Shown: positions 1 through 64,000 of the stretch, in pieces
How positions within the stretch are numbered: position 1 is the stretch's first letter
Layout: each line of letters opens with the position of its first letter
Source of the DNA: an uncultured Bacteroidales bacterium
GTDB taxonomy: Bacteria > Bacteroidota > Bacteroidia > Bacteroidales > Muribaculaceae
Assembly (NCBI GenBank): GCA_949285735.1
Contig: CASEAQ010000006.1
Location: forward strand, 1-64,000
Length of the DNA stretch: 64,000 nucleotides
Direction of reading: 5' to 3'
Program-made: the position numbers and the translations under genes
The notes under the pieces: model-generated
What the model saw: the letters and a program-made list of their open reading frames with translations, nothing else
What the model was told of the DNA's origin: nothing
The model's database searches: none

Positions 1-843
1 CCGGCTCAAATGGTGAGGATACTGGAATCCCACTTCATAGGCAATTTCGCTCACCGTCTTGCCCGTGCCGGCGAGCAGGTCTTTCACGCGGTTGATGGTT
101 GCGATGTGTATATATTCTATGGCAGTCTTGCCCGTTTCCTTCTTTATCAAGTCGCCAAAGTAGTTGGGCGAGAAATGCAACTTGTCGGCACACCACCCCA
201 CCGTCGGCAGCCCTATCTGCTGTGGAGCTTCCGAATCGAAGTAATTGGCAATCAATGCCTCGAAACGCGTCAACACATCGTGGTTGATTATACGCCGAGT
301 CTCAAACTGGCGGTCGTAGAAGCGCAGGCAATGATTGAGCAACACCTCGATATTGGCTGTGATAATCGAACGGCTATGCTTGTCGATGGCGTGCTGCAAC
401 TCCTCGTTTATCTCAAGGAAGCAGTTGAACACCGTCTGTCGCTCACGCTCCGACATGTGCAACGCCTCATTGACCTCATACGAGAAAAATGTGTAGTCCT
501 TCATCTTCCGCGCAAGCGGTGTGTTGCGTATCAAGTCGGGGTGGAACACTAAGGCATATCCTTGCGGATTGACCGTCTCACCGCCATCGTCGATACCAGC
601 CACCTGCCCCGGGGCGACAAATACGAGCGTACCCTCCTGGTAATCGTATTTTCCCCTGCCATATACTACCTGCCCATGTATTTTTTCCTTCAGGAATATC
701 GCATAAAATGTGCCGCATTTGCGCCTATGCTTCAAAACACGCACTTTTGAAAAATCGATGAAACTCACCAGCGGATTCAAGGTTTCCAACCCAAGGAAAT
801 CGTTATAGTCGCTTACGCTATTCAAGTTCAATATATCGCTCAT
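1..843 (-). CDS. AraC-family transcriptional regulator (C-terminus cut by window edge)
   Basis: Translating the reverse strand from the ATG at 843 gives 281 codons with no stop before the window edge. The N-terminal half reads like an AraC cupin effector-binding domain (a KCGTFYAIFLKEK stretch, then EGTLVFVAPGQ). The C-terminal half is a typical AraC/XylS helix-turn-helix, with GWCADKLHFSPNYF as the first HTH and VSEIAYEVGFQ starting the second. The last few dozen residues lie outside the window. AraC proteins bind DNA as activators, usually with a small ligand. The gene diverges from the flavodoxin/ferredoxin gene at 1086, which could be its target; that link is inference. The ligand is unknown. 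Confidence 0.9.
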   Translation of the reverse strand, partial: MSDILNLNSVSDYNDFLGLETLNPLVSFIDFSKVRVLKHRRKCGTFYAIFLKEKIHGQVVYGRGKYDYQEGTLVFVAPGQVAGIDDGGETVNPQGYALVFHPDLIRNTPLARKMKDYTFFSYEVNEALHMSERERQTVFNCFLEINEELQHAIDKHSRSIITANIEVLLNHCLRFYDRQFETRRIINHDVLTRFEALIANYFDSEAPQQIGLPTVGWCADKLHFSPNYFGDLIKKETGKTAIEYIHIATINRVKDLLAGTGKTVSEIAYEVGFQYPHHLSR

Positions 844-1035
844 GGAAATTGGTACTGTTTGTTTATGGCAAAAATAATTCTTTTGTCTATAATTCGCCAC
901 ACCACCAAGCCGCTATTGTGTTAAGCTATATGAAAATCGGTGATTTGTGTTACAGATTTCGCAAAATCGTTGAAATTGGTTTAACATTACAGGCTTTTCT
1001 GTAATTTATGTATAAAACGGCACACGAAGATTGGC

Positions 1036-1043
1036 TATATTTG
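1036..1043 (+). promoter_or_regulatory. Bacteroidetes -7 box for the flavodoxin/ferredoxin gene
   Basis: TATATTTG matches the Bacteroidetes TAnnTTTG -7 consensus and lies about 43 bases before the ATG at 1086. Transcription would start near 1050. That rules out the in-frame ATG at 1008 and supports 1086. Confidence 0.5.
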
Positions 1044-1085
1044 CCGACAATCCAAGCACATACTCATATAACACACATATATATT

Positions 1086-2030
1086 ATGGTAAAGGAAAAC
1101 AACGGAATAAGCCGGCGCGAAGCCCTAAAGCGCATGGGGCTGCTTGCCGCTGGCGCAGCTATGGCATCGATGGGCGCAACATCGCTTGCCTCGTGCAACA
1201 GCGAGGGCAATGAGCCACGCCGCATAATTTTCTACTTCACCGGCACGGGCAACTGCCTGTATGTGGCTCGCCAGCTTGCCAAGTCGGAAGAGCAATTGCT
1301 AAGCATTCCGCAAATGATGAAGCAGGGGCAGCTGGAATTTGAAGCCGACGAAATAGGCATCGTCTATCCCATATACGGGCATATGCCACCGCTCATGGTG
1401 AGACAATTCATACAAAAAGCCAAGCTCAATGCGCCCTACAAGTTTGCCGTGCTCACTTATGGCAACCGCAAGTGCAACGCCGTGGAGATATGGAACGACA
1501 TCGCCACGCGGGCTGGACACACATTCGACTACATCACTACGATGATAATGGTTGACAACTGGCTGCCAAACTTCGACATGGGCGAACAGATGAAAATCGA
1601 CAAGCACATTCCAGAGAGCTTGCAACGCATCACCACCGACCTTGCCGCACAACGCCGCTGGCACGAACCCGTCAGCGAACTCGAACGCCAGCAACACGCC
1701 GAGTTCCTTGCCCGCACGGGCATCGACCCCGAAACGGGCTTCGCCGTGCGCAGCGAAAAATACTTCCACGTGACCGACGCCTGCATCGACTGCGCCATCT
1801 GCACCGAGGTGTGCCCGCGCGGCAACTACGAGCTCACGTCGAACGGGGTGAAAATGAACGGCGACTGCGAATTTTGCTTTGCCTGCATACAAAACTGTCC
1901 GCAACGTGCCATCAGGTTCAACGAACTGCCCGACGACCCGATGCTGGCACGCGGCGAAGTAAACCCAAACGCCCGCTACCGCAACGAAAACATCTCGATA
2001 GCCGACATCAAGCGAGCCAACAGGCAATAA
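1086..2030 (+). CDS. EFR1-type flavodoxin/ferredoxin protein with Tat-like and lipobox-like N-terminus
   Basis: This 314-residue protein joins a flavodoxin-like domain to two [4Fe-4S] ferredoxin motifs. The N-terminus carries SRREALKRMG, which resembles a twin-arginine motif, then a hydrophobic stretch and LASC, which resembles a lipobox. The flavodoxin part starts with FYFTGTGNC, the phosphate-binding loop for FMN. The clusters are CIDCAICTEVCP and CEFCFACIQNCP near the C-terminus. Such proteins shuttle electrons, but the partner is unknown. A Tat-exported lipoprotein form would be unusual, because most EFR1 proteins are cytoplasmic. The ATG at 1086 is chosen because a -7 box sits between it and the upstream in-frame ATG. 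Confidence 0.85.
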   Translation: MVKENNGISRREALKRMGLLAAGAAMASMGATSLASCNSEGNEPRRIIFYFTGTGNCLYVARQLAKSEEQLLSIPQMMKQGQLEFEADEIGIVYPIYGHMPPLMVRQFIQKAKLNAPYKFAVLTYGNRKCNAVEIWNDIATRAGHTFDYITTMIMVDNWLPNFDMGEQMKIDKHIPESLQRITTDLAAQRRWHEPVSELERQQHAEFLARTGIDPETGFAVRSEKYFHVTDACIDCAICTEVCPRGNYELTSNGVKMNGDCEFCFACIQNCPQRAIRFNELPDDPMLARGEVNPNARYRNENISIADIKRANRQ

Positions 2031-2130
2031 CCCCTATCACAGACAGAAAGAGCGAGCGGCGGAGCGCAACCATACGCCGCCTAACGAGAGGTGGAGTTTT
2101 TACTTTCAGGCAGGAAAAACGCAACAGAGC

Positions 2131-2148
2131 GGGCGGCGGAGCCGTCCT
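2131..2148 (+). repeat. Short GC-rich dispersed repeat (copy 1)
   Basis: GGGCGGCGGAGCCGTCCT recurs with two changes (an A and an extra T) at 4041-4059. Both copies lie in noncoding DNA. The function is unknown; it resembles the small hairpin repeats common in intergenic DNA. Confidence 0.4.
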
Positions 2149-2210
2149 ACCATGCTTAACCGCATGTGGAGCGCAAGCAGGACTTGCGGAGGCTCACTCC
2201 TCCTCCCCCC

Positions 2211-2255
2211 CTAACACACAAAAAGAGCCTCTCTATGGCTCTTTTTGTGTGTTAG
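2211..2255. terminator. Bidirectional terminator between ferredoxin gene and bioB
   Basis: A perfect 19-bp inverted repeat (2211-2229 and 2237-2255) has a 7-base loop, and its stem contains A5 and T5 tracts. It sits between two convergent genes and could stop transcription in both directions. The rest of 2031-2388 shows no gene. It is GC-rich at 2040-2200, with a short CCTAATTCCTCACTCCTAATT simple repeat near 2355. Confidence 0.8.
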
Positions 2256-2388
2256 AACTTTCTGTGAAACCTGCTCGTTTACCTCTCGTGGCAGTAAACG
2301 AGCCGCAACAAGCCACAGCTCTACAAGGTTTCAATTACATACACCCTAAACGTAATTCCTAATTCCTCACTCCTAATTATATTATTAG

Positions 2389-3348
2389 TTACGCCAGTTC
2401 AAGCCCAAGCGAGCCAAACAGTTCACGGTCTTCGTCGATGCGGTTGCCTATGGTGGTGAGCATGTCGCCCATCAACACTCCATTCATGCCACCAGTGAGA
2501 ATGCGTCGCTCGGCTTCCTTGCTCAACCGCGCCCTGCCGCCGGCAAAGCGCAGGAACTTGTCGGGCAATATGAAACGGAACACCGCCACCGTGCGCATCA
2601 CCTCCTCCTCGCTTATGGGCTGCTGGTCTTGCAAGGGAGTTCCCGGAATAGGTATCAAAATATTGATTGGCACCGAGTCAACATCAAGGTCGCGCAACGT
2701 TATTGCAAGCTCCACGCGCTGCTCCATCGTTTCACCCATGCCTATTATGCCACCAGAGCACACAGTCATGCCCACGCTCTTTGCCCGGCGCAAGGTAGCT
2801 ATCTTGTCGGCTGTGGTGTGGGTGCTGCACAGCGAGGGGAAAAACGACGGAGCCGTTTCGAGATTGCAATGGTAACGCTTCACCCCGGCATCCCACAACA
2901 TCTTCAACGCCTCCTCGTCGAGCAAGCCCATCGACGCACACAGCGACAAGCCCGTCTCCTTGCCGAGGCGGCGGTAAATGTCGCAATAATATTCCATGTC
3001 GCGGCACGACACCCTGCGCCCGCTTGTCACGAGCGAGAAGCGGCGTATTCCTCGGCTGTCGTTGTAACGGGCAAGCGCAAGCGTGTCTTCGACGCTTGCC
3101 GACTCATATTCATCTACCCCCGTATGGAAATGCGCCGACTGTGCACACCATTTGCAATCCTCGCCACACCTGCCGCTGCGAGCATTAATTATCGAGCACG
3201 AGTCGATGCGGTTGCCGCAAAATGCACGGCATATCTCGCCTGCAGCGTCACACAATTCATTCACGTCGCGCCACTGCGCTATAATCATGGCTTCGTCGAA
3301 AGAAATTTTATATCCCGACAACACCCTATTTTTCAATTCATTAAGCAT
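2389..3348 (-). CDS. bioB: Biotin synthase
   Basis: BioB inserts sulfur into dethiobiotin to make biotin, using a radical-SAM [4Fe-4S] cluster and an auxiliary [2Fe-2S] cluster. The protein is 319 residues, the usual length. The radical SAM motif CGEDCKWC is present, followed by SAHFHTGV and a C-terminal FAGGRA-type segment. The start at 3348 (MLNELKNRV) is preferred over 3402, because a reverse-strand TAnnTTTG box lies between them. No other bio genes are adjacent. Biotin is needed by the biotin carrier protein encoded at 5419-5847. Confidence 0.95.
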   Translation of the reverse strand: MLNELKNRVLSGYKISFDEAMIIAQWRDVNELCDAAGEICRAFCGNRIDSCSIINARSGRCGEDCKWCAQSAHFHTGVDEYESASVEDTLALARYNDSRGIRRFSLVTSGRRVSCRDMEYYCDIYRRLGKETGLSLCASMGLLDEEALKMLWDAGVKRYHCNLETAPSFFPSLCSTHTTADKIATLRRAKSVGMTVCSGGIIGMGETMEQRVELAITLRDLDVDSVPINILIPIPGTPLQDQQPISEEEVMRTVAVFRFILPDKFLRFAGGRARLSKEAERRILTGGMNGVLMGDMLTTIGNRIDEDRELFGSLGLELA

Positions 3349-3369
3349 AATTTCATCTATTAGCGAATA

Positions 3370-3377
3370 CAAAATTA
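3370..3377 (-). promoter_or_regulatory. -7 box for bioB
   Basis: On the reverse strand this is TAATTTTG, matching TAnnTTTG, 21 bases before the bioB ATG at 3348. No biotin operator palindrome was seen around it. Confidence 0.45.
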
Positions 3378-3431
3378 GCCAAATAATTAATATTTTTGCC
3401 ACTAAACGCTTGCCAAAATAAAAAATATGCG

Positions 3432-3439
3432 TACCTTTG
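3432..3439 (+). promoter_or_regulatory. -7 box for the SRP RNA-tRNA cluster
   Basis: TACCTTTG matches TAnnTTTG a few bases before the start of the SRP RNA. One promoter could drive the SRP RNA and both tRNAs. Confidence 0.55.
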
Positions 3440-3442
3440 CAC

Positions 3443-3530
3443 CCGGGTAAGTCCTACACGGCATGCTCCCGGTGAATTCCCCCAGGTCTTGACCGAAGCA
3501 AGGGTAGCAGGTCGTTCAGCTTGCCCACCT
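3443..3530 (+). ncRNA. ffs: Signal recognition particle RNA, small bacterial type
   Basis: The core CCCAGGTCTTGACCGAAGC followed by AAGGGTAG matches the conserved SRP RNA helix-8 domain: CAGGTC, an apical tetraloop, GACC, then GAAGCAAGGGTA. The apical loop appears to be TTGA rather than the usual GNRA. Distal segments GGGTAAG (near 3444) and CTTGCCC (near 3520) can pair to close the hairpin, giving a short 4.5S-type molecule without an Alu domain. It directs membrane and secreted proteins to the translocon with Ffh. Both ends are approximate. A tRNA-Thr follows directly. Confidence 0.75.
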
Positions 3531-3604
3531 GCCTCTTTAGCTCAGTTGGCCAGAGCACGTGATTTGTAATCTCGGGGTCGTTGGTTCGAATCCGACAAGA
3601 GGCT
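3531..3604 (+). tRNA. tRNA-Thr (anticodon TGT)
   Basis: Acceptor stem GCCTCTT pairs with AAGAGGC at 3597-3603. The D-arm is GCTC...GAGC, the anticodon loop TTTGTAA gives TGT, and the T-arm contains GGTTCGAATCC. The anticodon stem has a central T-T mismatch. CCA is not encoded. Confidence 0.93.
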
Positions 3605-3626
3605 CAAAAGAAAGTTCTTTTAATAT

Positions 3627-3702
3627 CGGGATGTAGCTCAGTCCGGTTTAGAGTACTCGTCTGGGGGGCGAGTGGTCGCAAGTTCGAATCTTGTCATCCC
3701 GA
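3627..3702 (+). tRNA. tRNA-Pro (anticodon GGG)
   Basis: Acceptor stem CGGGATG pairs with CATCCCG at 3695-3701. The anticodon loop CTGGGGG gives GGG, and the T-arm contains AGTTCGAATCT. It lies 22 bases after tRNA-Thr and is probably co-transcribed. Confidence 0.93.
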
Positions 3703-3705
3703 CAA

Positions 3706-3758
3706 AACGCAAGCGTTGGTTCTCAATAATAGTGAAACCAACGCTTGCGTTGCTTTTA
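3706..3758 (+). terminator. Rho-independent terminator of the SRP RNA-tRNA cluster
   Basis: A perfect 16-bp inverted repeat (3706-3721 and 3736-3751) with a 14-base loop is followed by GCTTTT. It starts four bases after tRNA-Pro. Confidence 0.85.
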
Positions 3759-3798
3759 TCCCCCTATGTTCTGTCGAAAATTCGTTGTTGGGCATAGC

Positions 3799-4108
3799 AT
3801 GAAATAGTTATTCAACAACCCTCACGGCGCTTTCATAAAAATTATTAGTGTCCGATAAACGCATATAAATATTTAATTCTCAGCATTGTAGTTATTGATA
3901 AGCCCCCTTTATAAAATATATTCATAATTAGCTCGGAATCAGTGTGCTACAGCTTATTAAAGATTTTTTAGCGGACAGCAATAGTTCGTTTTATGCGATA
4001 TGTTTGTATGATTTTCGTGGCATTTAAAAATATATTGCGAGGGCGGCGAAGCCGTTCCTCGCCCTATTCTTCAGTGAGAGTGTCGTGATTGTTGAATAGC
4101 CATTTCAT
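3799..4108. repeat. Nested inverted repeats, possible decayed IS or MITE
   Basis: Between the tRNA terminator and the oadB terminator there is no credible gene. The stretch is bounded by 20-base inverted arms at 3799-3818 and 4089-4108, matching at 18 of 20 positions. Inside is a second inverted pair at 3843-3860 and 3966-3983, matching at 14 of 18 and sharing TGTCCG/CGGACA. A GC-rich hairpin lies at 4037-4062. This layout fits a small nonautonomous element or IS remnant next to a tRNA cluster. No transposase fragment and no clear target-site duplication were seen. Confidence 0.4.
4041..4059 (+). repeat. Short GC-rich dispersed repeat (copy 2)
   Basis: This near-copy of 2131-2148 here forms part of a hairpin (GCGAGG at 4037-4042 pairs with CCTCGC at 4057-4062). 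Confidence 0.4.
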
Positions 4109-4167
4109 ACAGTACCAGCAACTGGAATTTTCCGCCTGGCATTCACACTTCCATCTGCGCCCGGTAC

Positions 4168-4209
4168 AAAAAAAGGAGCGCACCACACTATGTGACGTGT
4201 GATGCGCTC
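4168..4209 (-). terminator. Terminator of the methylmalonyl-CoA decarboxylase operon
   Basis: Read on the reverse strand, a 13-bp stem (4197-4209 with 4176-4188, one mismatch) is followed by a run of seven T. It lies about 40 bases after the oadB stop. Confidence 0.85.
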
Positions 4210-4250
4210 TCTTATGATTGTTTGGAAAAGCTCTCTTTTAAGAGAAATCA

Positions 4251-5408
4251 TTAGCCGAGGAAGCCGAGGAGTACACCGGCGGCAACAGCCGAACCGATTA
4301 CACCAGCCACGTTCGGGCCCATTGCATGCATCAACAGGTAGTTCGACGGGTCGTACTTCAAGCCCATGTTGTTGGAGATACGAGCCGACATAGGCACAGC
4401 CGATACACCTGCGTTACCAATGAGCGGGTTGATTTTCTTGTCCTTGCCCAAGAAGAGGTTGAAAATCTTGACAAACAGCACACCCGATGCCGAAGCAATG
4501 ACGAATGCCATGAAACCAAGTGCGAAAATGAGAATTGTCTCCTTTGTCAAGAACTCAGATGCCTGCGTAGAAGCACCCACCGTCAATCCGAGCAACATTG
4601 TCACGATGTCGGTGAGGGCGTTGCTTGCAGTCTTAGCGAGACGAGTGGTAACACCACTTTCGCGCAACAGGTTGCCGAAGAAGAGCATACCCAACAACGG
4701 AAGACCCGAAGGCACGAAGAAGCAAGTGAGCAACAAACCGAAAATCGGGAACAGAATCTTCTCGTTCTGCGACACGGCACGTGCAGGCTTCATGCGAATG
4801 AGGCGTTCCTTCTTGGTAGTGAACAAGCGCATGATTGGCGGTTGTATCACAGGCACAAGTGCCATGTATGAATAAGCCGACACGGCAATTGCACCCATCA
4901 AGTTAGGAGCCAACTTCGACGACAAGAAGATTGCCGTTGGGCCATCGGCACCACCAATGATGGCAATGGCTGCTGCTTGGTCGGGCATGAAGCCGAGCCA
5001 CAAGGCAACCATGTAGGCACCAAAGATACCGAACTGCGCTGCTGCTCCCACAAGCATCAATTTCGGGTTGGCAAGCAGAGCCGAGAAGTCGGTCATTGCA
5101 CCGATGCCGAGGAAAATGAGCGGAGGATACCACCCGGCACGCACACCGTTGTACAGGATGTTAAGCACCGAGCCTTCCTCATATATACCAATCTCGTTAC
5201 CCATCTGGAATGGGATATTTCCCACAAGGATACCAAACCCGATTGGCACGAGCAGCATGGGTTCAAAGTCTTTCTTTATCGCAAGATAAATGAAGAACAA
5301 GCCCACGCAAATCATTATCAGGTGTTCGTAGGTGACATTGTGGAAGCCTGTAAATTCCCAAAATTGTTGGAAATTACTGGTCAGGAATTGCGCCAAATCA
5401 AGTTCCAT
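4251..5408 (-). CDS. oadB: Sodium-pumping decarboxylase, beta subunit
   Basis: OadB/MmdB/GcdB is the membrane subunit that decarboxylates carboxybiotin and pumps Na+ outward. This protein is 385 residues with about nine to eleven hydrophobic segments. It has the family hallmarks [17 protein letters not shown] and [17 protein letters not shown], which contribute to the sodium and carboxybiotin sites. It is the last gene of the operon, 10 bases after the biotin carrier. Given the carboxyltransferase and epimerase upstream, the substrate is methylmalonyl-CoA, so the pump conserves energy from succinate to propionate. Family membership is clear from sequence; the substrate comes from context. Confidence 0.95.
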
Positions 5409-5418
5409 ATGGCAATAA

Positions 5419-5847
5419 TTACTCTATTGTGACGAGGTCGGAACCTTCAAGCACCGAGTCGCCCTTGTTTACATTAATTGCTTTCACTACACCACTCTTG
5501 CCTGCATGTATGTCGTTTTCCATCTTCATCGCTTCGAGGATTACAACCACATCGTCGCTCTTGAGCGTGTCGCCAACCTTTACCTTGATATCAACAATCA
5601 CACCTGGGAGCGGAGACTTGATGGTGGATGCCGTCGATTTAACGACAGGCTTGCTGATAATCTTTTGCCCCGACTCGGTGCGCGGAGCTGCAACCGGGCG
5701 TACCGACTTCACTACCGGAGCCTTCTTTTCTTCAAGCTCCACCTTATAGGGCACGCCGTTAACTTCAACTTGTGCAATATTGTTTTCAATATCGCCAACG
5801 GCAACCTTGTAGTCGTTACCGTTGATTTTATATTTATAAATTTTCAT
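5419..5847 (-). CDS. Biotin carrier subunit of methylmalonyl-CoA decarboxylase
   Basis: This 142-residue protein has a C-terminal biotinyl-lipoyl domain with the EAMKMEND motif; Lys108 is the biotinylation site. A flexible Val/Pro/Lys/Ser-rich linker at residues 40-75 joins it to an N-terminal small domain. It carries CO2 from the carboxyltransferase (MmdA) to the membrane decarboxylase (OadB). It lies between the oadG-like and oadB genes in one operon. Biotin would be attached by a ligase encoded elsewhere. Confidence 0.95.
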
Positions 5848-5883
5848 TGAAACTGTACTGTTTTAAAATTGGGGTTAAACAAA

Positions 5884-6825
5884 TTAACGGCGGTGTGGTG
5901 TCTCGCGCAAAGTATAAATCTTCGAGCTCCACGGAGAGTAAGAACGTTTCACCTTGTTGATGGTGAGGATAGTCTCCTCAAGGTCGTGGGTGTTGAGATG
6001 CTCATACAGCGCCATCGAGATAGCCGCGATTTCCTCACCCGAGTCGTGACTCGTCCTGGCTGCAACTTCAATGTCAACCTCTTCGCCATGCTGGGCAACA
6101 GCTTTCTTGATGCGAGCCGAACGGGCATTGAGATAACCGAACACATAGAAGCACAAGCTGAGCAAGATGAGTGCCGAGAACACGATGAGCATCGCCACAA
6201 TCGTCATCACTATACCGCTGCTGTCATGCTGGCGGAACTTGTCGATATTCTCGTTGGTATCGATAATCACGTTGTTGCTGCTCGGTGTGATGTATTTCTC
6301 GTTGCTGCCGTCACGCACTTCCCAATACTGAGGGTCGAACGTGCCGTCGGGCGACGAAATACCGTCTTGCTTCAAGGCATACGTTTGGTTGGGCTGCAGC
6401 GATGCCGGCACAACCACCTCGTCAAGCAATGTAATACCGTCGGTGTCATAAAGCCCAATCCAGTTGTCAACACCGGGAACAAGGCTGAAACTGATGTGGA
6501 ACGTACCCTTGTTGGGTTCGTTATCGGCAAAGAATACCACGTGCTGGCGGGCAGGAATGTCGGTCCTGACATCGCCGCGTGGCACAGGATATTTCTTGGG
6601 GTTCGACCTGTCGTTTGTAAGGTACACGGTCGAAATCTCCATATAGTTGTAGGTAGAGTTGTAAAGCTCTATCCACCCGTGCTTCAAACCGTAGTCATCG
6701 ACATAATTGCTGTCGTTTTGCACCATCACCTCGTTGATGCGCAACCCTCTGCGCCCTTGGGCGAGAGCAGTTGCCGAGACGGCAAAGCACAGCAGCAACA
6801 TTAATGCAATTCCTTTTATTTTCAT
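5884..6825 (-). CDS. OadG-type subunit with periplasmic lamin-tail domain
   Basis: The protein has 313 residues. After a signal peptide (MKIKGIALMLLLCF...ALAQ), residues about 25-180 look like a lamin-tail/LTD domain (LRINEVMVQND, WIELYN, YLTNDRS). One transmembrane helix at about 200-225 follows (IVMTIVAMLIVFSALILLSL), then a short cytoplasmic OadG-like tail. OadG/MmdD subunits are normally about 80-120 residues and hold the alpha and beta subunits together. The periplasmic domain is an addition typical of Bacteroidetes, and its role is unknown. Its place between the carboxyltransferase and biotin carrier supports the call. Confidence 0.85.
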   Translation of the reverse strand: MKIKGIALMLLLCFAVSATALAQGRRGLRINEVMVQNDSNYVDDYGLKHGWIELYNSTYNYMEISTVYLTNDRSNPKKYPVPRGDVRTDIPARQHVVFFADNEPNKGTFHISFSLVPGVDNWIGLYDTDGITLLDEVVVPASLQPNQTYALKQDGISSPDGTFDPQYWEVRDGSNEKYITPSSNNVIIDTNENIDKFRQHDSSGIVMTIVAMLIVFSALILLSLCFYVFGYLNARSARIKKAVAQHGEEVDIEVAARTSHDSGEEIAAISMALYEHLNTHDLEETILTINKVKRSYSPWSSKIYTLRETPHRR

Positions 6826-6855
6826 ATAAATTCTGTGTGTAAAAGGGGTAGAATA

Positions 6856-8469
6856 TTACAAAGGAATGTTGCCATGCTTCTTGGCGGGGTTGACAACCTT
6901 CTTGGTTTGCAACTGTTGCAGGGCGCGAATGATGCGGAAACGTGTGTTACGCGGCTCTATCACATCGTCGATGTAACCATACTTTGCTGCATTGTACGGG
7001 TTGCAGAAGAGGTCGTTGTATTCCTTTTCCTTGTCGATTATATATTGCTTGAAGTCTGCCATAATCTTGTCGGCTTCTTCCGGCTTGCCAGCTTCTTTGG
7101 CAGCCTTTGCAGCTTCCTTGGCTTTCTTGGCATCGCCTGCATAAAGCACCTCGGCGGCACCGGCAGCACCCATCACGGCGATTTCGGCAGTAGGCCAAGC
7201 GTAGTTCATGTCGCCACGCAACTGCTTGCAGCTCATCACGATGTGGCTACCACCATAGCTCTTGCGCAATGTCACTGTCACTTTGGGCACGGTAGCCTCG
7301 CCATAAGCATAAAGCAACTTGGCTCCATGCAGAATCACAGCGTTATACTCTTGCCCCGTACCTGGCAAGAATCCAGGAACGTCAACAAGCGACACGATAG
7401 GAATATTGAAAGCGTCGCAGAAACGCACAAAGCGTGCCGCCTTGCGCGAAGCGTTGCAGTCGAGCACGCCGGCAAGACACTTCGGCTGGTTGGCAACAAT
7501 ACCCACCGACTGGCCATTGAAACGTGCAAAACCCACGATAATGTTCTTGGCATAATCGCGCGACACTTCGAGGAACTCGCCATTGTCGATAATCGCGCCG
7601 ATAACCTCATACATGTCATAAGCCACATTGGCTTGTTCCGGGATAATGTCGTTCAACGAGTCCTCAAGACGGTCGATCGGGTCGGTACAAGTCACGAGCG
7701 GAGTTTCTTCGAGGTTGTTTTGTGGGATAAAGCTGATGAGCTTGCGGATAATCTTTATAGCCTCTTCGCCATCTTCGGCAGCGAAATGAGCCACACCCGA
7801 CTTCGATGCATGCACTTCGGCTCCACCAAGAGCCTCTTGGGTAACATCTTCGCCAGTAACGGTCTTCACAACCTTCGGACCAGTCAAGAACATATAAGAA
7901 ATACCCTTTGCCATGATGGTGAAGTCGGTCAACGCCGGTGAATAAACCGCACCACCGGCACACGGGCCAAGGATTGCCGAAATCTGTGGAATCACACCCG
8001 AAGCAAGTATGTTGCGTTGGAAAATCTCGGCATAACCTGCGAGGGCGTTGATGCCTTCCTGAATGCGCGCGCCACCCGAGTCGTTCAAGCCGATTACAGG
8101 TGCGCCCATCTTCATCGCCATATCCATGATTTTGCAAATCTTCAACGCCATTGTCTCTGACAGCGAACCGCCAAACACAGTGAAGTCTTGTGCAAAAACA
8201 TAAACCAGACGACCCTCAATGGTGCCATAGCCAGTCACCACGCCGTCGCCTGGATAGGATTTCTTTTCTTGCCCGAAGTTGGTGCAACGATGGCGCACAA
8301 ACATATCGAGTTCTTCAAAACTGCCCTCGTCGAGAAGTTGAGCTATGCGCTCGCGAGCAGTGTATTTACCTTTATCATGCTGCTTTTGGATGGCCTTTTC
8401 ACCACCACCCAAGCGGGCTTCTTCACGAAACCTTATCAGCTCTTGTACTTTTTCAAGTTGAGTGCTCAT
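6856..8469 (-). CDS. mmdA: Methylmalonyl-CoA decarboxylase, carboxyltransferase (alpha) subunit
   Basis: This is a 537-residue acyl-CoA carboxyltransferase with two crotonase-like halves. Visible motifs are the [11 protein letters not shown] start of the N-domain, [13 protein letters not shown] with [13 protein letters not shown] for the acyl-CoA and oxyanion sites, and [12 protein letters not shown] with [10 protein letters not shown] in the C-domain for biotin binding. It transfers CO2 from (S)-methylmalonyl-CoA to the biotin carrier, releasing propionyl-CoA. The length is normal for the family. Propionyl-CoA carboxylase beta is the alternative by sequence alone, but the adjacent oadB and oadG genes indicate decarboxylation. 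Confidence 0.93.
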
Positions 8470-8524
8470 CTTTTTATATTTTGTAAAAAGCTATGTGTTA
8501 AGTGTGTGTCTATCTCCTCAATTT

Positions 8525-8947
8525 TTATTTCTTGTTGGGGTCTTCACAAAGTTCTACCAGCGCGCCGCAAGTTGACTTGGGGTGCAAGAATGCGATGTTC
8601 AAGCCCTCGGCACCTTTGCGCGGAGCCTTGTCAATGAGGCGCACACCCTTGCCTTCTGCCTCGGCGAGAGCGTTTGCAACGCCATCTTCAACGGCAAAAG
8701 CGATGTGCTGGATTCCTCCACGACCGCCATTCGAGGCGATGTACTTTGCTATCGCACTGTCTTCGGCTGTTGCCTCAAGCAGCTCAATCTTGGTCTCGCC
8801 CACTTTGAAGAAAGCGGTCTTAACCTTTTGGTCGGCCACTTCTTCAATGGCAAAGCATTTAACGCCCAAAACATTTTCGTAGAAAGGTATGGCTTCTTCA
8901 AGGCTTGTCACGGCAATACCTACATGTTCGATATGCGAAATATTCAT
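8525..8947 (-). CDS. mce: Methylmalonyl-CoA epimerase
   Basis: This 140-residue protein of the glyoxalase/VOC fold interconverts (R)- and (S)-methylmalonyl-CoA. The start [20 protein letters not shown], the [14 protein letters not shown] segment and the ending [12 protein letters not shown] supply the metal-binding His and Glu residues of the family. It is the first gene of the operon and feeds the S-isomer to MmdA. Confidence 0.95.
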
Positions 8948-9016
8948 AAAACTAAATATTTATTAAATGAGTAATTAATAGTTTCCATGCCTACGTCATA
9001 GTTAGACATACTTGTG

Positions 9017-9048
9017 CAAATGTACTGCAAAATTGCCAATTACCAAAA
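9017..9048 (-). promoter_or_regulatory. Promoter of the mce-mmdA-oadGB operon
   Basis: On the reverse strand a TTTG is followed by 19 bases and then TACATTTG (9017-9024). This is a near-ideal Bacteroidetes -33/-7 pair, about 70 bases before the mce start. Confidence 0.65.
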
Positions 9049-9146
9049 ATAAAATGCCGACAAACAGCAGTCAAAACTTCTCACATCGTTTTTCGCATTT
9101 TTTAGCACCATTCCCACGCGACACGAACTATATGCAATAAATTGTG

Positions 9147-9154
9147 TATTTTTG
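9147..9154 (+). promoter_or_regulatory. -7 box for trpS
   Basis: TATTTTTG matches TAnnTTTG. It overlaps an upstream in-frame start at 9144, so translation must begin at 9183. Confidence 0.5.
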
Positions 9155-9182
9155 CACCACATTCGATAAAAATACAATTACG

Positions 9183-10274
9183 ATGACAAAAATAATACTT
9201 ACGGGCGACCGCCCCACCGGCCGGCTGCACTTAGGACACTACGTTGGTTCGCTCAAACGACGGGTTGAACTCCAAAACTCTGGCGACTTCGACAAAGTGT
9301 ATATAATGATTGCCGACGCACAGGCACTTACCGACAATGCCGACAACCCCGAAAAGGTGCGCCAAAACATAATCGAGGTTGCACTCGACTATTTGTCGTG
9401 CGGCATCGACCCTGCGAAAAGCACCATCTTCATCCAGTCGCAAATTCCCGAATTGTGCGAACTGTCGTTCTACTATATGAACCTCGTCACCGTCTCGCGC
9501 CTGCAACGCAACCCGACGGTGAAAACCGAGATAAAAATGCGCAACTTCGAGGCAAATATTCCTGTGGGATTCTTCACCTACCCGATAAGCCAGGCTGCCG
9601 ACATCACAGCATTCAACGCCACTACCGTTCCTGCCGGAGAAGACCAGGAACCAATGATAGAGCAGGCTCGAGAGATTGTGCGCCGCTTCAACAACACCTA
9701 TGGCGACACACTCGTCGAACCCGAGATTCTGCTCCCCGACAATGCTGCCTGCCTGCGTCTGCCAGGAACTGACGGCAAAGCCAAGATGAGCAAGTCGCTG
9801 GGCAATTGCATATATCTTTCCGACACAGCCGAGGAGGTGAGCAAGCGCGTGAAGACAATGTTCACCGACCCCGACCATTTAAGGGTAAGCGACCCCGGCA
9901 AAGTAGAGGGAAACACTGTGTTCACCTATCTCGATGCATTCTGCCACGCCGAGCATTTTGGAAAATACCTCCCCGAATACCCCAACCTTGACGAACTGAA
10001 AGCACACTACCGTCGTGGTGGACTGGGCGATGTGAAAGTAAAAAAGTTCCTCGACGCCATATTGCAGGAAGAGCTCGCCCCGATAAGAAACCGCCGGAAA
10101 GAATACGAGCAAGACATCCCAGCCATATACGATATGCTCAAGCGTGGCAGTGAAGCCGCCCGCGAAGTCGCAGCTTCCACACTTGCCCGTGTGCGGCACT
10201 CAATGAGAATCGACTACTTTACCGACACGCAACTCATAGCCGAACAAGCCCAAAGCTACAAATCGCAACTCTGA
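9183..10274 (+). CDS. trpS: Tryptophanyl-tRNA synthetase
   Basis: This 363-residue class I aminoacyl-tRNA synthetase charges tRNA-Trp. The HIGH motif appears as RLHLGHYVG near residue 17 and the KMSKS loop as [10 protein letters not shown] near residue 200. Other TrpS landmarks include [14 protein letters not shown] and a Rossmann start [15 protein letters not shown]. The start at 9183 is set by the promoter position. It appears monocistronic. No T-box or attenuator was seen in the leader. Confidence 0.95.
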
Positions 10275-10320
10275 CAAACTCAGCTTAACCACAAAACCGC
10301 TATCTCCAATGCGGAAAATC

Positions 10321-10397
10321 CATAATGAATGGGGCTGTGCCATAATTACAAATGCGTTTATTCGCAATTATGACACACAGCCCCATATTCATTATTC
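10321..10397 (+). terminator. Long hairpin after trpS, probable terminator
   Basis: An imperfect inverted repeat of about 33 bp is built on AATGGGGCTGTG paired with CACACAGCCCCAT, with a TTTATT-type loop near 10357. There is no long T run after it, so termination is likely but unproven. It could also protect the 3' end of the mRNA. Confidence 0.5.
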
Positions 10398-10565
10398 ATG
10401 CACACATACGTTACAACTTCCGCAAGCCGCCTTCGCTCAAACCCGCTATCCGAGCAATCGTTTTCATTTGCCTCAAATCAACAAAAAAACATGAATCTGC
10501 ACAATCTCAACACATCTAAAAATGTATCAACCACGGCTAAATATCATTTTTTTACACGGTCACAA

Positions 10566-10591
10566 CAGATGTAACATCATTGTTATATCTG
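10566..10591. promoter_or_regulatory. Candidate operator palindrome upstream of pstS
   Basis: CAGATGTAACA and its near-complement TGTTATATCTG flank a 4-base spacer (10 of 11 positions match). The site is centred about 30 bases upstream of the -7 box at 10608, the usual place for an activator. A PhoB-like response regulator is the obvious candidate, but this is inference; the site does not look like the E. coli Pho box. Confidence 0.4.
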
Positions 10592-10607
10592 AACAAAATG
10601 CTTGCCG

Positions 10608-10615
10608 TAACTTTG
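10608..10615 (+). promoter_or_regulatory. -7 box for the pst operon
   Basis: TAACTTTG matches TAnnTTTG, 37 bases before the pstS ATG. A candidate operator lies just upstream. Confidence 0.55.
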
Positions 10616-10651
10616 CAACGCTATATTTAAGAACATCACATATATTTCCAA

Positions 10652-11467
10652 ATGAATAAGCAAATCGTCTCGTTAGTTGCTATACTTTGCAGCCTAACTT
10701 GCCCGACCTATGCGCAGAGAGTCAAAGGAAGCGACACAGTGCTACCACTTACACAAACATTGTCGGAAATCTATATGAACAAGCACCCCGAAGCCACCAT
10801 AACTGTAACTGGCGGCGGAAGCGGTGTGGGCATATCTGCCCTGCTCGATGGAACCACCGACATTGCAATGGCATCTCGCAGGATCAAATTCAGCGAAAAG
10901 ATGAAACTCAAGCAGTCACAGCACGAACCATGCGAAGTGGTGGTGGCATACGACGCACTGGCAGTAATCGTCAATCCCGAGAACCCTGTAAAACAGCTCA
11001 CGCGCGAACAACTCGAAGCCATCTTCCGAGGCAAAATCACCAACTGGAAAGAAGTTGGTGGCGAGGACGCTAAAATCATCGTCTATTCACGCGAGACATC
11101 ATCGGGTACATACGAATTTTTCAAAGAAAGCGTCTTGCACAACAAGAATTACATGAGCGGCGTGTTGTCGATGCCCGCCACGGGAGCTATCATTCAATCA
11201 GTCAGCCAAACGCGTGGCGCGATAGGATATGTAGGACTTGCCTACCTCAATCCCATGATTAAGGCTTTGGCTGTGTCATACGACGGGGGCAAGAACTATG
11301 TTTACCCCACCGTCGAAAGCGCGGTAAAGAAGGAATACCCCGTGGTGCGACCGCTATATTACTACTACGACAAAGCCAACGAGGCTGCCGTGCTGCCTTT
11401 CATCCAATACATCGAGTCGGCTGAAGGGCAAGCCGAAACCCTGAAATTAGGTTTCATTCCACGATAA
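10652..11467 (+). CDS. pstS: Phosphate-binding protein of the Pst transporter
   Basis: This 271-residue exported protein (signal peptide MNKQIVSLVAILCSLTCPTYAQ) binds phosphate outside the inner membrane and delivers it to PstCA. Family signatures are VKGSDTVLPLTQ near the mature N-terminus, TVTGGGSGVGISALLDGTTDIAMASR for the binding loop, and YSRETSSGTYEFF. It leads a pstS-pstC-pstA-pstB-phoU operon. Confidence 0.95.
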   Translation: MNKQIVSLVAILCSLTCPTYAQRVKGSDTVLPLTQTLSEIYMNKHPEATITVTGGGSGVGISALLDGTTDIAMASRRIKFSEKMKLKQSQHEPCEVVVAYDALAVIVNPENPVKQLTREQLEAIFRGKITNWKEVGGEDAKIIVYSRETSSGTYEFFKESVLHNKNYMSGVLSMPATGAIIQSVSQTRGAIGYVGLAYLNPMIKALAVSYDGGKNYVYPTVESAVKKEYPVVRPLYYYYDKANEAAVLPFIQYIESAEGQAETLKLGFIPR

Positions 11468-11504
11468 CCACCAAAACTTTGTTTTTTTATAGAACCGCAT
11501 TATT

Positions 11505-12698
11505 ATGAAAAAATGGATTGATATCATAGCCAAGCGGATTTTCACCGTCAGTGGCTTTGTCACCAGCATCGTGATTGTGCTGATTATCGCATTCCTTTTT
11601 GCCGAAGCCGTAGGGCTCTTCAGCCAGCCTGTCGTCGAAGAAGGATACGTGCTCGCACTCAACAAGCAAAACGACGTCAAGGAGTTGAGCGCACTTGAAA
11701 TCAAGAACATCTTTGACGAAGAAATCACCAACTGGAAAGAGGTGGGCGGCGAAGATGTGCACATCAAGGTGTTCCGCCTCGAAGACCTCGACAAGATATA
11801 CACCGAGGCTGAGCTTGGCGACGAATACCAGTATGCCGGCGACAAAATCGTCGAGCAGGTGAAAAGCGACGCCGGCATGATTGCCTTCGTGCCCGAGTCG
11901 CTCGTTGAAGGCAAGACGGGGATAAACTTCATCAGCGACAACACTATCCCCGTAAAAGACGTGTTGCTGGGTGTGGAATGGTTCCCGACGGCTACGCCAT
12001 CTCCCATATTCGGCATTCTGCCGCTCATCAGCGGCACCATCTGGGTGAGCTTCTTCGCCATCTTGTTTGCATTGCCTTTCGGGCTTGCAGTGTCGATTTA
12101 CCTTGCTGAAGTCGCCAACCCGCGCGTGAGCAAAATCCTCAAGCCCATCATCGAGTTGCTCAACGGCATTCCCTCGGTGGTATATGGCTTCTTCGGGCTG
12201 GCAGTAATCGTGCCCATGCTGCAACGCACCTTCAACCTGCCCGTCGGCGAGTCGGGGCTGGCTGGTAGCATCGTGCTTGCCATCATGGCACTGCCCACAA
12301 TCATCACCGTCGCCGAAGATGCCATGCGCAACTGCCCCCGTACCATGCGCGAGGCAAGCCTTGCTCTCGGTGCCACCCAGTGGCAGACTATTTACAAGGT
12401 GGTTATCCCCTATTCCATCTCGGGCATCACATCGGGCGTGGTGCTTGGCATCGGCCGTGCCATCGGCGAGACTATGGCTGTGCTCATGGTCACTGGCAAC
12501 GCCGCAGTAATCCCAACGAGCATACTCGAACCGCTTCGCACAATTCCTGCCACCATCGCCGCCGAACTTGGCGAGGCTCCTGCCGGAGGCGCACACTACC
12601 AGTCGCTGTTCTTGCTCGGCGTGATACTGTTCTTCATTACATTGTTCATCAACTCGTGTGTCGAAGTGGTTTCGGCGCGCAACCGTCTAAAGAGATAA
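11505..12698 (+). CDS. pstC: Phosphate ABC transporter permease PstC with PstS-like insertion
   Basis: The protein has 397 residues, longer than the roughly 310 usual for PstC. After the first membrane helix (residues about 17-40), residues 45-150 form an extra periplasmic segment. It contains EEITNWKEVGGEDVHIKVF, closely matching KITNWKEVGGEDAKIIVYS in the PstS encoded just upstream, and later DAGMIAFVPESL. The permease core follows, with the EAA loop ASLALGATQWQTIYKVVIP and GIGRAIGETMAVLMVTGN. The insertion probably derives from a solute-binding domain and may help dock phosphate. The fold assignment of the insertion rests on sequence resemblance only. Confidence 0.92.
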   Translation: MKKWIDIIAKRIFTVSGFVTSIVIVLIIAFLFAEAVGLFSQPVVEEGYVLALNKQNDVKELSALEIKNIFDEEITNWKEVGGEDVHIKVFRLEDLDKIYTEAELGDEYQYAGDKIVEQVKSDAGMIAFVPESLVEGKTGINFISDNTIPVKDVLLGVEWFPTATPSPIFGILPLISGTIWVSFFAILFALPFGLAVSIYLAEVANPRVSKILKPIIELLNGIPSVVYGFFGLAVIVPMLQRTFNLPVGESGLAGSIVLAIMALPTIITVAEDAMRNCPRTMREASLALGATQWQTIYKVVIPYSISGITSGVVLGIGRAIGETMAVLMVTGNAAVIPTSILEPLRTIPATIAAELGEAPAGGAHYQSLFLLGVILFFITLFINSCVEVVSARNRLKR

Positions 12699-12708
12699 TT
12701 CAACCGCT

Positions 12709-13593
12709 ATGGCAATAGAAACCAATCATTCATACAACCGCCGCAAGCATGGCATACAGAATGTGGCTTTCGGCATCTTCCGCGCACTCAGCTACAGTGT
12801 TGCCGTTATCCTGTTCCTCATTCTCGGTTTCATCATCGTCAAGGGGATAGGGGTAATCAACTGGGATTTCCTCACACAAGCCCCCACCGACGGCATGACC
12901 AAAGGAGGCATCATGCCTGCCATCGTCGGCACGTTCTGGCTCATGGTAGGCAGCGCAGTGTTCGCATTCCCCGTGGGTGTGATGAGCGGCATCTACATGA
13001 ACGAATATGCCCCGCAAGGCAAAGTGGTGGCATTCATTCGCACCATGACCAACAACTTGGCTGGCATCCCGTCTATCGTATTCGGTTTGTTCGGCATGGC
13101 ATTCTTTGTCAACTACCTTGGCTTCGGCGACAGCATTCTTGCTGGTTCGCTCACACTGGGCTTGCTTGCCTTGCCGATAGTGATACGCACCACCGAAGAG
13201 GCATTCAAGGACATTCCCAACAGCTACCGCGAGGGCAGCTTGGCACTGGGCGCGACAAAGGCGCAAACCATCTGGCACGTGTTGCTACCGATGGCTATGC
13301 CGCGCGTCATCACAGGCTTAATCTTGTCGCTCGGACGCGTATCGGGCGAAACGGCTCCTATCCTGTTCACCTGCGCAGCCTACTTCTTGCCACGCCTCCC
13401 CGAGAGCATTTTCGACCAGTGCATGGCACTCCCCTATCACCTGTATGTCGTAGCCACCAGCGGCACCGACATCGAGGCTCAACTTCCCATCGCCTATGGC
13501 ACGGCTTTCGTTCTCATCATGATTGTGCTTGTGATGAACCTGCTCGCCAACGGCATACGCAAACATTTTGAAAATAAATTGAAATCGAAATAA
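12709..13593 (+). CDS. pstA: Phosphate ABC transporter permease PstA
   Basis: This 294-residue permease partner of PstC has about six membrane helices. The EAA-type loop is [21 protein letters not shown], and [18 protein letters not shown] matches the conserved PstA segment that lines the phosphate path. It starts 10 bases after pstC. Confidence 0.95.
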
Positions 13594-13598
13594 CTACA

Positions 13599-14351
13599 AT
13601 GGACAAAATTGAAGCGAAAAACGTTGATTTCTACTATGGCGACTTTCACGCATTGAAAGGAATCAATATCACCATTCCCAACAACCAAGTGGTGGCTTTC
13701 ATCGGCCCGTCGGGGTGCGGCAAGTCAACATTCTTGCGCCTGTTCAACCGCATGAACGACCTTATCCCCGGCGCACGCCTCACTGGCGAGATTCTGATTG
13801 ACGGCCAGAACATCTACGACAAGTCAATCGACATCGACAAGTTGCGCAAAAACGTTGGCATGGTGTTCCAACGCCCCAACCCGTTTCCCAAAAGCATATT
13901 CGAGAACGTGGCATACGGCTTGCGCGTCAACGGCATTAAAGACAAGGAGTTTATCGCCAACCGCGTAGAAACAGCCTTGAAAGGTGCGGCATTGTGGAAC
14001 GAAGTCAAGGACAAGCTGAAGGAATCGGCTTATGCCCTCTCGGGCGGACAGCAACAACGTCTGTGCATTGCCCGCGCAATGGCAGTGGAGCCGTCGGTGC
14101 TGCTGATGGACGAGCCGGCATCGGCACTCGACCCTATTTCGACAGCCAAAATCGAAGAACTGATATGTGAGCTGAGCGAACAAACCACCGTCATCATCGT
14201 CACCCACAGCATGCAACAAGCTGCACGCGTGAGCAACAAGACGGCATTCTTCTACCTCGGCGAGATGGTGGAATATGACGATACCAAGAAGATATTCACC
14301 CACCCGTCGAAAGAAGCAACGCAAAACTACATCACCGGACGCTTCGGTTAA
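13599..14351 (+). CDS. pstB: Phosphate ABC transporter ATPase PstB
   Basis: This 250-residue ABC ATPase powers PstCA. Walker A is GPSGCGKST, the signature motif is LSGGQQQR, Walker B is [12 protein letters not shown], and the switch His follows in [12 protein letters not shown]. The family-specific [16 protein letters not shown] segment is present. The gap from pstA is 5 bases. Confidence 0.97.
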
Positions 14352-14406
14352 TCACCATTAATAATCAACCAACTCCCCCAACAAAAAAATAGATTCAACA
14401 CTCGAT

Positions 14407-15120
14407 ATGGTAAAATTTGTAGAAAACGAACTCCAAGCCATAAAAGACGAGGTTAACGATATGTGGAAACTCGTCTATCAACAGCTAAGCGATGCCTGCA
14501 AGGCTGTCCTCAACGTTGATTACGACCTCGTTGACCGCGTAGTGGCTCGTGAACGCCGCGTCAACGCCTTTGAGCTGAAAATCGACAGCGACATCGAAGA
14601 CTTCATCGCACTGTACAACCCCGTGGCAGTTGACTTGCGATTCTCGCTGGCAATGCTCAAAATCAACAACAACCTCGAACGCATAGGTGACTATGCCGAC
14701 AGCATAGCCCGCCTCGTCGTCCGCACCGAGTTGAAGGACGAACACAAGCAACTGTTTGCCCAATTGAAGCTGCAGGAAACATTCGATGCCGTGTTGAAGA
14801 TGTTGCGTACCACCTACGACGCACTTCAACGCCAAGATATAGGCATGGCAAAATCGGTGTTTGAAGCCGACGACACACTCGACGTGCTCAACCACAATGC
14901 AATCGACACTCTTGCCGAATATGCACAGCAACACCCCGAAAGCATAAAACTGTGTCTCGAAATTGCAGGCGTGTTCCGTAAGTTGGAACGTGCCGGCGAC
15001 CACATCAATAACCTTTCGGAAGAAACCGTGTTCTATGTCGATGCCGAAGTGCTGAAGCACCGCAAAAACAAAATCGACACATCGGAACAACACGAAATGC
15101 AAGAACACGACCACAAATAA
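14407..15120 (+). CDS. phoU: Phosphate signaling protein PhoU
   Basis: This is a 237-residue helical protein with two PhoU repeats. The metal-binding E/DxxxD motifs appear in NNLERIGDYADSIAR and RKLERAGDHINNLSEE. PhoU links Pst to a PhoR-type kinase and shuts down the Pho response when phosphate is plentiful. No phoR/phoB pair is in the window. The His-rich tail (EQHEMQEHDHK) may bind metal. Confidence 0.93.
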   Translation: MVKFVENELQAIKDEVNDMWKLVYQQLSDACKAVLNVDYDLVDRVVARERRVNAFELKIDSDIEDFIALYNPVAVDLRFSLAMLKINNNLERIGDYADSIARLVVRTELKDEHKQLFAQLKLQETFDAVLKMLRTTYDALQRQDIGMAKSVFEADDTLDVLNHNAIDTLAEYAQQHPESIKLCLEIAGVFRKLERAGDHINNLSEETVFYVDAEVLKHRKNKIDTSEQHEMQEHDHK

Positions 15121-15157
15121 CATTGGGAAAACAAACCCCTATTCATAATTCAATGCG

Positions 15158-15194
15158 AGGAGCGAAGTTGCCAATGCGCAACCCCGCTCCTTTT
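15158..15194 (+). terminator. Terminator of the pst operon
   Basis: AGGAGCG (15158-15164) pairs with CGCTCCT (15185-15191), with an inner GTTGC/GCAAC stem, followed by TTTT. Between here and 15250 lies a simple CTCCTAACTTCTCACTCCTAAC-type repeat tract. Confidence 0.75.
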
Positions 15195-15250
15195 CATTAC
15201 TCCGATTCCTCATTCCTAACTCCTAACTTCTCACTCCTAACTAATAACTG
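15195..15250. repeat. Degenerate ACTCCTAACT repeat tract
   Basis: Short tandem copies of CTCCTAAC and TTCTCACTCC fill the gap between the pst terminator and the next promoter. A longer tract of the same family lies at 18370-18572, and a trace is near 2355. Confidence 0.55.
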
Positions 15251-15259
15251 AAAAAAATG

Positions 15260-15267
15260 TATCTTTG
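15260..15267 (+). promoter_or_regulatory. -7 box for the YeiH-family gene
   Basis: TATCTTTG matches TAnnTTTG, 24 bases before the ATG at 15291. Confidence 0.5.
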
Positions 15268-15290
15268 CAGTCTGAAATAATTATTAAGAT

Positions 15291-16379
15291 ATGTTTGAAA
15301 AAGGAACCCGGGGTAACACCCTACATGGCATTCTGCTCATCGCATTGTTTTCATTTGCAGCTTTCTACATCGCAGACGTGCCTTTCGTGAAAAGTCTATC
15401 ACTCAGTCCGCTCATCGTGGGCATCATTCTCGGTATGCTATATGCCAACAGCTTGCGCAACCGCCTGCCCGAGACATGGGTGCCTGGCATCAAATTCTGC
15501 ACAAAACAGGTGTTGCGGGCTGGTATTGTGCTATATGGCTTCCGCCTGACGCTCAACGAGGTAGCCGCCGTCGGACTGCCAGCAATCACCATCGACGCAA
15601 TCATCGTGGCTGGCACCATATTCCTCGGTTATGGGCTTGGCAAGCTGCTCAAGCTCGACAACGATACCACAATAATGACATCGACAGGTAGTGCGATATG
15701 CGGCGCAGCGGCAGTGTTGGGTGCCGAGCCGGTGGTGAAATGCGAGGGGCATAAAACAGCCATCGCCGTTTCGACAGTGGTGATATTCGGCACAATATCG
15801 ATGTTCCTCTACCCCATAATGTACCGCGCAGGGCTGCTCGACGGACTGACCGACCAGCAGGTTGCAATATACACAGGCAGCACCCTGCACGAAGTGGCTC
15901 ACGTTGCCGGCGCTGGCAACGCAATGGATCCTACCGACTCACTTGGCATAGCCGGAACAGCCACCATCACCAAGATGATACGCGTGATGATGCTCGCCCC
16001 AGTGCTGATCATAATGGGATTGGTGCTTGCGCGCACCCGCCGCGGCGACGCAGCCAGCCAAAACGGTCCGACCGCCGGCAAGCGGAAAATCACAATCCCC
16101 TGGTTTGCATTCGGATTCCTCGGCATAATATGCCTCAACTCACTGCTACAATACCTCTTTGGCGTTAACAGCGTGAAAGAAATTCCGCTCAACGGTGCAA
16201 TCGAATACATCGATACGTTCATGCTCACAATGGCAATGACAGCCCTCGGTACCGACACGAGCATCGAGAAATTCAAGCAAGCCGGAGCCAAACCGTTCTA
16301 TTTGGCTGGACTGCTGTTCGTCTGGCTGGTTGGCGGAGGCTACTTGCTCACAAAATATTTGGTACCGCTATTCAACTAA
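15291..16379 (+). CDS. YeiH/UPF0324-family membrane transporter (putative sulfate or sulfite exporter)
   Basis: This 362-residue protein has about ten hydrophobic segments. Family landmarks are VLRAGIVLYGFRLTLNEV, the STGSAICGAAAVLG segment, GSTLHEVAHVAGAGNAM and the C-terminal ALGTDTSIEKFKQAGAKP. The family is annotated as putative sulfate exporters, but substrates are poorly tested. A GH97 enzyme starts 14 bases downstream, so the two may share a transcript with no obvious functional link. Confidence 0.9.
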   Translation: MFEKGTRGNTLHGILLIALFSFAAFYIADVPFVKSLSLSPLIVGIILGMLYANSLRNRLPETWVPGIKFCTKQVLRAGIVLYGFRLTLNEVAAVGLPAITIDAIIVAGTIFLGYGLGKLLKLDNDTTIMTSTGSAICGAAAVLGAEPVVKCEGHKTAIAVSTVVIFGTISMFLYPIMYRAGLLDGLTDQQVAIYTGSTLHEVAHVAGAGNAMDPTDSLGIAGTATITKMIRVMMLAPVLIIMGLVLARTRRGDAASQNGPTAGKRKITIPWFAFGFLGIICLNSLLQYLFGVNSVKEIPLNGAIEYIDTFMLTMAMTALGTDTSIEKFKQAGAKPFYLAGLLFVWLVGGGYLLTKYLVPLFN

Positions 16380-16393
16380 AAACACACGACGAT

Positions 16394-18367
16394 ATGAAAC
16401 CATCTTTTTTCACCTCGCTCCTCATTGCTGTAGCCGCCATGCCTGTTACGGCAGCAACCATAGCCCAAAGCGACATCACCAGCCCCGATGGCAAGACTTG
16501 CCTCAAGGTGTGGCTTGCCGACGGGCAACCATACTATTCGGCATCGTATGTCGCCGACGGCAAGCAAATCGGCATGGTGGAGCAATCACCATTGGGCTTG
16601 ATTACCGACTTTGGCGACTTCACCCGTGGACTGACATGGATAGATGCCGATACATCAACCATGCACATCGCCTACGACCTCACCCATAGCAAGACGAGCC
16701 GAGTGGAAAAAGATGCACGGCAGCTCACCATCAGCCTCGTCAATACCGACAACCAGAAAATCTCGATAGAATTCATCGTCGAAGACAACAACATTGCATT
16801 CCGCTACAACCTGCCGCGGCAAGGCGAGACAGGCAGCTCCCGCATAATGAAAGAAACCACAGGCTTCAGCCTCCCAACCCGCGCTACTACATTCCTCACA
16901 CCACAGAGCGATGCAATGACGGGCTGGAAACGCACCAAGCCGAGCTATGAAGAAGAATACATCGCCGATGCACCGATCGGCACGCCATCGCAATATGGCA
17001 ACGGCTACACGTTCCCTGCCCTGTTCCGCATCGGCGACGACGGCTGGGTGCTGGTGAGCGAAACCGGGGTTGACAGCCGCTATTGCGCTTCACACCTGAG
17101 TGATGCCACCGACGGGCTATACACCATCGCCTTCCCGATGCCCGAAGAAAACAATGGCAACGGAACTGTAGAGCCTGCATTTGCCTTGCCAGGCAGCACA
17201 CCATGGCGCACCATAACCATAGCACCCGACCTTGCACCCATAGTGGAGACAACCATTCCCTGGGATTTGGTCACGCCTCGCTTCGAGTCGCAAACCGACT
17301 ACAAGCCCGGACGCGGCACGTGGAGCTGGATTGTGTGGCAAGATGGCAGCATCAACTACGACGACCAAGTGCGCTTCATCGACATGGCGTCGGCTATGGG
17401 ATATGAATACACCCTCATCGACAACTGGTGGGATCGCAACATTGGGCGCGAGCGCATGGCGCAACTGATTGACTATGCCCGCGGCAAGGGCGTCGGGCTG
17501 ATATTGTGGTACAGTTCGAGCGGCTACTGGAACGACATCGAGCAAAGCCCCATCAACATAATGTGCGACCCCATCGCACGCAAGCAGGAAATGAAGTGGC
17601 TGCAACAGCTGGGTGTAAAAGGCATAAAAGTGGACTTCTTCGGCGGCGACAAGCAAGAAACCATGCGCCTGTATGAAGCCATATTGAGCGATGCCGACGA
17701 CCACGGGCTTATGGTCATCTTCCACGGCTGCACATTGCCCCGAGGCTGGGAACGAATGTACCCCAACTATGTGGGAAGCGAGGCTGTACTGGCATCGGAG
17801 AACATGGTGTTCAACCAGCACTTTTGCGACAACGAGGCTTTCAATGCCATGCTGCACCCGTTCATTCGCAACACCGTGGGGTGCATGGAATTTGGCGGAA
17901 CATTCCTCAACAAGCGGCTCAACCGCAACAACGACGGCGGCACCACGCGCATCTCGACCGACATCTTCGAGCTTGCCACTGCCGTTATTTTCCAGAATCC
18001 CGTCCAAAACTTTGCCCTGACACCCAACAACCTCGTCGAGCAGCCCCGCTTTGAAATCGACTTCATGAAACAGGTTCCCACCGGGTGGAACGAAGTGCGA
18101 TTCATCGACGGCTACCCTGGCAAATATGTAGTACTCGCTCGTCGGCACGGACAAGACTGGTATGTCGCTGCACTCAACGCCCAAAAAACGACACTGAAAC
18201 TCACAGTGGAACTACCGATGCTTGCTGGCAAAAGAGCAGCCTACTACCACGACGGCAAAGACGGCAACACCCCCACGCTCGAAGAAGTGAAAGTGAACAC
18301 CAGCGGCAAGTTCACAATAACGCTCCCCCCAAACGGCGGCACAATACTGAAAACAATTGGCAATTGA
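16394..18367 (+). CDS. Glycoside hydrolase family 97 (retaining, alpha-galactosidase-like)
   Basis: The protein has 657 residues with a signal peptide (MKPSFFTSLLIAVAAMPVTA). Three parts follow the GH97 plan: an N-terminal beta-sandwich, a TIM barrel from about residue 300 (WSWIVWQDGSINYDDQ), and a C-terminal beta domain. GH97 has inverting alpha-glucosidases that use Glu and retaining alpha-galactosidases that use an Asp nucleophile. Here GIKVDFFGGDKQ places Asp414 at the nucleophile position, and GSEAVLASE offers Glu463 as acid/base. This suggests the retaining type, acting on alpha-linked sugars in the periplasm. The exact sugar is not readable from sequence. Confidence 0.9.
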   Translation: MKPSFFTSLLIAVAAMPVTAATIAQSDITSPDGKTCLKVWLADGQPYYSASYVADGKQIGMVEQSPLGLITDFGDFTRGLTWIDADTSTMHIAYDLTHSKTSRVEKDARQLTISLVNTDNQKISIEFIVEDNNIAFRYNLPRQGETGSSRIMKETTGFSLPTRATTFLTPQSDAMTGWKRTKPSYEEEYIADAPIGTPSQYGNGYTFPALFRIGDDGWVLVSETGVDSRYCASHLSDATDGLYTIAFPMPEENNGNGTVEPAFALPGSTPWRTITIAPDLAPIVETTIPWDLVTPRFESQTDYKPGRGTWSWIVWQDGSINYDDQVRFIDMASAMGYEYTLIDNWWDRNIGRERMAQLIDYARGKGVGLILWYSSSGYWNDIEQSPINIMCDPIARKQEMKWLQQLGVKGIKVDFFGGDKQETMRLYEAILSDADDHGLMVIFHGCTLPRGWERMYPNYVGSEAVLASENMVFNQHFCDNEAFNAMLHPFIRNTVGCMEFGGTFLNKRLNRNNDGGTTRISTDIFELATAVIFQNPVQNFALTPNNLVEQPRFEIDFMKQVPTGWNEVRFIDGYPGKYVVLARRHGQDWYVAALNAQKTTLKLTVELPMLAGKRAAYYHDGKDGNTPTLEEVKVNTSGKFTITLPPNGGTILKTIGN

Positions 18368-18369
18368 CA

Positions 18370-18572
18370 ATTAACAGTTAGTAGTGAGAAGTGAGAAGTG
18401 AGTTGCCAGTGAACAAAGTTCGACATAAATTAGACAACCATAAATTTACTTCCAAAATCAAACTATTAACTAATAACTACTCACTGCTCACTACTAACTG
18501 GTAACTACTAACTTCTCACTGCTAACTGCCTCCTCGCAACTTCTCACTACTCACTGGTAACTACTAACTAAA
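18370..18572. repeat. Degenerate TAACTACTAACTTCTCACTG repeat cluster, partly inverted
   Basis: Left of about 18,410 the units read as AGTTAGTAGTGAGAAGTGAG. Right of about 18,470 they read as the complement, TCACTACTAACTGGTAACTAC. The arms could form an imperfect hairpin. No gene is present. The same repeat family occurs at 15195-15250. Units are irregular, with no constant spacer, so this is not CRISPR. Confidence 0.6.
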
Positions 18573-18579
18573 AAAATTG

Positions 18580-18587
18580 TAATTTTG
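18580..18587 (+). promoter_or_regulatory. -7 box for the CDF transporter gene
   Basis: TAATTTTG matches TAnnTTTG, 24 bases before the ATG at 18611. Confidence 0.5.
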
Positions 18588-18610
18588 CGCAACTTTTCAA
18601 TTTTAGAACC

Positions 18611-19561
18611 ATGCAAGCAGAAATTGACGAAAAAGAAGCTTTGCAAGAGCGTGCCAGCGAGGTCAAACGCTGCACTCTCATTGGACTTGTAGTGAATGCC
18701 GTCCTTTCGGCATTGAAGATTGTTGCCGGTATCATAGGCAGTTCGGGTGCAATGATTGCCGACGGCGTACACTCGGTGTCGGACTTCGCTACCGACATTG
18801 TGGTACTCGCATTCGTGGGCGTAACGGCACGCGGCATCAACCACCGCTACCACTACGGGCACGGAAAGTTTGAAACCTTTGCAACGATGATTATCGCCGT
18901 TGTGTTGCTCGCTGTTGCCATAGGGCTTTTCTGGAGCGGCGGCGAGAGCGTTTACCACGCATTGTGCGGCGAAGAGATTGAAGCTCCCTCTATGATTGCC
19001 CTCATTATGGCAGCCGTGTCGATTGCCGTGAAAGAGATACTCTACCGCTACACTGCCCATGTGGGCGATGCCGTGAAGAGCATGGCCCTCGTGGCAAACG
19101 CCTGGCACCACCGCAGCGACGCCTTTTCGAGCATCGCCGCCCTTGCAGGCATCGCCGGCGCAATGTTCCTGTCGCCGCAGTGGCGCATTCTCGACCCCAT
19201 CGCAGCAATGGCTGTGAGCGTGTTCATTGCCATTGTCGCCTGCCGCCTGCTTATGCCTGCCGTTAGGGAACTGCTCGAAGTGTCGTTGCCCGACGACGAG
19301 ATACACGCCATCGAAGATACCGTGCGCCAAGTGCCCGGAGTGCTTGCATTCCACCATCTGCGCACACGCAAGAATGGCAACCGCTACATCATCGACCTGC
19401 ACATAAAAGTCAACCCCAACATCACCGTCGTAGCCGCACACGATATTGCAACGGCTGTGGAATATAGCCTGAAGAATCGCTTCGACGGCGCAATGGTCTA
19501 TACCCACATAGAACCCTACAAAGGAGAAACGACCAACAACACTGGAAAATGCAACGACTAA
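18611..19561 (+). CDS. Cation diffusion facilitator (CDF) metal transporter
   Basis: This 316-residue protein has about six membrane helices. CDF hallmarks are ADGVHSVSDFATD in helix 2 and ANAWHHRSDAFSS in helix 5. These supply His and Asp ligands of the transport-site Zn2+. A C-terminal cytoplasmic domain follows (LPDDEIHAIEDTV...HHLRTRKNGNRYIIDLHIKV). It exports divalent metal, probably Zn2+, possibly Mn2+ or Fe2+, in exchange for protons. Confidence 0.93.
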   Translation: MQAEIDEKEALQERASEVKRCTLIGLVVNAVLSALKIVAGIIGSSGAMIADGVHSVSDFATDIVVLAFVGVTARGINHRYHYGHGKFETFATMIIAVVLLAVAIGLFWSGGESVYHALCGEEIEAPSMIALIMAAVSIAVKEILYRYTAHVGDAVKSMALVANAWHHRSDAFSSIAALAGIAGAMFLSPQWRILDPIAAMAVSVFIAIVACRLLMPAVRELLEVSLPDDEIHAIEDTVRQVPGVLAFHHLRTRKNGNRYIIDLHIKVNPNITVVAAHDIATAVEYSLKNRFDGAMVYTHIEPYKGETTNNTGKCND

Positions 19562-19649
19562 ATGGTCGAACGGCTCAGCTGCCCGACCAGCCGAGTCCAT
19601 TGCACCCACAAATATCCCGTTGCTACAATTCCATTTAGAAATATTGCGT

Positions 19650-19657
19650 AATTTTGT
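19650..19657 (+). promoter_or_regulatory. -7 box for the ABC transporter operon
   Basis: TAATTTTG matches TAnnTTTG, 28 bases before the ATG at 19686. Confidence 0.5.
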
Positions 19658-19685
19658 GCCAAACATAATTTGAATATGAATTGAC

Positions 19686-20339
19686 ATGGAAATTACCAGA
19701 ATAGAAATGCACAACGTGCTGCCGGCGGTCTTTGCCTCACAAGGGGCGACTACCAGCAGCGAAATATGGTGTCGAGACGTAACGCTGGAACGCGGACGGC
19801 ACTACTTGGTGTCGGCACACAGCGGCACGGGCAAGTCGTCGCTTTGCAGTTACCTCTATGGCTACCGCAACGACTACAGCGGCAACATTGCTTTTAGCGG
19901 CACCGACATATCTACGCTCAACATACTGCAATGGAGCGAACTGCGTTGCCGCCACCTCGCCTATTTGCCGCAAGAGATGCGCCTGTTTCCCGAGCTGACA
20001 GCCATCGAGAATGTAGAGCTGAAAAACAACCTCACCAAATTTCGCTCGCCAGACGAAATAAAGCAGATGTTTGAGCAATTGGGGATTCCCGAAAAAATCG
20101 ACCAGCCAGTGGCGCGCCTGTCGATAGGGCAACAGCAGCGCGTGGCAATAATACGCGCCCTGTGCCAGCCGTTCGACTTCATTCTGCTCGACGAACCTGT
20201 TAGCCACTTGGATGAGACCAACAACAACCTTGCTGCCAAGCTAATAGCCGACGAGGCTATGCGGCAAGGGGCTGGCATAATTGCCACATCGGTGGGCAAC
20301 AACGTAATGATAACGATTGACAAGGAATACAAGCTATGA
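19686..20339 (+). CDS. ABC transporter ATP-binding protein, LolD/MacB-like
   Basis: This 217-residue ATPase has Walker A SAHSGTGKSS, Q-loop YLPQEMRLF, signature LSIGQQQR and Walker B FILLDEPVSHLDE. The usual switch His is not evident: the sequence after the D-loop ends IIATSVGNNVMITID, with Val/Gly where LolD has TH. It overlaps the FtsX-like permease by ATGA, so the two form one transporter. Substrate unknown. Confidence 0.88.
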   Translation: MEITRIEMHNVLPAVFASQGATTSSEIWCRDVTLERGRHYLVSAHSGTGKSSLCSYLYGYRNDYSGNIAFSGTDISTLNILQWSELRCRHLAYLPQEMRLFPELTAIENVELKNNLTKFRSPDEIKQMFEQLGIPEKIDQPVARLSIGQQQRVAIIRALCQPFDFILLDEPVSHLDETNNNLAAKLIADEAMRQGAGIIATSVGNNVMITIDKEYKL

Positions 20340-21556
20340 ACGACAAAAACACTACAAACGCCGGCAATGGCGACAAGCTGATGTGGAAACTCCTGCGCAA
20401 GCACGTGAGTGCCACGCAAATGGCTGGCGTGGCTGTGGCAAGCCTCATAGGCCTTGTCATCGTGATTCTCGCCCTGCAATTCTACAGCGACATCAAGCCG
20501 CTGTTTTCGAGCGAAGACAGCTTCATGCGACGCGACTACATCGTGCTGACAAAGGCCGTTTCGAGCTTCGGCTCGCTGTTGGGGTCGAGCGCCGAGTTTT
20601 CCGACAACGAAATAGCCGACCTCGAAGCTCAGCCGTGGGTGCGCAAGGTGGGGCAATTCTCCACTCCGCAATACCGCATATACGGGTCGCTCACATTCGG
20701 CAACCGCAACTTGCGGACGTATATGTTCTATGAGTCGGTTCCCGACGAGTTTATCGACGAGCTGCCAGAGGGCTGGGGCTTCGACCCTGCCAAAAAGAAA
20801 GTGCCCGTAATCGTGTCGCGCGACTACCTGTCGCTCTACAACTTCGGCTTTGCCGCCACTCGCAATATGCCCAAGGTGAGCGAGGGAATGATAGGCATGA
20901 TACCCGTGCAACTCACCCTCTCGGGCAACGGGCGCAGCGAAACGGTCGAGGGGCGCATCGTGGGCTTCTCCAACCGCCTCAACACCATCATAGTGCCACA
21001 AGAGTTCATGCAGTGGAGCAACGAGCAATTTGGCACCGGCGAGAAGAGGCTGCCGTCGCGCCTCATCGTTGACGTGAGCAGCCCTGGAGACAAGGCGATA
21101 AACGAATACACCGCCGCCAACGGCTATGAGATAGCCGGCGACAAAGCCGACAGCAGCAAAGCCAACTACATGCTCAACCTCATGACGGGCATCATCGTCG
21201 CCGTGGGAGCCATCATCAGCCTGCTCGCATTCTTCGTGCTTATATTGAGCGTGAGCCTGCTCATGCAGAAAAATTCGCGCAAGCTGCAAGACCTGCTCAT
21301 GCTCGGCTTCACCCCGTCGCAGGTTTCTGCCCCCTACGTGAAGATGGTGACTGGCATCAATTGCCTGGTGCTTGTGTTGGCATGCATCGCCATGCTGCTG
21401 TGCCGCCACTTCTATCTGCCCATGCTATCGACCTTTGGCATCGACGGCGGCAGCGTTATCGTTCCGCTCGTCACGGCAGCCGTCATCATGTGCGCGATCA
21501 CAACCGGCTCTATTTATGTTATTCGCCGCAAGACAATCTCATTGTGGCGCAATTGA
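20336..21556 (+). CDS. FtsX/MacB-like ABC transporter permease
   Basis: This 406-residue protein has one N-terminal membrane helix (about residues 28-48), a large periplasmic domain (about 50-265) and three C-terminal helices. The middle part resembles the MacB/FtsX periplasmic core domain. Such permeases are mechanotransmission pumps or lipoprotein extractors rather than classic importers. Only one permease is encoded, so a homodimer is likely. The partner ATPase overlaps upstream. Confidence 0.82.
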   Translation: MNDKNTTNAGNGDKLMWKLLRKHVSATQMAGVAVASLIGLVIVILALQFYSDIKPLFSSEDSFMRRDYIVLTKAVSSFGSLLGSSAEFSDNEIADLEAQPWVRKVGQFSTPQYRIYGSLTFGNRNLRTYMFYESVPDEFIDELPEGWGFDPAKKKVPVIVSRDYLSLYNFGFAATRNMPKVSEGMIGMIPVQLTLSGNGRSETVEGRIVGFSNRLNTIIVPQEFMQWSNEQFGTGEKRLPSRLIVDVSSPGDKAINEYTAANGYEIAGDKADSSKANYMLNLMTGIIVAVGAIISLLAFFVLILSVSLLMQKNSRKLQDLLMLGFTPSQVSAPYVKMVTGINCLVLVLACIAMLLCRHFYLPMLSTFGIDGGSVIVPLVTAAVIMCAITTGSIYVIRRKTISLWRN

Positions 21557-21588
21557 CCCTAACACAGCAAAACCTAAAAAATATTTAC

Positions 21589-22401
21589 ATGACACGACTT
21601 TTATCCATCTTGGCAAGCATCTTATTGCTAAGCCCGCAACTCTATGCCCGAGCAGTAGAGTACAAGACCGTTGAGAATATTCCTTACACGCAGTCGCACG
21701 ACGCGTATGCCACCGAGCGTTGCAAGCTCGACGTTTACTACCCCACTGGCACGACCGGCTGCCCCGTGGTGGTGTGGTTTCACGGAGGTGGACTCACTGG
21801 CGGCAACAAAGATATTCCCCAGAAACTGAAAGACCGTGGGATGGTGGTTGTGGCAGTAAACTATCGCTTGCTGCCCAAGGTTGAAATCGACAGTTGCATC
21901 GACGATGCCGCCGCTGCCGTGGCTTGGACGTTCAGCCACGTCGGCGAGTATGGCGGCGCCCCCAGCCAAATTTTCGTTTCGGGCCACTCTGCCGGTGGCT
22001 ACCTCACCACCATGATAGGACTCGAAAAAAAGTGGCTGGCAAAATATGGCGTTGATGCCGACTCGATAGCTGCCTTGATTCCGTTTAGCGGACAGATGAT
22101 AAGCCACTATGCCTACCGCGACATGAAGGGAATCGACGCATTGCAACCCACCATCGACCAATATGCCCCATTGTTCCACGTCCGTCCCGATGCCCCACCG
22201 TTGATACTAATCTCGGGCGACCGCGAACAAGAACTATACGGGCGATATGAGGAAAACGCCTATATGTGGCGAATGATGAAACTCGTCGGACACCGGCACA
22301 CAGAGCTGTACGAGCTCGACGGGCACGACCACGGGGCTATGGTTGAACCAGCATTCCACATACTGCTCCAATACATAAAACGAGCAACAACCCGACAATA
22401 A
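21589..22401 (+). CDS. Secreted alpha/beta hydrolase (esterase/lipase-like)
   Basis: This 270-residue protein has a signal peptide (MTRLLSILASILLLSPQLYA). The oxyanion motif is VWFHGGGLTGG and the nucleophile elbow is GHSAGGYL. The catalytic His is probably in DGHDHGAM, with an Asp in LISGDRE. It resembles the BD-FAE/carboxylesterase (HSL-like) group that removes acetyl groups or cleaves small esters. The ATG at 21589 is chosen because the longer reading frame runs through the permease gene. The substrate is unknown. Confidence 0.85.
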   Translation: MTRLLSILASILLLSPQLYARAVEYKTVENIPYTQSHDAYATERCKLDVYYPTGTTGCPVVVWFHGGGLTGGNKDIPQKLKDRGMVVVAVNYRLLPKVEIDSCIDDAAAAVAWTFSHVGEYGGAPSQIFVSGHSAGGYLTTMIGLEKKWLAKYGVDADSIAALIPFSGQMISHYAYRDMKGIDALQPTIDQYAPLFHVRPDAPPLILISGDREQELYGRYEENAYMWRMMKLVGHRHTELYELDGHDHGAMVEPAFHILLQYIKRATTRQ

Positions 22402-22426
22402 TCCCGCACAAGAGCAGGAAACAGCA

Positions 22427-22458
22427 AAGAGGCGCACGGCAAAAACCGTACGCCTCTT
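22427..22458. terminator. Bidirectional terminator between hydrolase and type IX secreted protein
   Basis: AAGAGGCGCACGG (22427-22439) pairs with CCGTACGCCTCTT (22446-22458) with one mismatch. It sits between convergent genes; an overlapping alternative stem uses GCACAAGAG. Confidence 0.7.
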
Positions 22459-22492
22459 GTGCATTAATTTGTGTGCGATGTTGCCTCGACAG

Positions 22493-25400
22493 CTATCGCA
22501 CTATGGTCACTTTCTTGTTGGTCGAAACATTGGCTTCGTCGTCGATAACCGTGAGGATATACAACCCTGCCGGGAGCGACGAAACGTCGATTGTCTCTTG
22601 CTTGCCATCGACCGTCATCACCACTGCTCCGCTCATGTTGGAGAAGACGAGACGTGTATATTGCCCATCGATGTTGAGGCGGTCACGAGCTGGATTGGGA
22701 TAGATGCGTAACGAGTTGCCATACACATCGTCGATGCCCGACGAGTTTACATCAAACTCAATTGTCGCCACTTCCGACTCGCCCGAGAAGTAAACCGCGC
22801 TCACGCCAGCCGTATGCTGTCCGAGCGACAAGTTGTCGAACTGGTAGCTGATTCCATCAGTTTCTCCCACTAAATCACCATCGAGGTAAACATTGTATTT
22901 AACAGCCGGTGTTTGCACCTCGCCACTGCCATCGGCAAGCAACGCACGTGTGAGAGTTTGGGTATCGCCTATCCTCACGTCATCAATCATGAGAATGAAG
23001 CCATAGCTTTCAGAGCCGTCACCCTCAAACGAAACATTGCGTATAGCCACGTGCTTGGCTGCAACGGGAACAGTATAGGAATACTCGGTCCACTCGGTAG
23101 TCGTAGCAACATCTTCAGCTATCCAAGTGAAGTCGTCGGTAGTAGGATTCTCAACAGTAGAATAACCCACACTGAACATATCAACGCCCACAAAAGACTT
23201 GGCATAAAAGCTGACGGCAAAATCGCGCGCAAATGCCAACTCTGGCGAAATGAGCCAGTCGTCGTTTCTGCCATTTGCAGCGTCGAAAGCTACAAAACTT
23301 GCAAGATACTTCTGCCCGCTATGCGGCTTCAATGCTTCGGATGAAGCCTCCGGCACCTCAATTTGTGAAGGGTTAAAAGCTATGAACGCCATCTTCTCGG
23401 TCATGCCCTCAAAGCTGATATTGCTAAAGCCATAGGTGTAGCAACCATCGCCATCGACATACGACCAATCGACGCTGCCAGCCGGGTTGATTGCAAAATC
23501 CTCGCATTGCTCGAAATCCTCCTCGATGGGTTCGGTAGTGTTCCACGAGAACAATACCGAAGTGCGGCTGTCGCCGACCGATTCCACCTTCAAGTTTACC
23601 GGTTCAACTATCACCTCGGCAAGCATATATGGCTCGGTCTCATAGGTGTCTTCTTGCGAAAAGTCGGCAGTGGCTTGTATAGTCTCATACCCTGCAAGTG
23701 ATATGGTCAAGTTGTAAATATCTTTCACAAGCCCCTCGAATGTCACAGCCCCGGAGGCATCGACCGTAGCCGTGCGATTGTCGCCATGCGTGGTTCCGTT
23801 CAATGCCACCACTGCACCAGTGGCACCTTCGCCCTCGCTGTTCGACTTGACGTTGACTGTAACCGTCGTCATCATGTCGTGAACAAACAGTGGCGAGAAT
23901 GTGGCTTGCGACATCTCCCCGTCGGGATAAACAGTCTTCACTGCATAGGCATACAGTCCGGCTGGCACGCTGGTCAGGTTGTCGGTTATTGTCATGTCTG
24001 GCTGCGGTGTCGCAGTCAGCAGCGTCCAAGCCTGTTCATCGGCTTCTTTGCCGCTTTCGACGCGCCACACCATATAGTTGCAAAAATCGGGGAATGATGC
24101 ATCTTCGCCAATCATGCTGGCAGCCCCGCCATTGTCGGCAAGACGGTAACCATTTGCCCTTATCATCAAATTGCTGCGAATATCACGGCTCTCGATAAAA
24201 TCGAATTCGCCATTGACATAGTTGGCTGCAAACACGTGCGTATTCTCCTTGAACGGATAAGACAAGTCTTTTCCACCATCAAGGCCTATGCCAAGGTATC
24301 CGTTGGAATAGCTCAAGCCTAACACGCAACCATTTGGCGCGAAAATCGTGTTGGGCAACGTGCAGGTATTCCATTGGTCGTCGGTAGCATTGGTCATGGC
24401 TGTGTAAAGCACCTCGTTTGTTGGGTTCCCCTCATCGTCCAAAGCCAAAACAAACAGGTTGACATAATAGTGAGGACCACCAGCGAGCGTCTGATACCAG
24501 CTGATTTCAGTCAATGCCATCGGCGTGTTGTAAATCGTACCTATAACAGTATTTTCATTACCATTCGAGATACCTATATTGCCATCCACTTCACCACCGT
24601 CAACGCGCAATGTGGTTACACATGAGGCATCTTGCCACTTCACCTCAACCGCGCCATTGTCGGTAGCCGTTGCGGCAACATTCACAGGAGCATATTTGAG
24701 GTATTCAAGTTTCAAATTGTCAACAACCACATCACCATCGACTACTTGCACATTTTCGGTGACAGTCGTAAACCATTCCTTGGTAGCAGTCAGGATGTAA
24801 GGCTCGTCGTGTGCATATACTGTTTCAAAATTGTATGCACCCTCTTCGTCGGTCGTCGTTTCCAAGTCGGCATATCCGCTCAATTTCACCACAGCCCCTG
24901 TAATGGGTTCATTGTCGAGCGTACAAACTGTTCCGCTCACGCTAAACGAATGCAGAATGTCGAGTGCCACATCGAGCCTTATATCGGCATCACCAGTCAC
25001 CGACACGCTCTTGGTCACTGTGGCATAGTCTTGCTTGGCAATCGTCACCGTGTAGTCGCCCGTTGGCACATACTTCAGCTCGTAGTTGCCGCTGGCGTCG
25101 GTCATGGTGCTTATATTGCGTTCCTCAATCCTCACCTCGGCATCAGCCATGGGAAGTCCGTCGGCATCGGTCACGCAACCAGCAATCGACACGCCGTTGC
25201 AACGCATTTGCAATGTCACAGAAGCCTTGCTGCCAAACTTGGTGTTGCCATAATTGGTGAAATCAAATTCCGAGTACGAGCCACTCCAATAATATGTGCC
25301 ACTGTTGGAATCTGCTGCCGAGAAATAAGGATAGGAAACCGAATTGTAATATTGTCCAACCTTGCTTGTGGTGAGGATAGCAAGGTTCTTCCCTTCCTCG

Positions 25401-27949
25401 AAATAAAACTTCTCCTGCAGCGGCAACGTAATCTCATTCACACCTTGTGGAATATCGATAGTGCCTTCATACACGAGCGTCATTTCATCTTCGGGAATCC
25501 ATGTCGTAACGGCACTCAAGTCGGTGTTTGCCATATACACCTTCACGGCAACTCCAGTAGCGTCGTAGCTGTTACCATTTGATGCAGTGAAAATAAACGA
25601 TTCCACTACTCCGTCATCCATGCCAATCTCTGCAGGGGTATATACGTTGAGAGCAGCCGAATTATTTTCATACACATTAAACAAGTAATCGCGGTTGTAG
25701 CTACCCTCTACAGTGCCTATCTCCACAAAGTCGGCACTACCGGCTGGCAACACCGTTACGTCGAGCTCGTTTGACACATTGTCGCTGGTTATCTCGTCGG
25801 CATCAAATGCCACCTCGGCAAGCACCTTCATTTCACCCTCCTGCTGCGGAGTCCATGCAAGTTCAACCGTGGCAGTTGCACCAGGCTCAATAGCCTGTGC
25901 AACGCTGCTGCGAGCAAGCACGTCGCCTGTGGCTACATCTTTAAGCATCACCTCGTAAGATGCTGCGGCATACATTCCCTTGTTGCTCAATTCGGCATGG
26001 TAGGTATAGCTGTTGCCCGCCACAGCATTCTTGGAACCCGTGAGCTGCGTCATTGCCAAATTGTTGTCGGCAACCTCTTCAAGCGTCACATCGGTGAGAT
26101 AGAGGAAATATGTACGAGCATCGGAATAGGTATAAAAACCTATGTTGTATATGCCGTCTTCTTCGACAGAGAAAGTATATTCGACAGTCGTATATGACGA
26201 TGAACGCAACTCCTCGTTTTCATACACCACCTGTGTCATATCCTCGACCTTTGCGCCTTGGCCGACGCACACCCTCAACTTCTGGTTGCTGCTCGCCCTC
26301 ACCGAGAATGTGCCTCGGTAATTCTTCCCGGCTTCAAGCTCGAAATCGTGCGAAACAAGCCAGTCGTCCGACGGGGTCGAAGAATTGTAAGGATTGTTAT
26401 ATTGCATACAAGCCGTTGTGTAACCGGCAGTCCAAGTGCGTCCGTCGCCATCGGCATCTATTATAGTCCACGTTGCCCGTTCGTCGGCAGTTGCAAATCC
26501 GCAAGAGTAAGGCAAAGTGTTGCCTGGTCCGAGCACCATGCTCTCGCTCGTGGCAGTCGTGCCGGCGCCAGCCTTTGTCGCAGCCGTAATTTCATAGGTA
26601 TAGGTTGCCACCGTGGCTATGTCGCTGTCGGTATATGTCGGTTCGTCAAGTCCTTCGGCAAGCACTATGCCGTCGGGTTGACGCATCACGTTATAAACAA
26701 GTGTCGAACGGTCATACCATCCGCCGTTAGCTCCAGTTGACGGAGCCTCCCATGTCAACTTTGCTTCATCGGGATGTACCTTGGCGATTGTCACATTTTC
26801 AGGTGCGCCGGGCAGGTCTTCACCAACAAACACTTCCCTCTCGGTCACGACGCCACGACCTGCATCGTTGACAGCCACCACCTCATAAGTGGCAAGCAGC
26901 CCGGTAGTTCCATCTATCTCATCGGTATATGATGCCGTTTCGCCAGGATTCATGCCCGTGAGCGATGCCACGAGCTGGCCGTTTCGGTAAATGTCAACAC
27001 TGTTAATTGCCGTCAATTCACCTCCGCCAAACACCTCGGTGGGGTTGACCCACTGCAACTGTGCGCGGCACGCTCCGTTGGCATCGGGGGTGATAGTGAG
27101 GTCGCCCACGGCTTGCGGTGTGCCGTCGGCAGAAGCCGTAAACGGAATGTACAACCCGGCAACAGAAGCATCGCCTGCCCCGCCAGCCGACGATATGATA
27201 GTGGCAAGCCCCGTTTCCACATTCACCTTGCACAGGCAGCCGTCGCCCGTCATGGTGTTTGCCGCCCACCACAACGTCTTGTCGGTGTGGTCAAATTCCA
27301 TTGAGTTATCAACATTCGGGTCGATTTCTGTGTCTCCAATCACAGTCGTTTCGCCCGTCACTTTGTTGATTGAAGCAAGATTGCCATATTTTGTCACACC
27401 ATACAATTGTCCGCCATACGAACAAGCAAGCGTGAAGAAATAGTTGTCCATGTCGGCAACTTTTGTGGCTTGGGCAGTCGTCAAGTCTATGATATAAAGC
27501 CCGCTGCTACCCAATTCGCCTTCGCCACCCAAGTTGCCCGAGATGGCGTAGCAAGTATTGGTTGAGTAGTCATAAGTCATGTCGGAAATCTTGTTGGGGA
27601 ATCCCGAAAGTTTACCCACCTCGGAATACTCGCCTGTTTCAAGGTCGAAGCGCAACAACGCCTCAGCAATATTCGACGTATAACCATTCGATGCGGCATA
27701 GTAATACCCGTCGTAATATACGCCGGCACTCAGGTAAAGCGACCCGAGGTCTCTAATCGTCTCGAAACTGCGCATTCCCGGGAATGGGAAGGAAACCAGC
27801 CGGTTGACAACCGTCTGCTGATCGAAAAGCAAAATGCCATAAGCCTTTGGCGACGTTTGCGCTTGCAGGCTTGGCAATCCACCAAAAAACAGCAATATCG
27901 AACACATAATCGATATGCATACTTGATGAAGTGAATGAAATTTACTCAT
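22493..27949 (-). CDS. Very large type IX-secreted multidomain surface protein
   Basis: This 1818-residue protein has a signal peptide of about 31 residues ending LQAQ. The N-terminal third resembles a beta-propeller (DLETGEYSEVGKL, YSTNTCYAISGNLGG). Then come fibronectin type III-like domains (APENVTIAKVHPDEAKLTW), a first choice-of-anchor-J/MAM-like domain (DDWLVSHDFELEAGKNY), carboxypeptidase regulatory-like repeats (ISIAGCVTDADGLPMADAEV; FSVSGTVCTLDNEPITGAVV) and a second anchor-J domain (NDDWLISPELAFARDF). It ends in a Por sorting domain (LRIYPNPARDRLNI, VSSLPAGLYILTV). It should cross the outer membrane by the type IX system and stay on the surface or be released. No catalytic site was recognised, and its role is unknown. 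Confidence 0.9.
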   Translation of the reverse strand: MSKFHSLHQVCISIMCSILLFFGGLPSLQAQTSPKAYGILLFDQQTVVNRLVSFPFPGMRSFETIRDLGSLYLSAGVYYDGYYYAASNGYTSNIAEALLRFDLETGEYSEVGKLSGFPNKISDMTYDYSTNTCYAISGNLGGEGELGSSGLYIIDLTTAQATKVADMDNYFFTLACSYGGQLYGVTKYGNLASINKVTGETTVIGDTEIDPNVDNSMEFDHTDKTLWWAANTMTGDGCLCKVNVETGLATIISSAGGAGDASVAGLYIPFTASADGTPQAVGDLTITPDANGACRAQLQWVNPTEVFGGGELTAINSVDIYRNGQLVASLTGMNPGETASYTDEIDGTTGLLATYEVVAVNDAGRGVVTEREVFVGEDLPGAPENVTIAKVHPDEAKLTWEAPSTGANGGWYDRSTLVYNVMRQPDGIVLAEGLDEPTYTDSDIATVATYTYEITAATKAGAGTTATSESMVLGPGNTLPYSCGFATADERATWTIIDADGDGRTWTAGYTTACMQYNNPYNSSTPSDDWLVSHDFELEAGKNYRGTFSVRASSNQKLRVCVGQGAKVEDMTQVVYENEELRSSSYTTVEYTFSVEEDGIYNIGFYTYSDARTYFLYLTDVTLEEVADNNLAMTQLTGSKNAVAGNSYTYHAELSNKGMYAAASYEVMLKDVATGDVLARSSVAQAIEPGATATVELAWTPQQEGEMKVLAEVAFDADEITSDNVSNELDVTVLPAGSADFVEIGTVEGSYNRDYLFNVYENNSAALNVYTPAEIGMDDGVVESFIFTASNGNSYDATGVAVKVYMANTDLSAVTTWIPEDEMTLVYEGTIDIPQGVNEITLPLQEKFYFEEGKNLAILTTSKVGQYYNSVSYPYFSAADSNSGTYYWSGSYSEFDFTNYGNTKFGSKASVTLQMRCNGVSIAGCVTDADGLPMADAEVRIEERNISTMTDASGNYELKYVPTGDYTVTIAKQDYATVTKSVSVTGDADIRLDVALDILHSFSVSGTVCTLDNEPITGAVVKLSGYADLETTTDEEGAYNFETVYAHDEPYILTATKEWFTTVTENVQVVDGDVVVDNLKLEYLKYAPVNVAATATDNGAVEVKWQDASCVTTLRVDGGEVDGNIGISNGNENTVIGTIYNTPMALTEISWYQTLAGGPHYYVNLFVLALDDEGNPTNEVLYTAMTNATDDQWNTCTLPNTIFAPNGCVLGLSYSNGYLGIGLDGGKDLSYPFKENTHVFAANYVNGEFDFIESRDIRSNLMIRANGYRLADNGGAASMIGEDASFPDFCNYMVWRVESGKEADEQAWTLLTATPQPDMTITDNLTSVPAGLYAYAVKTVYPDGEMSQATFSPLFVHDMMTTVTVNVKSNSEGEGATGAVVALNGTTHGDNRTATVDASGAVTFEGLVKDIYNLTISLAGYETIQATADFSQEDTYETEPYMLAEVIVEPVNLKVESVGDSRTSVLFSWNTTEPIEEDFEQCEDFAINPAGSVDWSYVDGDGCYTYGFSNISFEGMTEKMAFIAFNPSQIEVPEASSEALKPHSGQKYLASFVAFDAANGRNDDWLISPELAFARDFAVSFYAKSFVGVDMFSVGYSTVENPTTDDFTWIAEDVATTTEWTEYSYTVPVAAKHVAIRNVSFEGDGSESYGFILMIDDVRIGDTQTLTRALLADGSGEVQTPAVKYNVYLDGDLVGETDGISYQFDNLSLGQHTAGVSAVYFSGESEVATIEFDVNSSGIDDVYGNSLRIYPNPARDRLNIDGQYTRLVFSNMSGAVVMTVDGKQETIDVSSLPAGLYILTVIDDEANVSTNKKVTIVR

Positions 27950-28092
27950 AATAATTATTTATTTGGTCTTCTATGACAACAATATTGGCAACCACTGCTT
28001 AACAGTTGTAAAGATATGAAAAAAAATATTATATATTTCAAAACAAATCCCCAAAGCCGCATTTTTGCATAACAACACGACCTGCGTATAAA

Positions 28093-28130
28093 CACAAAAA
28101 AGGAGGACACACTGCTAAACCCGTGCGCCC
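28093..28130 (-). terminator. Terminator after folE
   Basis: On the reverse strand a GGGGCGCAC / GTGTGTCCTCC stem, with several G-T pairs, is followed by a run of seven T. Between here and the T9SS gene (27950-28092) nothing else was seen, apart from an AT-rich presumed promoter region. Confidence 0.5.
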
Positions 28131-28154
28131 CACTTATAAGTTCATTATTATCAT

Positions 28155-28733
28155 TCAATACTTAAGAGAATCGAGAAACTCGCGGCGCAACGCCACGTCG
28201 TTGAACGCGCCGCTATAATCCATCGTGACAGTCATGCACTCCTGCTTCTCCACTCCGCGCATTTTCATGCACAAGTGTCCGGCTTCGCACACCACTATCA
28301 CGCCCTTGCTTGTCAACACGCGCGTCAACAGCGAACAAATCTCACCCGTCAGCCGTTCCTGCACCTGCAAGCGATGGGCATACACATCGACCACCCTTGC
28401 CAACTTGCTCAAGCCCACGATATGCCCGTCGGGTATATACCCGATGGAAATGCGGCCGAAGAACGGCAAAATGTGGTGCTCACACACCGAGTAAAACTCA
28501 ATATCCTTCACCGTCACCACCTGCGACCCGGTATGCTCGAATATCGCCGAGCGAATGATGCGTTCTGGGTCTTCGTTATATCCTCGCGTGATGTCCATTA
28601 TGGCTTTTGCAGCCCTCACGGGGGTCTTCACAAGCCCCTCACGGCTTGGGTCCTCGCCCACAAGTTCGAGTATGCGACGGTAACAAGCAGCTATCTCCTC
28701 GACAGTCTTTTCGTCATATTTGTTCAATATCAT
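28155..28733 (-). CDS. folE: GTP cyclohydrolase I
   Basis: This 192-residue enzyme converts GTP to 7,8-dihydroneopterin triphosphate, the first step of folate (and tetrahydrobiopterin-type) synthesis. Zinc ligands are the Cys in SVCEHHILPFFG and the Cys in VVCEAGHLCM. GLVKTPVRAAKA and IGYIPDGHIVGLSKLARV are family signatures. Length is normal. It overlaps the upstream SPOR gene by ATGA. folC lies separately at 35030. Confidence 0.97.
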   Translation of the reverse strand: MILNKYDEKTVEEIAACYRRILELVGEDPSREGLVKTPVRAAKAIMDITRGYNEDPERIIRSAIFEHTGSQVVTVKDIEFYSVCEHHILPFFGRISIGYIPDGHIVGLSKLARVVDVYAHRLQVQERLTGEICSLLTRVLTSKGVIVVCEAGHLCMKMRGVEKQECMTVTMDYSGAFNDVALRREFLDSLKY

Positions 28734-29215
28734 TGTGCTTCGGTGTTTATTACATCAACCACTATAATCATCTCATTGGCATAACCTGGAAACAACTCTC
28801 GCAGCTCGGCAAGCCTCATTGCCGCTTCGTCGCGAGTGCGGAAGTCACCCACACGCAACCGCCACGACGGGGCATCATACGTTATGTAAGTTCCCATCTC
28901 GGGAAACGACTCCTTTATGCTACGTTCCTTCGATAAAGCCTCGCCCTTGGCTGTACGCTGGTTGCGGTCGGAAAACACCTGTATGCGGTAGCCCACAATG
29001 TTCCTGCCGGCAGATATGTGCTGGTGGGTAGCCACATTGGTCGTGTCGCCATTGGCAGGATTGAGCCGCTGGTTGAGGGCAGCCGGCTGGTGCACTGTCA
29101 CACGCCCCCTCGTCACCTGTTGCAGATAATCGGCAATGGTTGTACCGGCATACACATCAGCCACCAATGACAATGTGGCAAAAATGGCAAATGCAAAAAA
29201 GAAACGTTTCGGCAT
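28730..29215 (-). CDS. Secreted SPOR-domain protein
   Basis: The protein has 161 residues. A signal peptide (MPKRFFFAFAIFATLSLVADVYA) is followed by a low-complexity linker. The C-terminal SPOR domain (about residues 83-161) starts YRIQVFSDRNQRTAKGEA and includes WRLRVGDFRTRDEA. SPOR domains bind denuded peptidoglycan, often at division sites. The start at 29215 is chosen for its clean signal peptide over 29245. It is translationally coupled to folE. Confidence 0.88.
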   Translation of the reverse strand: MPKRFFFAFAIFATLSLVADVYAGTTIADYLQQVTRGRVTVHQPAALNQRLNPANGDTTNVATHQHISAGRNIVGYRIQVFSDRNQRTAKGEALSKERSIKESFPEMGTYITYDAPSWRLRVGDFRTRDEAAMRLAELRELFPGYANEMIIVVDVINTEAQ

Positions 29216-29257
29216 AAAAATCGTGAATCTTGATAATCTAAACAATTTCCGTATAAC

Positions 29258-29309
29258 AAAAAACGAGGATGCGCCGCCGCGGCTGTCAAGCCACGCGGCA
29301 CCTCCTCTT
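29258..29309 (-). terminator. Terminator of tpiA
   Basis: On the reverse strand a GAGGAGG...GCGCATCCTC stem with a GCCGCG-rich inner part is followed by CGTTTTTT. It separates tpiA from the SPOR-folE pair. Confidence 0.75.
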
Positions 29310-29329
29310 GTAATTTCGACCGAAGTCTA

Positions 29330-30082
29330 TTAGAATGCCTTTACGATACCCATGAACGACTCTGCTTCGAGGGCAGCACCGCCAATGAGACCACCGTCAA
29401 CATCGGGCTTGGCGAAAAGTTCCTTGGCGTTGCTCGGCTTGCAGCTACCACCATAGAGGATAGTGGTGTCTTCTGCCACTTGCTTGCCATACTTCTTCTC
29501 GATAAGGCCGCGGATGAAAGCGTGGATTTCTTCGGCTTGGTCGGCTGTTGCAGTCTTGCCAGTACCGATTGCCCATACAGGCTCATAGGCAAGTATAATC
29601 TTGCCAAAGTCTTCGGCAGAAAGTCCGAATACCGATGCCAATTGAGCTTCTACAACTTCGTTCTGCTTGTTGGCTTCACGTTCTTCGAGCACTTCACCGA
29701 TGCAGAAGATAACCTTCAAACCGTTTTCAAGAGCCAATTTCACCTTCTCTGCAAGGATTTCAACTGTCTCGTGGTAGTAAGCGCGACGCTCGGAGTGACC
29801 AAGTATCACGTATTGTGCGCCAGTCGAGGCAACCATAGCTGCCGACACTTCGCCAGTGTAAGCACCTTTTACCTTGTCGGCACAGTTTTCTGCGCTCAAG
29901 CCGAGCTTGTTGCTGTCGATAACAGCTGCAACGGCTGTCAAGTGAGTGAAAGGCACACCGATGATTACATCGCAGTTGGGAGTAAAGCCCTTCAATGCTT
30001 CGTTAACTTCGGTAGCAAGTTTTACGCCTTCAGGAACTGTAGTGTTCATTTTCCAGTTTCCGGCTACAATGTTCTTCCTCAT
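29330..30082 (-). CDS. tpiA: Triosephosphate isomerase
   Basis: This 250-residue TIM-barrel enzyme interconverts dihydroxyacetone phosphate and glyceraldehyde-3-phosphate. Catalytic residues are Lys in NWKMN, His in GHSERR and Glu in [15 protein letters not shown]. Phosphate is bound by [11 protein letters not shown] and GGLIGGA. Full length. Confidence 0.98.
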
Positions 30083-30129
30083 AATATTCTTTAATTTAGA
30101 AAGTGTATATATGATTACAGTAATTTTCT

Positions 30130-31488
30130 CTATTCTTCTTTCTCCTCGCTATTTGGCTGCAAATTTACTTGTTTTTTCCGACTTTTCCTTACTCGGCGCA
30201 AACTAAATTTCACCACCGAATGAGTGCGGTTGACAATTAGCACAAACATCATTGCGGCAACATAAATCGCAGTGACGAAATACAACACATGGCGAGGCGT
30301 GGTGCTGCCCATCGCTTCGTCGAGGCTGCCCGCCTCGTCAAGGCGCGCTATCGGCATCGCCTGCATTCCACACTTCCACACTATCGCGCCGTCGCGCAGG
30401 AACACCGCCGCAGGGTTGCCGCGCGCTACCATCTTCAACTCGCTGTCGTCCATCACATACATCGGATAGGCAGCCATCGACAGGTCGTTCCACTCGGCGA
30501 TTTCGGCTTTGCCGTTCGACGTTAGCCCCACAACATCTATGCCGTGCGACTGGCAAAAATCGTAGGTTTCGTTTATCTGGTAGGTGAACGGTATCACTAT
30601 GTCGCTCAACGACGGGAACATAAGCAACAACTGTTCGCCCTGCCCGAGGATTACGTCGTCGGCAACGTTGCCATCGGTGTCGAACACCGTTATCGGGCGA
30701 TGTTCCCTCACTGCTGAGCCGTCGCTGGCTGCGAGCGACGGCTCAGCAGGAATGCGTTCGACAAATGCCCAGCTGTCGTCGGGCAGGCTGTCGAGCGTGA
30801 ATTGCCGCCTCTCGCCAGCCTTCTCGTATAAAAACACAAATTCCTCCACAGCCTCGTCGCCCCCGTCGGTGGCAATAACCGTGCCGATTGGGAACGGACG
30901 GAAGTCGATGAGCGGCTGGTAGTTATATCCCACCCACGCCACAAACAATATATAGGCAAACGCCAGCAAAGCCACAATCCATTGCACGGCAAAGCCATAG
31001 ATATTTTTCACACGGCGGTTGAACATGGCAAGATAGACAAGGGCGACGGTGAGGGCGACATTTTTCCAAAACGTGCCCCAGTTGCTTATGCTCACGGCAT
31101 CGCCGAAGCAGCCGCAATCGGCAACGTTGTTGGTCACGGCAATATACAGCGTGAGCGGCAGCATCACAACCATCATCGCCAGCATGGCAATGGGCGTGAA
31201 ACGCCGGTAAGCCCCCAACAGCATGAAAACGCCGAGCGCAAATTCCACCGCCGACACCGAAAACGCCATGAATGTGAGCAGCCCGTCGTAGTCGTAAAAG
31301 CCAAACGAATTGAGATACTCGTCAAACTTATACACGCTGCCCCACGGGTCGATTCCCTTGGTGAAGCCCGAAAAGACAAACACACCGCCCACCACCAAGC
31401 GCAGCACCGCCACAATGGCTATGCCCCACTTGCCAACATACAACCTGTCGAGCAGGCGGCTATTGCTTTGCGTCTTCGCGTCCTTCAT
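30130..31488 (-). CDS. DoxX-family membrane protein with thioredoxin-like domain
   Basis: This 452-residue protein starts with four DoxX-type membrane helices ([19 protein letters not shown], then [18 protein letters not shown]). It continues into a region resembling a thioredoxin/TlpA fold ([35 protein letters not shown]) and ends with a further helix and basic tail (about 415-452). No CxxC pair is seen in the thioredoxin-like part, so it is unlikely to be an active oxidoreductase by itself. This arrangement is common in Bacteroidales. The function is unknown. Confidence 0.82.
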
Positions 31489-32020
31489 ATTCGAGCTTAA
31501 TCAATGCAAACAGGGAATAGTTGACCATATCCATGTAATTGGCATCGATACCCTCCGAGACCATCGTCTCGCCGTGGTTGTCCTCAATCTGTTTCGTGCG
31601 CTGTATTTTAGTCAATATCAGGTCGGTGTAGGAATTTATGCGCATGTCGCGCCATGCCTCGTCATAGTCGGCATTCTTGGCATACATCAGTTCCTTGGTG
31701 CGAGTCATAAACTTGTCATACAGTTCCACCGCCCTCTCGTTGCCGATGTCAACGGTGCTTGCAAACCCCAAGTCGAGCTGTATCAAGCCGATGATTCCAT
31801 AATTGACAATTCCTATAAATTCGGGATAAATGCCTTCGCCCACCTGCGACACCTTTTTTATCTCAAGGTTGCGTATGCGCTTTGCCTTGATGAAAATCTG
31901 GTCGGTTATCGACTCGGGGCGCATGATGCGCCACGACGCACCGTAATCATGCAATTTATCGACAAATAGTTTCCTGCAAATCCCTATAACGTGTTCAAAC
32001 TGTGCCTTGGTATCGCTCAT
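31460..32020 (-). CDS. DUF1599-domain protein
   Basis: This 186-residue protein carries two copies of the DUF1599 unit. The first has DLIFIKAKRI...MVNYGIIGLIQL-like text (actual NYGIIGLIQLDLG), and the second has DLILTKIQRTKQIE and [13 protein letters not shown]. Each is preceded by a KxxDYGASWR / NADYDEAWRD motif. DUF1599 proteins resemble nucleotide pyrophosphatase-type (MazG-like) helical bundles, but the function is unproven. The start at 32020 lies just downstream of a -7 box. It overlaps the DoxX gene by 29 bases. Confidence 0.85.
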   Translation of the reverse strand: MSDTKAQFEHVIGICRKLFVDKLHDYGASWRIMRPESITDQIFIKAKRIRNLEIKKVSQVGEGIYPEFIGIVNYGIIGLIQLDLGFASTVDIGNERAVELYDKFMTRTKELMYAKNADYDEAWRDMRINSYTDLILTKIQRTKQIEDNHGETMVSEGIDANYMDMVNYSLFALIKLEYEGREDAKQ

Positions 32021-32047
32021 GTCACATAAACAATAAAGTATCTGCCA

Positions 32048-32055
32048 CAAATTTA
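32048..32055 (-). promoter_or_regulatory. -7 box for the DUF1599-DoxX operon
   Basis: On the reverse strand this is TAAATTTG, matching TAnnTTTG, 28 bases before the ATG at 32020. It rules out the longer in-frame extension upstream. Confidence 0.5.
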
Positions 32056-32192
32056 CGAATTTATTCCGAAAAAACTGCGACACGCCACCGCCAGTGTGCC
32101 TGTAAGCCACCACAAAGATGCCATACCGCGACAAACCCGACAAAAACTTTCCGTAAAAAATCAAAACAGCTTCTAAATTCACAGAAAAACGT

Positions 32193-32200
32193 TAACTTTG
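32193..32200 (+). promoter_or_regulatory. -7 box for rnpB
   Basis: TAACTTTG matches TAnnTTTG, about 8 bases before the first paired base of RNase P RNA. Confidence 0.6.
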
Positions 32201-32206
32201 TACTAC

Positions 32207-32602
32207 AAGGCAGTATGGCGGCTTGTCGCTCGCCGAGGCGCCATCGGTGCCATGCGGCGTGAGGAAAGTCCGGGCAACACAGAGCATCATATTTCCTAAC
32301 GGGAAGCTGTCTGCGAGGGCAGAGACAATGTGACAGAAAACAACCGCCACGGCACTCCCCATAAAAGCGTGCCGGGGCAAGGGTGAAAAGGCGGGGTAAG
32401 AGCCCACCGGGCGCGATGGTGACATTGCGCGCCGCACATCTTATGAGTTGCAAGGCCAAGTATATCGGCATTCAAGGGTTGCTCGCCCATTGTCGAGGGG
32501 TAGGCTGCTAAAGCCCGGCGGCAACGTCGGGATCAGATAAATGACAAGCCGTGCCGCCAGCAATGGCAGCACGACATAACCCGGCTTACAGCCATGCTGC
32601 CT
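32207..32602 (+). ncRNA. rnpB: RNase P RNA (class A)
   Basis: Conserved RNase P core elements appear in order: GAGGAAAGTCCGGGC near 32258, GGGTGAAAAGGCGGGGTAAGAGCCCACCG near 32380-32420, GGATCAGATAAATGACAAGC near 32530, and ACATAACCCGGCTTACAG near 32575. The ends AAGGCAGTATGG and CCATGCTGCCTT pair as helix P1. A T-run follows at 32602. It is the catalytic RNA that trims the 5' ends of tRNA precursors. The 5' end is approximate. Confidence 0.96.
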
Positions 32603-32637
32603 TTTTTCTCTTTTTATAACGAGACTTAACCCGACCA

Positions 32638-33984
32638 ATGAAAAAGACCGGCTCGAAATATCATTCACTCGTCACCAGGCTGCGGCGATACAGCATCAGG
32701 CTATGGTGGTACTGGCTGGGAGGAGTGTGGAATGACACGCGCAGTGGCTGGTATGTCAACCTTGCCAAGACCGTCAACCTGTCGGTGCGCTCCATTCTCG
32801 ACACCAACCTGCAACAAAAGGCGGCAGCACTCACATTCAACACCATGCTCGCGCTGGTGCCTACGCTTGCCATGATATTTGCCATCGGGCGCGGCTTCGG
32901 CTTCCAAAACATCATCGAGTCGGAAATCTTCAACTTCATCCCGGTGAAGCGCGAAGAGCTGAGCAACGTGTTCACCTTCGTCGATTCCTACCTCGCACAG
33001 TCGTCCGAGGGGATTTTTGTGGGCGTGGGCATCCTGTTCCTGCTCTGGACGTTAATCAGCCTGCTTTCCAACGTAGAAGATGCCTTCAACCACATTTGGG
33101 GCATCAACAAGAAGCGCAACTTCTACCGCAAGATGACCGACTACATCTCCATCTTTTTCATCATTCCCATTCTCATCATCTGCACCAACGGTATCAAGCT
33201 GTTTGTCCTCACCATGTCGTCCGACACGTTCCTGTCGCCGATAGTCGAGGCTGCACTCGACATAGCCCCCACCATTCTCACGTGGATGGCATTCACGCTC
33301 ACATTCGTGCTGGTGCCTTACACCAAGGTGAAGGTGAAATACGCCCTGCTGTCGGGCTTCTTGTGCGCCATAGTGTTCCAGATGCTGCAATGGCTCATGG
33401 TGAGCGGGCAGATTTATGTTTCAAAATACAACGCCATCTATGGTAGCTTTGCATTCCTGCCCTTGCTGCTCATTTGGATATACATGTCGTGGCAAGTGTG
33501 CCTGGCTGGGGTGGTGCTCACCTACTCGTCGCAAAACATTTTCCGCTTCAACTTCCGCGACAACATCAACGAAATTTCGCAACGCTACATGACCGACGTG
33601 ACGATAGTGGTTCTCACCATCGTCGCCAAGCGGTTCGACCAGCAGAAGTCGCCCTACACCAAGCGCGACATCACCGAGCGTTACAACATACCCATACGCC
33701 TCGTGGGGGCGGTAATCGACCACCTCGTTGACGTGAAATTGCTGTCGGGAGTGGTGGGGAAAGACGACCGCGAAACGGCATACCAGCCGGCTTTCGACCT
33801 GCAACACCTCACGCTGCGCTCTGCCAAAGAGCGGCTGCGCAATTGGGGCAAGTCGGGGTTCATTCCCTCGATGCAAGCCAAGTTTGAACCGACCATGCAC
33901 ATCATACACAAAAGCTATGAGACGCAGGTCGATGACATACTCATTAAAAACCTACCTTTAAACTTTAACGAAAAGGAAATATGA
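32638..33984 (+). CDS. YihY/BrkB-family membrane protein
   Basis: This 448-residue protein has an N-terminal YihY/UPF0761 region of about six membrane helices. Family marks are [44 protein letters not shown] and [20 protein letters not shown]-terminal domain of about 130 residues resembles a winged helix ([25 protein letters not shown]). Older RNase BN annotation is wrong for this family; the function is unclear. It overlaps ridA by four bases. Confidence 0.9.
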
Positions 33985-34355
33985 AAGAGACTATCTTTGC
34001 CGAAGGCGCACCTGCAGCCATCGGCCCCTACAGCCATGCCGTGAAAGTGGGCAACTTGCTGTTCTTGTCGGGTCAAGTGGGCATCAACCCTGCCACTGGC
34101 AAAATCGAAGGCGACATCACAGCACAGACGCGTCAAGCCATTGCCAACGTCAAGACCGTGCTTGCCGCCGCCGGGGCTACACTCGACAACGTGGTAAAGA
34201 CCACCGTTTACCTTGGCGAAATGCACTTCTTCAATGCCATGAACGAGGTTTACGCCGCCGAATTTGGTGAGCCATACCCTGCCCGCTCGGCATTCTCGGT
34301 GAAAGAGCTCCCCAAGCAAGCCCTCGTTGAAATCGAAGTCATTGCAGCCCTGTAA
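33981..34355 (+). CDS. ridA: RidA-family enamine/imine deaminase
   Basis: This 124-residue protein hydrolyses reactive enamines and imines made by PLP enzymes such as threonine dehydratase. It shows the family signature [23 protein letters not shown] and, at the C-terminus, [19 protein letters not shown], which contains the Arg that binds the substrate carboxylate. It starts within the YihY stop codon. Confidence 0.95.
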
Positions 34356-34392
34356 GAAAAGCTGCAAAGGCTCAAATCGCTATATAAAAAAC

Positions 34393-34442
34393 AAGACTTA
34401 GCGCGACTGGCATCTTAGCAGCCAGCCGCGTTAAGTCTTTTC
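34393..34442 (+). terminator. Terminator of the YihY-ridA operon
   Basis: AAGACTTAGCGCG pairs with CGCGTTAAGTCTT with one G-T pair, plus an inner CTGG/CCAG stem, followed by TTTTC. It directly abuts the broken toxin fragment. Confidence 0.8.
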
Positions 34443-34617
34443 AAATCGTTCGCATATTTGCGAATATTCAAAAAAAGTCCTACAGGGAGATAAAAAGGGA
34501 ATCTCATCTGTACGAATAAACAGGCAATATAGACTTGAATTTACCGTGAGAGAAGCGTTCAACAAGCAAATAGTAACAGTGTGTCGCTTATTGGAAATTA
34601 GCAACCATTACAAATAA
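34435..34617 (+). pseudogene. 5'-truncated RelE/HigB-type toxin remnant
   Basis: An open frame from about 34,462 to the TAA at 34615 encodes KVLQGDKKGISSVRINRQ, then YRLEFTV and IVTVCRLLEISNHYK. This matches the C-terminal half of RelE/ParE-superfamily toxins (GDKKG-SVR-YR-F core and the SNHYK ending). In frame it is closed upstream by a stop at 34432. No ATG precedes it, and the first half of the toxin is absent. It ends 8 bases before the antitoxin start, the normal toxin-antitoxin order. It is therefore a broken toxin gene, with the breakpoint close to the ridA terminator. Confidence 0.75.
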
Positions 34618-34625
34618 TAGTTGAT

Positions 34626-34961
34626 ATGGATACGACAAAAAAAATTTACAGTCCCGACGAACTGCAATCGTCTGAACCCATACATCCAGGTGAAATGCTC
34701 AAAGATGAATTGGAAGCCCGTGGAATGTCGCAACGAAAATTTGCCTCTCTCATTGGCATTTCATATTCCGTGCTTAACGAGGTAATTAACGGCAAACGTC
34801 CTATTACGACCGAATACGCATTGAAGATTGAAGCTGCAACAGGAATAGCCGCCAACATTTGGCGTGGGTTACAAGCCGACTACGATATGCAAATGGCTCG
34901 AAGTAACAGTAAGTTGGCTGCCGTGCTCGACAACATTCGGAAATCGGTTGCCGTATTATAA
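34626..34961 (+). CDS. higA: HigA-family antitoxin (XRE helix-turn-helix)
   Basis: This 111-residue protein has the HigA addiction-module plan: an N-terminal IHPGEMLKDELEARGMSQRK followed by an HTH (FASLIGISYSVLNEVINGKRPIT) and a C-terminal helical tail. HigA neutralises a RelE-type toxin and represses its own promoter. The partner toxin just upstream is truncated, so this is an orphan antitoxin, perhaps kept for regulation or protection against related toxins. Confidence 0.9.
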   Translation: MDTTKKIYSPDELQSSEPIHPGEMLKDELEARGMSQRKFASLIGISYSVLNEVINGKRPITTEYALKIEAATGIAANIWRGLQADYDMQMARSNSKLAAVLDNIRKSVAVL

Positions 34962-35029
34962 CACAAGGGCGCACCCATTTTAACAATGAAGTGCGCCCCT
35001 TTATTTATAAACCTTGCTGCAACACCACT

Positions 35030-36316
35030 TTATCGCTGCAACAGAGCCAGGAAATCGGCTACGACAAATGTGCTGCCGCCGACAAAAATCATGTCGTCGG
35101 CGTGGGCTGCGGCTCGGGCAGCGGCGTATGCCGATTCCACTGTGGCATATCCCTCGCCCACAAGCCCCTTGCCATGCGCCAGCTCGGCAAGGCTGTGGCA
35201 ATCGAGCGCACGCGGCACCGATGCCTGCGTGAAATAATAGACTGCCGTGTGCGGCATCATGTCGAGAATGTGCGTTATATCCTTGTCGTTGACAAAGCCT
35301 ATCACCACGTGGAGCGAGCGATAATGCTCATTCTTCAACTGCTCGGCAATATATTGCCACCCGCCGGTGTTGTGCCCCGTGTCGCACACCACACGTGGAG
35401 CATTGCCCACCACCATCCAGCGACCCATCAGCCCCGAAATCTCACACACCCGGGCAAAACCGCCCTTCACCGCCTCGTCGGGCAGCTCAAAGCCAAGTTT
35501 CCTCAACTCTCCCACAGCCACCAGCACGGTGTTGGCATTCTTCACTTGGCAGTCGCCCGAAAGTTCGTCAACAATAGTACCATAGTCACGGCTCTCGATA
35601 ATCCATCGGTCACCCTCCCTGTGGGCACCGACCACTTGGCTAAATTGTTCGGCAAATATTATCGGGGCATCTTCGGCTGCGGCTTTTGTCACAAACACGT
35701 CGTGAATCTCGGCAGCGTCCTCGCCTATCACCACAGGCGTGTGCGGCTTTATGATGCCAGCCTTCTCGGCGGCAATCAGCGGCAAAGTGTTGCCAAGGAA
35801 TTGCGTGTGGTCAAACGATATGTTGGTTATCACGCCAAGCACTGGCGCAATGATGTTGGTACTGTCGAGCCTGCCGCCAAGCCCCACCTCAATCACGGCA
35901 ACGTCAACCTGTTGCTGCCTGAAGTAGTCAAAAGCCATCACCATCGTCAGCTCAAAAAACGACGGCGACCCGTCGTAGGGCATCGACTGGTAGCGTTCAA
36001 CAAAGTCGGTAACGGCTTCATGGCTTATCATCTCGCCGTTCACCCTTATGCGCTCGCGGAAGTCAACCAAGTGGGGCGACGTATAAAGCCCCACCCTGTA
36101 GCCAGCCAATTGCAGCATCGAGGCAAGCAAGTGAGATGTTGACCCCTTGCCGTTGGTGCCGGCAACGTGTATCGTGCGGTAAGCCTTGTGCGGATTGCCG
36201 AACAGGGCGGCAAGGTTGATGCTAGTGTCGAGACCAGCCTTATAGGCAGCACCGCCTATGCGCTGGAACATGGGCAGGCTGTTGTATAGAAAATCGAGTG
36301 CTTCCTTGTAATTCAT
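35030..36316 (-). CDS. folC: Bifunctional folylpolyglutamate/dihydrofolate synthase
   Basis: This 428-residue Mur ligase-family protein adds glutamate to dihydropteroate and folates. The ATP loop is VAGTNGKGSTSHLLASML, followed by GLYTSPHLVDFRERI. VIEVGLGGRLDSTNI and the FVNDKDITHIL segment are FolC hallmarks. The ATG at 36316 is used; an in-frame TTG lies two codons upstream. It follows the chromate transporter pair by 12 bases in an operon with maf. Confidence 0.95.
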   Translation of the reverse strand: MNYKEALDFLYNSLPMFQRIGGAAYKAGLDTSINLAALFGNPHKAYRTIHVAGTNGKGSTSHLLASMLQLAGYRVGLYTSPHLVDFRERIRVNGEMISHEAVTDFVERYQSMPYDGSPSFFELTMVMAFDYFRQQQVDVAVIEVGLGGRLDSTNIIAPVLGVITNISFDHTQFLGNTLPLIAAEKAGIIKPHTPVVIGEDAAEIHDVFVTKAAAEDAPIIFAEQFSQVVGAHREGDRWIIESRDYGTIVDELSGDCQVKNANTVLVAVGELRKLGFELPDEAVKGGFARVCEISGLMGRWMVVGNAPRVVCDTGHNTGGWQYIAEQLKNEHYRSLHVVIGFVNDKDITHILDMMPHTAVYYFTQASVPRALDCHSLAELAHGKGLVGEGYATVESAYAAARAAAHADDMIFVGGSTFVVADFLALLQR

Positions 36317-36328
36317 CGTCAATTATCC

Positions 36329-36874
36329 TTAAAATATAAAATACCCCGCTGCGCCGGCGGCGATTATCAGCAAGATGGGGTGAACCTTGGTGAAGTGGGC
36401 AAACATAAATGTGGCAACGCATATCGAAATGCTCTTGATGCATTCTCCCATCTCGCTACCGAAATTGTCCTTGTTCATCAGCAACAGAGCTGCCGAGGCT
36501 ATCAGCCCCACCATCACCGGGCGCAACCCCATGAACACCCCCTTTATGATAGGGCTTTCCTGATGGCGGCGCACAAAGTGGCTGGCATAGAGCATGAGAA
36601 TATAGGGAGGAATAACCACCGCCGCCGTGGCTGCCACGGCACCAAGCACGTTGCCGCCAGTGACCGTGTAGCCTATATATGTGGCACTGTTGATGCCTAT
36701 TGGACCTGGAGTCATCTGCGAGATGGCAACGATATCGGTAAATTCGGTAAACGAAATCCACCCGTGACGCTGCACCACTTCTTGCTGTATCAGCGACAAC
36801 ATGGCATATCCGCCGCCAAAGCCAAACAGCCCGAGCTTCAAATAAGTCAATATTAGTTTCAGATATATGTTCAT
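36329..36874 (-). CDS. Chromate transporter, single CHR domain (second of a pair)
   Basis: This 181-residue membrane protein has about six hydrophobic segments, with the CHR motif FGFGGGYAMLSLIQQEVV and later ISQMTPGPIGINSATYIGY. Short-chain CHR proteins work as a heteropair with a second one encoded next to them. Most homologues outside chromate-resistance plasmids have no proven substrate. It overlaps its partner by ATGA. Confidence 0.93.
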   Translation of the reverse strand: MNIYLKLILTYLKLGLFGFGGGYAMLSLIQQEVVQRHGWISFTEFTDIVAISQMTPGPIGINSATYIGYTVTGGNVLGAVAATAAVVIPPYILMLYASHFVRRHQESPIIKGVFMGLRPVMVGLIASAALLLMNKDNFGSEMGECIKSISICVATFMFAHFTKVHPILLIIAAGAAGYFIF

Positions 36875-37452
36875 TCCGTATTAGCCCGCTTGTTAAGTTT
36901 CCACGTATAATATATATACCCTCCTATCCCACCGAGAATTATATAGACGATGGGATTGGATATGTAGGGTATCCCCGAATAGATGAACAATGCCACGGCG
37001 ATGGGTATAGCCACCGTCTTGGCATTGATTTTGGCAGTCTTGGCTGTTGAAAGCACTGGCGCAACGATAAGAGCCACCACGGCAGGACGTATCCCCTTGA
37101 AGATGCTGTTGAGCGTCTCATTCTCCTTGATGATGTCGGGAGTGAGAAACATCGCTATGGCAAGAATGATGATAAACGACGGCAATATCGTTCCAAGCGC
37201 AGCCACAAGACTACCCTTGAATCCGCGCAGCCGGTCGCCGATGGCTACCGAGAAGTTAACCGCAAGAATGCCCGGCAACGACTGCGCCACGGCGAGCATA
37301 TCCACAAAATCCTCTTTTGTCACCCACCGATGCTTGTCAACCACCTCCTTTTGTATGAGCGCAATCATCGCCCAACCACCACCAAATGTGAACGCACCAA
37401 TCTTGAAAAAGGTGCAAAACAGGCGAAAGTAAATGTTTTTTAAAAGCCCCAT
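36871..37452 (-). CDS. Chromate transporter, single CHR domain (first of a pair)
   Basis: This 193-residue membrane protein has FTFGGGWAMIALIQKEVV and VAQSLPGILAVNFSVAIGDRL. It pairs with the overlapping gene downstream. The two together correspond to one long two-domain ChrA. The insertion orientations of the halves are expected to be opposite. Confidence 0.93.
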   Translation of the reverse strand: MGLLKNIYFRLFCTFFKIGAFTFGGGWAMIALIQKEVVDKHRWVTKEDFVDMLAVAQSLPGILAVNFSVAIGDRLRGFKGSLVAALGTILPSFIIILAIAMFLTPDIIKENETLNSIFKGIRPAVVALIVAPVLSTAKTAKINAKTVAIPIAVALFIYSGIPYISNPIVYIILGGIGGYIYYTWKLNKRANTE

Positions 37453-37465
37453 CGATGAAATGCCT

Positions 37466-38053
37466 TTAAAATTTTTTCAACTCGGTGTAAAGGCGTTGCA
37501 ACGGCAATCCCATCACGTTGTAGAAACTGCCGCTGATGCTGCGCACCCCGATGCAGCCAATCCATTCCTGTATGCCATACGCGCCAGCCTTGTCCAAGGG
37601 GGAGAATTTGTCAACGTAGTAGGCAATCTCCTCGTCGGTCAACTCGGCAAACTCAACCTCGGTGACAGCACTGAACGACGATTGCCGCTCGGCTGTCGTG
37701 ATAGTGACGCCCGTAACCACGTGGTGCACCTTCCCCGACAAGCGGCGCAACATCGCCACTGCCCCAGCCGCATCACAAGGCTTGCCAAGCACCTCGCCGT
37801 CGCACACCACCACCGTGTCGGCAGTGATAACCAGGCGGTTGCCGCCAATCACCGACCGGTATGCCCGCGCCTTGCATTCCGAAATGGCTTGAGCTACTTC
37901 CATCACCGGAGTGCCGGCAGGACACTCCTCTTCGATACCGTCAATTACAAACGGCTCAAACTTTATGCCCAAGTCGCCCAGCAACTGCCTGCGCCGCGGC
38001 GAATTGCTCGCCAGCAGCACTTCATATTTATCCAAATTCTCCAATGGCTTCAT
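37466..38053 (-). CDS. maf: Maf-family nucleoside triphosphate pyrophosphatase
   Basis: This 195-residue protein has LLASNSPRRRQLLGDLG at the N-terminus, the Maf substrate-binding signature. AITADTVV-type text appears as VITADTVVVCDGEVLGKP, and YYVDKFSPLDKAGAYGIQE follows near the C-terminus. Maf proteins hydrolyse noncanonical or modified NTPs such as dTTP/UTP or m5U nucleotides. The ATG at 38053 is chosen; the in-frame start 12 bases upstream is TTG. It is first in the maf-chrA-chrA-folC run. No clear -7 box was seen upstream. Confidence 0.93.
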   Translation of the reverse strand: MKPLENLDKYEVLLASNSPRRRQLLGDLGIKFEPFVIDGIEEECPAGTPVMEVAQAISECKARAYRSVIGGNRLVITADTVVVCDGEVLGKPCDAAGAVAMLRRLSGKVHHVVTGVTITTAERQSSFSAVTEVEFAELTDEEIAYYVDKFSPLDKAGAYGIQEWIGCIGVRSISGSFYNVMGLPLQRLYTELKKF

Positions 38054-38354
38054 ATCAAAAAACAAAATATTTAATCAACGCCATGCGCCATATTACCAAG
38101 CAGGCTATGCACATGCGTGCAAAAACATTACCGACACATGAGGCGCAACTGAATATCATTTTGGCAAGTCACAGCTGGCAATCAACCACTTACCGAAGCA
38201 CACGCCCCTTTATCAATGCAAATTTATACATTACCTGCGAACTGAGCAAAACTCATTTGCTCCAAGACAGCCAAGAAAAGAAAACTCACCCTACACACAA
38301 CAACCCTTCCTGTCGGCTATTACATTTAAAATTGCATGAAATATCAAAATTCCG

Positions 38355-38362
38355 TATATTTG
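38355..38362 (+). promoter_or_regulatory. -7 box for hpt
   Basis: TATATTTG matches TAnnTTTG, 30 bases before the ATG at 38393. Between maf and here (38054-38354) no gene or clear structure was seen. Confidence 0.5.
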
Positions 38363-38392
38363 TGAAAATTTTACGTTACACCCTCACATCTT

Positions 38393-38938
38393 ATGGATAA
38401 GGTTACTTACAATGGGCTTACGTTTAAGCCATACTTGACAAGAGAGGAGATTGCAAACCAAGTGAGACGCGTCGCCGAGGAAATTCGCCGTGACTATGCC
38501 GACGAAAATCCCCTTTTCCTATGCGTCCTGAACGGGGCGGCGATATTCGCCGTCGATTTGTTCCGCGAATGCTGCATAAAACAGTCGGAAATATCATTTA
38601 TCCGTTTCAAGTCATACGAGGGAACTTCGACCACTGGAACCGTAAAACAGATAATGGGCCTCGACGAGGACATCGAGGGGCGCACTGTGATTGTGGTGGA
38701 AGACATTGTGGACACTGGCTTCACCGCCAAGCAACTAATTAAAGCCCTTGCCGAAAAGAAGCCAAAGGAGGTGAAAATAGCTTCGCTGCTGTTCAAGCCC
38801 GAATCGTTGCAGACCGAGGTCAAGCCCGACTATGTGGGCTTCAGCATCCCTTCAAAATTCATCATCGGCTACGGACTCGACATCGACGGACAAGCTCGCA
38901 ACCTGTGCGACATTTTCGTGCTGAGCGAAGACAAGTAA
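38393..38938 (+). CDS. hpt: Hypoxanthine phosphoribosyltransferase
   Basis: This 181-residue type I phosphoribosyltransferase salvages hypoxanthine and guanine to IMP and GMP. The PRPP loop is VIVVEDIVDTGFTAKQL, FLCVLNGAAIFAVDL precedes it, and YVGFSIPSKFIIGYGLDIDG matches the C-terminal purine-binding part. adk lies 51 bases downstream, another purine enzyme probably co-transcribed. Confidence 0.96.
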   Translation: MDKVTYNGLTFKPYLTREEIANQVRRVAEEIRRDYADENPLFLCVLNGAAIFAVDLFRECCIKQSEISFIRFKSYEGTSTTGTVKQIMGLDEDIEGRTVIVVEDIVDTGFTAKQLIKALAEKKPKEVKIASLLFKPESLQTEVKPDYVGFSIPSKFIIGYGLDIDGQARNLCDIFVLSEDK

Positions 38939-38989
38939 CCACACAACTACACTCACGACACTCACCAAAACTCAATATCACCAACAAAT

Positions 38990-39571
38990 ATGTATAACAT
39001 AGTAATTTTTGGAGCCCCAGGGTCGGGTAAAGGAACCCAAAGTGAATATCTCATAAAGCACTACGGACTGTTCCACATCTCCACTGGCGATGTGTTGCGC
39101 AGCCATATCAAAAACGGCACCGAACTTGGCAAGATTGCCAGCACATACATCAACGACGGGAAGTTGATTCCCGACGATCTAATGATTAGTATTCTCGAAA
39201 ACGTGCTCAACGAAAACCCCGAAAAAGAGAAGCAAGGCGTTATCTTCGACGGTTTCCCACGCACCATCGAGCAAGCCAAGGCTTTGAAAGAGATGCTCGC
39301 CCGTCGCGGCTCAAAGGTTGACATCGTTATCGGCCTCGACGTTCCCGAAGAGGAACTCATCGACCGCCTCATCAAGCGCGGCAAGGAGTCGGGCAGAAGC
39401 GACGACAACATGGAGACGATAAAAAAACGCCTCGACGTTTACCACACCCAGACAAGCCCCTTGCGCGACTACTACGTGACCGAAGGCATATATGCTGCCA
39501 TCAACGGGCTTGGGACCATCGAGGGCATCTTCGAAAACATCAAGAAAGCAATCGACAACTGCCAAAAGTAA
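38990..39571 (+). CDS. adk: Adenylate kinase
   Basis: This 193-residue P-loop kinase balances AMP, ADP and ATP. The P-loop is FGAPGSGKGTQ, followed by ISTGDVLRSHIKNGTELG and FDGFPRTIEQAKAL. The LID is the short type (RLIKRGKESGRSDDNMETIKKR), without zinc Cys. Normal length for Bacteroidetes. Confidence 0.97.
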   Translation: MYNIVIFGAPGSGKGTQSEYLIKHYGLFHISTGDVLRSHIKNGTELGKIASTYINDGKLIPDDLMISILENVLNENPEKEKQGVIFDGFPRTIEQAKALKEMLARRGSKVDIVIGLDVPEEELIDRLIKRGKESGRSDDNMETIKKRLDVYHTQTSPLRDYYVTEGIYAAINGLGTIEGIFENIKKAIDNCQK

Positions 39572-39657
39572 CCCCAAACGAGGTATAACAACACAGGAGG
39601 GTGTGCCAAGCTATTTTTCAACATTTTGGCACACCCCCTCTTATTTCCATAAGCATA

Positions 39658-40341
39658 ATGAGAATAGACATAATAACGGTGCTGCCCGAAATGTTGCAGT
39701 CGCCACTTAACTGCTCCATACTGAAGCGGGCGCAAGACAAGGGGCTTGCCGAGATAGTGGTGCACAACCTGCGCGACTACACCTACGACAAATACCGCAA
39801 GGTAGATGACTACCCCTTTGGCGGCGAGGCTGGAATGGTGATGAAGATAGAACCCGTTGACCGCTGCATATCGGCACTGAAGGCTCAACGCAACTACGAC
39901 GAGGTGATTTTCACATCACCCGACGGCGAGCAATTTTCACAACCGCTTGCCAACCGCTTGTCGTTGCTGCAAAACATAATAATCCTGTGCGGTCACTACA
40001 AAGGCATCGACTACCGCATACGCGAACACCTGATTACAAAGGAAATAAGCATCGGCGATTATGTGCTGACGGGTGGCGAGATTCCTGCCGTGGTGATAAC
40101 CGACGCCATCGTCAGGCTCATACCCGGCGCACTGGGCGACGAGCAATCGGCCCTGAGCGACTCGTTCCAAGACAACCTGCTCGCCCCGCCCGTTTATACC
40201 CGTCCTGCCGAATATAACGGCTGGCGAGTACCCGACATTCTGCTGTCGGGGCATGAAGCCAAAATCAACGAATGGAAACACGAGATGTCGCTGCAACGCA
40301 CCCGCCAGTTGCGCCCGCACCTGCTCGACGAAATGCAATAA
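39658..40341 (+). CDS. trmD: tRNA (guanine-N1-)-methyltransferase TrmD
   Basis: This 227-residue SPOUT-fold enzyme methylates G37 of tRNAs to prevent frameshifting. [17 protein letters not shown] opens the protein, [12 protein letters not shown] and [17 protein letters not shown] form the knot that binds SAM, and [22 protein letters not shown] closes it. The ATG at 39658 fits the family start. No rpsP, rimM or rplS neighbours are seen, unlike in many bacteria. Confidence 0.97.
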
Positions 40342-40395
40342 CCCCCATACACTGCCACGCAGTGGTTGCAGCAGGCACATTATATTCCCCAAAAC

Positions 40396-40434
40396 AATAG
40401 GCGCGCTGCCACATTGCCGTGGAGCGCGCCTATT
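40396..40434. terminator. Bidirectional terminator between trmD and pfkA
   Basis: AATAGGCGCGCTGCCAC pairs with GTGGAGCGCGCCTATT (one bulge) around a 6-base loop, between convergent genes. Confidence 0.8.
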
Positions 40435-40458
40435 ATATATCTCTTACCAAAAGAAGTA

Positions 40459-41439
40459 TTATATCGACAAGCGACGCAACGTGTTGAGAAGGTCGCGGTT
40501 GATAGGCTTCTCGTTCTTGATAGCCTTCGAGAACGGTACATACACGATTTCGTCGTTGGCAATACCAATCATCACATTTCGCTGGTCTTCGAGCAAAGCA
40601 TCGATGGCGGCAGCCCCCATGCGAGAAGCAAGGATGCGGTCAACAGCCGTCGGCGAACCACCACGCTGCAAGTGTCCGAGAATAGTCACACGCACGTCAT
40701 ATTGCGGGAACTCGTTCTTCACGCGCTCGGCAAGCCCCATCGCGCCACCCGTGATTGGGCTCTCGGCAACAAGCACAATCGACGAGTTCTTGCTCTTGCG
40801 GAAACCATTCTTGATGAGTTCGGCAAGTTGGTCAACCTCGGTCGAGATTTCCGGTATTATAGCAGCCTCAGCCCCCGATGCGATAGCTCCGTTAAGGGCA
40901 AGGAAGCCAGCATCGCGCCCCATCACTTCGATGAAGAACAGACGCTCGTGAGAAGTGGCAGTGTCGCGAATCTTATCGACACATTGCATAATCGTGTTCA
41001 ACGCCGTGTCATAGCCGATGGTCTTGTCGGTGCCATACAAGTCGTTGTCGATAGTGCCCGGGAGACCCACGATAGGGAAATTAAACTCATTGGCGAAAAT
41101 CCTCGCACCAGTGAGCGAACCGTCGCCACCAATTACCACCAAGGCATCAATGCCCTCGCGCTTCAGTACGTCGTATGCAAGCTGGCGGCCTTCGGGCGTA
41201 GTAAACTCCTTGCAACGGGCTGTCTTCAATATGGTACCGCCCATCTGGATAATGTTGGAAACATTCTGTGTCTTGAAATCTACAATCTCGTCGGTTATTA
41301 ACCCACGATACCCACGATATATACCTTTCACGGCAAATCCGCTGAAAATGCCGGCACGTGTCACCGCACGTATTGCCGCATTCATGCCTGGAGCGTCACC
41401 ACCCGAAGTCAGGATACCAATACATTTAATCTCTGCCAT
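40459..41439 (-). CDS. pfkA: ATP-dependent 6-phosphofructokinase
   Basis: This 326-residue enzyme commits fructose-6-phosphate to glycolysis. [17 protein letters not shown] and [11 protein letters not shown] bind ATP, with Gly in GGDGS indicating the ATP type. [14 protein letters not shown] carries the catalytic Asp, and [12 protein letters not shown] contacts the substrate. The ATG at 41439 lies downstream of the -7 box at 41473, so the longer in-frame start is excluded. Confidence 0.97.
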
Positions 41440-41472
41440 AATGATATTTTTAGTTAATTGATTCTTGTTGTG

Positions 41473-41480
41473 CAAAGATA
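41473..41480 (-). promoter_or_regulatory. -7 box for pfkA
   Basis: On the reverse strand this is TATCTTTG, matching TAnnTTTG, 33 bases before the pfkA ATG. The stretch 41,481-41,611 is AT-rich and is the left edge of the T6SS-like locus; no repeat, tRNA or integrase marks the junction. Confidence 0.5.
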
Positions 41481-41611
41481 GTGCAAATCAAGGGCAGAAC
41501 GAAACAAATTCATTTGTTTTTTACGGCAATCTATGTTTACCATAAATACAACTTGAAAATACCTATATATGCAAAACTGCTACATCACACAACAAACACA
41601 TACATTAAATA

Positions 41612-42478
41612 TCACCTAAATCTGAAAAAACGGCTTATTTTACGACCGACTGGAACAGACACACGTGTCGAACCATCGGCTATCATCGACATAAGCAGAA
41701 CCGACGTATTGTCATATCCTCCAGCAGCAAGAGCTGTCTCTATCAATGCCTGACAACATCCATCAACATTCGATATATGTCTATACATCACATCTTCTAT
41801 AATCCTGTCTTTGCAATAGCCGCAAAGCCCGTCACTGCAAAGCAACAAAGTATCATTAGGTTGCATCTCATATTCGATAAAATCGGCATCTGATGGCGAG
41901 TCAGTATCCCCAAGACAGCGAGTAATCACATTACTATCGGGATGGGAATAAGTCTCATCAACCGACAACTCCCCTTTGTCAACAAGTTCCTGCACATAAG
42001 AGTGATCCTTTGTCAAGCACTTCAACCCACATTTGGGATTGAATACATAACATCTGCTATCACCACACCATGCGACATATGCTATGTGCCCGATGCACCA
42101 AGCCATTACAATAGTAGTACCCATACCAATAGTTTCAGGGTCATCTACAACACGTTTCAATATCGCCTCATCGGCTTCCTTAATGGATTTCTGCATAAAT
42201 AAGGCAATCGACTGCCTGGACACTTCCTCCAGATTATCACAGCAGAAACAACCCTTTATTGACTCTATAGCAAGTCGTGAAGCCGTTTCCCCAGCATTTG
42301 CACCACCCATGCCATCGGCAACTACAGCCAAAGCTCCAAGTTTGCCAAGTTCGAAATAACCACCCGAAGACTTGCTGTTCCACTCCAGCCGTTCCAAATC
42401 GGAGCAAAACACCAAATCGTCTTCATTCTCTTCTCGTCGCTTACCGACATCGGTTCTTGCCGATATACTTATTTTCAT
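41612..42478 (-). CDS. PP2C-family protein phosphatase
   Basis: This 288-residue PPM phosphatase removes phosphate from Ser/Thr. Metal-binding motifs are REENEDD near residue 15, AVVADGMGGANAGE near 73 and WCGDSRCYV near 138, with LLLCSDGLCGY and GGYDNTSVLLM at the end. It is the last gene of the T6SS-like locus and is probably the antagonist of the Ser/Thr kinase at 44335. In proteobacterial T6SS the PppA phosphatase, PpkA kinase and Fha form such a switch; that role here is inference. Confidence 0.93.
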   Translation of the reverse strand: MKISISARTDVGKRREENEDDLVFCSDLERLEWNSKSSGGYFELGKLGALAVVADGMGGANAGETASRLAIESIKGCFCCDNLEEVSRQSIALFMQKSIKEADEAILKRVVDDPETIGMGTTIVMAWCIGHIAYVAWCGDSRCYVFNPKCGLKCLTKDHSYVQELVDKGELSVDETYSHPDSNVITRCLGDTDSPSDADFIEYEMQPNDTLLLCSDGLCGYCKDRIIEDVMYRHISNVDGCCQALIETALAAGGYDNTSVLLMSMIADGSTRVSVPVGRKISRFFRFR

Positions 42479-42480
42479 AC

Positions 42481-44277
42481 CTATTTTTCGTATGGATTAA
42501 GAGGTAATTGAAAGTCAACATTAACTTTCTTTTCAATTTTAACATTTTCCTTTACCTCTGGTTTGTATCGTGTACGCTTAACTGGCTTCACGTAAGTTAT
42601 TTCAAAAGGGAATATCGATGGAGGACAACCATTTTCCAATATGTTTATAGTCAAATTGTTTACTCCTTCAGCCAGCGAATCGACCCTACATTTATACCTT
42701 GTTTCCGAGATTTTCACCAACGATGCGGAAAGAGAATCTGTATCTACCTTAACTTCAAACGGATAATCGCTTTCTCCTGGATTCTTTTCGGCTGTTATGT
42801 TTAAAGTAAACGACAAATTACCATTCTCAATAGTCGTTTCAGCATCATTAAGATCGACATTGATATATTTGTAATGCCAAGCATTTGTCTTTATCGTCTT
42901 AACAGGATGTACAATACCATCATAAATCACTTGCACGGGATAGTTCACTTCTGTCAAAACATCTGGAAGCGATTCAGGTATGGTAAGAGTACACTTATAC
43001 TGCACATAATTGCCGCTCTCGGTATTCTTTGTTTCTATTGAGGTCTTATCTATATTGCAACCCGATTCTGGGTCGATTTCAAAACGACACCGCTCTGCAG
43101 GAACCGTCGATGGAATGTCAAGCCTCACAGTAGTCTCAAAAAATTGATGTCTGAAGGCTATGTCGTTCCCTTTATTAATACGAAAATGGTATTTAAGCCC
43201 TTCGTCGTATGTCAACATGCCCCATTTGCCTCCACTTTGAGCCACGGCATAATCATTAAAACAAAATCCGGCCTTGTCAAATTGAAAAGGCAACACATCA
43301 ATTCCTCGATATTTCAACCCAAACTTTCCGTCTTCCGACTTCATAAACTCAAACGATGATGCATATTCTTTTGAAGGTTCTTCTTTCTTAATAAAAGTTA
43401 TTGTCTCGAACAATTCCGACCTATTATTGTACATATATATACCCTTTGGAAGCAGTTTATTATCGAAACTGAACCTTAATCGCCTTTTCTCGCTGTCCTC
43501 AGCCAATATAACTATCGAATCACCAAAGAATATATTTTTACCGACTTCCAAATCTCCATCAATACGCACCTGCCTTTTCTTATTGGTCTCATTAACATCA
43601 ACAAACATAGGCACCAACCGCTGTGACTCGCAACCAAAGAAATAAACTTTCTCCTTTATAATAGCTATTCCAAGACCTTCGTTACTCATCGATGACAAGA
43701 AATCAACATCTTTATCCTTAAATACTTTGCCATCAAACGAGAACTCAACGCGCCTGCCATTATTCATTAAATATACATAATAAGGATTCTTCAATTTATC
43801 AATCTCCTCATAAGTATAGCACACGGCATATTTATTGTTAAACGGATACATGTCTTTAAACACTCCGAAATCAACAATTTCCCCGTTTGTATTCACATAA
43901 CGAAAGTTATTGCCAAACTTCACCAACAAATACCCTTCGGAAAAGAATGGATAACCGTATGCTATCGAACAATTCTTAAGCGACGTGAATTTGCCATTCA
44001 CATCAAAAAAACCAGTTATTATGTTACTCCCCCTTTTGACAGTTACAGCATAACCTTCCCTAAACGGATGTATAATATCATTAGTAGAGGTTATTCTTCT
44101 GCCATCCATGCTCCATAAAATAGTAGTATTTAAAGAATCACATAACACAAGTGGTGCGCCTTGTGCAAGATAAATCTTGTCATACGACGGCTCTATCACC
44201 CATTTCGCTATTTGTGCATTGGTTGCAAAGCACAAAAACGACAAAAGAAATGAAAGTACGAAATTTTTCATATTCAT
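42481..44277 (-). CDS. Secreted WG-repeat-like protein of unknown function
   Basis: This 598-residue protein has a signal peptide (MNMKNFVLSFLLSFLCFATNA). The first part holds repeated units resembling WG/KWG repeats (KWVIEPSYDKIYLAQGAPLV, GYLLVKFGNNFRYVNTNGEI, KFGLKYRGIDVLPFQFDKAGF, GKWGMLTYDEGLKYHF). The C-terminal part (about 400-598) looks like beta-sandwich domains ending in a Lys-rich tail. An ATG two codons in is an equal start candidate. It ends just before the PP2C gene. A periplasmic or outer-surface scaffold is possible; nothing catalytic was seen. Confidence 0.7.
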   Translation of the reverse strand: MNMKNFVLSFLLSFLCFATNAQIAKWVIEPSYDKIYLAQGAPLVLCDSLNTTILWSMDGRRITSTNDIIHPFREGYAVTVKRGSNIITGFFDVNGKFTSLKNCSIAYGYPFFSEGYLLVKFGNNFRYVNTNGEIVDFGVFKDMYPFNNKYAVCYTYEEIDKLKNPYYVYLMNNGRRVEFSFDGKVFKDKDVDFLSSMSNEGLGIAIIKEKVYFFGCESQRLVPMFVDVNETNKKRQVRIDGDLEVGKNIFFGDSIVILAEDSEKRRLRFSFDNKLLPKGIYMYNNRSELFETITFIKKEEPSKEYASSFEFMKSEDGKFGLKYRGIDVLPFQFDKAGFCFNDYAVAQSGGKWGMLTYDEGLKYHFRINKGNDIAFRHQFFETTVRLDIPSTVPAERCRFEIDPESGCNIDKTSIETKNTESGNYVQYKCTLTIPESLPDVLTEVNYPVQVIYDGIVHPVKTIKTNAWHYKYINVDLNDAETTIENGNLSFTLNITAEKNPGESDYPFEVKVDTDSLSASLVKISETRYKCRVDSLAEGVNNLTINILENGCPPSIFPFEITYVKPVKRTRYKPEVKENVKIEKKVNVDFQLPLNPYEK

Positions 44278-44334
44278 GTATAAACTTATTAAATTAATAT
44301 CATCATATCCAATCTCCTCTTTTAGGAGATAATT

Positions 44335-45807
44335 TCACTTTAAATAACCATCAATAACATTAAGCAATTGCGTGTTATTAACCGCAGTTGCCCATTTTTT
44401 TGCTTCAACCAAATAAGATTTAGCCTTTTCGATATTTTGCTTACCTTCCCCCTGATTGGCATAATAAACAGCCAACCTATAGGCAGCCTCAGCTTTTATC
44501 CCGGCATATAATGAATCTTCCGATGCCACAATCCTATCAAGTAACCTTATAGCTTTCTCATTATAGACATCCGAAACCGGCATAAACTTCAGCACACCAT
44601 CTTTATGATATTCTATTCCCAGTATATCTTTCCTTTTCAACGAGGTAGCATCGGGGTACCACCCATAAGTTTGCGCCAATTCGTACATGGCAGGAACATA
44701 ATTTGAAAACGATGACAAACTGTCCATTATTAGCAATCCAGCCGACACCGTTTTATAGCTGTCGCCATTCAAAAGCACAACTGCCTTGCCGAACTCATCT
44801 TCAGGAAGAGCAACTGAAGCTACAGGTGTCGATTGCGGACGTGACAATATGAAATACCCCCCGATGCCCAACAGGCACACAACAACGACAAGCAACAACA
44901 GATATTTCCCTTTACCATGCGGACGCATATGTTGTCCAGATATTTCGGCTATCCATTGGGCTGTAGGCCGCTCCTTGGGGTTACGAGAAAGACATGCCAT
45001 TACTATCTTCTGCACCTCTTTAGGAACGTTGTTACCTAACGGTTTGGGCAGAACAGATTTATCAACCTGATTCATACCGCCATTCTCGTCGTATGGCACA
45101 CTGCCCGACAATATTTCATACAATGTAGCACCAAATGCCCAAATATCACTCTCAGCCGTAGGCATATAATTTTTTCCGAATCGTTCTGGTGCCATATAAG
45201 CCATAGTACCACTATGTTCTTCATCACTATAGTAGCCATGTCTCCCGCCTCTTTGCGAACTAATTCCAAAGTCGGTTATGGCATAGTTATGCTCGTCATC
45301 AATAAGAATATTTGCAGGCTTTATATCTTGGTGTATTATGGGCGGTGTCCGTGAATGCAGGTAAGCCAATCCCGAAGATACATCGTTAATGAATTTCCAC
45401 ATCTCCTTTTCCTCCATTTGCTTTCCTATGAGCAATTCCGATGATCCATTTTTACAATATGGAAGTTCGAGATAAGGAGTGTCACCAAAAATTGCAAAGT
45501 TGTTAGGTTGCAATAAATTAGTATGCCGGCAATTATGAACAATCATATACTCGTCTCTGAAACGTTGCACCCCTTCTATATCGAGTGCATTTTTTGGACG
45601 ATATATTTTTATGGCCACCAACATTCCCGACTCCTCAATTGGAACCTCGTCAAGATTCTCTCCGAATGATTCTGAATTGTCGATTGTATTGACATCAATG
45701 GCAAGCCACACATCGGCTGTGCCACCATCGGTACTCAATGTCCTCAACAATTTGTACCTTCCGTCAAACAGGCCCTCTTTTTTTTCAATATCATTTATAT
45801 TACTCAT
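44335..45807 (-). CDS. Transmembrane Ser/Thr protein kinase with TPR-like C-terminus
   Basis: The protein has 490 residues. The kinase domain spans about 17-290: glycine loop STDGGTADVW, Lys67 in VAIKIY, catalytic loop HQDIKPANIL (Asp161, with Gln in place of the usual Arg), DFG at 179-181 and APE at 206-208. One membrane helix at about 302-322 is followed by a 165-residue outside domain with Sel1/TPR-like helices (KAEAAYRLAVYYANQGEGKQNIEKA). It is PknB/PpkA-like in layout. Likely targets are the FHA-domain protein and other machine parts. The non-RD catalytic loop is unusual, since non-RD kinases do not depend on activation-loop phosphorylation in the usual way. Confidence 0.93.
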   Translation of the reverse strand: MSNINDIEKKEGLFDGRYKLLRTLSTDGGTADVWLAIDVNTIDNSESFGENLDEVPIEESGMLVAIKIYRPKNALDIEGVQRFRDEYMIVHNCRHTNLLQPNNFAIFGDTPYLELPYCKNGSSELLIGKQMEEKEMWKFINDVSSGLAYLHSRTPPIIHQDIKPANILIDDEHNYAITDFGISSQRGGRHGYYSDEEHSGTMAYMAPERFGKNYMPTAESDIWAFGATLYEILSGSVPYDENGGMNQVDKSVLPKPLGNNVPKEVQKIVMACLSRNPKERPTAQWIAEISGQHMRPHGKGKYLLLLVVVVCLLGIGGYFILSRPQSTPVASVALPEDEFGKAVVLLNGDSYKTVSAGLLIMDSLSSFSNYVPAMYELAQTYGWYPDATSLKRKDILGIEYHKDGVLKFMPVSDVYNEKAIRLLDRIVASEDSLYAGIKAEAAYRLAVYYANQGEGKQNIEKAKSYLVEAKKWATAVNNTQLLNVIDGYLK

Positions 45808-45878
45808 ATCACGTTATGGAAATTTCATTATATGTAAAGGCTCTTGTTCTGTCTATATCATGGCAAGAATGCCAAAGT

Positions 45879-46865
45879 TTATTTAAGCATAATCCTTTGC
45901 CCTGCAGATAATTTCGAGAACAAGCCCAAGCCATTTAATTTAGAAAGGCTTGCGAGCTTTATGCCAAATTGCTGCGACACATCATACAACGTTTCGCCGT
46001 TTTTCAGCCGATAAAAATCCTGCGCACCTTGATACTTGTTTTTCTTCTCTTGCAGAAACACGATATCACCCTCATGTATATCTCCTTCAGAACCGACTTC
46101 GTTAAACTTCAACAATTCTTGTCTAGATATGTCATATTTCTGAGATACCGATGACAAAGTTTCGCCAGGATATAATATCGTGCATCTTACATTATTGATT
46201 TCAACAACAAAACGACTTATTACTGCTGTAACATTGCTTTCTTCCTCAGTCCTATCCGACTCGCTAATTTGACAATCGGCATCAAAAACAGGCATATCAT
46301 CAATCCTATAACTAACAATAGTCACGGTTTTACCTGGTTTCAATTTGACACCCCCGTTTATCGCATATAATTTGTAAGCATCAATATATCCAATAATCGC
46401 TTTGGCATAATTAGTTGCAGTAGCATATCCAGCCTGTTGCAATCCGTAAGCCCAGCCACGATAATCATACACGTTTTTTAGAAATAACGTTTCATATCTG
46501 CTGCTATTTTTCAAAAGCATGGCATGGTCTTTAAAAGACTCTTCAGCCGACGCATAACTGCGGAAGCGACTTTTCTCAATCTCATCGTCCCATGCAAGAT
46601 ATACGTTGCCTTGCCAATTACCCAAAGCCTTTATGCCAAAATGGTTATTCGCCTCACTTGCCAACTTACTAAGTCCAGCCCCCGATTCAAGAATCCCCTG
46701 AGCTAAAGTTATTGGTGCCGGTATGCCATACTCCTTTTCATGCCTTAAAGCGATTTGCTTGTATTTGTCGATATAAGCCTGTATGTCTGCCGATGATTGA
46801 GCATTTGCATGGACAAACACCAAACAGAATATTGCCATTGACAGTAATAAACAAATTTTATTCAT
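45879..46865 (-). CDS. Secreted glucosaminidase (FlgJ/GH73-like) with two LysM domains
   Basis: The protein has 328 residues with a signal peptide (MNKICLLLSMAIFCLVFVHANA). The glucosaminidase domain (about 25-170) includes PAPITLAQGILESGAGLSKL with the likely catalytic Glu, NNHFGIKALGNW and ATATNYAKAIIGYIDAY. Two LysM domains follow (ILYPGETLSSVSQKYDISR; RLKNGETLYDVSQQFGIKL). It cuts peptidoglycan glycan strands, probably opening space for the injection machine. The ATG at 46865 gives the best signal peptide. It slightly overlaps the upstream peptidoglycan-binding gene. Confidence 0.92.
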   Translation of the reverse strand: MNKICLLLSMAIFCLVFVHANAQSSADIQAYIDKYKQIALRHEKEYGIPAPITLAQGILESGAGLSKLASEANNHFGIKALGNWQGNVYLAWDDEIEKSRFRSYASAEESFKDHAMLLKNSSRYETLFLKNVYDYRGWAYGLQQAGYATATNYAKAIIGYIDAYKLYAINGGVKLKPGKTVTIVSYRIDDMPVFDADCQISESDRTEEESNVTAVISRFVVEINNVRCTILYPGETLSSVSQKYDISRQELLKFNEVGSEGDIHEGDIVFLQEKKNKYQGAQDFYRLKNGETLYDVSQQFGIKLASLSKLNGLGLFSKLSAGQRIMLK

Positions 46866-47832
46866 ACAACCACTCATACATTGCCGGAGCTATAGTATCT
46901 CGTACCAAATTAACAGTCTTAAGATCTGTATGCTTGTCTATCAATGAATCACCAGCATTATCCGAAAACAAAAAATAGTCAATAATAAACACCACTGCAA
47001 CAAGAACAATTGCAAGAATCCCCAGACCCGAAGCAAACAATGCTGCCACAGCCAAATCCACAGCAATCGACTCTACAATATCCCTCAAAGCATCGAGATA
47101 GCAACTTAGTGCTTCCTTGTAATTCCCCTTAAACAATTGAATTGTCCCCATTGCAAGTCCCTCAATTGCTCCAATATACTTTAATCCAGGAATGCTATCC
47201 AATGGCTTAAGAGCTTTCCTTATTTTATTCAATGTAATAGTAACCTTGCTATTGCGTATGAGATTCGACATCTCCTTCAAAAAATCCAGTACGTTTTTCC
47301 TGTTAATCTTCGCCCCGAATTTCGTAATCGCCGAAGCCACTCCAAACTTCTGCACGTGTTTCAACACTTCGATAGATTGAGATATACACAACTTGAGTTT
47401 TCTCATCCCGAGCTTATTATTGGACACATACCTCATAATCCTATCAATCGCCTGCTCATGCCTCTTAAGGTTGGCACAGATATTATCGACCAGACCGAAA
47501 ACATCTGTGCCAACCTTAATACTTTTTTTAGTTACCCCATACACATTCATAGCCACCGAACCAGAAAGGCGAGGCTCCGATAATGACGGTTTCACCAAAA
47601 AATTTGTTGACTCATTCATCAAATAACCATAAGTTGTATCACCCACTATACCTGTGACGGGAATTATTCCGCGACACTTTTGGTACTCCATGACCGCACG
47701 TTTTGTATTCACTCCAAATATGCCATCAACAACAAGAGTATTCCACCTGCCATTATTGATTTTGTTCAACTTTTCTTGTATCACCCGTACTGTAGGGTTA
47801 CATTGCGGATTTTGGGAATATTGTAGATACAT
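46858..47832 (-). CDS. Peptidoglycan-binding-domain protein with C-terminal membrane segment
   Basis: The protein has 324 residues. It has no signal peptide. Residues about 13-72 are a PG_binding_1 domain (QEKLNKINNGRWNTLVVDG, VNTKRAVMEYQK, GIVGDTTYGYL). A helical middle follows, then one or two hydrophobic helices near 265-300 (AALFASGLGILAIVLVAVVF). It sits between the TssF-like and glucosaminidase genes. It could anchor the machine to the wall or be an exported cargo; the lack of a signal peptide leaves this open. Confidence 0.7.
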   Translation of the reverse strand: MYLQYSQNPQCNPTVRVIQEKLNKINNGRWNTLVVDGIFGVNTKRAVMEYQKCRGIIPVTGIVGDTTYGYLMNESTNFLVKPSLSEPRLSGSVAMNVYGVTKKSIKVGTDVFGLVDNICANLKRHEQAIDRIMRYVSNNKLGMRKLKLCISQSIEVLKHVQKFGVASAITKFGAKINRKNVLDFLKEMSNLIRNSKVTITLNKIRKALKPLDSIPGLKYIGAIEGLAMGTIQLFKGNYKEALSCYLDALRDIVESIAVDLAVAALFASGLGILAIVLVAVVFIIDYFLFSDNAGDSLIDKHTDLKTVNLVRDTIAPAMYEWLYE

Positions 47833-47844
47833 AAAAAACGAATA

Positions 47845-49629
47845 TTATTCCATGCCATTTAAGGCAACTATTATAGGCATCGAAATACAGGAAAGATTTT
47901 CGATCTTCTGATGCAATTGCTTGTCAAAAGCGATTGCAAGAGCATGGTCAAGATTCTTCTTGTCTTTGAATGTTATATCTATATACAATCCTCGCTGTAG
48001 ATGCTTTTCGCCAGCCGCACCCTCAACAGCAATCCTATAAAATATGCGCTTAAATTCTTCTTTGCCAAACTCCAAGATGATTTCCTTTCGAATGAACGCT
48101 TCTATATCCTTACGAGTATATAAACGATCGTTGGTCAAAGTGTAATAACGCAACAATTCATAGCGAGAATCAGCACTGGCCTTATCGGTACCACCCACAG
48201 CCGACACAACAACAGCAACATCCTTCTCAAACAACGGCAGTTTCTTGTTCTCCATCATTTCACCCACACGGGGTGTATTTCCAATCTTGCCCAAAGTTGT
48301 CAGAAATGAAACTTTCGTAGATAATGTTGATGAATTTTGGTTCATGTTCTTCATCACATAAGTTCCGCTATCAAAGTTGAATTTGGCATTTTGCAGTCCT
48401 ACGCTTTTGCCAACCTTGTTAATTGCTTCACGTAACAGCTTTACCACCTCCCCATCTTTTATACCGTTGTATTCTATAAATGCATAATAGTCATCGATGA
48501 AATGGTTATACAAATTGCGAACATCTCTATACAAATCACCATTATTATAACATGATGCATCAAAATCACGAACTACAATATCTTCTGACAGCGATTCAAA
48601 ACCTTGCTTGAGCGAATTGCTACTTGTTTCAATTATTTGAAGGAAATATGAGTTATCCTGCTTTTGTAACTTGGCAATCGGAGCTGACGGCGTCAATGTA
48701 AGGCTGTTTTCATCAACGTTTACCACAGGAAACACATTGAGCACAACTGAGCAATCATCAGGAATCACATACCCGTCGGGAAACTCTACTTGCAACCATA
48801 TACTTTCATTCTTAAAACAATCAAGAGTCTCGCTTTCGAGCCAGTGCTGGAACACCCTTGGATAAATGCGAGGTTTGAATATATCACGATCAGAAATTGA
48901 ATCTGTAATATATACAAGAGTTCCATCATCAATACTCAGCAAATGATCCTTCCACCTATCAATCATAGAAAAAAACTTACCTGATGATTGCTGGGCATCA
49001 AACGGTTCCACCATTCTGATATTTTCCATATATGCCATTCCCGCAAACTCAAGAGACCTACTATCGGTTTCGACAGAAATACGCAACGGTGCAATACCAT
49101 TCGTTCCCCTTATCAAGATAGATACCCCATCCATACAGTTTATTTCTGCTTTAGTTTCAATTCCGACCCATAAAGCATTTTTTTTGCCCATATTTATGCT
49201 TTGGCTACCAGCATGGCAACTCAACCTTTGGGGAGTCAGTACATACAGACCCTGATAAGGAACAGCAAGAGTTCTAAACAACGGCACATAATTTATCGCT
49301 TGCCTTCCGCCTAACTTATAAGTGAACACAGCACCATTCCCTATTACGCCCACTTCCGACATTTTCTGTGATTTAAACCTCGGCGAGACCAGTGCTATTG
49401 CAGGAGTTGCAGAAATTTTTTCCACAGGAATGAACGCCTCGCAATACTTATCGATAATCTTATCTTCAAGCCCATCGACATAGTCTTGTATCTTTTGGCA
49501 CTCATGCAGCAGAGCCACAAGCATCATCTTTGCGACAGGATCGCCCAATTGAGTTCCATATTTGTTTGGAGATACACGCTTCAAATATTCAATTGATTCG
49601 TTAATCCTCTTTTCTATATCAATATCCAT
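47845..49629 (-). CDS. tssF: TssF-like baseplate protein
   Basis: This 594-residue protein has an N-terminus that follows the TssF plan: SIEYLKRVSPNKYG, then DPVAKMMLVALLHECQKIQD, YVDGLEDKIIDKYCEAFIPV and ATPAIALVSPRF, matching the conserved dP-LL-a-k-D-E-P-Pa-a pattern. TssF is a large wedge component of the T6SS baseplate. It follows the gp25/TssE-like gene by 2 bases. The C-terminal half (RYELLRYYTLTNDRLYTRKDI...) also fits a baseplate J-like fold. Bacteroidetes TssF proteins are diverged, so structural comparison would firm this up. Confidence 0.75.
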   Translation of the reverse strand: MDIDIEKRINESIEYLKRVSPNKYGTQLGDPVAKMMLVALLHECQKIQDYVDGLEDKIIDKYCEAFIPVEKISATPAIALVSPRFKSQKMSEVGVIGNGAVFTYKLGGRQAINYVPLFRTLAVPYQGLYVLTPQRLSCHAGSQSINMGKKNALWVGIETKAEINCMDGVSILIRGTNGIAPLRISVETDSRSLEFAGMAYMENIRMVEPFDAQQSSGKFFSMIDRWKDHLLSIDDGTLVYITDSISDRDIFKPRIYPRVFQHWLESETLDCFKNESIWLQVEFPDGYVIPDDCSVVLNVFPVVNVDENSLTLTPSAPIAKLQKQDNSYFLQIIETSSNSLKQGFESLSEDIVVRDFDASCYNNGDLYRDVRNLYNHFIDDYYAFIEYNGIKDGEVVKLLREAINKVGKSVGLQNAKFNFDSGTYVMKNMNQNSSTLSTKVSFLTTLGKIGNTPRVGEMMENKKLPLFEKDVAVVVSAVGGTDKASADSRYELLRYYTLTNDRLYTRKDIEAFIRKEIILEFGKEEFKRIFYRIAVEGAAGEKHLQRGLYIDITFKDKKNLDHALAIAFDKQLHQKIENLSCISMPIIVALNGME

Positions 49630-49631
49630 AT

Positions 49632-50141
49632 CTAAATATTTACTCTCTTGACTGTCGGCTCCATAAAGAACAACACACTTTTCTCATACGGTATGGCAGT
49701 ACCCAGATCGTCATCTAGCATTCCCACTACCTTGACAAAAATTTCATATTTGGACATTACATGTCGCCCCCCAATCCGAGCGGCATTAACGGGATTCAAT
49801 TCTATAGACACATCAATATGCTTTAACTGTGGCACATATGCCTCTATGCTTCTACAAATGCTTTCCTGACATTTTTTTTTCGTGGTGTCACTATACAACA
49901 AGTTACCATTCCTGCCAACCATCAAATTGCCTTTTCCAAAATCAAACGAATGGATATTTGAATACTCATGATTCCAATATTCAAATCCAAAATCGGGATC
50001 AGCATCAAAAGTGCCACGTGGCGTAAATACAATCAACTCCACAAGATTATCCAGTACTTTCACCAAATTTCCGACATTGCGTTTTACCGATATGTCATTT
50101 TCAGACACTCGGAACTCCAAAGGGGTATTTACATATTCCAT
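49632..50141 (-). CDS. tssE: gp25/TssE-like baseplate protein
   Basis: This 169-residue protein has a lysozyme-like gp25 fold signature: NVGNLVKVLDNLVELIVFTPRGTFDADPDFG, with later KKKCQESICRSIEAYVPQLKHIDVSIE. In phage T4 gp25 and TssE this core (including an EPR-type loop, here not exact) joins baseplate to sheath. Small size and position between TssK- and TssF-like genes agree. Confidence 0.8.
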   Translation of the reverse strand: MEYVNTPLEFRVSENDISVKRNVGNLVKVLDNLVELIVFTPRGTFDADPDFGFEYWNHEYSNIHSFDFGKGNLMVGRNGNLLYSDTTKKKCQESICRSIEAYVPQLKHIDVSIELNPVNAARIGGRHVMSKYEIFVKVVGMLDDDLGTAIPYEKSVLFFMEPTVKRVNI

Positions 50142-50150
50142 AACAGTTCC

Positions 50151-51128
50151 TTATATCTCACGCCCATTCCAACCTCGTCGCTTAGGTTGCGGTTGGGGAA
50201 GCTGCTCTATTTTGGGCTTCTCGGGTTGGACTGTTTTTATCTCGTTAAAAGCATCTATCTTGGTATTTATCGACTTACAGAGTCCTATTCCTTCTTTTAT
50301 TTTGTTCCATGCTTCTTTATAATTAAAAGGAGTACCAACAAAATTTTTGAACAATTCCGGCTCACCGAGGCTCAAATGCTCATCTAAAGCACAGGCACAC
50401 ACGAATGCGCTAACGCACTTTTGCACATTTCCCAAAAAAGACATCGGAGTCATAATGTCAACCTCCTTGTCAATCGTTATTGCCAACTGCTGAACAACAG
50501 GCCAAAACACCCCGATTGCCACCTTACAATCCGATTCTATACTCCGTTCCAATTTTTCGCTGATAGAATGCAATATACTTGCAAATTGTTTCAGTTGCTC
50601 TACATAATACTGATGGGCAGTGACATACAGGCATGGGGGGACAAAATCCACATCATCTACCCTCCAACCATATTCATTCACCAATCTTGCTATAGGCAAG
50701 GAATTATCTGGAAGCGGCAAGTTCTCTGGCACCAAGCTAAAAGTATAGACGGGTTCACAATAACCATCATTGGTATCATGCCACTCATCGTCCTTTGCTG
50801 TCACCACAAGAAGCAGTCGAGAAACATCAACGTCTGGAATAGCGACTCTCGTGTCAAACGTATTTGAATACAATGTGTCATACTCCAAGTCGATAAGTCG
50901 TCCACCCTTAGCTATTGCCAAGCAATCGATTGCCTCAACATCTACAAAATTTTTATTGGCACTCAACGAAATACAAAATTTTCGAGAAGGAGAAGGAAAT
51001 AACCCGAAACGTCCGGCAGCCGCAAGTTCAAATGCACTGTCAACGAAATGATACACACAAGCATCCGATGCTGTCAAAATTTCATCGGTGAGCCTCATGC
51101 CTTTTTTCCAAGAAATCCTTTTCGTCAT
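50151..51128 (-). CDS. tssK: TssK-like baseplate protein
   Basis: The protein has 325 residues, shorter than proteobacterial TssK (about 440). The opening ISWKKGMRLTDEILTASD matches the conserved W-GM-L-p-hf start. LPIARLVNEYGWRVDDVDFV followed by PPCLYVTAH matches the PIArl...v-D-fiPPcl- segment. TssK links the baseplate to the membrane complex. The C-terminal receptor-binding domain seems reduced and ends in a Pro/Lys/Arg-rich tail (QPEKPKIEQLPQPQPKRRGW), which may bind another partner. Confidence 0.75.
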   Translation of the reverse strand: MTKRISWKKGMRLTDEILTASDACVYHFVDSAFELAAAGRFGLFPSPSRKFCISLSANKNFVDVEAIDCLAIAKGGRLIDLEYDTLYSNTFDTRVAIPDVDVSRLLLVVTAKDDEWHDTNDGYCEPVYTFSLVPENLPLPDNSLPIARLVNEYGWRVDDVDFVPPCLYVTAHQYYVEQLKQFASILHSISEKLERSIESDCKVAIGVFWPVVQQLAITIDKEVDIMTPMSFLGNVQKCVSAFVCACALDEHLSLGEPELFKNFVGTPFNYKEAWNKIKEGIGLCKSINTKIDAFNEIKTVQPEKPKIEQLPQPQPKRRGWNGREI

Positions 51129-51134
51129 ATCAGT

Positions 51135-52028
51135 CTATAAATTTGTGTTATAATTTAAATAATTGTAGGTTATTGTGTCGGACAAACGGAGACAAGGCCC
51201 GTCACATTCTATATCAAAACGTATTGACTCCTCAATCGAAATGAAATAATCTTGTACAAAAAGCCGAAATACTTCCACTTCATTGACAAAGGAGAGAAAA
51301 TGCTCGTTACAATCATCATCCGGCCAATAACGGATAACATAAGTTATGACATTCTCGCAAAATTCATTCCCCACAAACACATCTGGCAATTTTCCGCCCT
51401 CGCCGTCGTCATAACGCGGATCTTCATCAACAAACCGACTACCATATACCCGTTTTTCGACAACTAAATCTTCGGCGAAAAATATTTTCCTCAGCATCAG
51501 TGTCAATAACGTTGAATCACCCCTGATGTCCTTACACTTAGGCAGAAATGGCATAGCCCTCTTTACAAACCTATTCTCTTTCTGCTCCACAGCCATATCA
51601 TCACCTAAGATGTCTTGAACAACCGCATTGTCGGCGGTAAGACTGTTTACCCTGTGTCGCACCTTGGCACGCATTCCAAGCAAAATAAGGTCATATGGTT
51701 CAAAAAACCGCCGGGCATCCTTCTGTTCTTGCTCTTGCTTTTGACACTCTTCGCCAAATCGTTCTTTCCATTCGCGTTCGGGGATATTATCAAACCGATT
51801 CACTGGATGGAACATAAACTCAGGTAGCATATCATACAGACCATTTCGACCTATATGCAACAACATTCGTCCATCAACAAGTTCTTCTTGCTCAATCACA
51901 TCATTATAGGCACTTCGCTTATGCACACCCTCGATAGACAATTTACAGGAATCTTCGGGCAAATAATGCAACAATTCTTCTACATTCAAATCACTCGGTA
52001 ACAAATGCAAGAACATATTATAAGTCAA
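51135..52028 (-). CDS. TssG-like baseplate protein (tentative)
   Basis: The protein has 297 residues. Central text DGRMLLHIGRNGLYDMLPEF followed by MFHPVNRF resembles the conserved L-rNG-yd-LPe-lFhp stretch of Bacteroidetes TssG. The acidic middle (QEQEQKDARRFFEPYDLIL) and a C-terminal beta-rich region complete it. Its place with tssK-, tssE- and tssF-like genes supports the call, since TssF2-TssG-TssK form the wedge. The evidence is short, so confidence is moderate. It overlaps the E1 gene by 11 bases. Confidence 0.55.
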   Translation of the reverse strand: MTYNMFLHLLPSDLNVEELLHYLPEDSCKLSIEGVHKRSAYNDVIEQEELVDGRMLLHIGRNGLYDMLPEFMFHPVNRFDNIPEREWKERFGEECQKQEQEQKDARRFFEPYDLILLGMRAKVRHRVNSLTADNAVVQDILGDDMAVEQKENRFVKRAMPFLPKCKDIRGDSTLLTLMLRKIFFAEDLVVEKRVYGSRFVDEDPRYDDGEGGKLPDVFVGNEFCENVITYVIRYWPDDDCNEHFLSFVNEVEVFRLFVQDYFISIEESIRFDIECDGPCLRLSDTITYNYLNYNTNL

Positions 52029-53235
52029 ATAGTGAACGGTCTTGCGATAGCTCTACATAAAACAATCCTTTATCGGTAGAAACCTGTATCACATCACACA
52101 ACGGAATTCCTACCTGCAACAAAGTCATATCCATATAAGGGAATTCATCATCGATATTTTCAATGAACACCTTATGGAAAAGCGTCCTGTAACTTAAACT
52201 GCGAATCTCATCGTTACTCTTGACAAAATCCTCCAATTTCGACTCTGGTACTCTGGCGAGAAATTCTTTTTCGGGAGTATCGGATATGATTTTGTCCACA
52301 AAACGATTATTGCACATGTTTATTTCAACAGCGTTCACTCCCAACACCTGCTTCAACGCCAAAAGCACATCACCTACCGAATGAGTAGCCGACAAGTTCC
52401 TACACTCTACAATATTGTTCCATATTGCATGGGCTGGACAAGAATGCTTCCATGATGAATACTTATATATATTCACTTTATTTGTCAATCCTTCATAACG
52501 AAGCATCTTTCCTTGAAGTGTAGTAAATGGAACTTCCCCGTTGTTTTCACCACAAACACCAAGATGTATCACCTTCATAGCTTCTTGCACCTGCATGGCT
52601 CCTATGATTGAAGCACTGATAGGTGTCGTCGCAACACGTCCAGCATTGCCCTGCACGCGCATTACATCGGCACAGCCTGTGCGGAGCATTATATAATTAA
52701 ATTCCTCTCGCGACAAGCCACACTCATAACAACTGATACCTGGCGTATAAACCCTCACCGCACCTGTCATGTTTTCAATGCTTCCATCAATCCACGTCTT
52801 TCCAGCCCTCATTGACAACCGATTCAGAAGATAACGCGCAATGCGGCTGTCAAGGCAACCTATCACCACATCGACAGAACGGTATATGCCAAAACCGACA
52901 TCGGCAGACAAGTCTCCAACTATTGGTGTGACTTTTATTTGCGGATTAATCTCCATTGCTCGTTTAGCAACCACATCGGCCTTATAAGAATGATTGAAGG
53001 CATCCTCCTCCCTAAACAGTACCGACCGCGTAAGGTTTGTTATCTCTATTTTATCAAAATCGACCACGTAAATATGCCCAACACCAAACAATGCCAAGTT
53101 CTTGACAACTTCATTTCCCAAAGCTCCAGCACCTGCCACAAGTACACGGGCATTTTTCACCGTATCTTTCTTGAACCATGAAAGCAACGTGAAAACACCT
53201 TCGCCCCATTCATAACTCTTTATATTGTCCTGCAT
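52018..53235 (-). CDS. E1-like ubiquitin-activating enzyme (ThiF/MoeB/E1 superfamily)
   Basis: This 405-residue protein activates a ubiquitin-like partner by adenylation. The nucleotide-binding Rossmann motif is VLVAGAGALGNEVVKNL (GxGxxG 35-40). VVDFDKIEITNLTR supplies the Asp and Asn/Arg of the E1 DxDxIExxNLxR motif. A Cys in the crossover region (RTGCADVMRVQGN, Cys188) is the candidate thioester Cys, before TTPISASIIGAMQVQEAMK. CYEC (169, 172) with HSCPAH (266) and Cys278 could bind zinc. The last 90 or so residues include MTLLQVGIPLCDVIQV, similar to the end of the nearby ubiquitin-like protein, so a ubiquitin-fold domain is possible. Overlap with the TssG-like gene ties it to the machine. 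Confidence 0.93.
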   Translation of the reverse strand: MQDNIKSYEWGEGVFTLLSWFKKDTVKNARVLVAGAGALGNEVVKNLALFGVGHIYVVDFDKIEITNLTRSVLFREEDAFNHSYKADVVAKRAMEINPQIKVTPIVGDLSADVGFGIYRSVDVVIGCLDSRIARYLLNRLSMRAGKTWIDGSIENMTGAVRVYTPGISCYECGLSREEFNYIMLRTGCADVMRVQGNAGRVATTPISASIIGAMQVQEAMKVIHLGVCGENNGEVPFTTLQGKMLRYEGLTNKVNIYKYSSWKHSCPAHAIWNNIVECRNLSATHSVGDVLLALKQVLGVNAVEINMCNNRFVDKIISDTPEKEFLARVPESKLEDFVKSNDEIRSLSYRTLFHKVFIENIDDEFPYMDMTLLQVGIPLCDVIQVSTDKGLFYVELSQDRSLFDL

Positions 53236-53282
53236 GTTCCTGAATAATCTTTTTCGTTAAAATTCTACCACACACGTCGCAA

Positions 53283-55703
53283 CTAATTTGTTTCGACATA
53301 TTGAAAAATGGTATCGCCAATCTTGAACATATCACCATTGGATAGAACCGTAAGTCCACTTACAGGCAATTCCACACGAGAATTGAAAATAACACCTCTT
53401 GCCATAGGTTTAAGCACAGGCAGATGCTTACCATGGTCTATGAATAGTTGAGCATGTTCTTTTGCAACCTTGTTGCTCTTTTCCCAGTTCATTTGTATCT
53501 CACAATCGCGGGTCATGCCTATCGACACCTTATTGCCTCCCCCCGTAGCATTCATCCATTTGTGGATAGGAATGCGCGTTCCTGCTTTTACGCCATTTTG
53601 GATATCAAGAAAATACTTCTCGGCAATCATTCTCACCGTTACCAGCGAGACACCAAGCCCGCCACCGTATATGACAAAATTTAGCAACATTGAAACCCAA
53701 CCATTCTGGTCGCTCATCTGACTTGTACAATAAAGCACCACAAAACCAATCAAAGCCGAACATACACCTCCCATCATTGCACTTTTTACTGGAATTGTTG
53801 ACTTTATAGTCAACGCCAACGAAACGCAAATAGAGAACATCAAGTAGCCAGGCAATGAACAATACCATGGAATATAGGTAGTGCCAATTACCGACAACAA
53901 CAGACACAATATACTTGCTCCGATAGCAAATGATGCCATTCCTATAATACCTGTCAACAACGAAAGAAGAAATATCTTAACATAGACTTTCATATCCTTT
54001 TTTCGATATTCATCATTATAACGGAATATAAACGACAAAAAGAACCCCAAAAGAAGTCCTATGGTGAGGAAAGCCGATGTCTTGCTTGCACAATCGGGTA
54101 TGAGACTGCCTTGTTGCCCATCAGCCGACAAAAACAAGCCAACCATTCTATACGCAAGCGAGTCGAATATCCCTTGTCCGCATAATTCATATATAACCCA
54201 GCTGACAAAACCAGCCATGATTCCAGAAATTGATTGGTAACAATCTCTAAATGATTTCAATGAAAGCAATTCGCTCCAATCTACATGTTCCTGAATGCCC
54301 GTATTGCAGTTTTGACCATATTCACTGCATTTATATCCATTCTGCTGCCAACAATGAACGTGCATAACGTGGTTGCATTTCTTAACCACATATTCTCCTG
54401 GCAGAATATCTTGACAACAATAATGGCATATGCGACGCTTCACATTGTGCTCTGGAACATATTTCTTGTAATATCTCCACTCAAACTCCTTCGACTTCCA
54501 AAATGGCACCGCCACCTTAGCTGCAAAGAAAAACAGAACTATCACCAACAATGTCACCAGCACAGCATAGAACAACTTCAACAAAGTATCTGCGGCACCT
54601 TCAGCCCTTATTGGCCAAGGGCGTTCTGCAGTACCTATCGAATATTCTCCCTTCCCACACATCTTGCCATTCCACAAAGCCGAATATGTGACAGTCTTTG
54701 AGTACACTTTCGACTCGGGCACACGATAAGTGAACGAGAAGTCATAAGACGCATCATCAACCACCTCCCTGAACCCCCGCAGCACTTCGCCAATGTTGCC
54801 AGAAGGCAAATAACGTCCTTTCCTGTCTGCCAATGTCCTGCCAGCAACATCCTTAGGCTCGCACACGCCTTTCAATGTCATCTCAATATCAGGATCTTCC
54901 CCGTGCTCAGTGTAATACAAAGCAGTAACCTTTGGAACTACGTGAGACAACACGCTCTGGTAATCGGTAACTTCAACAAACGAAATAGCCTCATCATCGG
55001 GTCGGCTCGTTCCTTCTGTGAATATTATCAATATATTCTTGTCGCGATTCGATACAGCCCTTTGAGCTATTTCAGGAACCTTGAGATAGCCCATTTGCAC
55101 TTTAGCAGAATCCTCATACTCACCTTTGACAGAACTGAACTCAGTGAGTTTGGCATACAATGCACTATAAAACACCTTGCCATCGGAATGCGTAAGGAAT
55201 TTCTCCCTCATCCCGCGGTAATTCTCTTTAGTCACCACCACGCTTGGAGACACTTCTTCGCCAAAGAATGACAAATAAACACAACTATCTGGAGCATTCT
55301 CCACAAGCTGATATATAGCTCCATATATCTGCTCTTTCCCTTGCACTGGTATGCTTAAATCAACCAGCACTGAAAAAGTGTAACTCGCAGGAATGCGCTG
55401 CTTATAGCTTACCGCCTCTATTGTAACTCTATCTTGAGGTATGGTAAAATTATCTTCTTCCATCGTAAGGCTATTGCGTATATCCTCGATTGAGGCATTT
55501 TTAACACGGTTGCCATAGGAATCAAGCACATTGAAAAACAACGAAATACTATCCTTCCCTGCTTTATATTCATACTTGCGGTCACAAAATTGTATTTCGG
55601 CTACTGCATCTGCTGGCAACTGCGAATATAAGGTCTGCCCAAATCCAAAGGCAAAAACCATCATCAGCAAAACCCTCTCGATTAACGTTTTCGACGTGTC
55701 CAT
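53283..55703 (-). CDS. Membrane protein joining VWA-like, RING-H2-like and FHA regions
   Basis: This 806-residue protein has an N-terminal signal or membrane segment, then residues about 85-330, a von Willebrand A-like domain outside (YTFSVLVDLSIPVQGKEQIY; the MIDAS is incomplete). A membrane helix at about 374-398 leads to a Cys/His cluster at 425-466: C-x2-C-x13-C-x-H-x2-H-x2-C-x7-C-x6-C, close to a RING-H2 finger. About six membrane helices follow (490-693). The C-terminus (about 724-806) is an FHA domain (VSIGMTRDCEI, KEHAQLFIDH, LSNGDMFKIGDTIF). It may be the E3 and phosphothreonine reader of the locus. The start at 55703 overlaps the JAMM gene by 22 bases. Confidence 0.75.
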   Translation of the reverse strand: MDTSKTLIERVLLMMVFAFGFGQTLYSQLPADAVAEIQFCDRKYEYKAGKDSISLFFNVLDSYGNRVKNASIEDIRNSLTMEEDNFTIPQDRVTIEAVSYKQRIPASYTFSVLVDLSIPVQGKEQIYGAIYQLVENAPDSCVYLSFFGEEVSPSVVVTKENYRGMREKFLTHSDGKVFYSALYAKLTEFSSVKGEYEDSAKVQMGYLKVPEIAQRAVSNRDKNILIIFTEGTSRPDDEAISFVEVTDYQSVLSHVVPKVTALYYTEHGEDPDIEMTLKGVCEPKDVAGRTLADRKGRYLPSGNIGEVLRGFREVVDDASYDFSFTYRVPESKVYSKTVTYSALWNGKMCGKGEYSIGTAERPWPIRAEGAADTLLKLFYAVLVTLLVIVLFFFAAKVAVPFWKSKEFEWRYYKKYVPEHNVKRRICHYCCQDILPGEYVVKKCNHVMHVHCWQQNGYKCSEYGQNCNTGIQEHVDWSELLSLKSFRDCYQSISGIMAGFVSWVIYELCGQGIFDSLAYRMVGLFLSADGQQGSLIPDCASKTSAFLTIGLLLGFFLSFIFRYNDEYRKKDMKVYVKIFLLSLLTGIIGMASFAIGASILCLLLSVIGTTYIPWYCSLPGYLMFSICVSLALTIKSTIPVKSAMMGGVCSALIGFVVLYCTSQMSDQNGWVSMLLNFVIYGGGLGVSLVTVRMIAEKYFLDIQNGVKAGTRIPIHKWMNATGGGNKVSIGMTRDCEIQMNWEKSNKVAKEHAQLFIDHGKHLPVLKPMARGVIFNSRVELPVSGLTVLSNGDMFKIGDTIFQYVETN

Positions 55704-57496
55704 ATTTTTAAATTTTCCAATTTTTCTTCTCCGTAATATTTTTCGTCCACACACAAGTTGTCGTTATTAAGCGGTATAGCAGTGAGCATCCCATCAGAAG
55801 TGCTATAGAACAACACGAATTTAAAACCCACGTAATTGGCAATATACTTGCGTATCGTTGGTATACTGCAATGCGTTCCTATCAAGAAACCTCCAATCAA
55901 GTCATTGTCGGGCATTGAATCTGTTTTGGATATAGCATTGACGACATATTCTGTTTTTCCCATATTCCTATATGCGAAACCATACGCCCGACCAACGAGA
56001 CCCGTCTCCATTCCCATTGTCAACGACCCCATATCAATAATCGAGCCGTTGCTCAACTCCACACCATAGCAACTTGCAAGACGATTCTCGGCATTGCCAA
56101 GTATGTTATAATGGTCTTCTGGCTTAAACGAATAACGGTCGCTCTCGACCGCCCATTTATAAAGCTCCTCGAGCGAATACATTTTCTTCAAATCGCCTTT
56201 AGAATTTATCGACATATCGTGCCTGAAAGTAAAAATCCCCATTTCTTGTTGGGGGGTCAGTATATCTATCACGATAGCCGTCAAGAACTTGGGATGTGTA
56301 GGATGTTTCAATTGCATTTGCACATTGCTGTCCGAATTGCTAAAAAACACTCCCAAACCTGGGTGAGAATGCACCCAGCATGTCAAATCATACTGCAAAT
56401 CTGACTCTCGCCGCAATTTTCGCAACATTTCAGCAACCTTCAATTTTATCTTGCCACCGAAATTAAGTTCATACTCCTGGAACACAGCATCGTCGCCCGG
56501 ACGCACGATGTGTTCGAGTGAAACATAATACTCGTCGCTCTGGTCATCATAAACCCATCGACCAAGAACCATACAGCCATCCTCCTTCGGATTCCCTGGA
56601 TTACGCAAATCTTCGGCATACATATTATAAATATCCTTGACACAGGTATTCTTTATATAAATACGCCTAACTGCCGAATCGTCACAAAATTCAGCACACT
56701 CTATTTGCATATAATTTTTGTCATCAACCACATCTTCAAGACTTTGCCGTTTCAATATCGAAGTAGTCTTACGCCGCACAACAATCGCAGGCTCTCCTGC
56801 AGACAATCGCCCGTCGCCTTGCAACACCAATTGCTTGCGCTTCTTTCTGCCCCTTTGGGCGTACACCATCCACACAATAAGCAATATCAATACTACAACG
56901 ATTATACATATATTGATAATGCCTATATTATCGAGTTTACTAAAATCCCACGCACTTTTGGTTGAAACCTGCTCCATTGCGAGACCAAGACCATTAAGGT
57001 ATTTTTCCCTCTCGACAACACGGCTATCCAACAAAGCCTTCATTTGATCGTAATACAAGTCTGAATAGGCTACCCCATACCTGCTGCCCATATAGTCCAA
57101 ATACTCTGTCACAATAATATGGTTGCCTATTTGCTTGTAGTAAGTAGTGGTATCAAGCTCATTCTTCAAGAACTCGTTCAAATGCCTGTCGGCTATATAA
57201 GACTCCTTGTCCGACCAATTGCGCAAGCATTCTATATGGACATCAATTTGAGACTTAAACAACCGCATTGAACTTTCTGAAAAATATCCAGATGCTTCTA
57301 CGCCACTCTTGAAAGCATCCATTATTACATCAGCGTCAATTTTTGCCTTTTCTGGAAGTCTTGGCTTCTGCAACCCCACTACATAACCCTCAGAATACAC
57401 CGCATCTTGTATGTAGTCACCGTACTGTGCATGCATGGCAATATTTCCCATCAGGCACAGAAACAACAAACACATCCTTGTTGAAAATTTCATCAT
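55682..57496 (-). CDS. Membrane-anchored JAMM/MPN metallopeptidase (deubiquitinase-like)
   Basis: This 604-residue protein has a signal peptide (residues 1-23), a helical outer domain (about 24-185), one membrane helix (about 192-213) and a cytoplasmic JAMM domain. The zinc motif is HSHPGLGVFFSNSD, giving H376, H378 and D389 (H-x-H-x10-D), with E305 in KEDGCMVLGRWV as the likely catalytic Glu. A further 150-residue region follows (GGFLIGTHCSIPTIRKYI), perhaps a second, inactive MPN-like unit. Such peptidases cleave isopeptide bonds to ubiquitin-like proteins. It lies in the same operon as the UBL, E2 and E1 genes. Confidence 0.9.
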   Translation of the reverse strand: MMKFSTRMCLLFLCLMGNIAMHAQYGDYIQDAVYSEGYVVGLQKPRLPEKAKIDADVIMDAFKSGVEASGYFSESSMRLFKSQIDVHIECLRNWSDKESYIADRHLNEFLKNELDTTTYYKQIGNHIIVTEYLDYMGSRYGVAYSDLYYDQMKALLDSRVVEREKYLNGLGLAMEQVSTKSAWDFSKLDNIGIINICIIVVVLILLIVWMVYAQRGRKKRKQLVLQGDGRLSAGEPAIVVRRKTTSILKRQSLEDVVDDKNYMQIECAEFCDDSAVRRIYIKNTCVKDIYNMYAEDLRNPGNPKEDGCMVLGRWVYDDQSDEYYVSLEHIVRPGDDAVFQEYELNFGGKIKLKVAEMLRKLRRESDLQYDLTCWVHSHPGLGVFFSNSDSNVQMQLKHPTHPKFLTAIVIDILTPQQEMGIFTFRHDMSINSKGDLKKMYSLEELYKWAVESDRYSFKPEDHYNILGNAENRLASCYGVELSNGSIIDMGSLTMGMETGLVGRAYGFAYRNMGKTEYVVNAISKTDSMPDNDLIGGFLIGTHCSIPTIRKYIANYVGFKFVLFYSTSDGMLTAIPLNNDNLCVDEKYYGEEKLENLKIWTRRKR

Positions 57497-57502
57497 AATT
57501 GT

Positions 57503-58678
57503 TCAAATTGAAAATCGCCCATTAGGTTTATTTCCCAAACGGCTTACTCTTTTTTTAACCATATTTTTACCATCATTCATGGCTTGGCGTGTCTTGTCAT
57601 GTGCGTAATCTCGAACTTGCCGCCTGGCCTCATGCTCAGCTTTCTGTGCTAACGATTGTTGCATCTCCATCATATTCTTTTGATTTTTCAGATTACGAAA
57701 ATGTTGCAACATTTGGTTGCCAGCGACACATACCACAGCCAACGCCACACCGCCTATTATCAACCACATATTACGCTTCTTTTCTTCGGCCGCCTGTTGC
57801 TGTGCTACGGTTTGTATTGAATCTTGTCTGGCAAGAGCTTGCTGTTGAGCAATTTCAGCTTTGCGAGCAGCTTGCGCCTGAGCCAAAGAAGCTGCCTCCG
57901 AAGAAGCATTTTCAAGCTCGCTTTTTTTGATCTCACACATGGTCAGCGTTTCTTTGATTTTTGTCAGCAACTCTTTGTCGTTCACCTTATCTTGTATCAA
58001 TCTAAGCCTCGTGATTTCATACTGAAGCCCGTCTGAAAACGGCAACCTATCCTGCACCTCAAGCAGTGCCGATACAGTACCGATACTCGTAAGTATCTCA
58101 GTCGTGACATCATTGTCGCCTTCAGTCTCGATTGTGGACGTAATTGCCTGTACTGAAACCTTTTCAGACAGCTTATCTTTCTCAATCTTATCAACACGCA
58201 CACTGAAACCACGACTCACAGACAGCAATTTATATTTCTCCTTTCCTTCATAATGTGCTATATATATTGGTATGTCCCAATTTATCTCGGTATCACCAAC
58301 AACTGTAAACGACATCGACGGGTTATCGTTACCCTGTATTATAAAATATCCATCGTCCGACTTATCATATTCGACAGAAGACGGTATCATGAATGCCTCA
58401 GGAACCATGTCTGTAAACTCGGCATTATGGTAATTTCCCGTTCTGTCAAAAAATATTACAACCAACTCGTCGAGTTTTTTGTATTTCTTTCCATTAATCC
58501 GTCCGAGTCTTTTCTGCACATTCTTAAACACAACATTCACCTTATAACCTTCCCTAACAACAGAATACGTTATAATCAACCTGTCACGACTATTGGTCAT
58601 TACTGTATCCTTCATTTCTCGTGGATACACCGACAAATGGCACAATACAAGAATCGCAGTAATAAACACATTTCTCAT
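57503..58678 (-). CDS. Membrane protein with periplasmic beta domain and coiled coil
   Basis: This 391-residue protein has a signal peptide (MRNVFITAILVLCHLSVYP). Residues about 25-175 look like a beta-sandwich containing IPIYIAHYEGKEKYKLL. A helical region with an Ala/Gln-rich coiled coil (about 260-300; AQAQAARKAEIAQQQALARQ) leads to a membrane helix (about 304-322) and a basic tail rich in Lys/Arg. It shares the PIYIA-Y-K-K segment and general layout with the neighbour at 58758, so the two are probably diverged paralogues. No family was recognised. A T6SS membrane-complex part such as TssN or TssO is possible but unsupported. Confidence 0.65.
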   Translation of the reverse strand: MRNVFITAILVLCHLSVYPREMKDTVMTNSRDRLIITYSVVREGYKVNVVFKNVQKRLGRINGKKYKKLDELVVIFFDRTGNYHNAEFTDMVPEAFMIPSSVEYDKSDDGYFIIQGNDNPSMSFTVVGDTEINWDIPIYIAHYEGKEKYKLLSVSRGFSVRVDKIEKDKLSEKVSVQAITSTIETEGDNDVTTEILTSIGTVSALLEVQDRLPFSDGLQYEITRLRLIQDKVNDKELLTKIKETLTMCEIKKSELENASSEAASLAQAQAARKAEIAQQQALARQDSIQTVAQQQAAEEKKRNMWLIIGGVALAVVCVAGNQMLQHFRNLKNQKNMMEMQQSLAQKAEHEARRQVRDYAHDKTRQAMNDGKNMVKKRVSRLGNKPNGRFSI

Positions 58679-58757
58679 AAAAGTCTATAAACCAAAATGG
58701 TGCTACATAATTATTGCCTATACTCGAAATCCAAAGCGTCTGCACACTGCATACAAG

Positions 58758-59831
58758 TCAAAAATCATTTATGCGATTGTACCTGTCGGTGATTTTCGAC
58801 TTGTATTCACTCTTGCTCCATTGACGACTGTGGCTCCGGCAACGTTTATCGACGCAACAATTGTACAACGCTTTCACATCACCAATCACCTGTTCTTTGA
58901 CAGCACTGCGATCGCTACTGCTGTATATGCGTTGATAGTAGTCATCAAGTTTATGATATATCTGTTGCAACGACAAATTGCAATAACGGCATCTATGTGT
59001 ATAATACACCTTGTGCTTTCCGCAATCCCCCTCTTTCTCATCGAGGTTGATTTGCTTGAGCTCTTGTTTTAATCCTTCACACAATTTGTACATTTTGTGT
59101 GTTGGCATCCAACCGTTCTGTTTGATCATCTCGTTGATTCGTTCCGTATATGCCTCTATACGGTCGAGATATACCTTTCGCTGCATATACAGTGATGGTT
59201 TATGCTTTTTATTGGTACAGAACATAACCCCATCAAGTTCCGAAAGCAAGGCTGCACAACTATCGGCAAGTTCTTGATAGGCAGCATTTGGCCTGATTTC
59301 AACATCAATATTCAACTCCACAACTTGCTTTTCAAGCATCACAAGTTGCTCTTTCTTTATAAAAATAAACTTCTTCTTAGTTTGATACTGAGCGATATAT
59401 ATAGGCAATCGGCACACCGCAGTTTTACCCTCCTCGACCGACAAAGACAAAACCATTTCCTTGTATGAAGGTGATATATGGAAATTCTGTTCAATCCCTT
59501 CACACGCCTCAATAGTACGATGCCCCTTGCTGCCTCCGAAAATATCATCATAAACTATGGGGGGCTGCATTTCCTTCAATGTCGATTCATCATAGCCACG
59601 ATCAAACAACAACAGCTCATTGGTTTCACCTGTGTTCTCCATTGCCACCGAAACGGTCACCTTGCCATATTGGTCAACATTCTCAATTTCAAGGAATATA
59701 TTACAATATGACAACTCCACCATTGCTTGTTTATCATCGGTGTTCAATTTCACATCTTTCTGCTCGTCACCATAAGCCGTCGCCATCGAAGCAACAAGCA
59801 ATAAAACCATCAAATATACCTTGCGTATCAT
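58758..59831 (-). CDS. Secreted Cys-rich protein of unknown function, related to 57503 neighbour
   Basis: This 357-residue protein has a signal peptide (MIRKVYLMVLLLVASMATAYG). An N-terminal beta domain has ELLLFDRGYDES and LPIYIAQYQTKKKFIFI, the second stretch matching the neighbour at 57503. The C-terminal third is helical and Cys/His-rich (CGKHKVYYTHRCRYC, then YNCCVDKRCRSHSRQ), and could bind metal or form disulfides. It lies between the E2 and the paralogue. Its position suggests a part of the injection machine or the conjugation system; the role is unknown. Confidence 0.6.
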   Translation of the reverse strand: MIRKVYLMVLLLVASMATAYGDEQKDVKLNTDDKQAMVELSYCNIFLEIENVDQYGKVTVSVAMENTGETNELLLFDRGYDESTLKEMQPPIVYDDIFGGSKGHRTIEACEGIEQNFHISPSYKEMVLSLSVEEGKTAVCRLPIYIAQYQTKKKFIFIKKEQLVMLEKQVVELNIDVEIRPNAAYQELADSCAALLSELDGVMFCTNKKHKPSLYMQRKVYLDRIEAYTERINEMIKQNGWMPTHKMYKLCEGLKQELKQINLDEKEGDCGKHKVYYTHRCRYCNLSLQQIYHKLDDYYQRIYSSSDRSAVKEQVIGDVKALYNCCVDKRCRSHSRQWSKSEYKSKITDRYNRINDF

Positions 59832-60505
59832 ATAGTCCTCGGCTTTATAGTTGTTTTTTGTTCTTGTACAGCATTTTCTCCAATCATTGTTGCTTTAGGT
59901 GCTGAAACTGCAGGTTCTGGAATATCTTGTCCAAAACGCGTCCATCCATTCGGTTCTCCTTCCTCTCTCACCCACTCTGCCACATTCTGGTCTTCGGGAT
60001 AAGGATAAGTGTTCTGAGCATGGTAAAGCTGATACTTGAGATAGCGTTCGACCCTCAATATCAAGTCCTTTAACGAGGCAAGAACACCCATCTCCTTAAT
60101 GGTTAGACATACATGACCTTTAAAACTTCCAGAATATCTGATATTGGGATGCCAAACATCTGTGCGGAATGTAAAAATGGGATTCCCGTCGGCCGACGGG
60201 TAATTGTTTGGCAAAACAATACTCATTTTATGCAAATAGCCAAATATAGGTTCACGCGGTATAGGCGAATCTTTAACGCCCACTATCGACTTGACCCTGT
60301 ACCATACCTCATACTCAGTAGGAAGCCCCATGACATTTCTCCTGCGTATAATATAAGAAATCGACGGTTCCCGAGGATTAGCACTTGCAGCCCTGCGCTT
60401 GGCACACAGCGAGTCTATTTCTTTCCACTCTTTCCACAAACGGGCGTCCCTGCCCGAAAGCTCTTTTTGATTGAAATTATTTATTACACTGCTTATCTCT
60501 GCCAT
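59828..60505 (-). CDS. E2-like ubiquitin-conjugating enzyme (UBC fold)
   Basis: This 225-residue protein has the UBC core at about residues 15-165. The hallmark HPN (119-121, in DVWHPNIRYSG) is followed by the predicted catalytic Cys133 in GHVCLTIKEMG, 12 residues after the Asn, in E2 spacing. The preceding IVLPNNYPSADGNPIFTF matches the E2 beta-sheet with the conserved Y-P...P-F. The last 55 residues are a low-complexity tail. The ATG at 60505 is chosen; a TTG 33 bases upstream would overlap the UBL gene. E2s receive UBL from E1 and pass it to targets, often with a RING E3. Confidence 0.92.
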   Translation of the reverse strand: MAEISSVINNFNQKELSGRDARLWKEWKEIDSLCAKRRAASANPREPSISYIIRRRNVMGLPTEYEVWYRVKSIVGVKDSPIPREPIFGYLHKMSIVLPNNYPSADGNPIFTFRTDVWHPNIRYSGSFKGHVCLTIKEMGVLASLKDLILRVERYLKYQLYHAQNTYPYPEDQNVAEWVREEGEPNGWTRFGQDIPEPAVSAPKATMIGENAVQEQKTTIKPRTI

Positions 60506-60527
60506 CGTAGTAATCGTTTTTTGTTCA

Positions 60528-60854
60528 TCAACCAGCAATAGGAACCGAAATCAAGTGCAACAAATCTCCAGGCTGTATGTTGTAGTCAACCAACGCCTGT
60601 TCGCGCCCATCAGCATCTTCAAACTCAAGTATCTCGGGCTCCGCCCCTTCCTCTATCGTCTGCCCAAGCAAGTATTGTATGGGGTTGCCGCCATTGTCAA
60701 CCTTTGGCAGTTCAAACACCTGCACAATACTGCTTATCTGGTCACGTATAGTCTTATTAGGGTCAGTAACCTTTACCTCAACTTCCTCATAAGCCGAGCC
60801 GTCAATTGTTAATCTAATGATGAAATCATCACCATAAAGTTCTTCGTTTGCCAT
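60528..60854 (-). CDS. Ubiquitin-like protein (UBL), beta-grasp
   Basis: This 108-residue protein reads as a ubiquitin-fold protein: FIIRLTIDGSAYEEVEVKV as the first hairpin, DPNKTIRDQISSIVQVFEL as the helix, GGNPIQYLLGQTIEEG, then QPGDLLHLISVPIAG. It ends in Ala-Gly with the Gly as the last residue, so it needs no processing to expose a C-terminal Gly. The usual Gly-Gly is absent. The E2 begins 22 bases after its stop. YukD-like secretion UBLs are not conjugated, but E1, E2 and JAMM genes in the operon argue for conjugation here. Confidence 0.82.
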   Translation of the reverse strand: MANEELYGDDFIIRLTIDGSAYEEVEVKVTDPNKTIRDQISSIVQVFELPKVDNGGNPIQYLLGQTIEEGAEPEILEFEDADGREQALVDYNIQPGDLLHLISVPIAG

Positions 60855-60912
60855 AGTTATATTATTTTTATATTATGTTTTTGTCTTAATTTTCTAATAT
60901 GTAAAAATTTTG

Positions 60913-61416
60913 CTACCATATCCACGCTCCGCGTGGCTGGTCGTAATTATCCGAACGGTAATCTTCAAACTTGTTTTTGAAAACTATGATTTGATAGGCG
61001 TCCTCCGGAATACGCAAAGGCTCTTTCAATCCATAGCGGTAAAGCGACAACTCATACTTGCGGTGCTCATAGTCGATATGTATCAATAAGTCGGCGTTAG
61101 TATCTCGGTGGGCTCCGTAGAAGCGGTCATACACAGCACAGATGAGATTTTCATCAAACCATAAATGGGCAGTATATTCCGATTTATTCACATGCCATGC
61201 CAATGTCATTTTTTTAGGTTTTCCTGCTGTATGATATTTGAGCAAGCTGCCATCGCGCAACTTGTCGTGGGTGCCGTCATAAAGAGCCTCCTCTATATAA
61301 TCCAACTCTGGTATACAGCCACGTTCGGTTAGTTTCTCCCACTTTCCATCGCTCCAACGCTCAAAAATAGGCAAATAACGATAGCAAAATTGCTGCACAC
61401 GCTTATTATCCATCAC
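60913..61416 (-). CDS. Small protein, candidate immunity partner of the upstream pretoxin-like gene
   Basis: This 167-residue protein has no signal peptide and no recognised domain. Aromatic-rich text (FCYRYLPIFERWSDGKWEKL, YRYGLKEPLRIPEDAYQIIVF) suggests a compact alpha/beta fold. It overlaps the preceding gene's stop by ATGA, the usual toxin-immunity coupling. An unrelated accessory role is possible. Confidence 0.55.
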   Translation of the reverse strand: MMDNKRVQQFCYRYLPIFERWSDGKWEKLTERGCIPELDYIEEALYDGTHDKLRDGSLLKYHTAGKPKKMTLAWHVNKSEYTAHLWFDENLICAVYDRFYGAHRDTNADLLIHIDYEHRKYELSLYRYGLKEPLRIPEDAYQIIVFKNKFEDYRSDNYDQPRGAWIW

Positions 61417-62822
61417 CGACTGTTTTTCAATCTATCGTTAGCCAGTTTATTGGCATCAATTAATTTATTGATATAGTCATATGCATCTATAACCCAATCT
61501 TCCCAAGTATTGGATGGACCCATTAAAGCATTATCTGAACTTTTCATTAATACTTTATACCATTTATCTGGATTTGACAAAATGTTTTTACTCAATTCCG
61601 AAGCCTCCTCCATTGTCAACCTGGCCTCATTTACTCTTTTCTCATTAATATTTTCTGCTTTGCGCAAATTTTCTTTCTCCAATTTTAATTTAGCAGCAGC
61701 GTTGCGATTTGCATCCTTAGCCTTACCTAAAGCCCTACGTCGGCCTTTATTCCTTGCTCTGTTTAAAGCCGCTTTCGCATTCTTCTTATTTTTTCCTGCA
61801 GCTGCTACAAGCGATTCCGCACTTTTCACAGCCGACCTTGCTTTTGCTATCTTCGCTACTTTTATAGCTCCTTTCAACAAACTTGTGGCAGGCACAGCTC
61901 CTACGAAACTTTCAATCGCTTCCTTCTTGTATTTTTCCATACTGTCGAAATCTCCAACCATCACTGCATGCACCTCACGTCCGAGATATACAAATCCATT
62001 AATCAATGATGAGACCTCGCTAACAACAGGTATTGGCATCAATCCCACTGCAGCCAAGACGAATTGAGTGTTATCCAACCAGCCTGTATTCTCTGCTTCG
62101 ACATAATGATTTTCTTCTATTCTACCACACAACACTGTCGTTTTTCCTTCTGACTCATTATTTAAAGACATTTCCTGCTCGACACTGTCATGGGGAATAG
62201 ATTGCACATACACGTTTTTCTCAATAGAACATTCGATAGGTTGAAAAATCTGGTAATACTCAAAAATTCCCATATACTCAATAAAACCCTCCCATCCCAT
62301 AGCCACATCTTCCCCAAATAAACAAGGGGATTGCTGTATATATGCATTCAGTTCATTATCAGCCAGATTCAAACCAGCACATTCATCGACCAAAAAAGCA
62401 AAGCCCCAGGCAACATCCTCAATTATTTCAAAACCATAAATGGCGAAATGAACCATTGCCAACGGTATAGTCCTCCTTCTTGATTCTATAAACGCAAAAA
62501 CACAATCGGCAGCCTCATCTATTTTCGACAACATGCCTATTGCATCACGGCATACGCCGTCATCATCAACGATTAAGTCGGAACAATCAATTATGAATGT
62601 TTCGTGCATTTTATCTTCGATATCGATATTTTTATATTCGCCTACGACATCTTTCAGCACTAATTCTTCCGCCACTTTGTTTTCTATGGTATCAACCTCT
62701 TGTTCATTGCTCTGAACGAGTATCGAAAAATATACTTTTATATATATGTCAACATGGAACATTTGGGTTTCTGTTTGTTCCTGTATCTCAATATCGACTG
62801 CTCCAACTTCCGATTTTCCCAT
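61413..62822 (-). CDS. Pretoxin-like protein (candidate T6SS effector)
   Basis: The protein has 469 residues. Residues about 1-240 are acidic and unrecognised. Residues about 250-350 contain WLDNTQFVLAAVGLMPIPVV, SEVSSLINGFVYLGRE and FVGAVPATSLLKGAIKVAKI, close to the glycine/hydrophobic pretoxin segments that precede C-terminal toxin domains in polymorphic toxins. A Lys/Arg/Ala-rich helical stretch (about 360-410) follows, then a 60-residue end (NTWEDWVIDAYDYINKLI). No classic toxin active site was seen. The start at 62822 avoids overlap with the upstream gene; a GTG at 62915 is possible. The next gene overlaps by ATGA. Confidence 0.6.
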   Translation of the reverse strand: MGKSEVGAVDIEIQEQTETQMFHVDIYIKVYFSILVQSNEQEVDTIENKVAEELVLKDVVGEYKNIDIEDKMHETFIIDCSDLIVDDDGVCRDAIGMLSKIDEAADCVFAFIESRRRTIPLAMVHFAIYGFEIIEDVAWGFAFLVDECAGLNLADNELNAYIQQSPCLFGEDVAMGWEGFIEYMGIFEYYQIFQPIECSIEKNVYVQSIPHDSVEQEMSLNNESEGKTTVLCGRIEENHYVEAENTGWLDNTQFVLAAVGLMPIPVVSEVSSLINGFVYLGREVHAVMVGDFDSMEKYKKEAIESFVGAVPATSLLKGAIKVAKIAKARSAVKSAESLVAAAGKNKKNAKAALNRARNKGRRRALGKAKDANRNAAAKLKLEKENLRKAENINEKRVNEARLTMEEASELSKNILSNPDKWYKVLMKSSDNALMGPSNTWEDWVIDAYDYINKLIDANKLANDRLKNSR

Positions 62823-62863
62823 ATTTAACAATTCTTCATATTTTCCATATATCACAGATACAA

Positions 62864-63190
62864 TTAAGGAAGGGTCGAATACTTTATTGCACCATAAAAT
62901 ATGTCGGTCAGGCACTTATACACTTCATCATTTTCATCAAAATTATTTACGGCAATTGCGCCCAATGAGTATGCTTTATTTATTTCATCCCACTCCGTAT
63001 ATACTTGCAACCTTATCACATTTTCCTCTATATCCGCCAATTGCTCATAAATAAACAAATATATCGAATTATGTGTCTTTTCTGCTAAAAATCTGAATTT
63101 GCCTTTTGCCTCTTCCAAGAACAACCTGTAATTGAGCTTTGTCGCGTGGTTCAAGAAACAACTGTGTTTACTTTTTTCTTCCATAATCAT
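62864..63190 (-). CDS. Small protein, candidate immunity partner of the DUF4280-toxin gene
   Basis: This 108-residue protein has no recognised family. It starts by TAATG overlap with the stop of the DUF4280 gene, a hallmark of tight co-translation. Acidic and aromatic content (EWDEINKAYSLGAI, NNFDENDEVYKCLTDIF) fits a soluble cytoplasmic protein. Immunity to the upstream C-terminal domain is inferred from position. Confidence 0.5.
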   Translation of the reverse strand: MIMEEKSKHSCFLNHATKLNYRLFLEEAKGKFRFLAEKTHNSIYLFIYEQLADIEENVIRLQVYTEWDEINKAYSLGAIAVNNFDENDEVYKCLTDIFYGAIKYSTLP

Positions 63191-64000
63191 TACAACACAT
63201 TTAGATATTTCAAGAACTCACATGGGATATATGCTTGTATTGCACCGCCCTTTGTTTTTTTCCAATTTGCACAATCTAATTTCAAACTATCCCATTTATT
63301 ATTCAATGGAGCCATAGTATCGGCAGCTGTACTTTCCAAATATTCAAATTCGGGGGCTGCATCATCAACTTCATAAATGACCTTCCGTTTCCTCACAACA
63401 TTTCCATTACCCTTGTCGATTACTGGCTGGGCTCCATAATTACGAGGAACATTGATAGGTTCATTTTCTCTACGAGGGAATCCAAAATATGACCCCTGCA
63501 ATATATCATTAGGACCTTCGAACCTTTGGAAGCGATTACCTGGCGATGCCACTCTCACTTTCACAGGCTTATCCAAATCTATACCATTTATGTGACTCAT
63601 TATCTTTTTTTCGTCGGTCACACCATGGCTAACATAAAAACGATAAGCAAAGTTCTTCCTTTCTGCCCGCAAAGCCTTAATAAAAATTTCCACCTCCTCA
63701 TCGTTCTTACAAATACCTTTCGACAATAGCTCCTTTCTCGAAATATTTTCTCCGGCATATTTTTTTACAACTTCAGCAAACTTTGTTTTAGATGCTGAGT
63801 CGATAATACGCTTCAGGTTCTCTTCTGTCTCCCTTGCCATTCGAGAATTATCGCCAGGACCGGTATCAGTTTGTCCGTCACTAACTATTGTTATGACTCC
63901 ACCATATTGGCACCTGCATATCGACGACTTTAGCAACGCAGGCTTTCCCTTCACCAAGTAATCATTTTTGCCATTCAGCCATTCGGAGACTGTGCCAGGC
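63190..64000 (-). CDS. PAAR-like DUF4280 protein with polymorphic-toxin-like C-terminus (N-terminus off window)
   Basis: The frame is open to the right edge, so only the last 269 residues are seen. The first visible part (PGTVSEWLNGKNDY, KGKPALLKSSICRCQYGGVI, TIVSDGQ) is the end of a DUF4280 domain, a PAAR-like spike tip common in Bacteroidetes T6SS. The remainder carries YVSHGVTDEKKIMSHINGID, KPVKVRVASPGNRFQRFEG, QGSYFGFP and LESTAADTMAPLNNKW...KGGAIQAYIP. It resembles the type 46 polymorphic toxin domain as I recall it. This would make it an evolved effector on the spike. A TTG at 63957 is not a real start. Confidence 0.7.
   Translation of the reverse strand, partial: PGTVSEWLNGKNDYLVKGKPALLKSSICRCQYGGVITIVSDGQTDTGPGDNSRMARETEENLKRIIDSASKTKFAEVVKKYAGENISRKELLSKGICKNDEEVEIFIKALRAERKNFAYRFYVSHGVTDEKKIMSHINGIDLDKPVKVRVASPGNRFQRFEGPNDILQGSYFGFPRRENEPINVPRNYGAQPVIDKGNGNVVRKRKVIYEVDDAAPEFEYLESTAADTMAPLNNKWDSLKLDCANWKKTKGGAIQAYIPCEFLKYLNVL

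Follow-up and report, generated by a model that had tools for sequence, protein, structure and literature searches.

In an uncultured Bacteroidales bacterium (Muribaculaceae), a ubiquitin-type conjugation cassette is joined to the genes of a type VI secretion system (T6SS) in a single conserved run of genes on the same strand, and the two co-vary in sequence. The window, the whole stretch of 64,000 nucleotides analysed here from contig CASEAQ010000006.1, had initially been annotated as carrying genes for a ubiquitin-like protein (UBL), an E2, a JAMM peptidase, a RING membrane protein and an E1 together with TssG-, TssK-, TssE- and TssF-like genes in one reverse-strand run. Our analysis confirms this run and finds it to be larger than first noted.

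Layout of the island

The run occupies a low-GC reverse-strand island (GC 0.407 for the cassette/T6SS island versus a higher 0.512) that extends from 41.6 kb in the window to about 8.8 kb beyond the window end. A scan of its genes gives the order ClpV, TssB, TssC, two Hcp, VgrG, effector genes, UBL and E2, followed by two exported proteins, the membrane JAMM protein, the membrane VWA–RING–FHA protein and E1, and then by baseplate genes (TssG-like, TssK, TssE and TssF-like); wall-binding genes and genes for a kinase and a PP2C phosphatase complete the run.

For comparison we collected 65 E2 loci from other Bacteroidales/Bacteroidia genomes, the distinct ones among 68 confirmed of 76 pattern matches; the scan patterns came from close relatives, and the 65 are a non-random sample. 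In the list below, cassette genes and the TssG-like gene are counted over loci with room downstream of E2, and the genes after the TssF-like gene over downstream stretches from 20 of the 33 genomes with a TssF-like homologue, that of locus L099 being just 2.2 kb long.

Contig positions 64589-72756 (locus L004), beyond the window: VgrG, two Hcp, TssC, TssB, ClpV and a NusG-like gene
63190..64000, reverse: DUF4280 (PAAR-like)–Ntox46 effector, C-terminal piece, continuing beyond the window end (Ntox46 4.4e-5, just under cut-off)
62864..63190, reverse: Tsi6-like immunity protein (Pfam Tsi6 3.2e-4, under cut-off)
60913..61416, reverse: U167, small conserved gene directly before UBL (40/65 loci)
60528..60854, reverse: UBL, ubiquitin-like modifier, 108 aa, C terminus PIAG (C-terminal conservation and fold model)
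59828..60538, reverse: E2 conjugating enzyme, HPN at 130-132, Cys144, likely ATG start near 60505 (profile and conserved residues)
58758..59831, reverse: U357, cassette member with a signal-like hydrophobic N terminus and a fold without assignment (64/65 loci)
57503..58678, reverse: U391, cassette member with a signal-like N terminus (by eye) and one TM helix at about 302-325 (62/63 loci)
55682..57496, reverse: JAMM protease, signal-like N terminus (by eye), one TM helix at 185-217; E305, H376, H378, D389 (61/61 loci)
53283..55754, reverse: RING protein, likely start 55703 (60/60 loci and profile)
52018..53235, reverse: E1, one ThiF-type adenylation domain and a C-terminal extension (59/59 loci)
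51135..52028, reverse: TssG-like baseplate protein (tentative), TTG start (position, 57/58 loci, weak fold matches)
50151..51128, reverse: TssK baseplate protein (Pfam T6SS_VasE 2.7e-5, over cut-off)
49632..50141, reverse: TssE-like (gp25) baseplate protein (Pfam 0.11 in the window; over cut-off in relatives, 1.2e-9 and 8.9e-9)
47845..49629, reverse: TssF-like baseplate protein (homologue in 33 of the 34 cassette genomes, hand-picked from the 65, that were searched; weak TssF match in relative L070)
46858..47832, reverse: peptidoglycan-binding protein with a TM stretch (Pfam PG_binding_1 1.8e-9)
45879..46877, reverse: glucosaminidase with LysM (18/20 downstream stretches)
44335..45807, reverse: Ser/Thr protein kinase with a TM helix (Pfam Pkinase 1.8e-42; match in 18/20 downstream stretches with a single-sequence profile that may match unrelated kinases too)
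42481..44277, reverse: WG-repeat protein, signal-like N terminus (14/20 downstream stretches)
41612..42478, reverse: PP2C-type phosphatase (Pfam PP2C 7.6e-10; 14/20 downstream stretches)

Conservation of the cassette and its T6SS

The synteny that had been proposed between these E1, E2 and JAMM families and T6SS holds, with T6SS genes within about 10 kb of E2 in 63 of the 65 loci. Where both flanks are visible, effector genes mostly lie on one side of the cassette and baseplate genes on the other, and neighbouring genes overlap or are separated by short gaps; the JAMM and RING genes overlap in 47/60 loci. Two divergent loci from other families, L070 and L071 (about 30% identity), keep the order VgrG-UBL-E2-JAMM-RING-E1-TssG-TssK-TssE-TssF with other genes interspersed. 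Chance or misassembly was rejected as a source of the arrangement because the gene order recurs in loci of 65 separate genomes. Carriers include the gut commensals Xylanibacter muris PMUR, Palleniella intestinalis PINT and Barnesiella sp. An22, which, being strain-named, are probably cultured.

The expectation that sheath genes would be found in the same genome is likewise mostly borne out: TssC is present in the window's genome and in 57 of the 65 cassette genomes. In at least two of the eight misses, L040 and L048, the contig bearing the cassette measures about 7 kb. Across 295 genomes of the order, the window's own included, JAMM occurs in 4 of 15 genomes with TssC versus 1 of 280 without it (Fisher 2e-5, or 3e-4 without the window's own genome, both ignoring relatedness). 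Pairwise identities of the cassette genes also follow those of the sheath and TssG-like genes, with r of 0.62 to 0.88 uncorrected for species relatedness; among the pairs are RING–TssC at 0.87 (n=24), E1–TssC at 0.84 (n=24) and RING–TssG-like at 0.88 (n=58). By contrast, E2 identities do not follow those of VgrG (r 0.14, similarly uncorrected), and the suggested role in effector loading is therefore without support. Median identity to the window is 71% for E2 and E1, 46% for the TssG-like protein and TssK, and 77% for TssC.

The association is not exclusive. The expectation that homologues usually accompany baseplate genes stands for the 63 loci, but four copies of the module, in one close relative (L019) and three distant ones (G016, G358 and G452), have neither T6SS genes alongside nor a TssC match in the genome. 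In L019, a 2.0 Mb draft genome without a TssF match as well, UBL-E2-U357-JAMM-RING-E1 sits next to FHA and WG genes. In G016 the module adjoins SrfB and SrfC, with subtilase, TerB, transglutaminase-like and papain-like genes; in G358 and G452 it adjoins an nSTAND1 NTPase gene, joined in G358 by an ion channel gene. None of the three E2 matches found outside the window's own genome in a sample of 395 genomes of the phylum that includes it (one of them weak) falls in a genome with TssC. These copies indicate that the cassette is portable and not an obligate part of a T6SS. Its E2 is also patchy: of 118 relatives, with the window's own genome counted among them, 6 have it, and none of 8 other members of the window's genus does.

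Motif residues of the cassette proteins do not vary in alignments restricted to open frames with scores of 40 bits or more and lengths between 0.6 and 1.6 times that of the window protein, truncated copies being excluded from the counts. Invariant are E2 H130, P131, N132 and C144 (66/66 rows), the eight Cys/His ligands of the RING (C443 C446 C460 H462 H465 C468 C476 C483; 61/61), JAMM E305, H376, H378 and D389 of the HxHx10D motif (62/62), and E1 C169, C172, C188, C266 and H269 (60/60), of which C188, from its position relative to ThiF, is a candidate catalytic cysteine. UBL ends in IAG, with a single glycine rather than two, in 63 of 65 rows. One row has the tail PIAG-GSKK, and two UBLs of distant relatives likewise have short tails beyond the conserved glycine; the row of L012 without IAG is a second, diverged copy in a locus that also has an IAG-ending one. 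The UBL alignment has no invariant lysine that could carry chains. The UBL structure model, from an alignment with one row (L070) lacking its C terminus, is a ubiquitin fold of one domain and matches Caldiarchaeum ubiquitin (6fno_D, E 9e-5).

Profiles of E2 and RING reach eukaryotic E2s and eukaryotic E3s (RNF165/ARK2C at 4e-4), and among Pfam's prokaryotic RING families, Prok-RING_1 hits relatives below its cut-off (0.003-0.005). The RING protein comprises a VWA-like region predicted to be periplasmic, a TM helix, the RING, more TM helices and a C-terminal FHA-like domain; VWA is over cut-off in relatives L071 and L073. Arg follows the conserved Gly of the FHA-like domain in 0 of 61 rows, and Ser is not common at the motif; we take these positions to be the phosphothreonine contacts. 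The JAMM domain, at about 300-450 of its protein, is predicted to be cytoplasmic. Neither U357 nor U391 has a Pfam match over cut-off, and NCBIfam matches to U391 are under cut-off, the best at 0.003.

The T6SS core is present, with matches to TssC (PF17541, 4.6e-133), Hcp (1.3e-34 and 8.4e-30), VgrG domains and ClpB-type AAA domains; the TssB match is weak (0.0012, under cut-off) but in the expected place. The TssG-like protein has no family match, an empty PDB sequence search and a weak fold search, so its name is tentative, and TssF drew one irrelevant PDB match at 0.63. The baseplate names TssF and TssG are based on weak matches.

What these genomes lack is TssN, which passages of PMC10781749 describe as the inner-membrane hub of Bacteroidota T6SS, contacting TssK and carrying a built-in ubiquitin-like domain. 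TssN (PF17555) exceeds the cut-off in none of the 65 cassette genomes, 6 having matches below it (E 3e-5 to 2e-4), and in none of the 4 cassette genomes of the order sample (G000, G046, G178 and G242, the last identified by JAMM and RING only). It is over cut-off in 6 of the 11 order genomes with TssC and without a JAMM match. With no TssN over cut-off genome-wide, a canonical type iii T6SS with TssN elsewhere in the genome was rejected. TssR (PF17643) has no match in the window's genome or three further order genomes and a single one among the 65 cassette genomes (in the genome of L039, 42 bits), by a model that is insensitive, since just 3 of the 11 TssC-positive comparison genomes match it. 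The cassette is not the sole alternative to TssN, because G258, whose T6SS has the closest sheath (57%), has neither. G239, G247, G270 and G273 are also without TssN, and G239 has TssR.

Several lysines are invariant with the cassette but different in the cassette-free G258: TssK K8 and K9; TssC K38, K46 and K50; and Hcp1 K43 and K117. Naming an acceptor lysine or target from them was rejected, as they are too many and too weak.

Relation to known systems

The initial annotation had set the cassette apart from defence-linked sets, and model searches agree: PADLOC defence models, E1–E2 models included, and NCBIfam models match solely the adenylation part of E1, with no match beyond it, and a Bil- or CBASS-type defence system was rejected on this ground. 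The cassette resembles Cap2/Cap3 of CBASS in its E1–E2 chemistry and JAMM removal. Unlike Cap2, an E1–E2 fusion, it has separate E1 and E2 genes plus UBL and RING genes, and no CD-NTase is found among the locus genes scanned. Prokaryotic E1/E2/JAB/Ubl gene neighbourhoods with RING were reportedly described by Burroughs in 2011 and may already include the bare enzyme set. The FHA-like domain, fused to the RING protein and without the presumed phosphothreonine contacts, distinguishes the locus from the proteobacterial T6SS threonine phosphorylation pathway (PpkA, PppA, Fha). With that pathway (PMC5995506 and PMC3953482), the locus shares a kinase, a phosphatase and an FHA-like domain.

Bil operons (BilABCD; PMC11354881) likewise have separate UBL, E2, JAMM and E1 genes in one operon. 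There, the ubiquitin domain is doubled in BilA, BilB carries a C-E-H-H motif, BilD has two adenylation domains and the link is to phage defence; here UBL is a single domain, the E2 has a eukaryote-like HPN and Cys, E1 has one adenylation domain, and a RING protein, membrane anchors and T6SS neighbours are present. The same enzyme classes were predicted from prokaryotic E1/E2/JAB/Ubl and RING neighbourhoods (Iyer 2006, PMC1779556), passages of which hold no T6SS association and the word ‘secretion’ once, in a reference. The Caldiarchaeum-type archaeal system also combines E1, E2, a small RING and ubiquitin (PMC5654768), with an Rpn11 homologue by PDB titles; here RING and JAMM are membrane-bound and within a secretion locus.

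On the T6SS side, the locus shares with Bacteroidota T6SS type iii (GA1-GA3) the TssC family, TssD/Hcp, VgrG, ClpV, TssK, TssE and Bacteroidales hosts, and differs in having no TssN over cut-off, a ubiquitin-type cassette inside the run, and kinase and phosphatase genes. The type iii membrane complex is given as TssNQOPR in passages of PMC4714493 and PMC10781749. In the available text of PMC4714493 the words ‘ubiquitin’ and ‘kinase’ occur 0 times, and in that of PMC10781749 ‘ubiquitin’ is used solely for the TssN/EccD fold. No paper linking T6SS with ubiquitin-type conjugation is among the literature matches listed.

A putative ubiquitin-like switch

From gene order and conserved residues, we think it reasonably likely that the cassette works as a ubiquitin-like switch anchored in the membrane, which would tag a machine part reversibly at the inner membrane and so license assembly or firing of a T6SS of gut Bacteroidales that has no TssN. 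E1 would activate UBL through its C-terminal glycine and hand it to E2 Cys144. The RING, predicted to face the cytoplasm in a membrane protein whose VWA-like region lies outside, would serve as ligase, so that tagging takes place at the envelope; trimming of UBL precursors and removal of the tag would fall to the membrane JAMM protein. Because cassette genomes are without TssN, the TssK-contacting inner-membrane hub, the target would most likely be a baseplate or membrane-complex part. The kinase and phosphatase of the same run might conceivably gate the switch, a step made weaker by the missing phosphothreonine-contact residues of the FHA-like domain.

A more specific version, which we advance tentatively, has the cascade in place of the TssN hub, in a distinct kind of T6SS: instead of being fused into a membrane protein, the modifier would be conjugated when needed to a part of the baseplate or membrane by an envelope-sensing RING ligase, which would dock the tail, and cutting by the membrane JAMM would release it. 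Such a machine would be the first among bacterial secretion systems to run on ubiquitin-type conjugation; in other Bacteroidota, this sensor–ligase module would drive other outputs, such as an nSTAND NTPase with an ion channel or Srf genes.

The T6SS-free copies are also what would be expected if the cassette were a self-standing envelope-stress or conflict module, a membrane sensor with ubiquitin-like tagging that is simply carried along with T6SS islands and has its targets elsewhere in the cell; the patchy E2 presence and low GC fit such an acquired island. We regard this as rather unlikely, given the proximity to T6SS genes in nearly all loci, the usual position between effector and baseplate genes, its recurrence in other families, where identity is about 30%, and the co-variation with sheath and TssG-like genes. 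Less probable still is a purely structural, EccD-like role without conjugation, in which UBL and the membrane proteins would make up the membrane complex that is missing; UBL would replace the TssN ubiquitin-like domain, and E1, E2 and JAMM would be vestigial or act elsewhere. E2 and E1 are far more conserved than the TssG-like protein and TssK, near TssC, and with catalytic positions that never vary, vestigial enzymes are not expected.

UBL tagging is often linked to turnover, and a ClpV-type AAA protein is encoded in the same locus, so the tag could instead mark T6SS parts or effectors for turnover by ClpV or another unfoldase, rather than license assembly. This seems very improbable: no proteasome-like gene is found among the locus genes scanned, UBL has no invariant chain lysine, and ClpV recycles the sheath in other T6SS, which accounts for its presence here.

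Bacterial ubiquitin-like conjugation operons in the parts of the literature compared have a role in phage defence or an unknown one; here, conserved synteny ties the operon to a contractile weapon, and a eukaryote-like HPN E2 and a membrane RING also set it apart. If the proposed switch is real, reversible tagging of the ubiquitin type would govern T6SS assembly, the anchoring of TssN-less Bacteroidota T6SS would become directly testable, and the cassette would offer a simple bacterial model of an E1–E2–RING–JAMM cascade.

The T6SS island of the window's genome

The source contig is 78.6 kb long, the window being its first 64 kb, and belongs to a 2.6 Mb draft genome that is 79.8% complete. Left of 41.5 kb lie chromosomal genes at 51% GC; the island, of 40.7–42.6% GC and with its genes on the reverse strand, starts at 41.6 kb and reaches about 8.8 kb beyond the window. 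The initial annotation had described the middle of it, a continuous run of cassette and baseplate genes; the sheath, tube and spike genes, which lay out of its view, are in the same island.

Gene order of the island
Part 1, reverse strand: NusG-like antiterminator, ClpV, TssB, TssC, two Hcp, VgrG, small gene
Part 2, reverse strand: DUF4280-Ntox46 effector, Tsi6-like protein, two unknown genes, UBL, E2, U357, U391
Part 3, reverse strand: JAMM, VWA-RING-FHA protein, E1, TssG-like, TssK, TssE, TssF-like
Part 4, reverse strand: peptidoglycan-binding protein, LysM glucosaminidase, Ser/Thr kinase, WG protein, PP2C

The NusG/KOW-domain gene at the island head (L004:8052–8756, L004 being the stretch of the contig past the window end) possibly encodes an antiterminator devoted to this long operon. 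The DUF4280 (PAAR-like)-Ntox46 effector gene and its Tsi6-like neighbour (together window 62864–64000 plus L004:3–573) form an ordinary T6SS cargo region. Directly upstream of UBL, here and in 40 of 65 related loci, is the small gene U167 (window 60913–61416), which has no Pfam match.

The cassette E2 occurs in 6 of 118 relatives, the window's own genome counted, and in none of the 8 other genomes of its genus, so the island is patchy among relatives; given this distribution and the island GC content, it was probably acquired horizontally.

Conservation and co-variation in the close family

Scanning the E2 alignment against one genome per species yielded 65 loci in 65 genomes, assigned to Prevotella/Prevotellaceae, Muribaculaceae, Bacteroidaceae, Bacteroides, Porphyromonadaceae, Barnesiella, Xylanibacter, Palleniella and the Bacteroidales Cryptobacteroides, Tidjanibacter and Physcousia, with some placed only to Bacteroidales or Bacteroidia. 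A protein search of a 5.8-billion-protein set (E 0.001) gave 511 E2 and 1155 JAMM-protein matches.

Synteny was counted by phmmer against all open reading frames of at least 60 aa, on the same strand and at loci with enough sequence. Downstream of E2 follow, in order, U357 (64/65), U391 (62/63), JAMM (61/61), the RING protein (60/60), E1 (59/59) and the TssG-like gene (57/58), the misses falling at L019, a Muribaculaceae MAG locus (U391 and TssG-like), and L057 (U357). The expected conserved synteny of E1, E2 and JAMM with T6SS genes is borne out: 63 of the 65 loci hold at least one such gene, the exceptions being L019 and L040, a 6.7 kb contig. TssF is present in 33 of 34 cassette genomes searched, the sole miss being that of L019, and TssC in 57 of 65, with no match in G718, G725, G733, G736, G737, G742, G743 and G745. 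Of 20 stretches 3′ of TssF, 18 have the LysM gene and 18 a kinase; WG and PP2C occur in 14 each.

Pairwise identities of cassette proteins correlate with those of TssC (RING protein 0.87, E1 0.84, JAMM 0.76, E2 0.62) and of the TssG-like protein (RING protein 0.88, E1 0.87), values reached by 0 of 500 shuffles each, uncorrected for species relatedness. The E2–VgrG correlation is 0.14 and was reached by 14 of 500 shuffles.

Four cassette genomes (G716, G728, G734 and G747) encode an additional TssC of about 40% identity that may belong to a second T6SS; none has TssN over cut-off. At L012:8097–8477, upstream of the normal copy, lies another UBL that has diverged and ends otherwise than in IAG. 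The UBL of L026 has a natural tail at its C-terminus. In most aligned E2s (the window's at 59828–60538), a variable linker leads into a short hydrophobic C-terminal tail, for example KSLTI or PRTI, perhaps a docking motif.

Deep relatives and copies outside T6SS

Among 295 genomes sampled from the order, 5 have JAMM relatives, 15 have TssC and 4 have both, one being the window's own (Fisher 2e-5, or 3e-4 without that genome, relatedness ignored). Two of the others (L070 and L071, about 30% identity) preserve VgrG-UBL-E2-JAMM-RING-E1-TssG-TssK-TssE-TssF in order, with extra genes interspersed; the third (L072), a short contig, carries JAMM and RING. The fifth JAMM genome, G016, has the module and no TssC. 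On its contig C685 (L073/L074), the neighbours of the module are genes for SrfB, SrfC (Virul_Fac), a subtilase and TerB, along with genes of the transglutaminase-like and papain-like kinds; a second JAMM gene lies at L074:6939–7790. Across 395 genomes sampled from the phylum, 4 have E2 (one by a weak match, E 6.5e-4) and 25 have TssC, the two together solely in the window's own genome. In G358 (L079, L081) and G452 (L080), neither of which has TssC, E1-UBL-E2-JAMM-RING adjoins an nSTAND1 NTPase gene, and in G358 an ion-transport gene too; these loci look like a conflict system. The two UBLs differ solely in a two-residue C-terminal tail. At L019 (9670–18335), UBL-E2-U357-JAMM-RING-E1 form a run beside FHA and WG genes, followed on the opposite strand by an alkaline phosphatase gene, and the genome has no TssC or TssF match.

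The concern that homologues might usually occur apart from baseplate genes thus holds only in part: such cases are rare in the close family, but L019, G016, G358 and G452 are T6SS-free. Because of these copies, we conclude that the module is portable, nearly always within a T6SS in the close family and able to sit in other operons in distant relatives. They also keep alive the main rival reading, that the cassette works on its own as a stress or conflict module and travels with T6SS islands.

A candidate switch and apparently TssN-less machines

We consider the cassette likely to be a membrane-anchored reversible ubiquitin-like switch. Its catalytic positions are invariant, and the UBL fold and membrane topology are predicted. 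Hydropathy shows a hydrophobic N-terminus in U357 and a single transmembrane helix each in U391 and the JAMM protein (185–217 in the latter). The RING protein has one at about 390–420, separating its VWA-like part from RING, with several more after; signal-like N-termini of U391, the JAMM protein and the RING protein were judged by eye. This topology would place VWA outside and RING and JAMM inside. At its FHA-like end, the RING protein has neither the Arg nor the Ser that serve as phosphothreonine contacts.

We infer conjugation, its target and the direction of control as follows. UBL would be charged by E1 and E2; the RING protein, possibly an envelope sensor by virtue of its VWA-like region, would steer UBL onto a part of the baseplate or membrane; transfer would license docking or firing, and the membrane JAMM would reset the system. 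Among the open-access matches listed, no paper links ubiquitin-like conjugation to T6SS or contractile injection.

According to PMC10781749, Bacteroidota T6SS use a TssN-Q-O-P-R complex in which TssN, the hub at the inner membrane, carries a ubiquitin-like domain and contacts TssK, and TssR has a VWA domain. TssN (PF17555) exceeds the cut-off in none of the 65 cassette genomes, 6 of which have matches below it, and in none of the 4 order-sample cassette genomes; it does so in 6 of the 11 order genomes having TssC without a JAMM match. The corresponding counts for TssR (PF17643) are 1/65, 0/4 and 3/11. The closest sheath (57% identity) belongs to G258, whose T6SS has neither the cassette nor TssN. 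On its contig C1 (L082, L103, L104), an M23 peptidase gene separates the effector region from TssG, and FHA proteins, kinase matches and a PP2C match lie in the neighbourhood. Because G258 lacks both cassette and TssN, and the cassette genomes have no TssN over cut-off, Bacteroidales T6SS appear to include a wider class without TssN, one branch of which carries the cassette.
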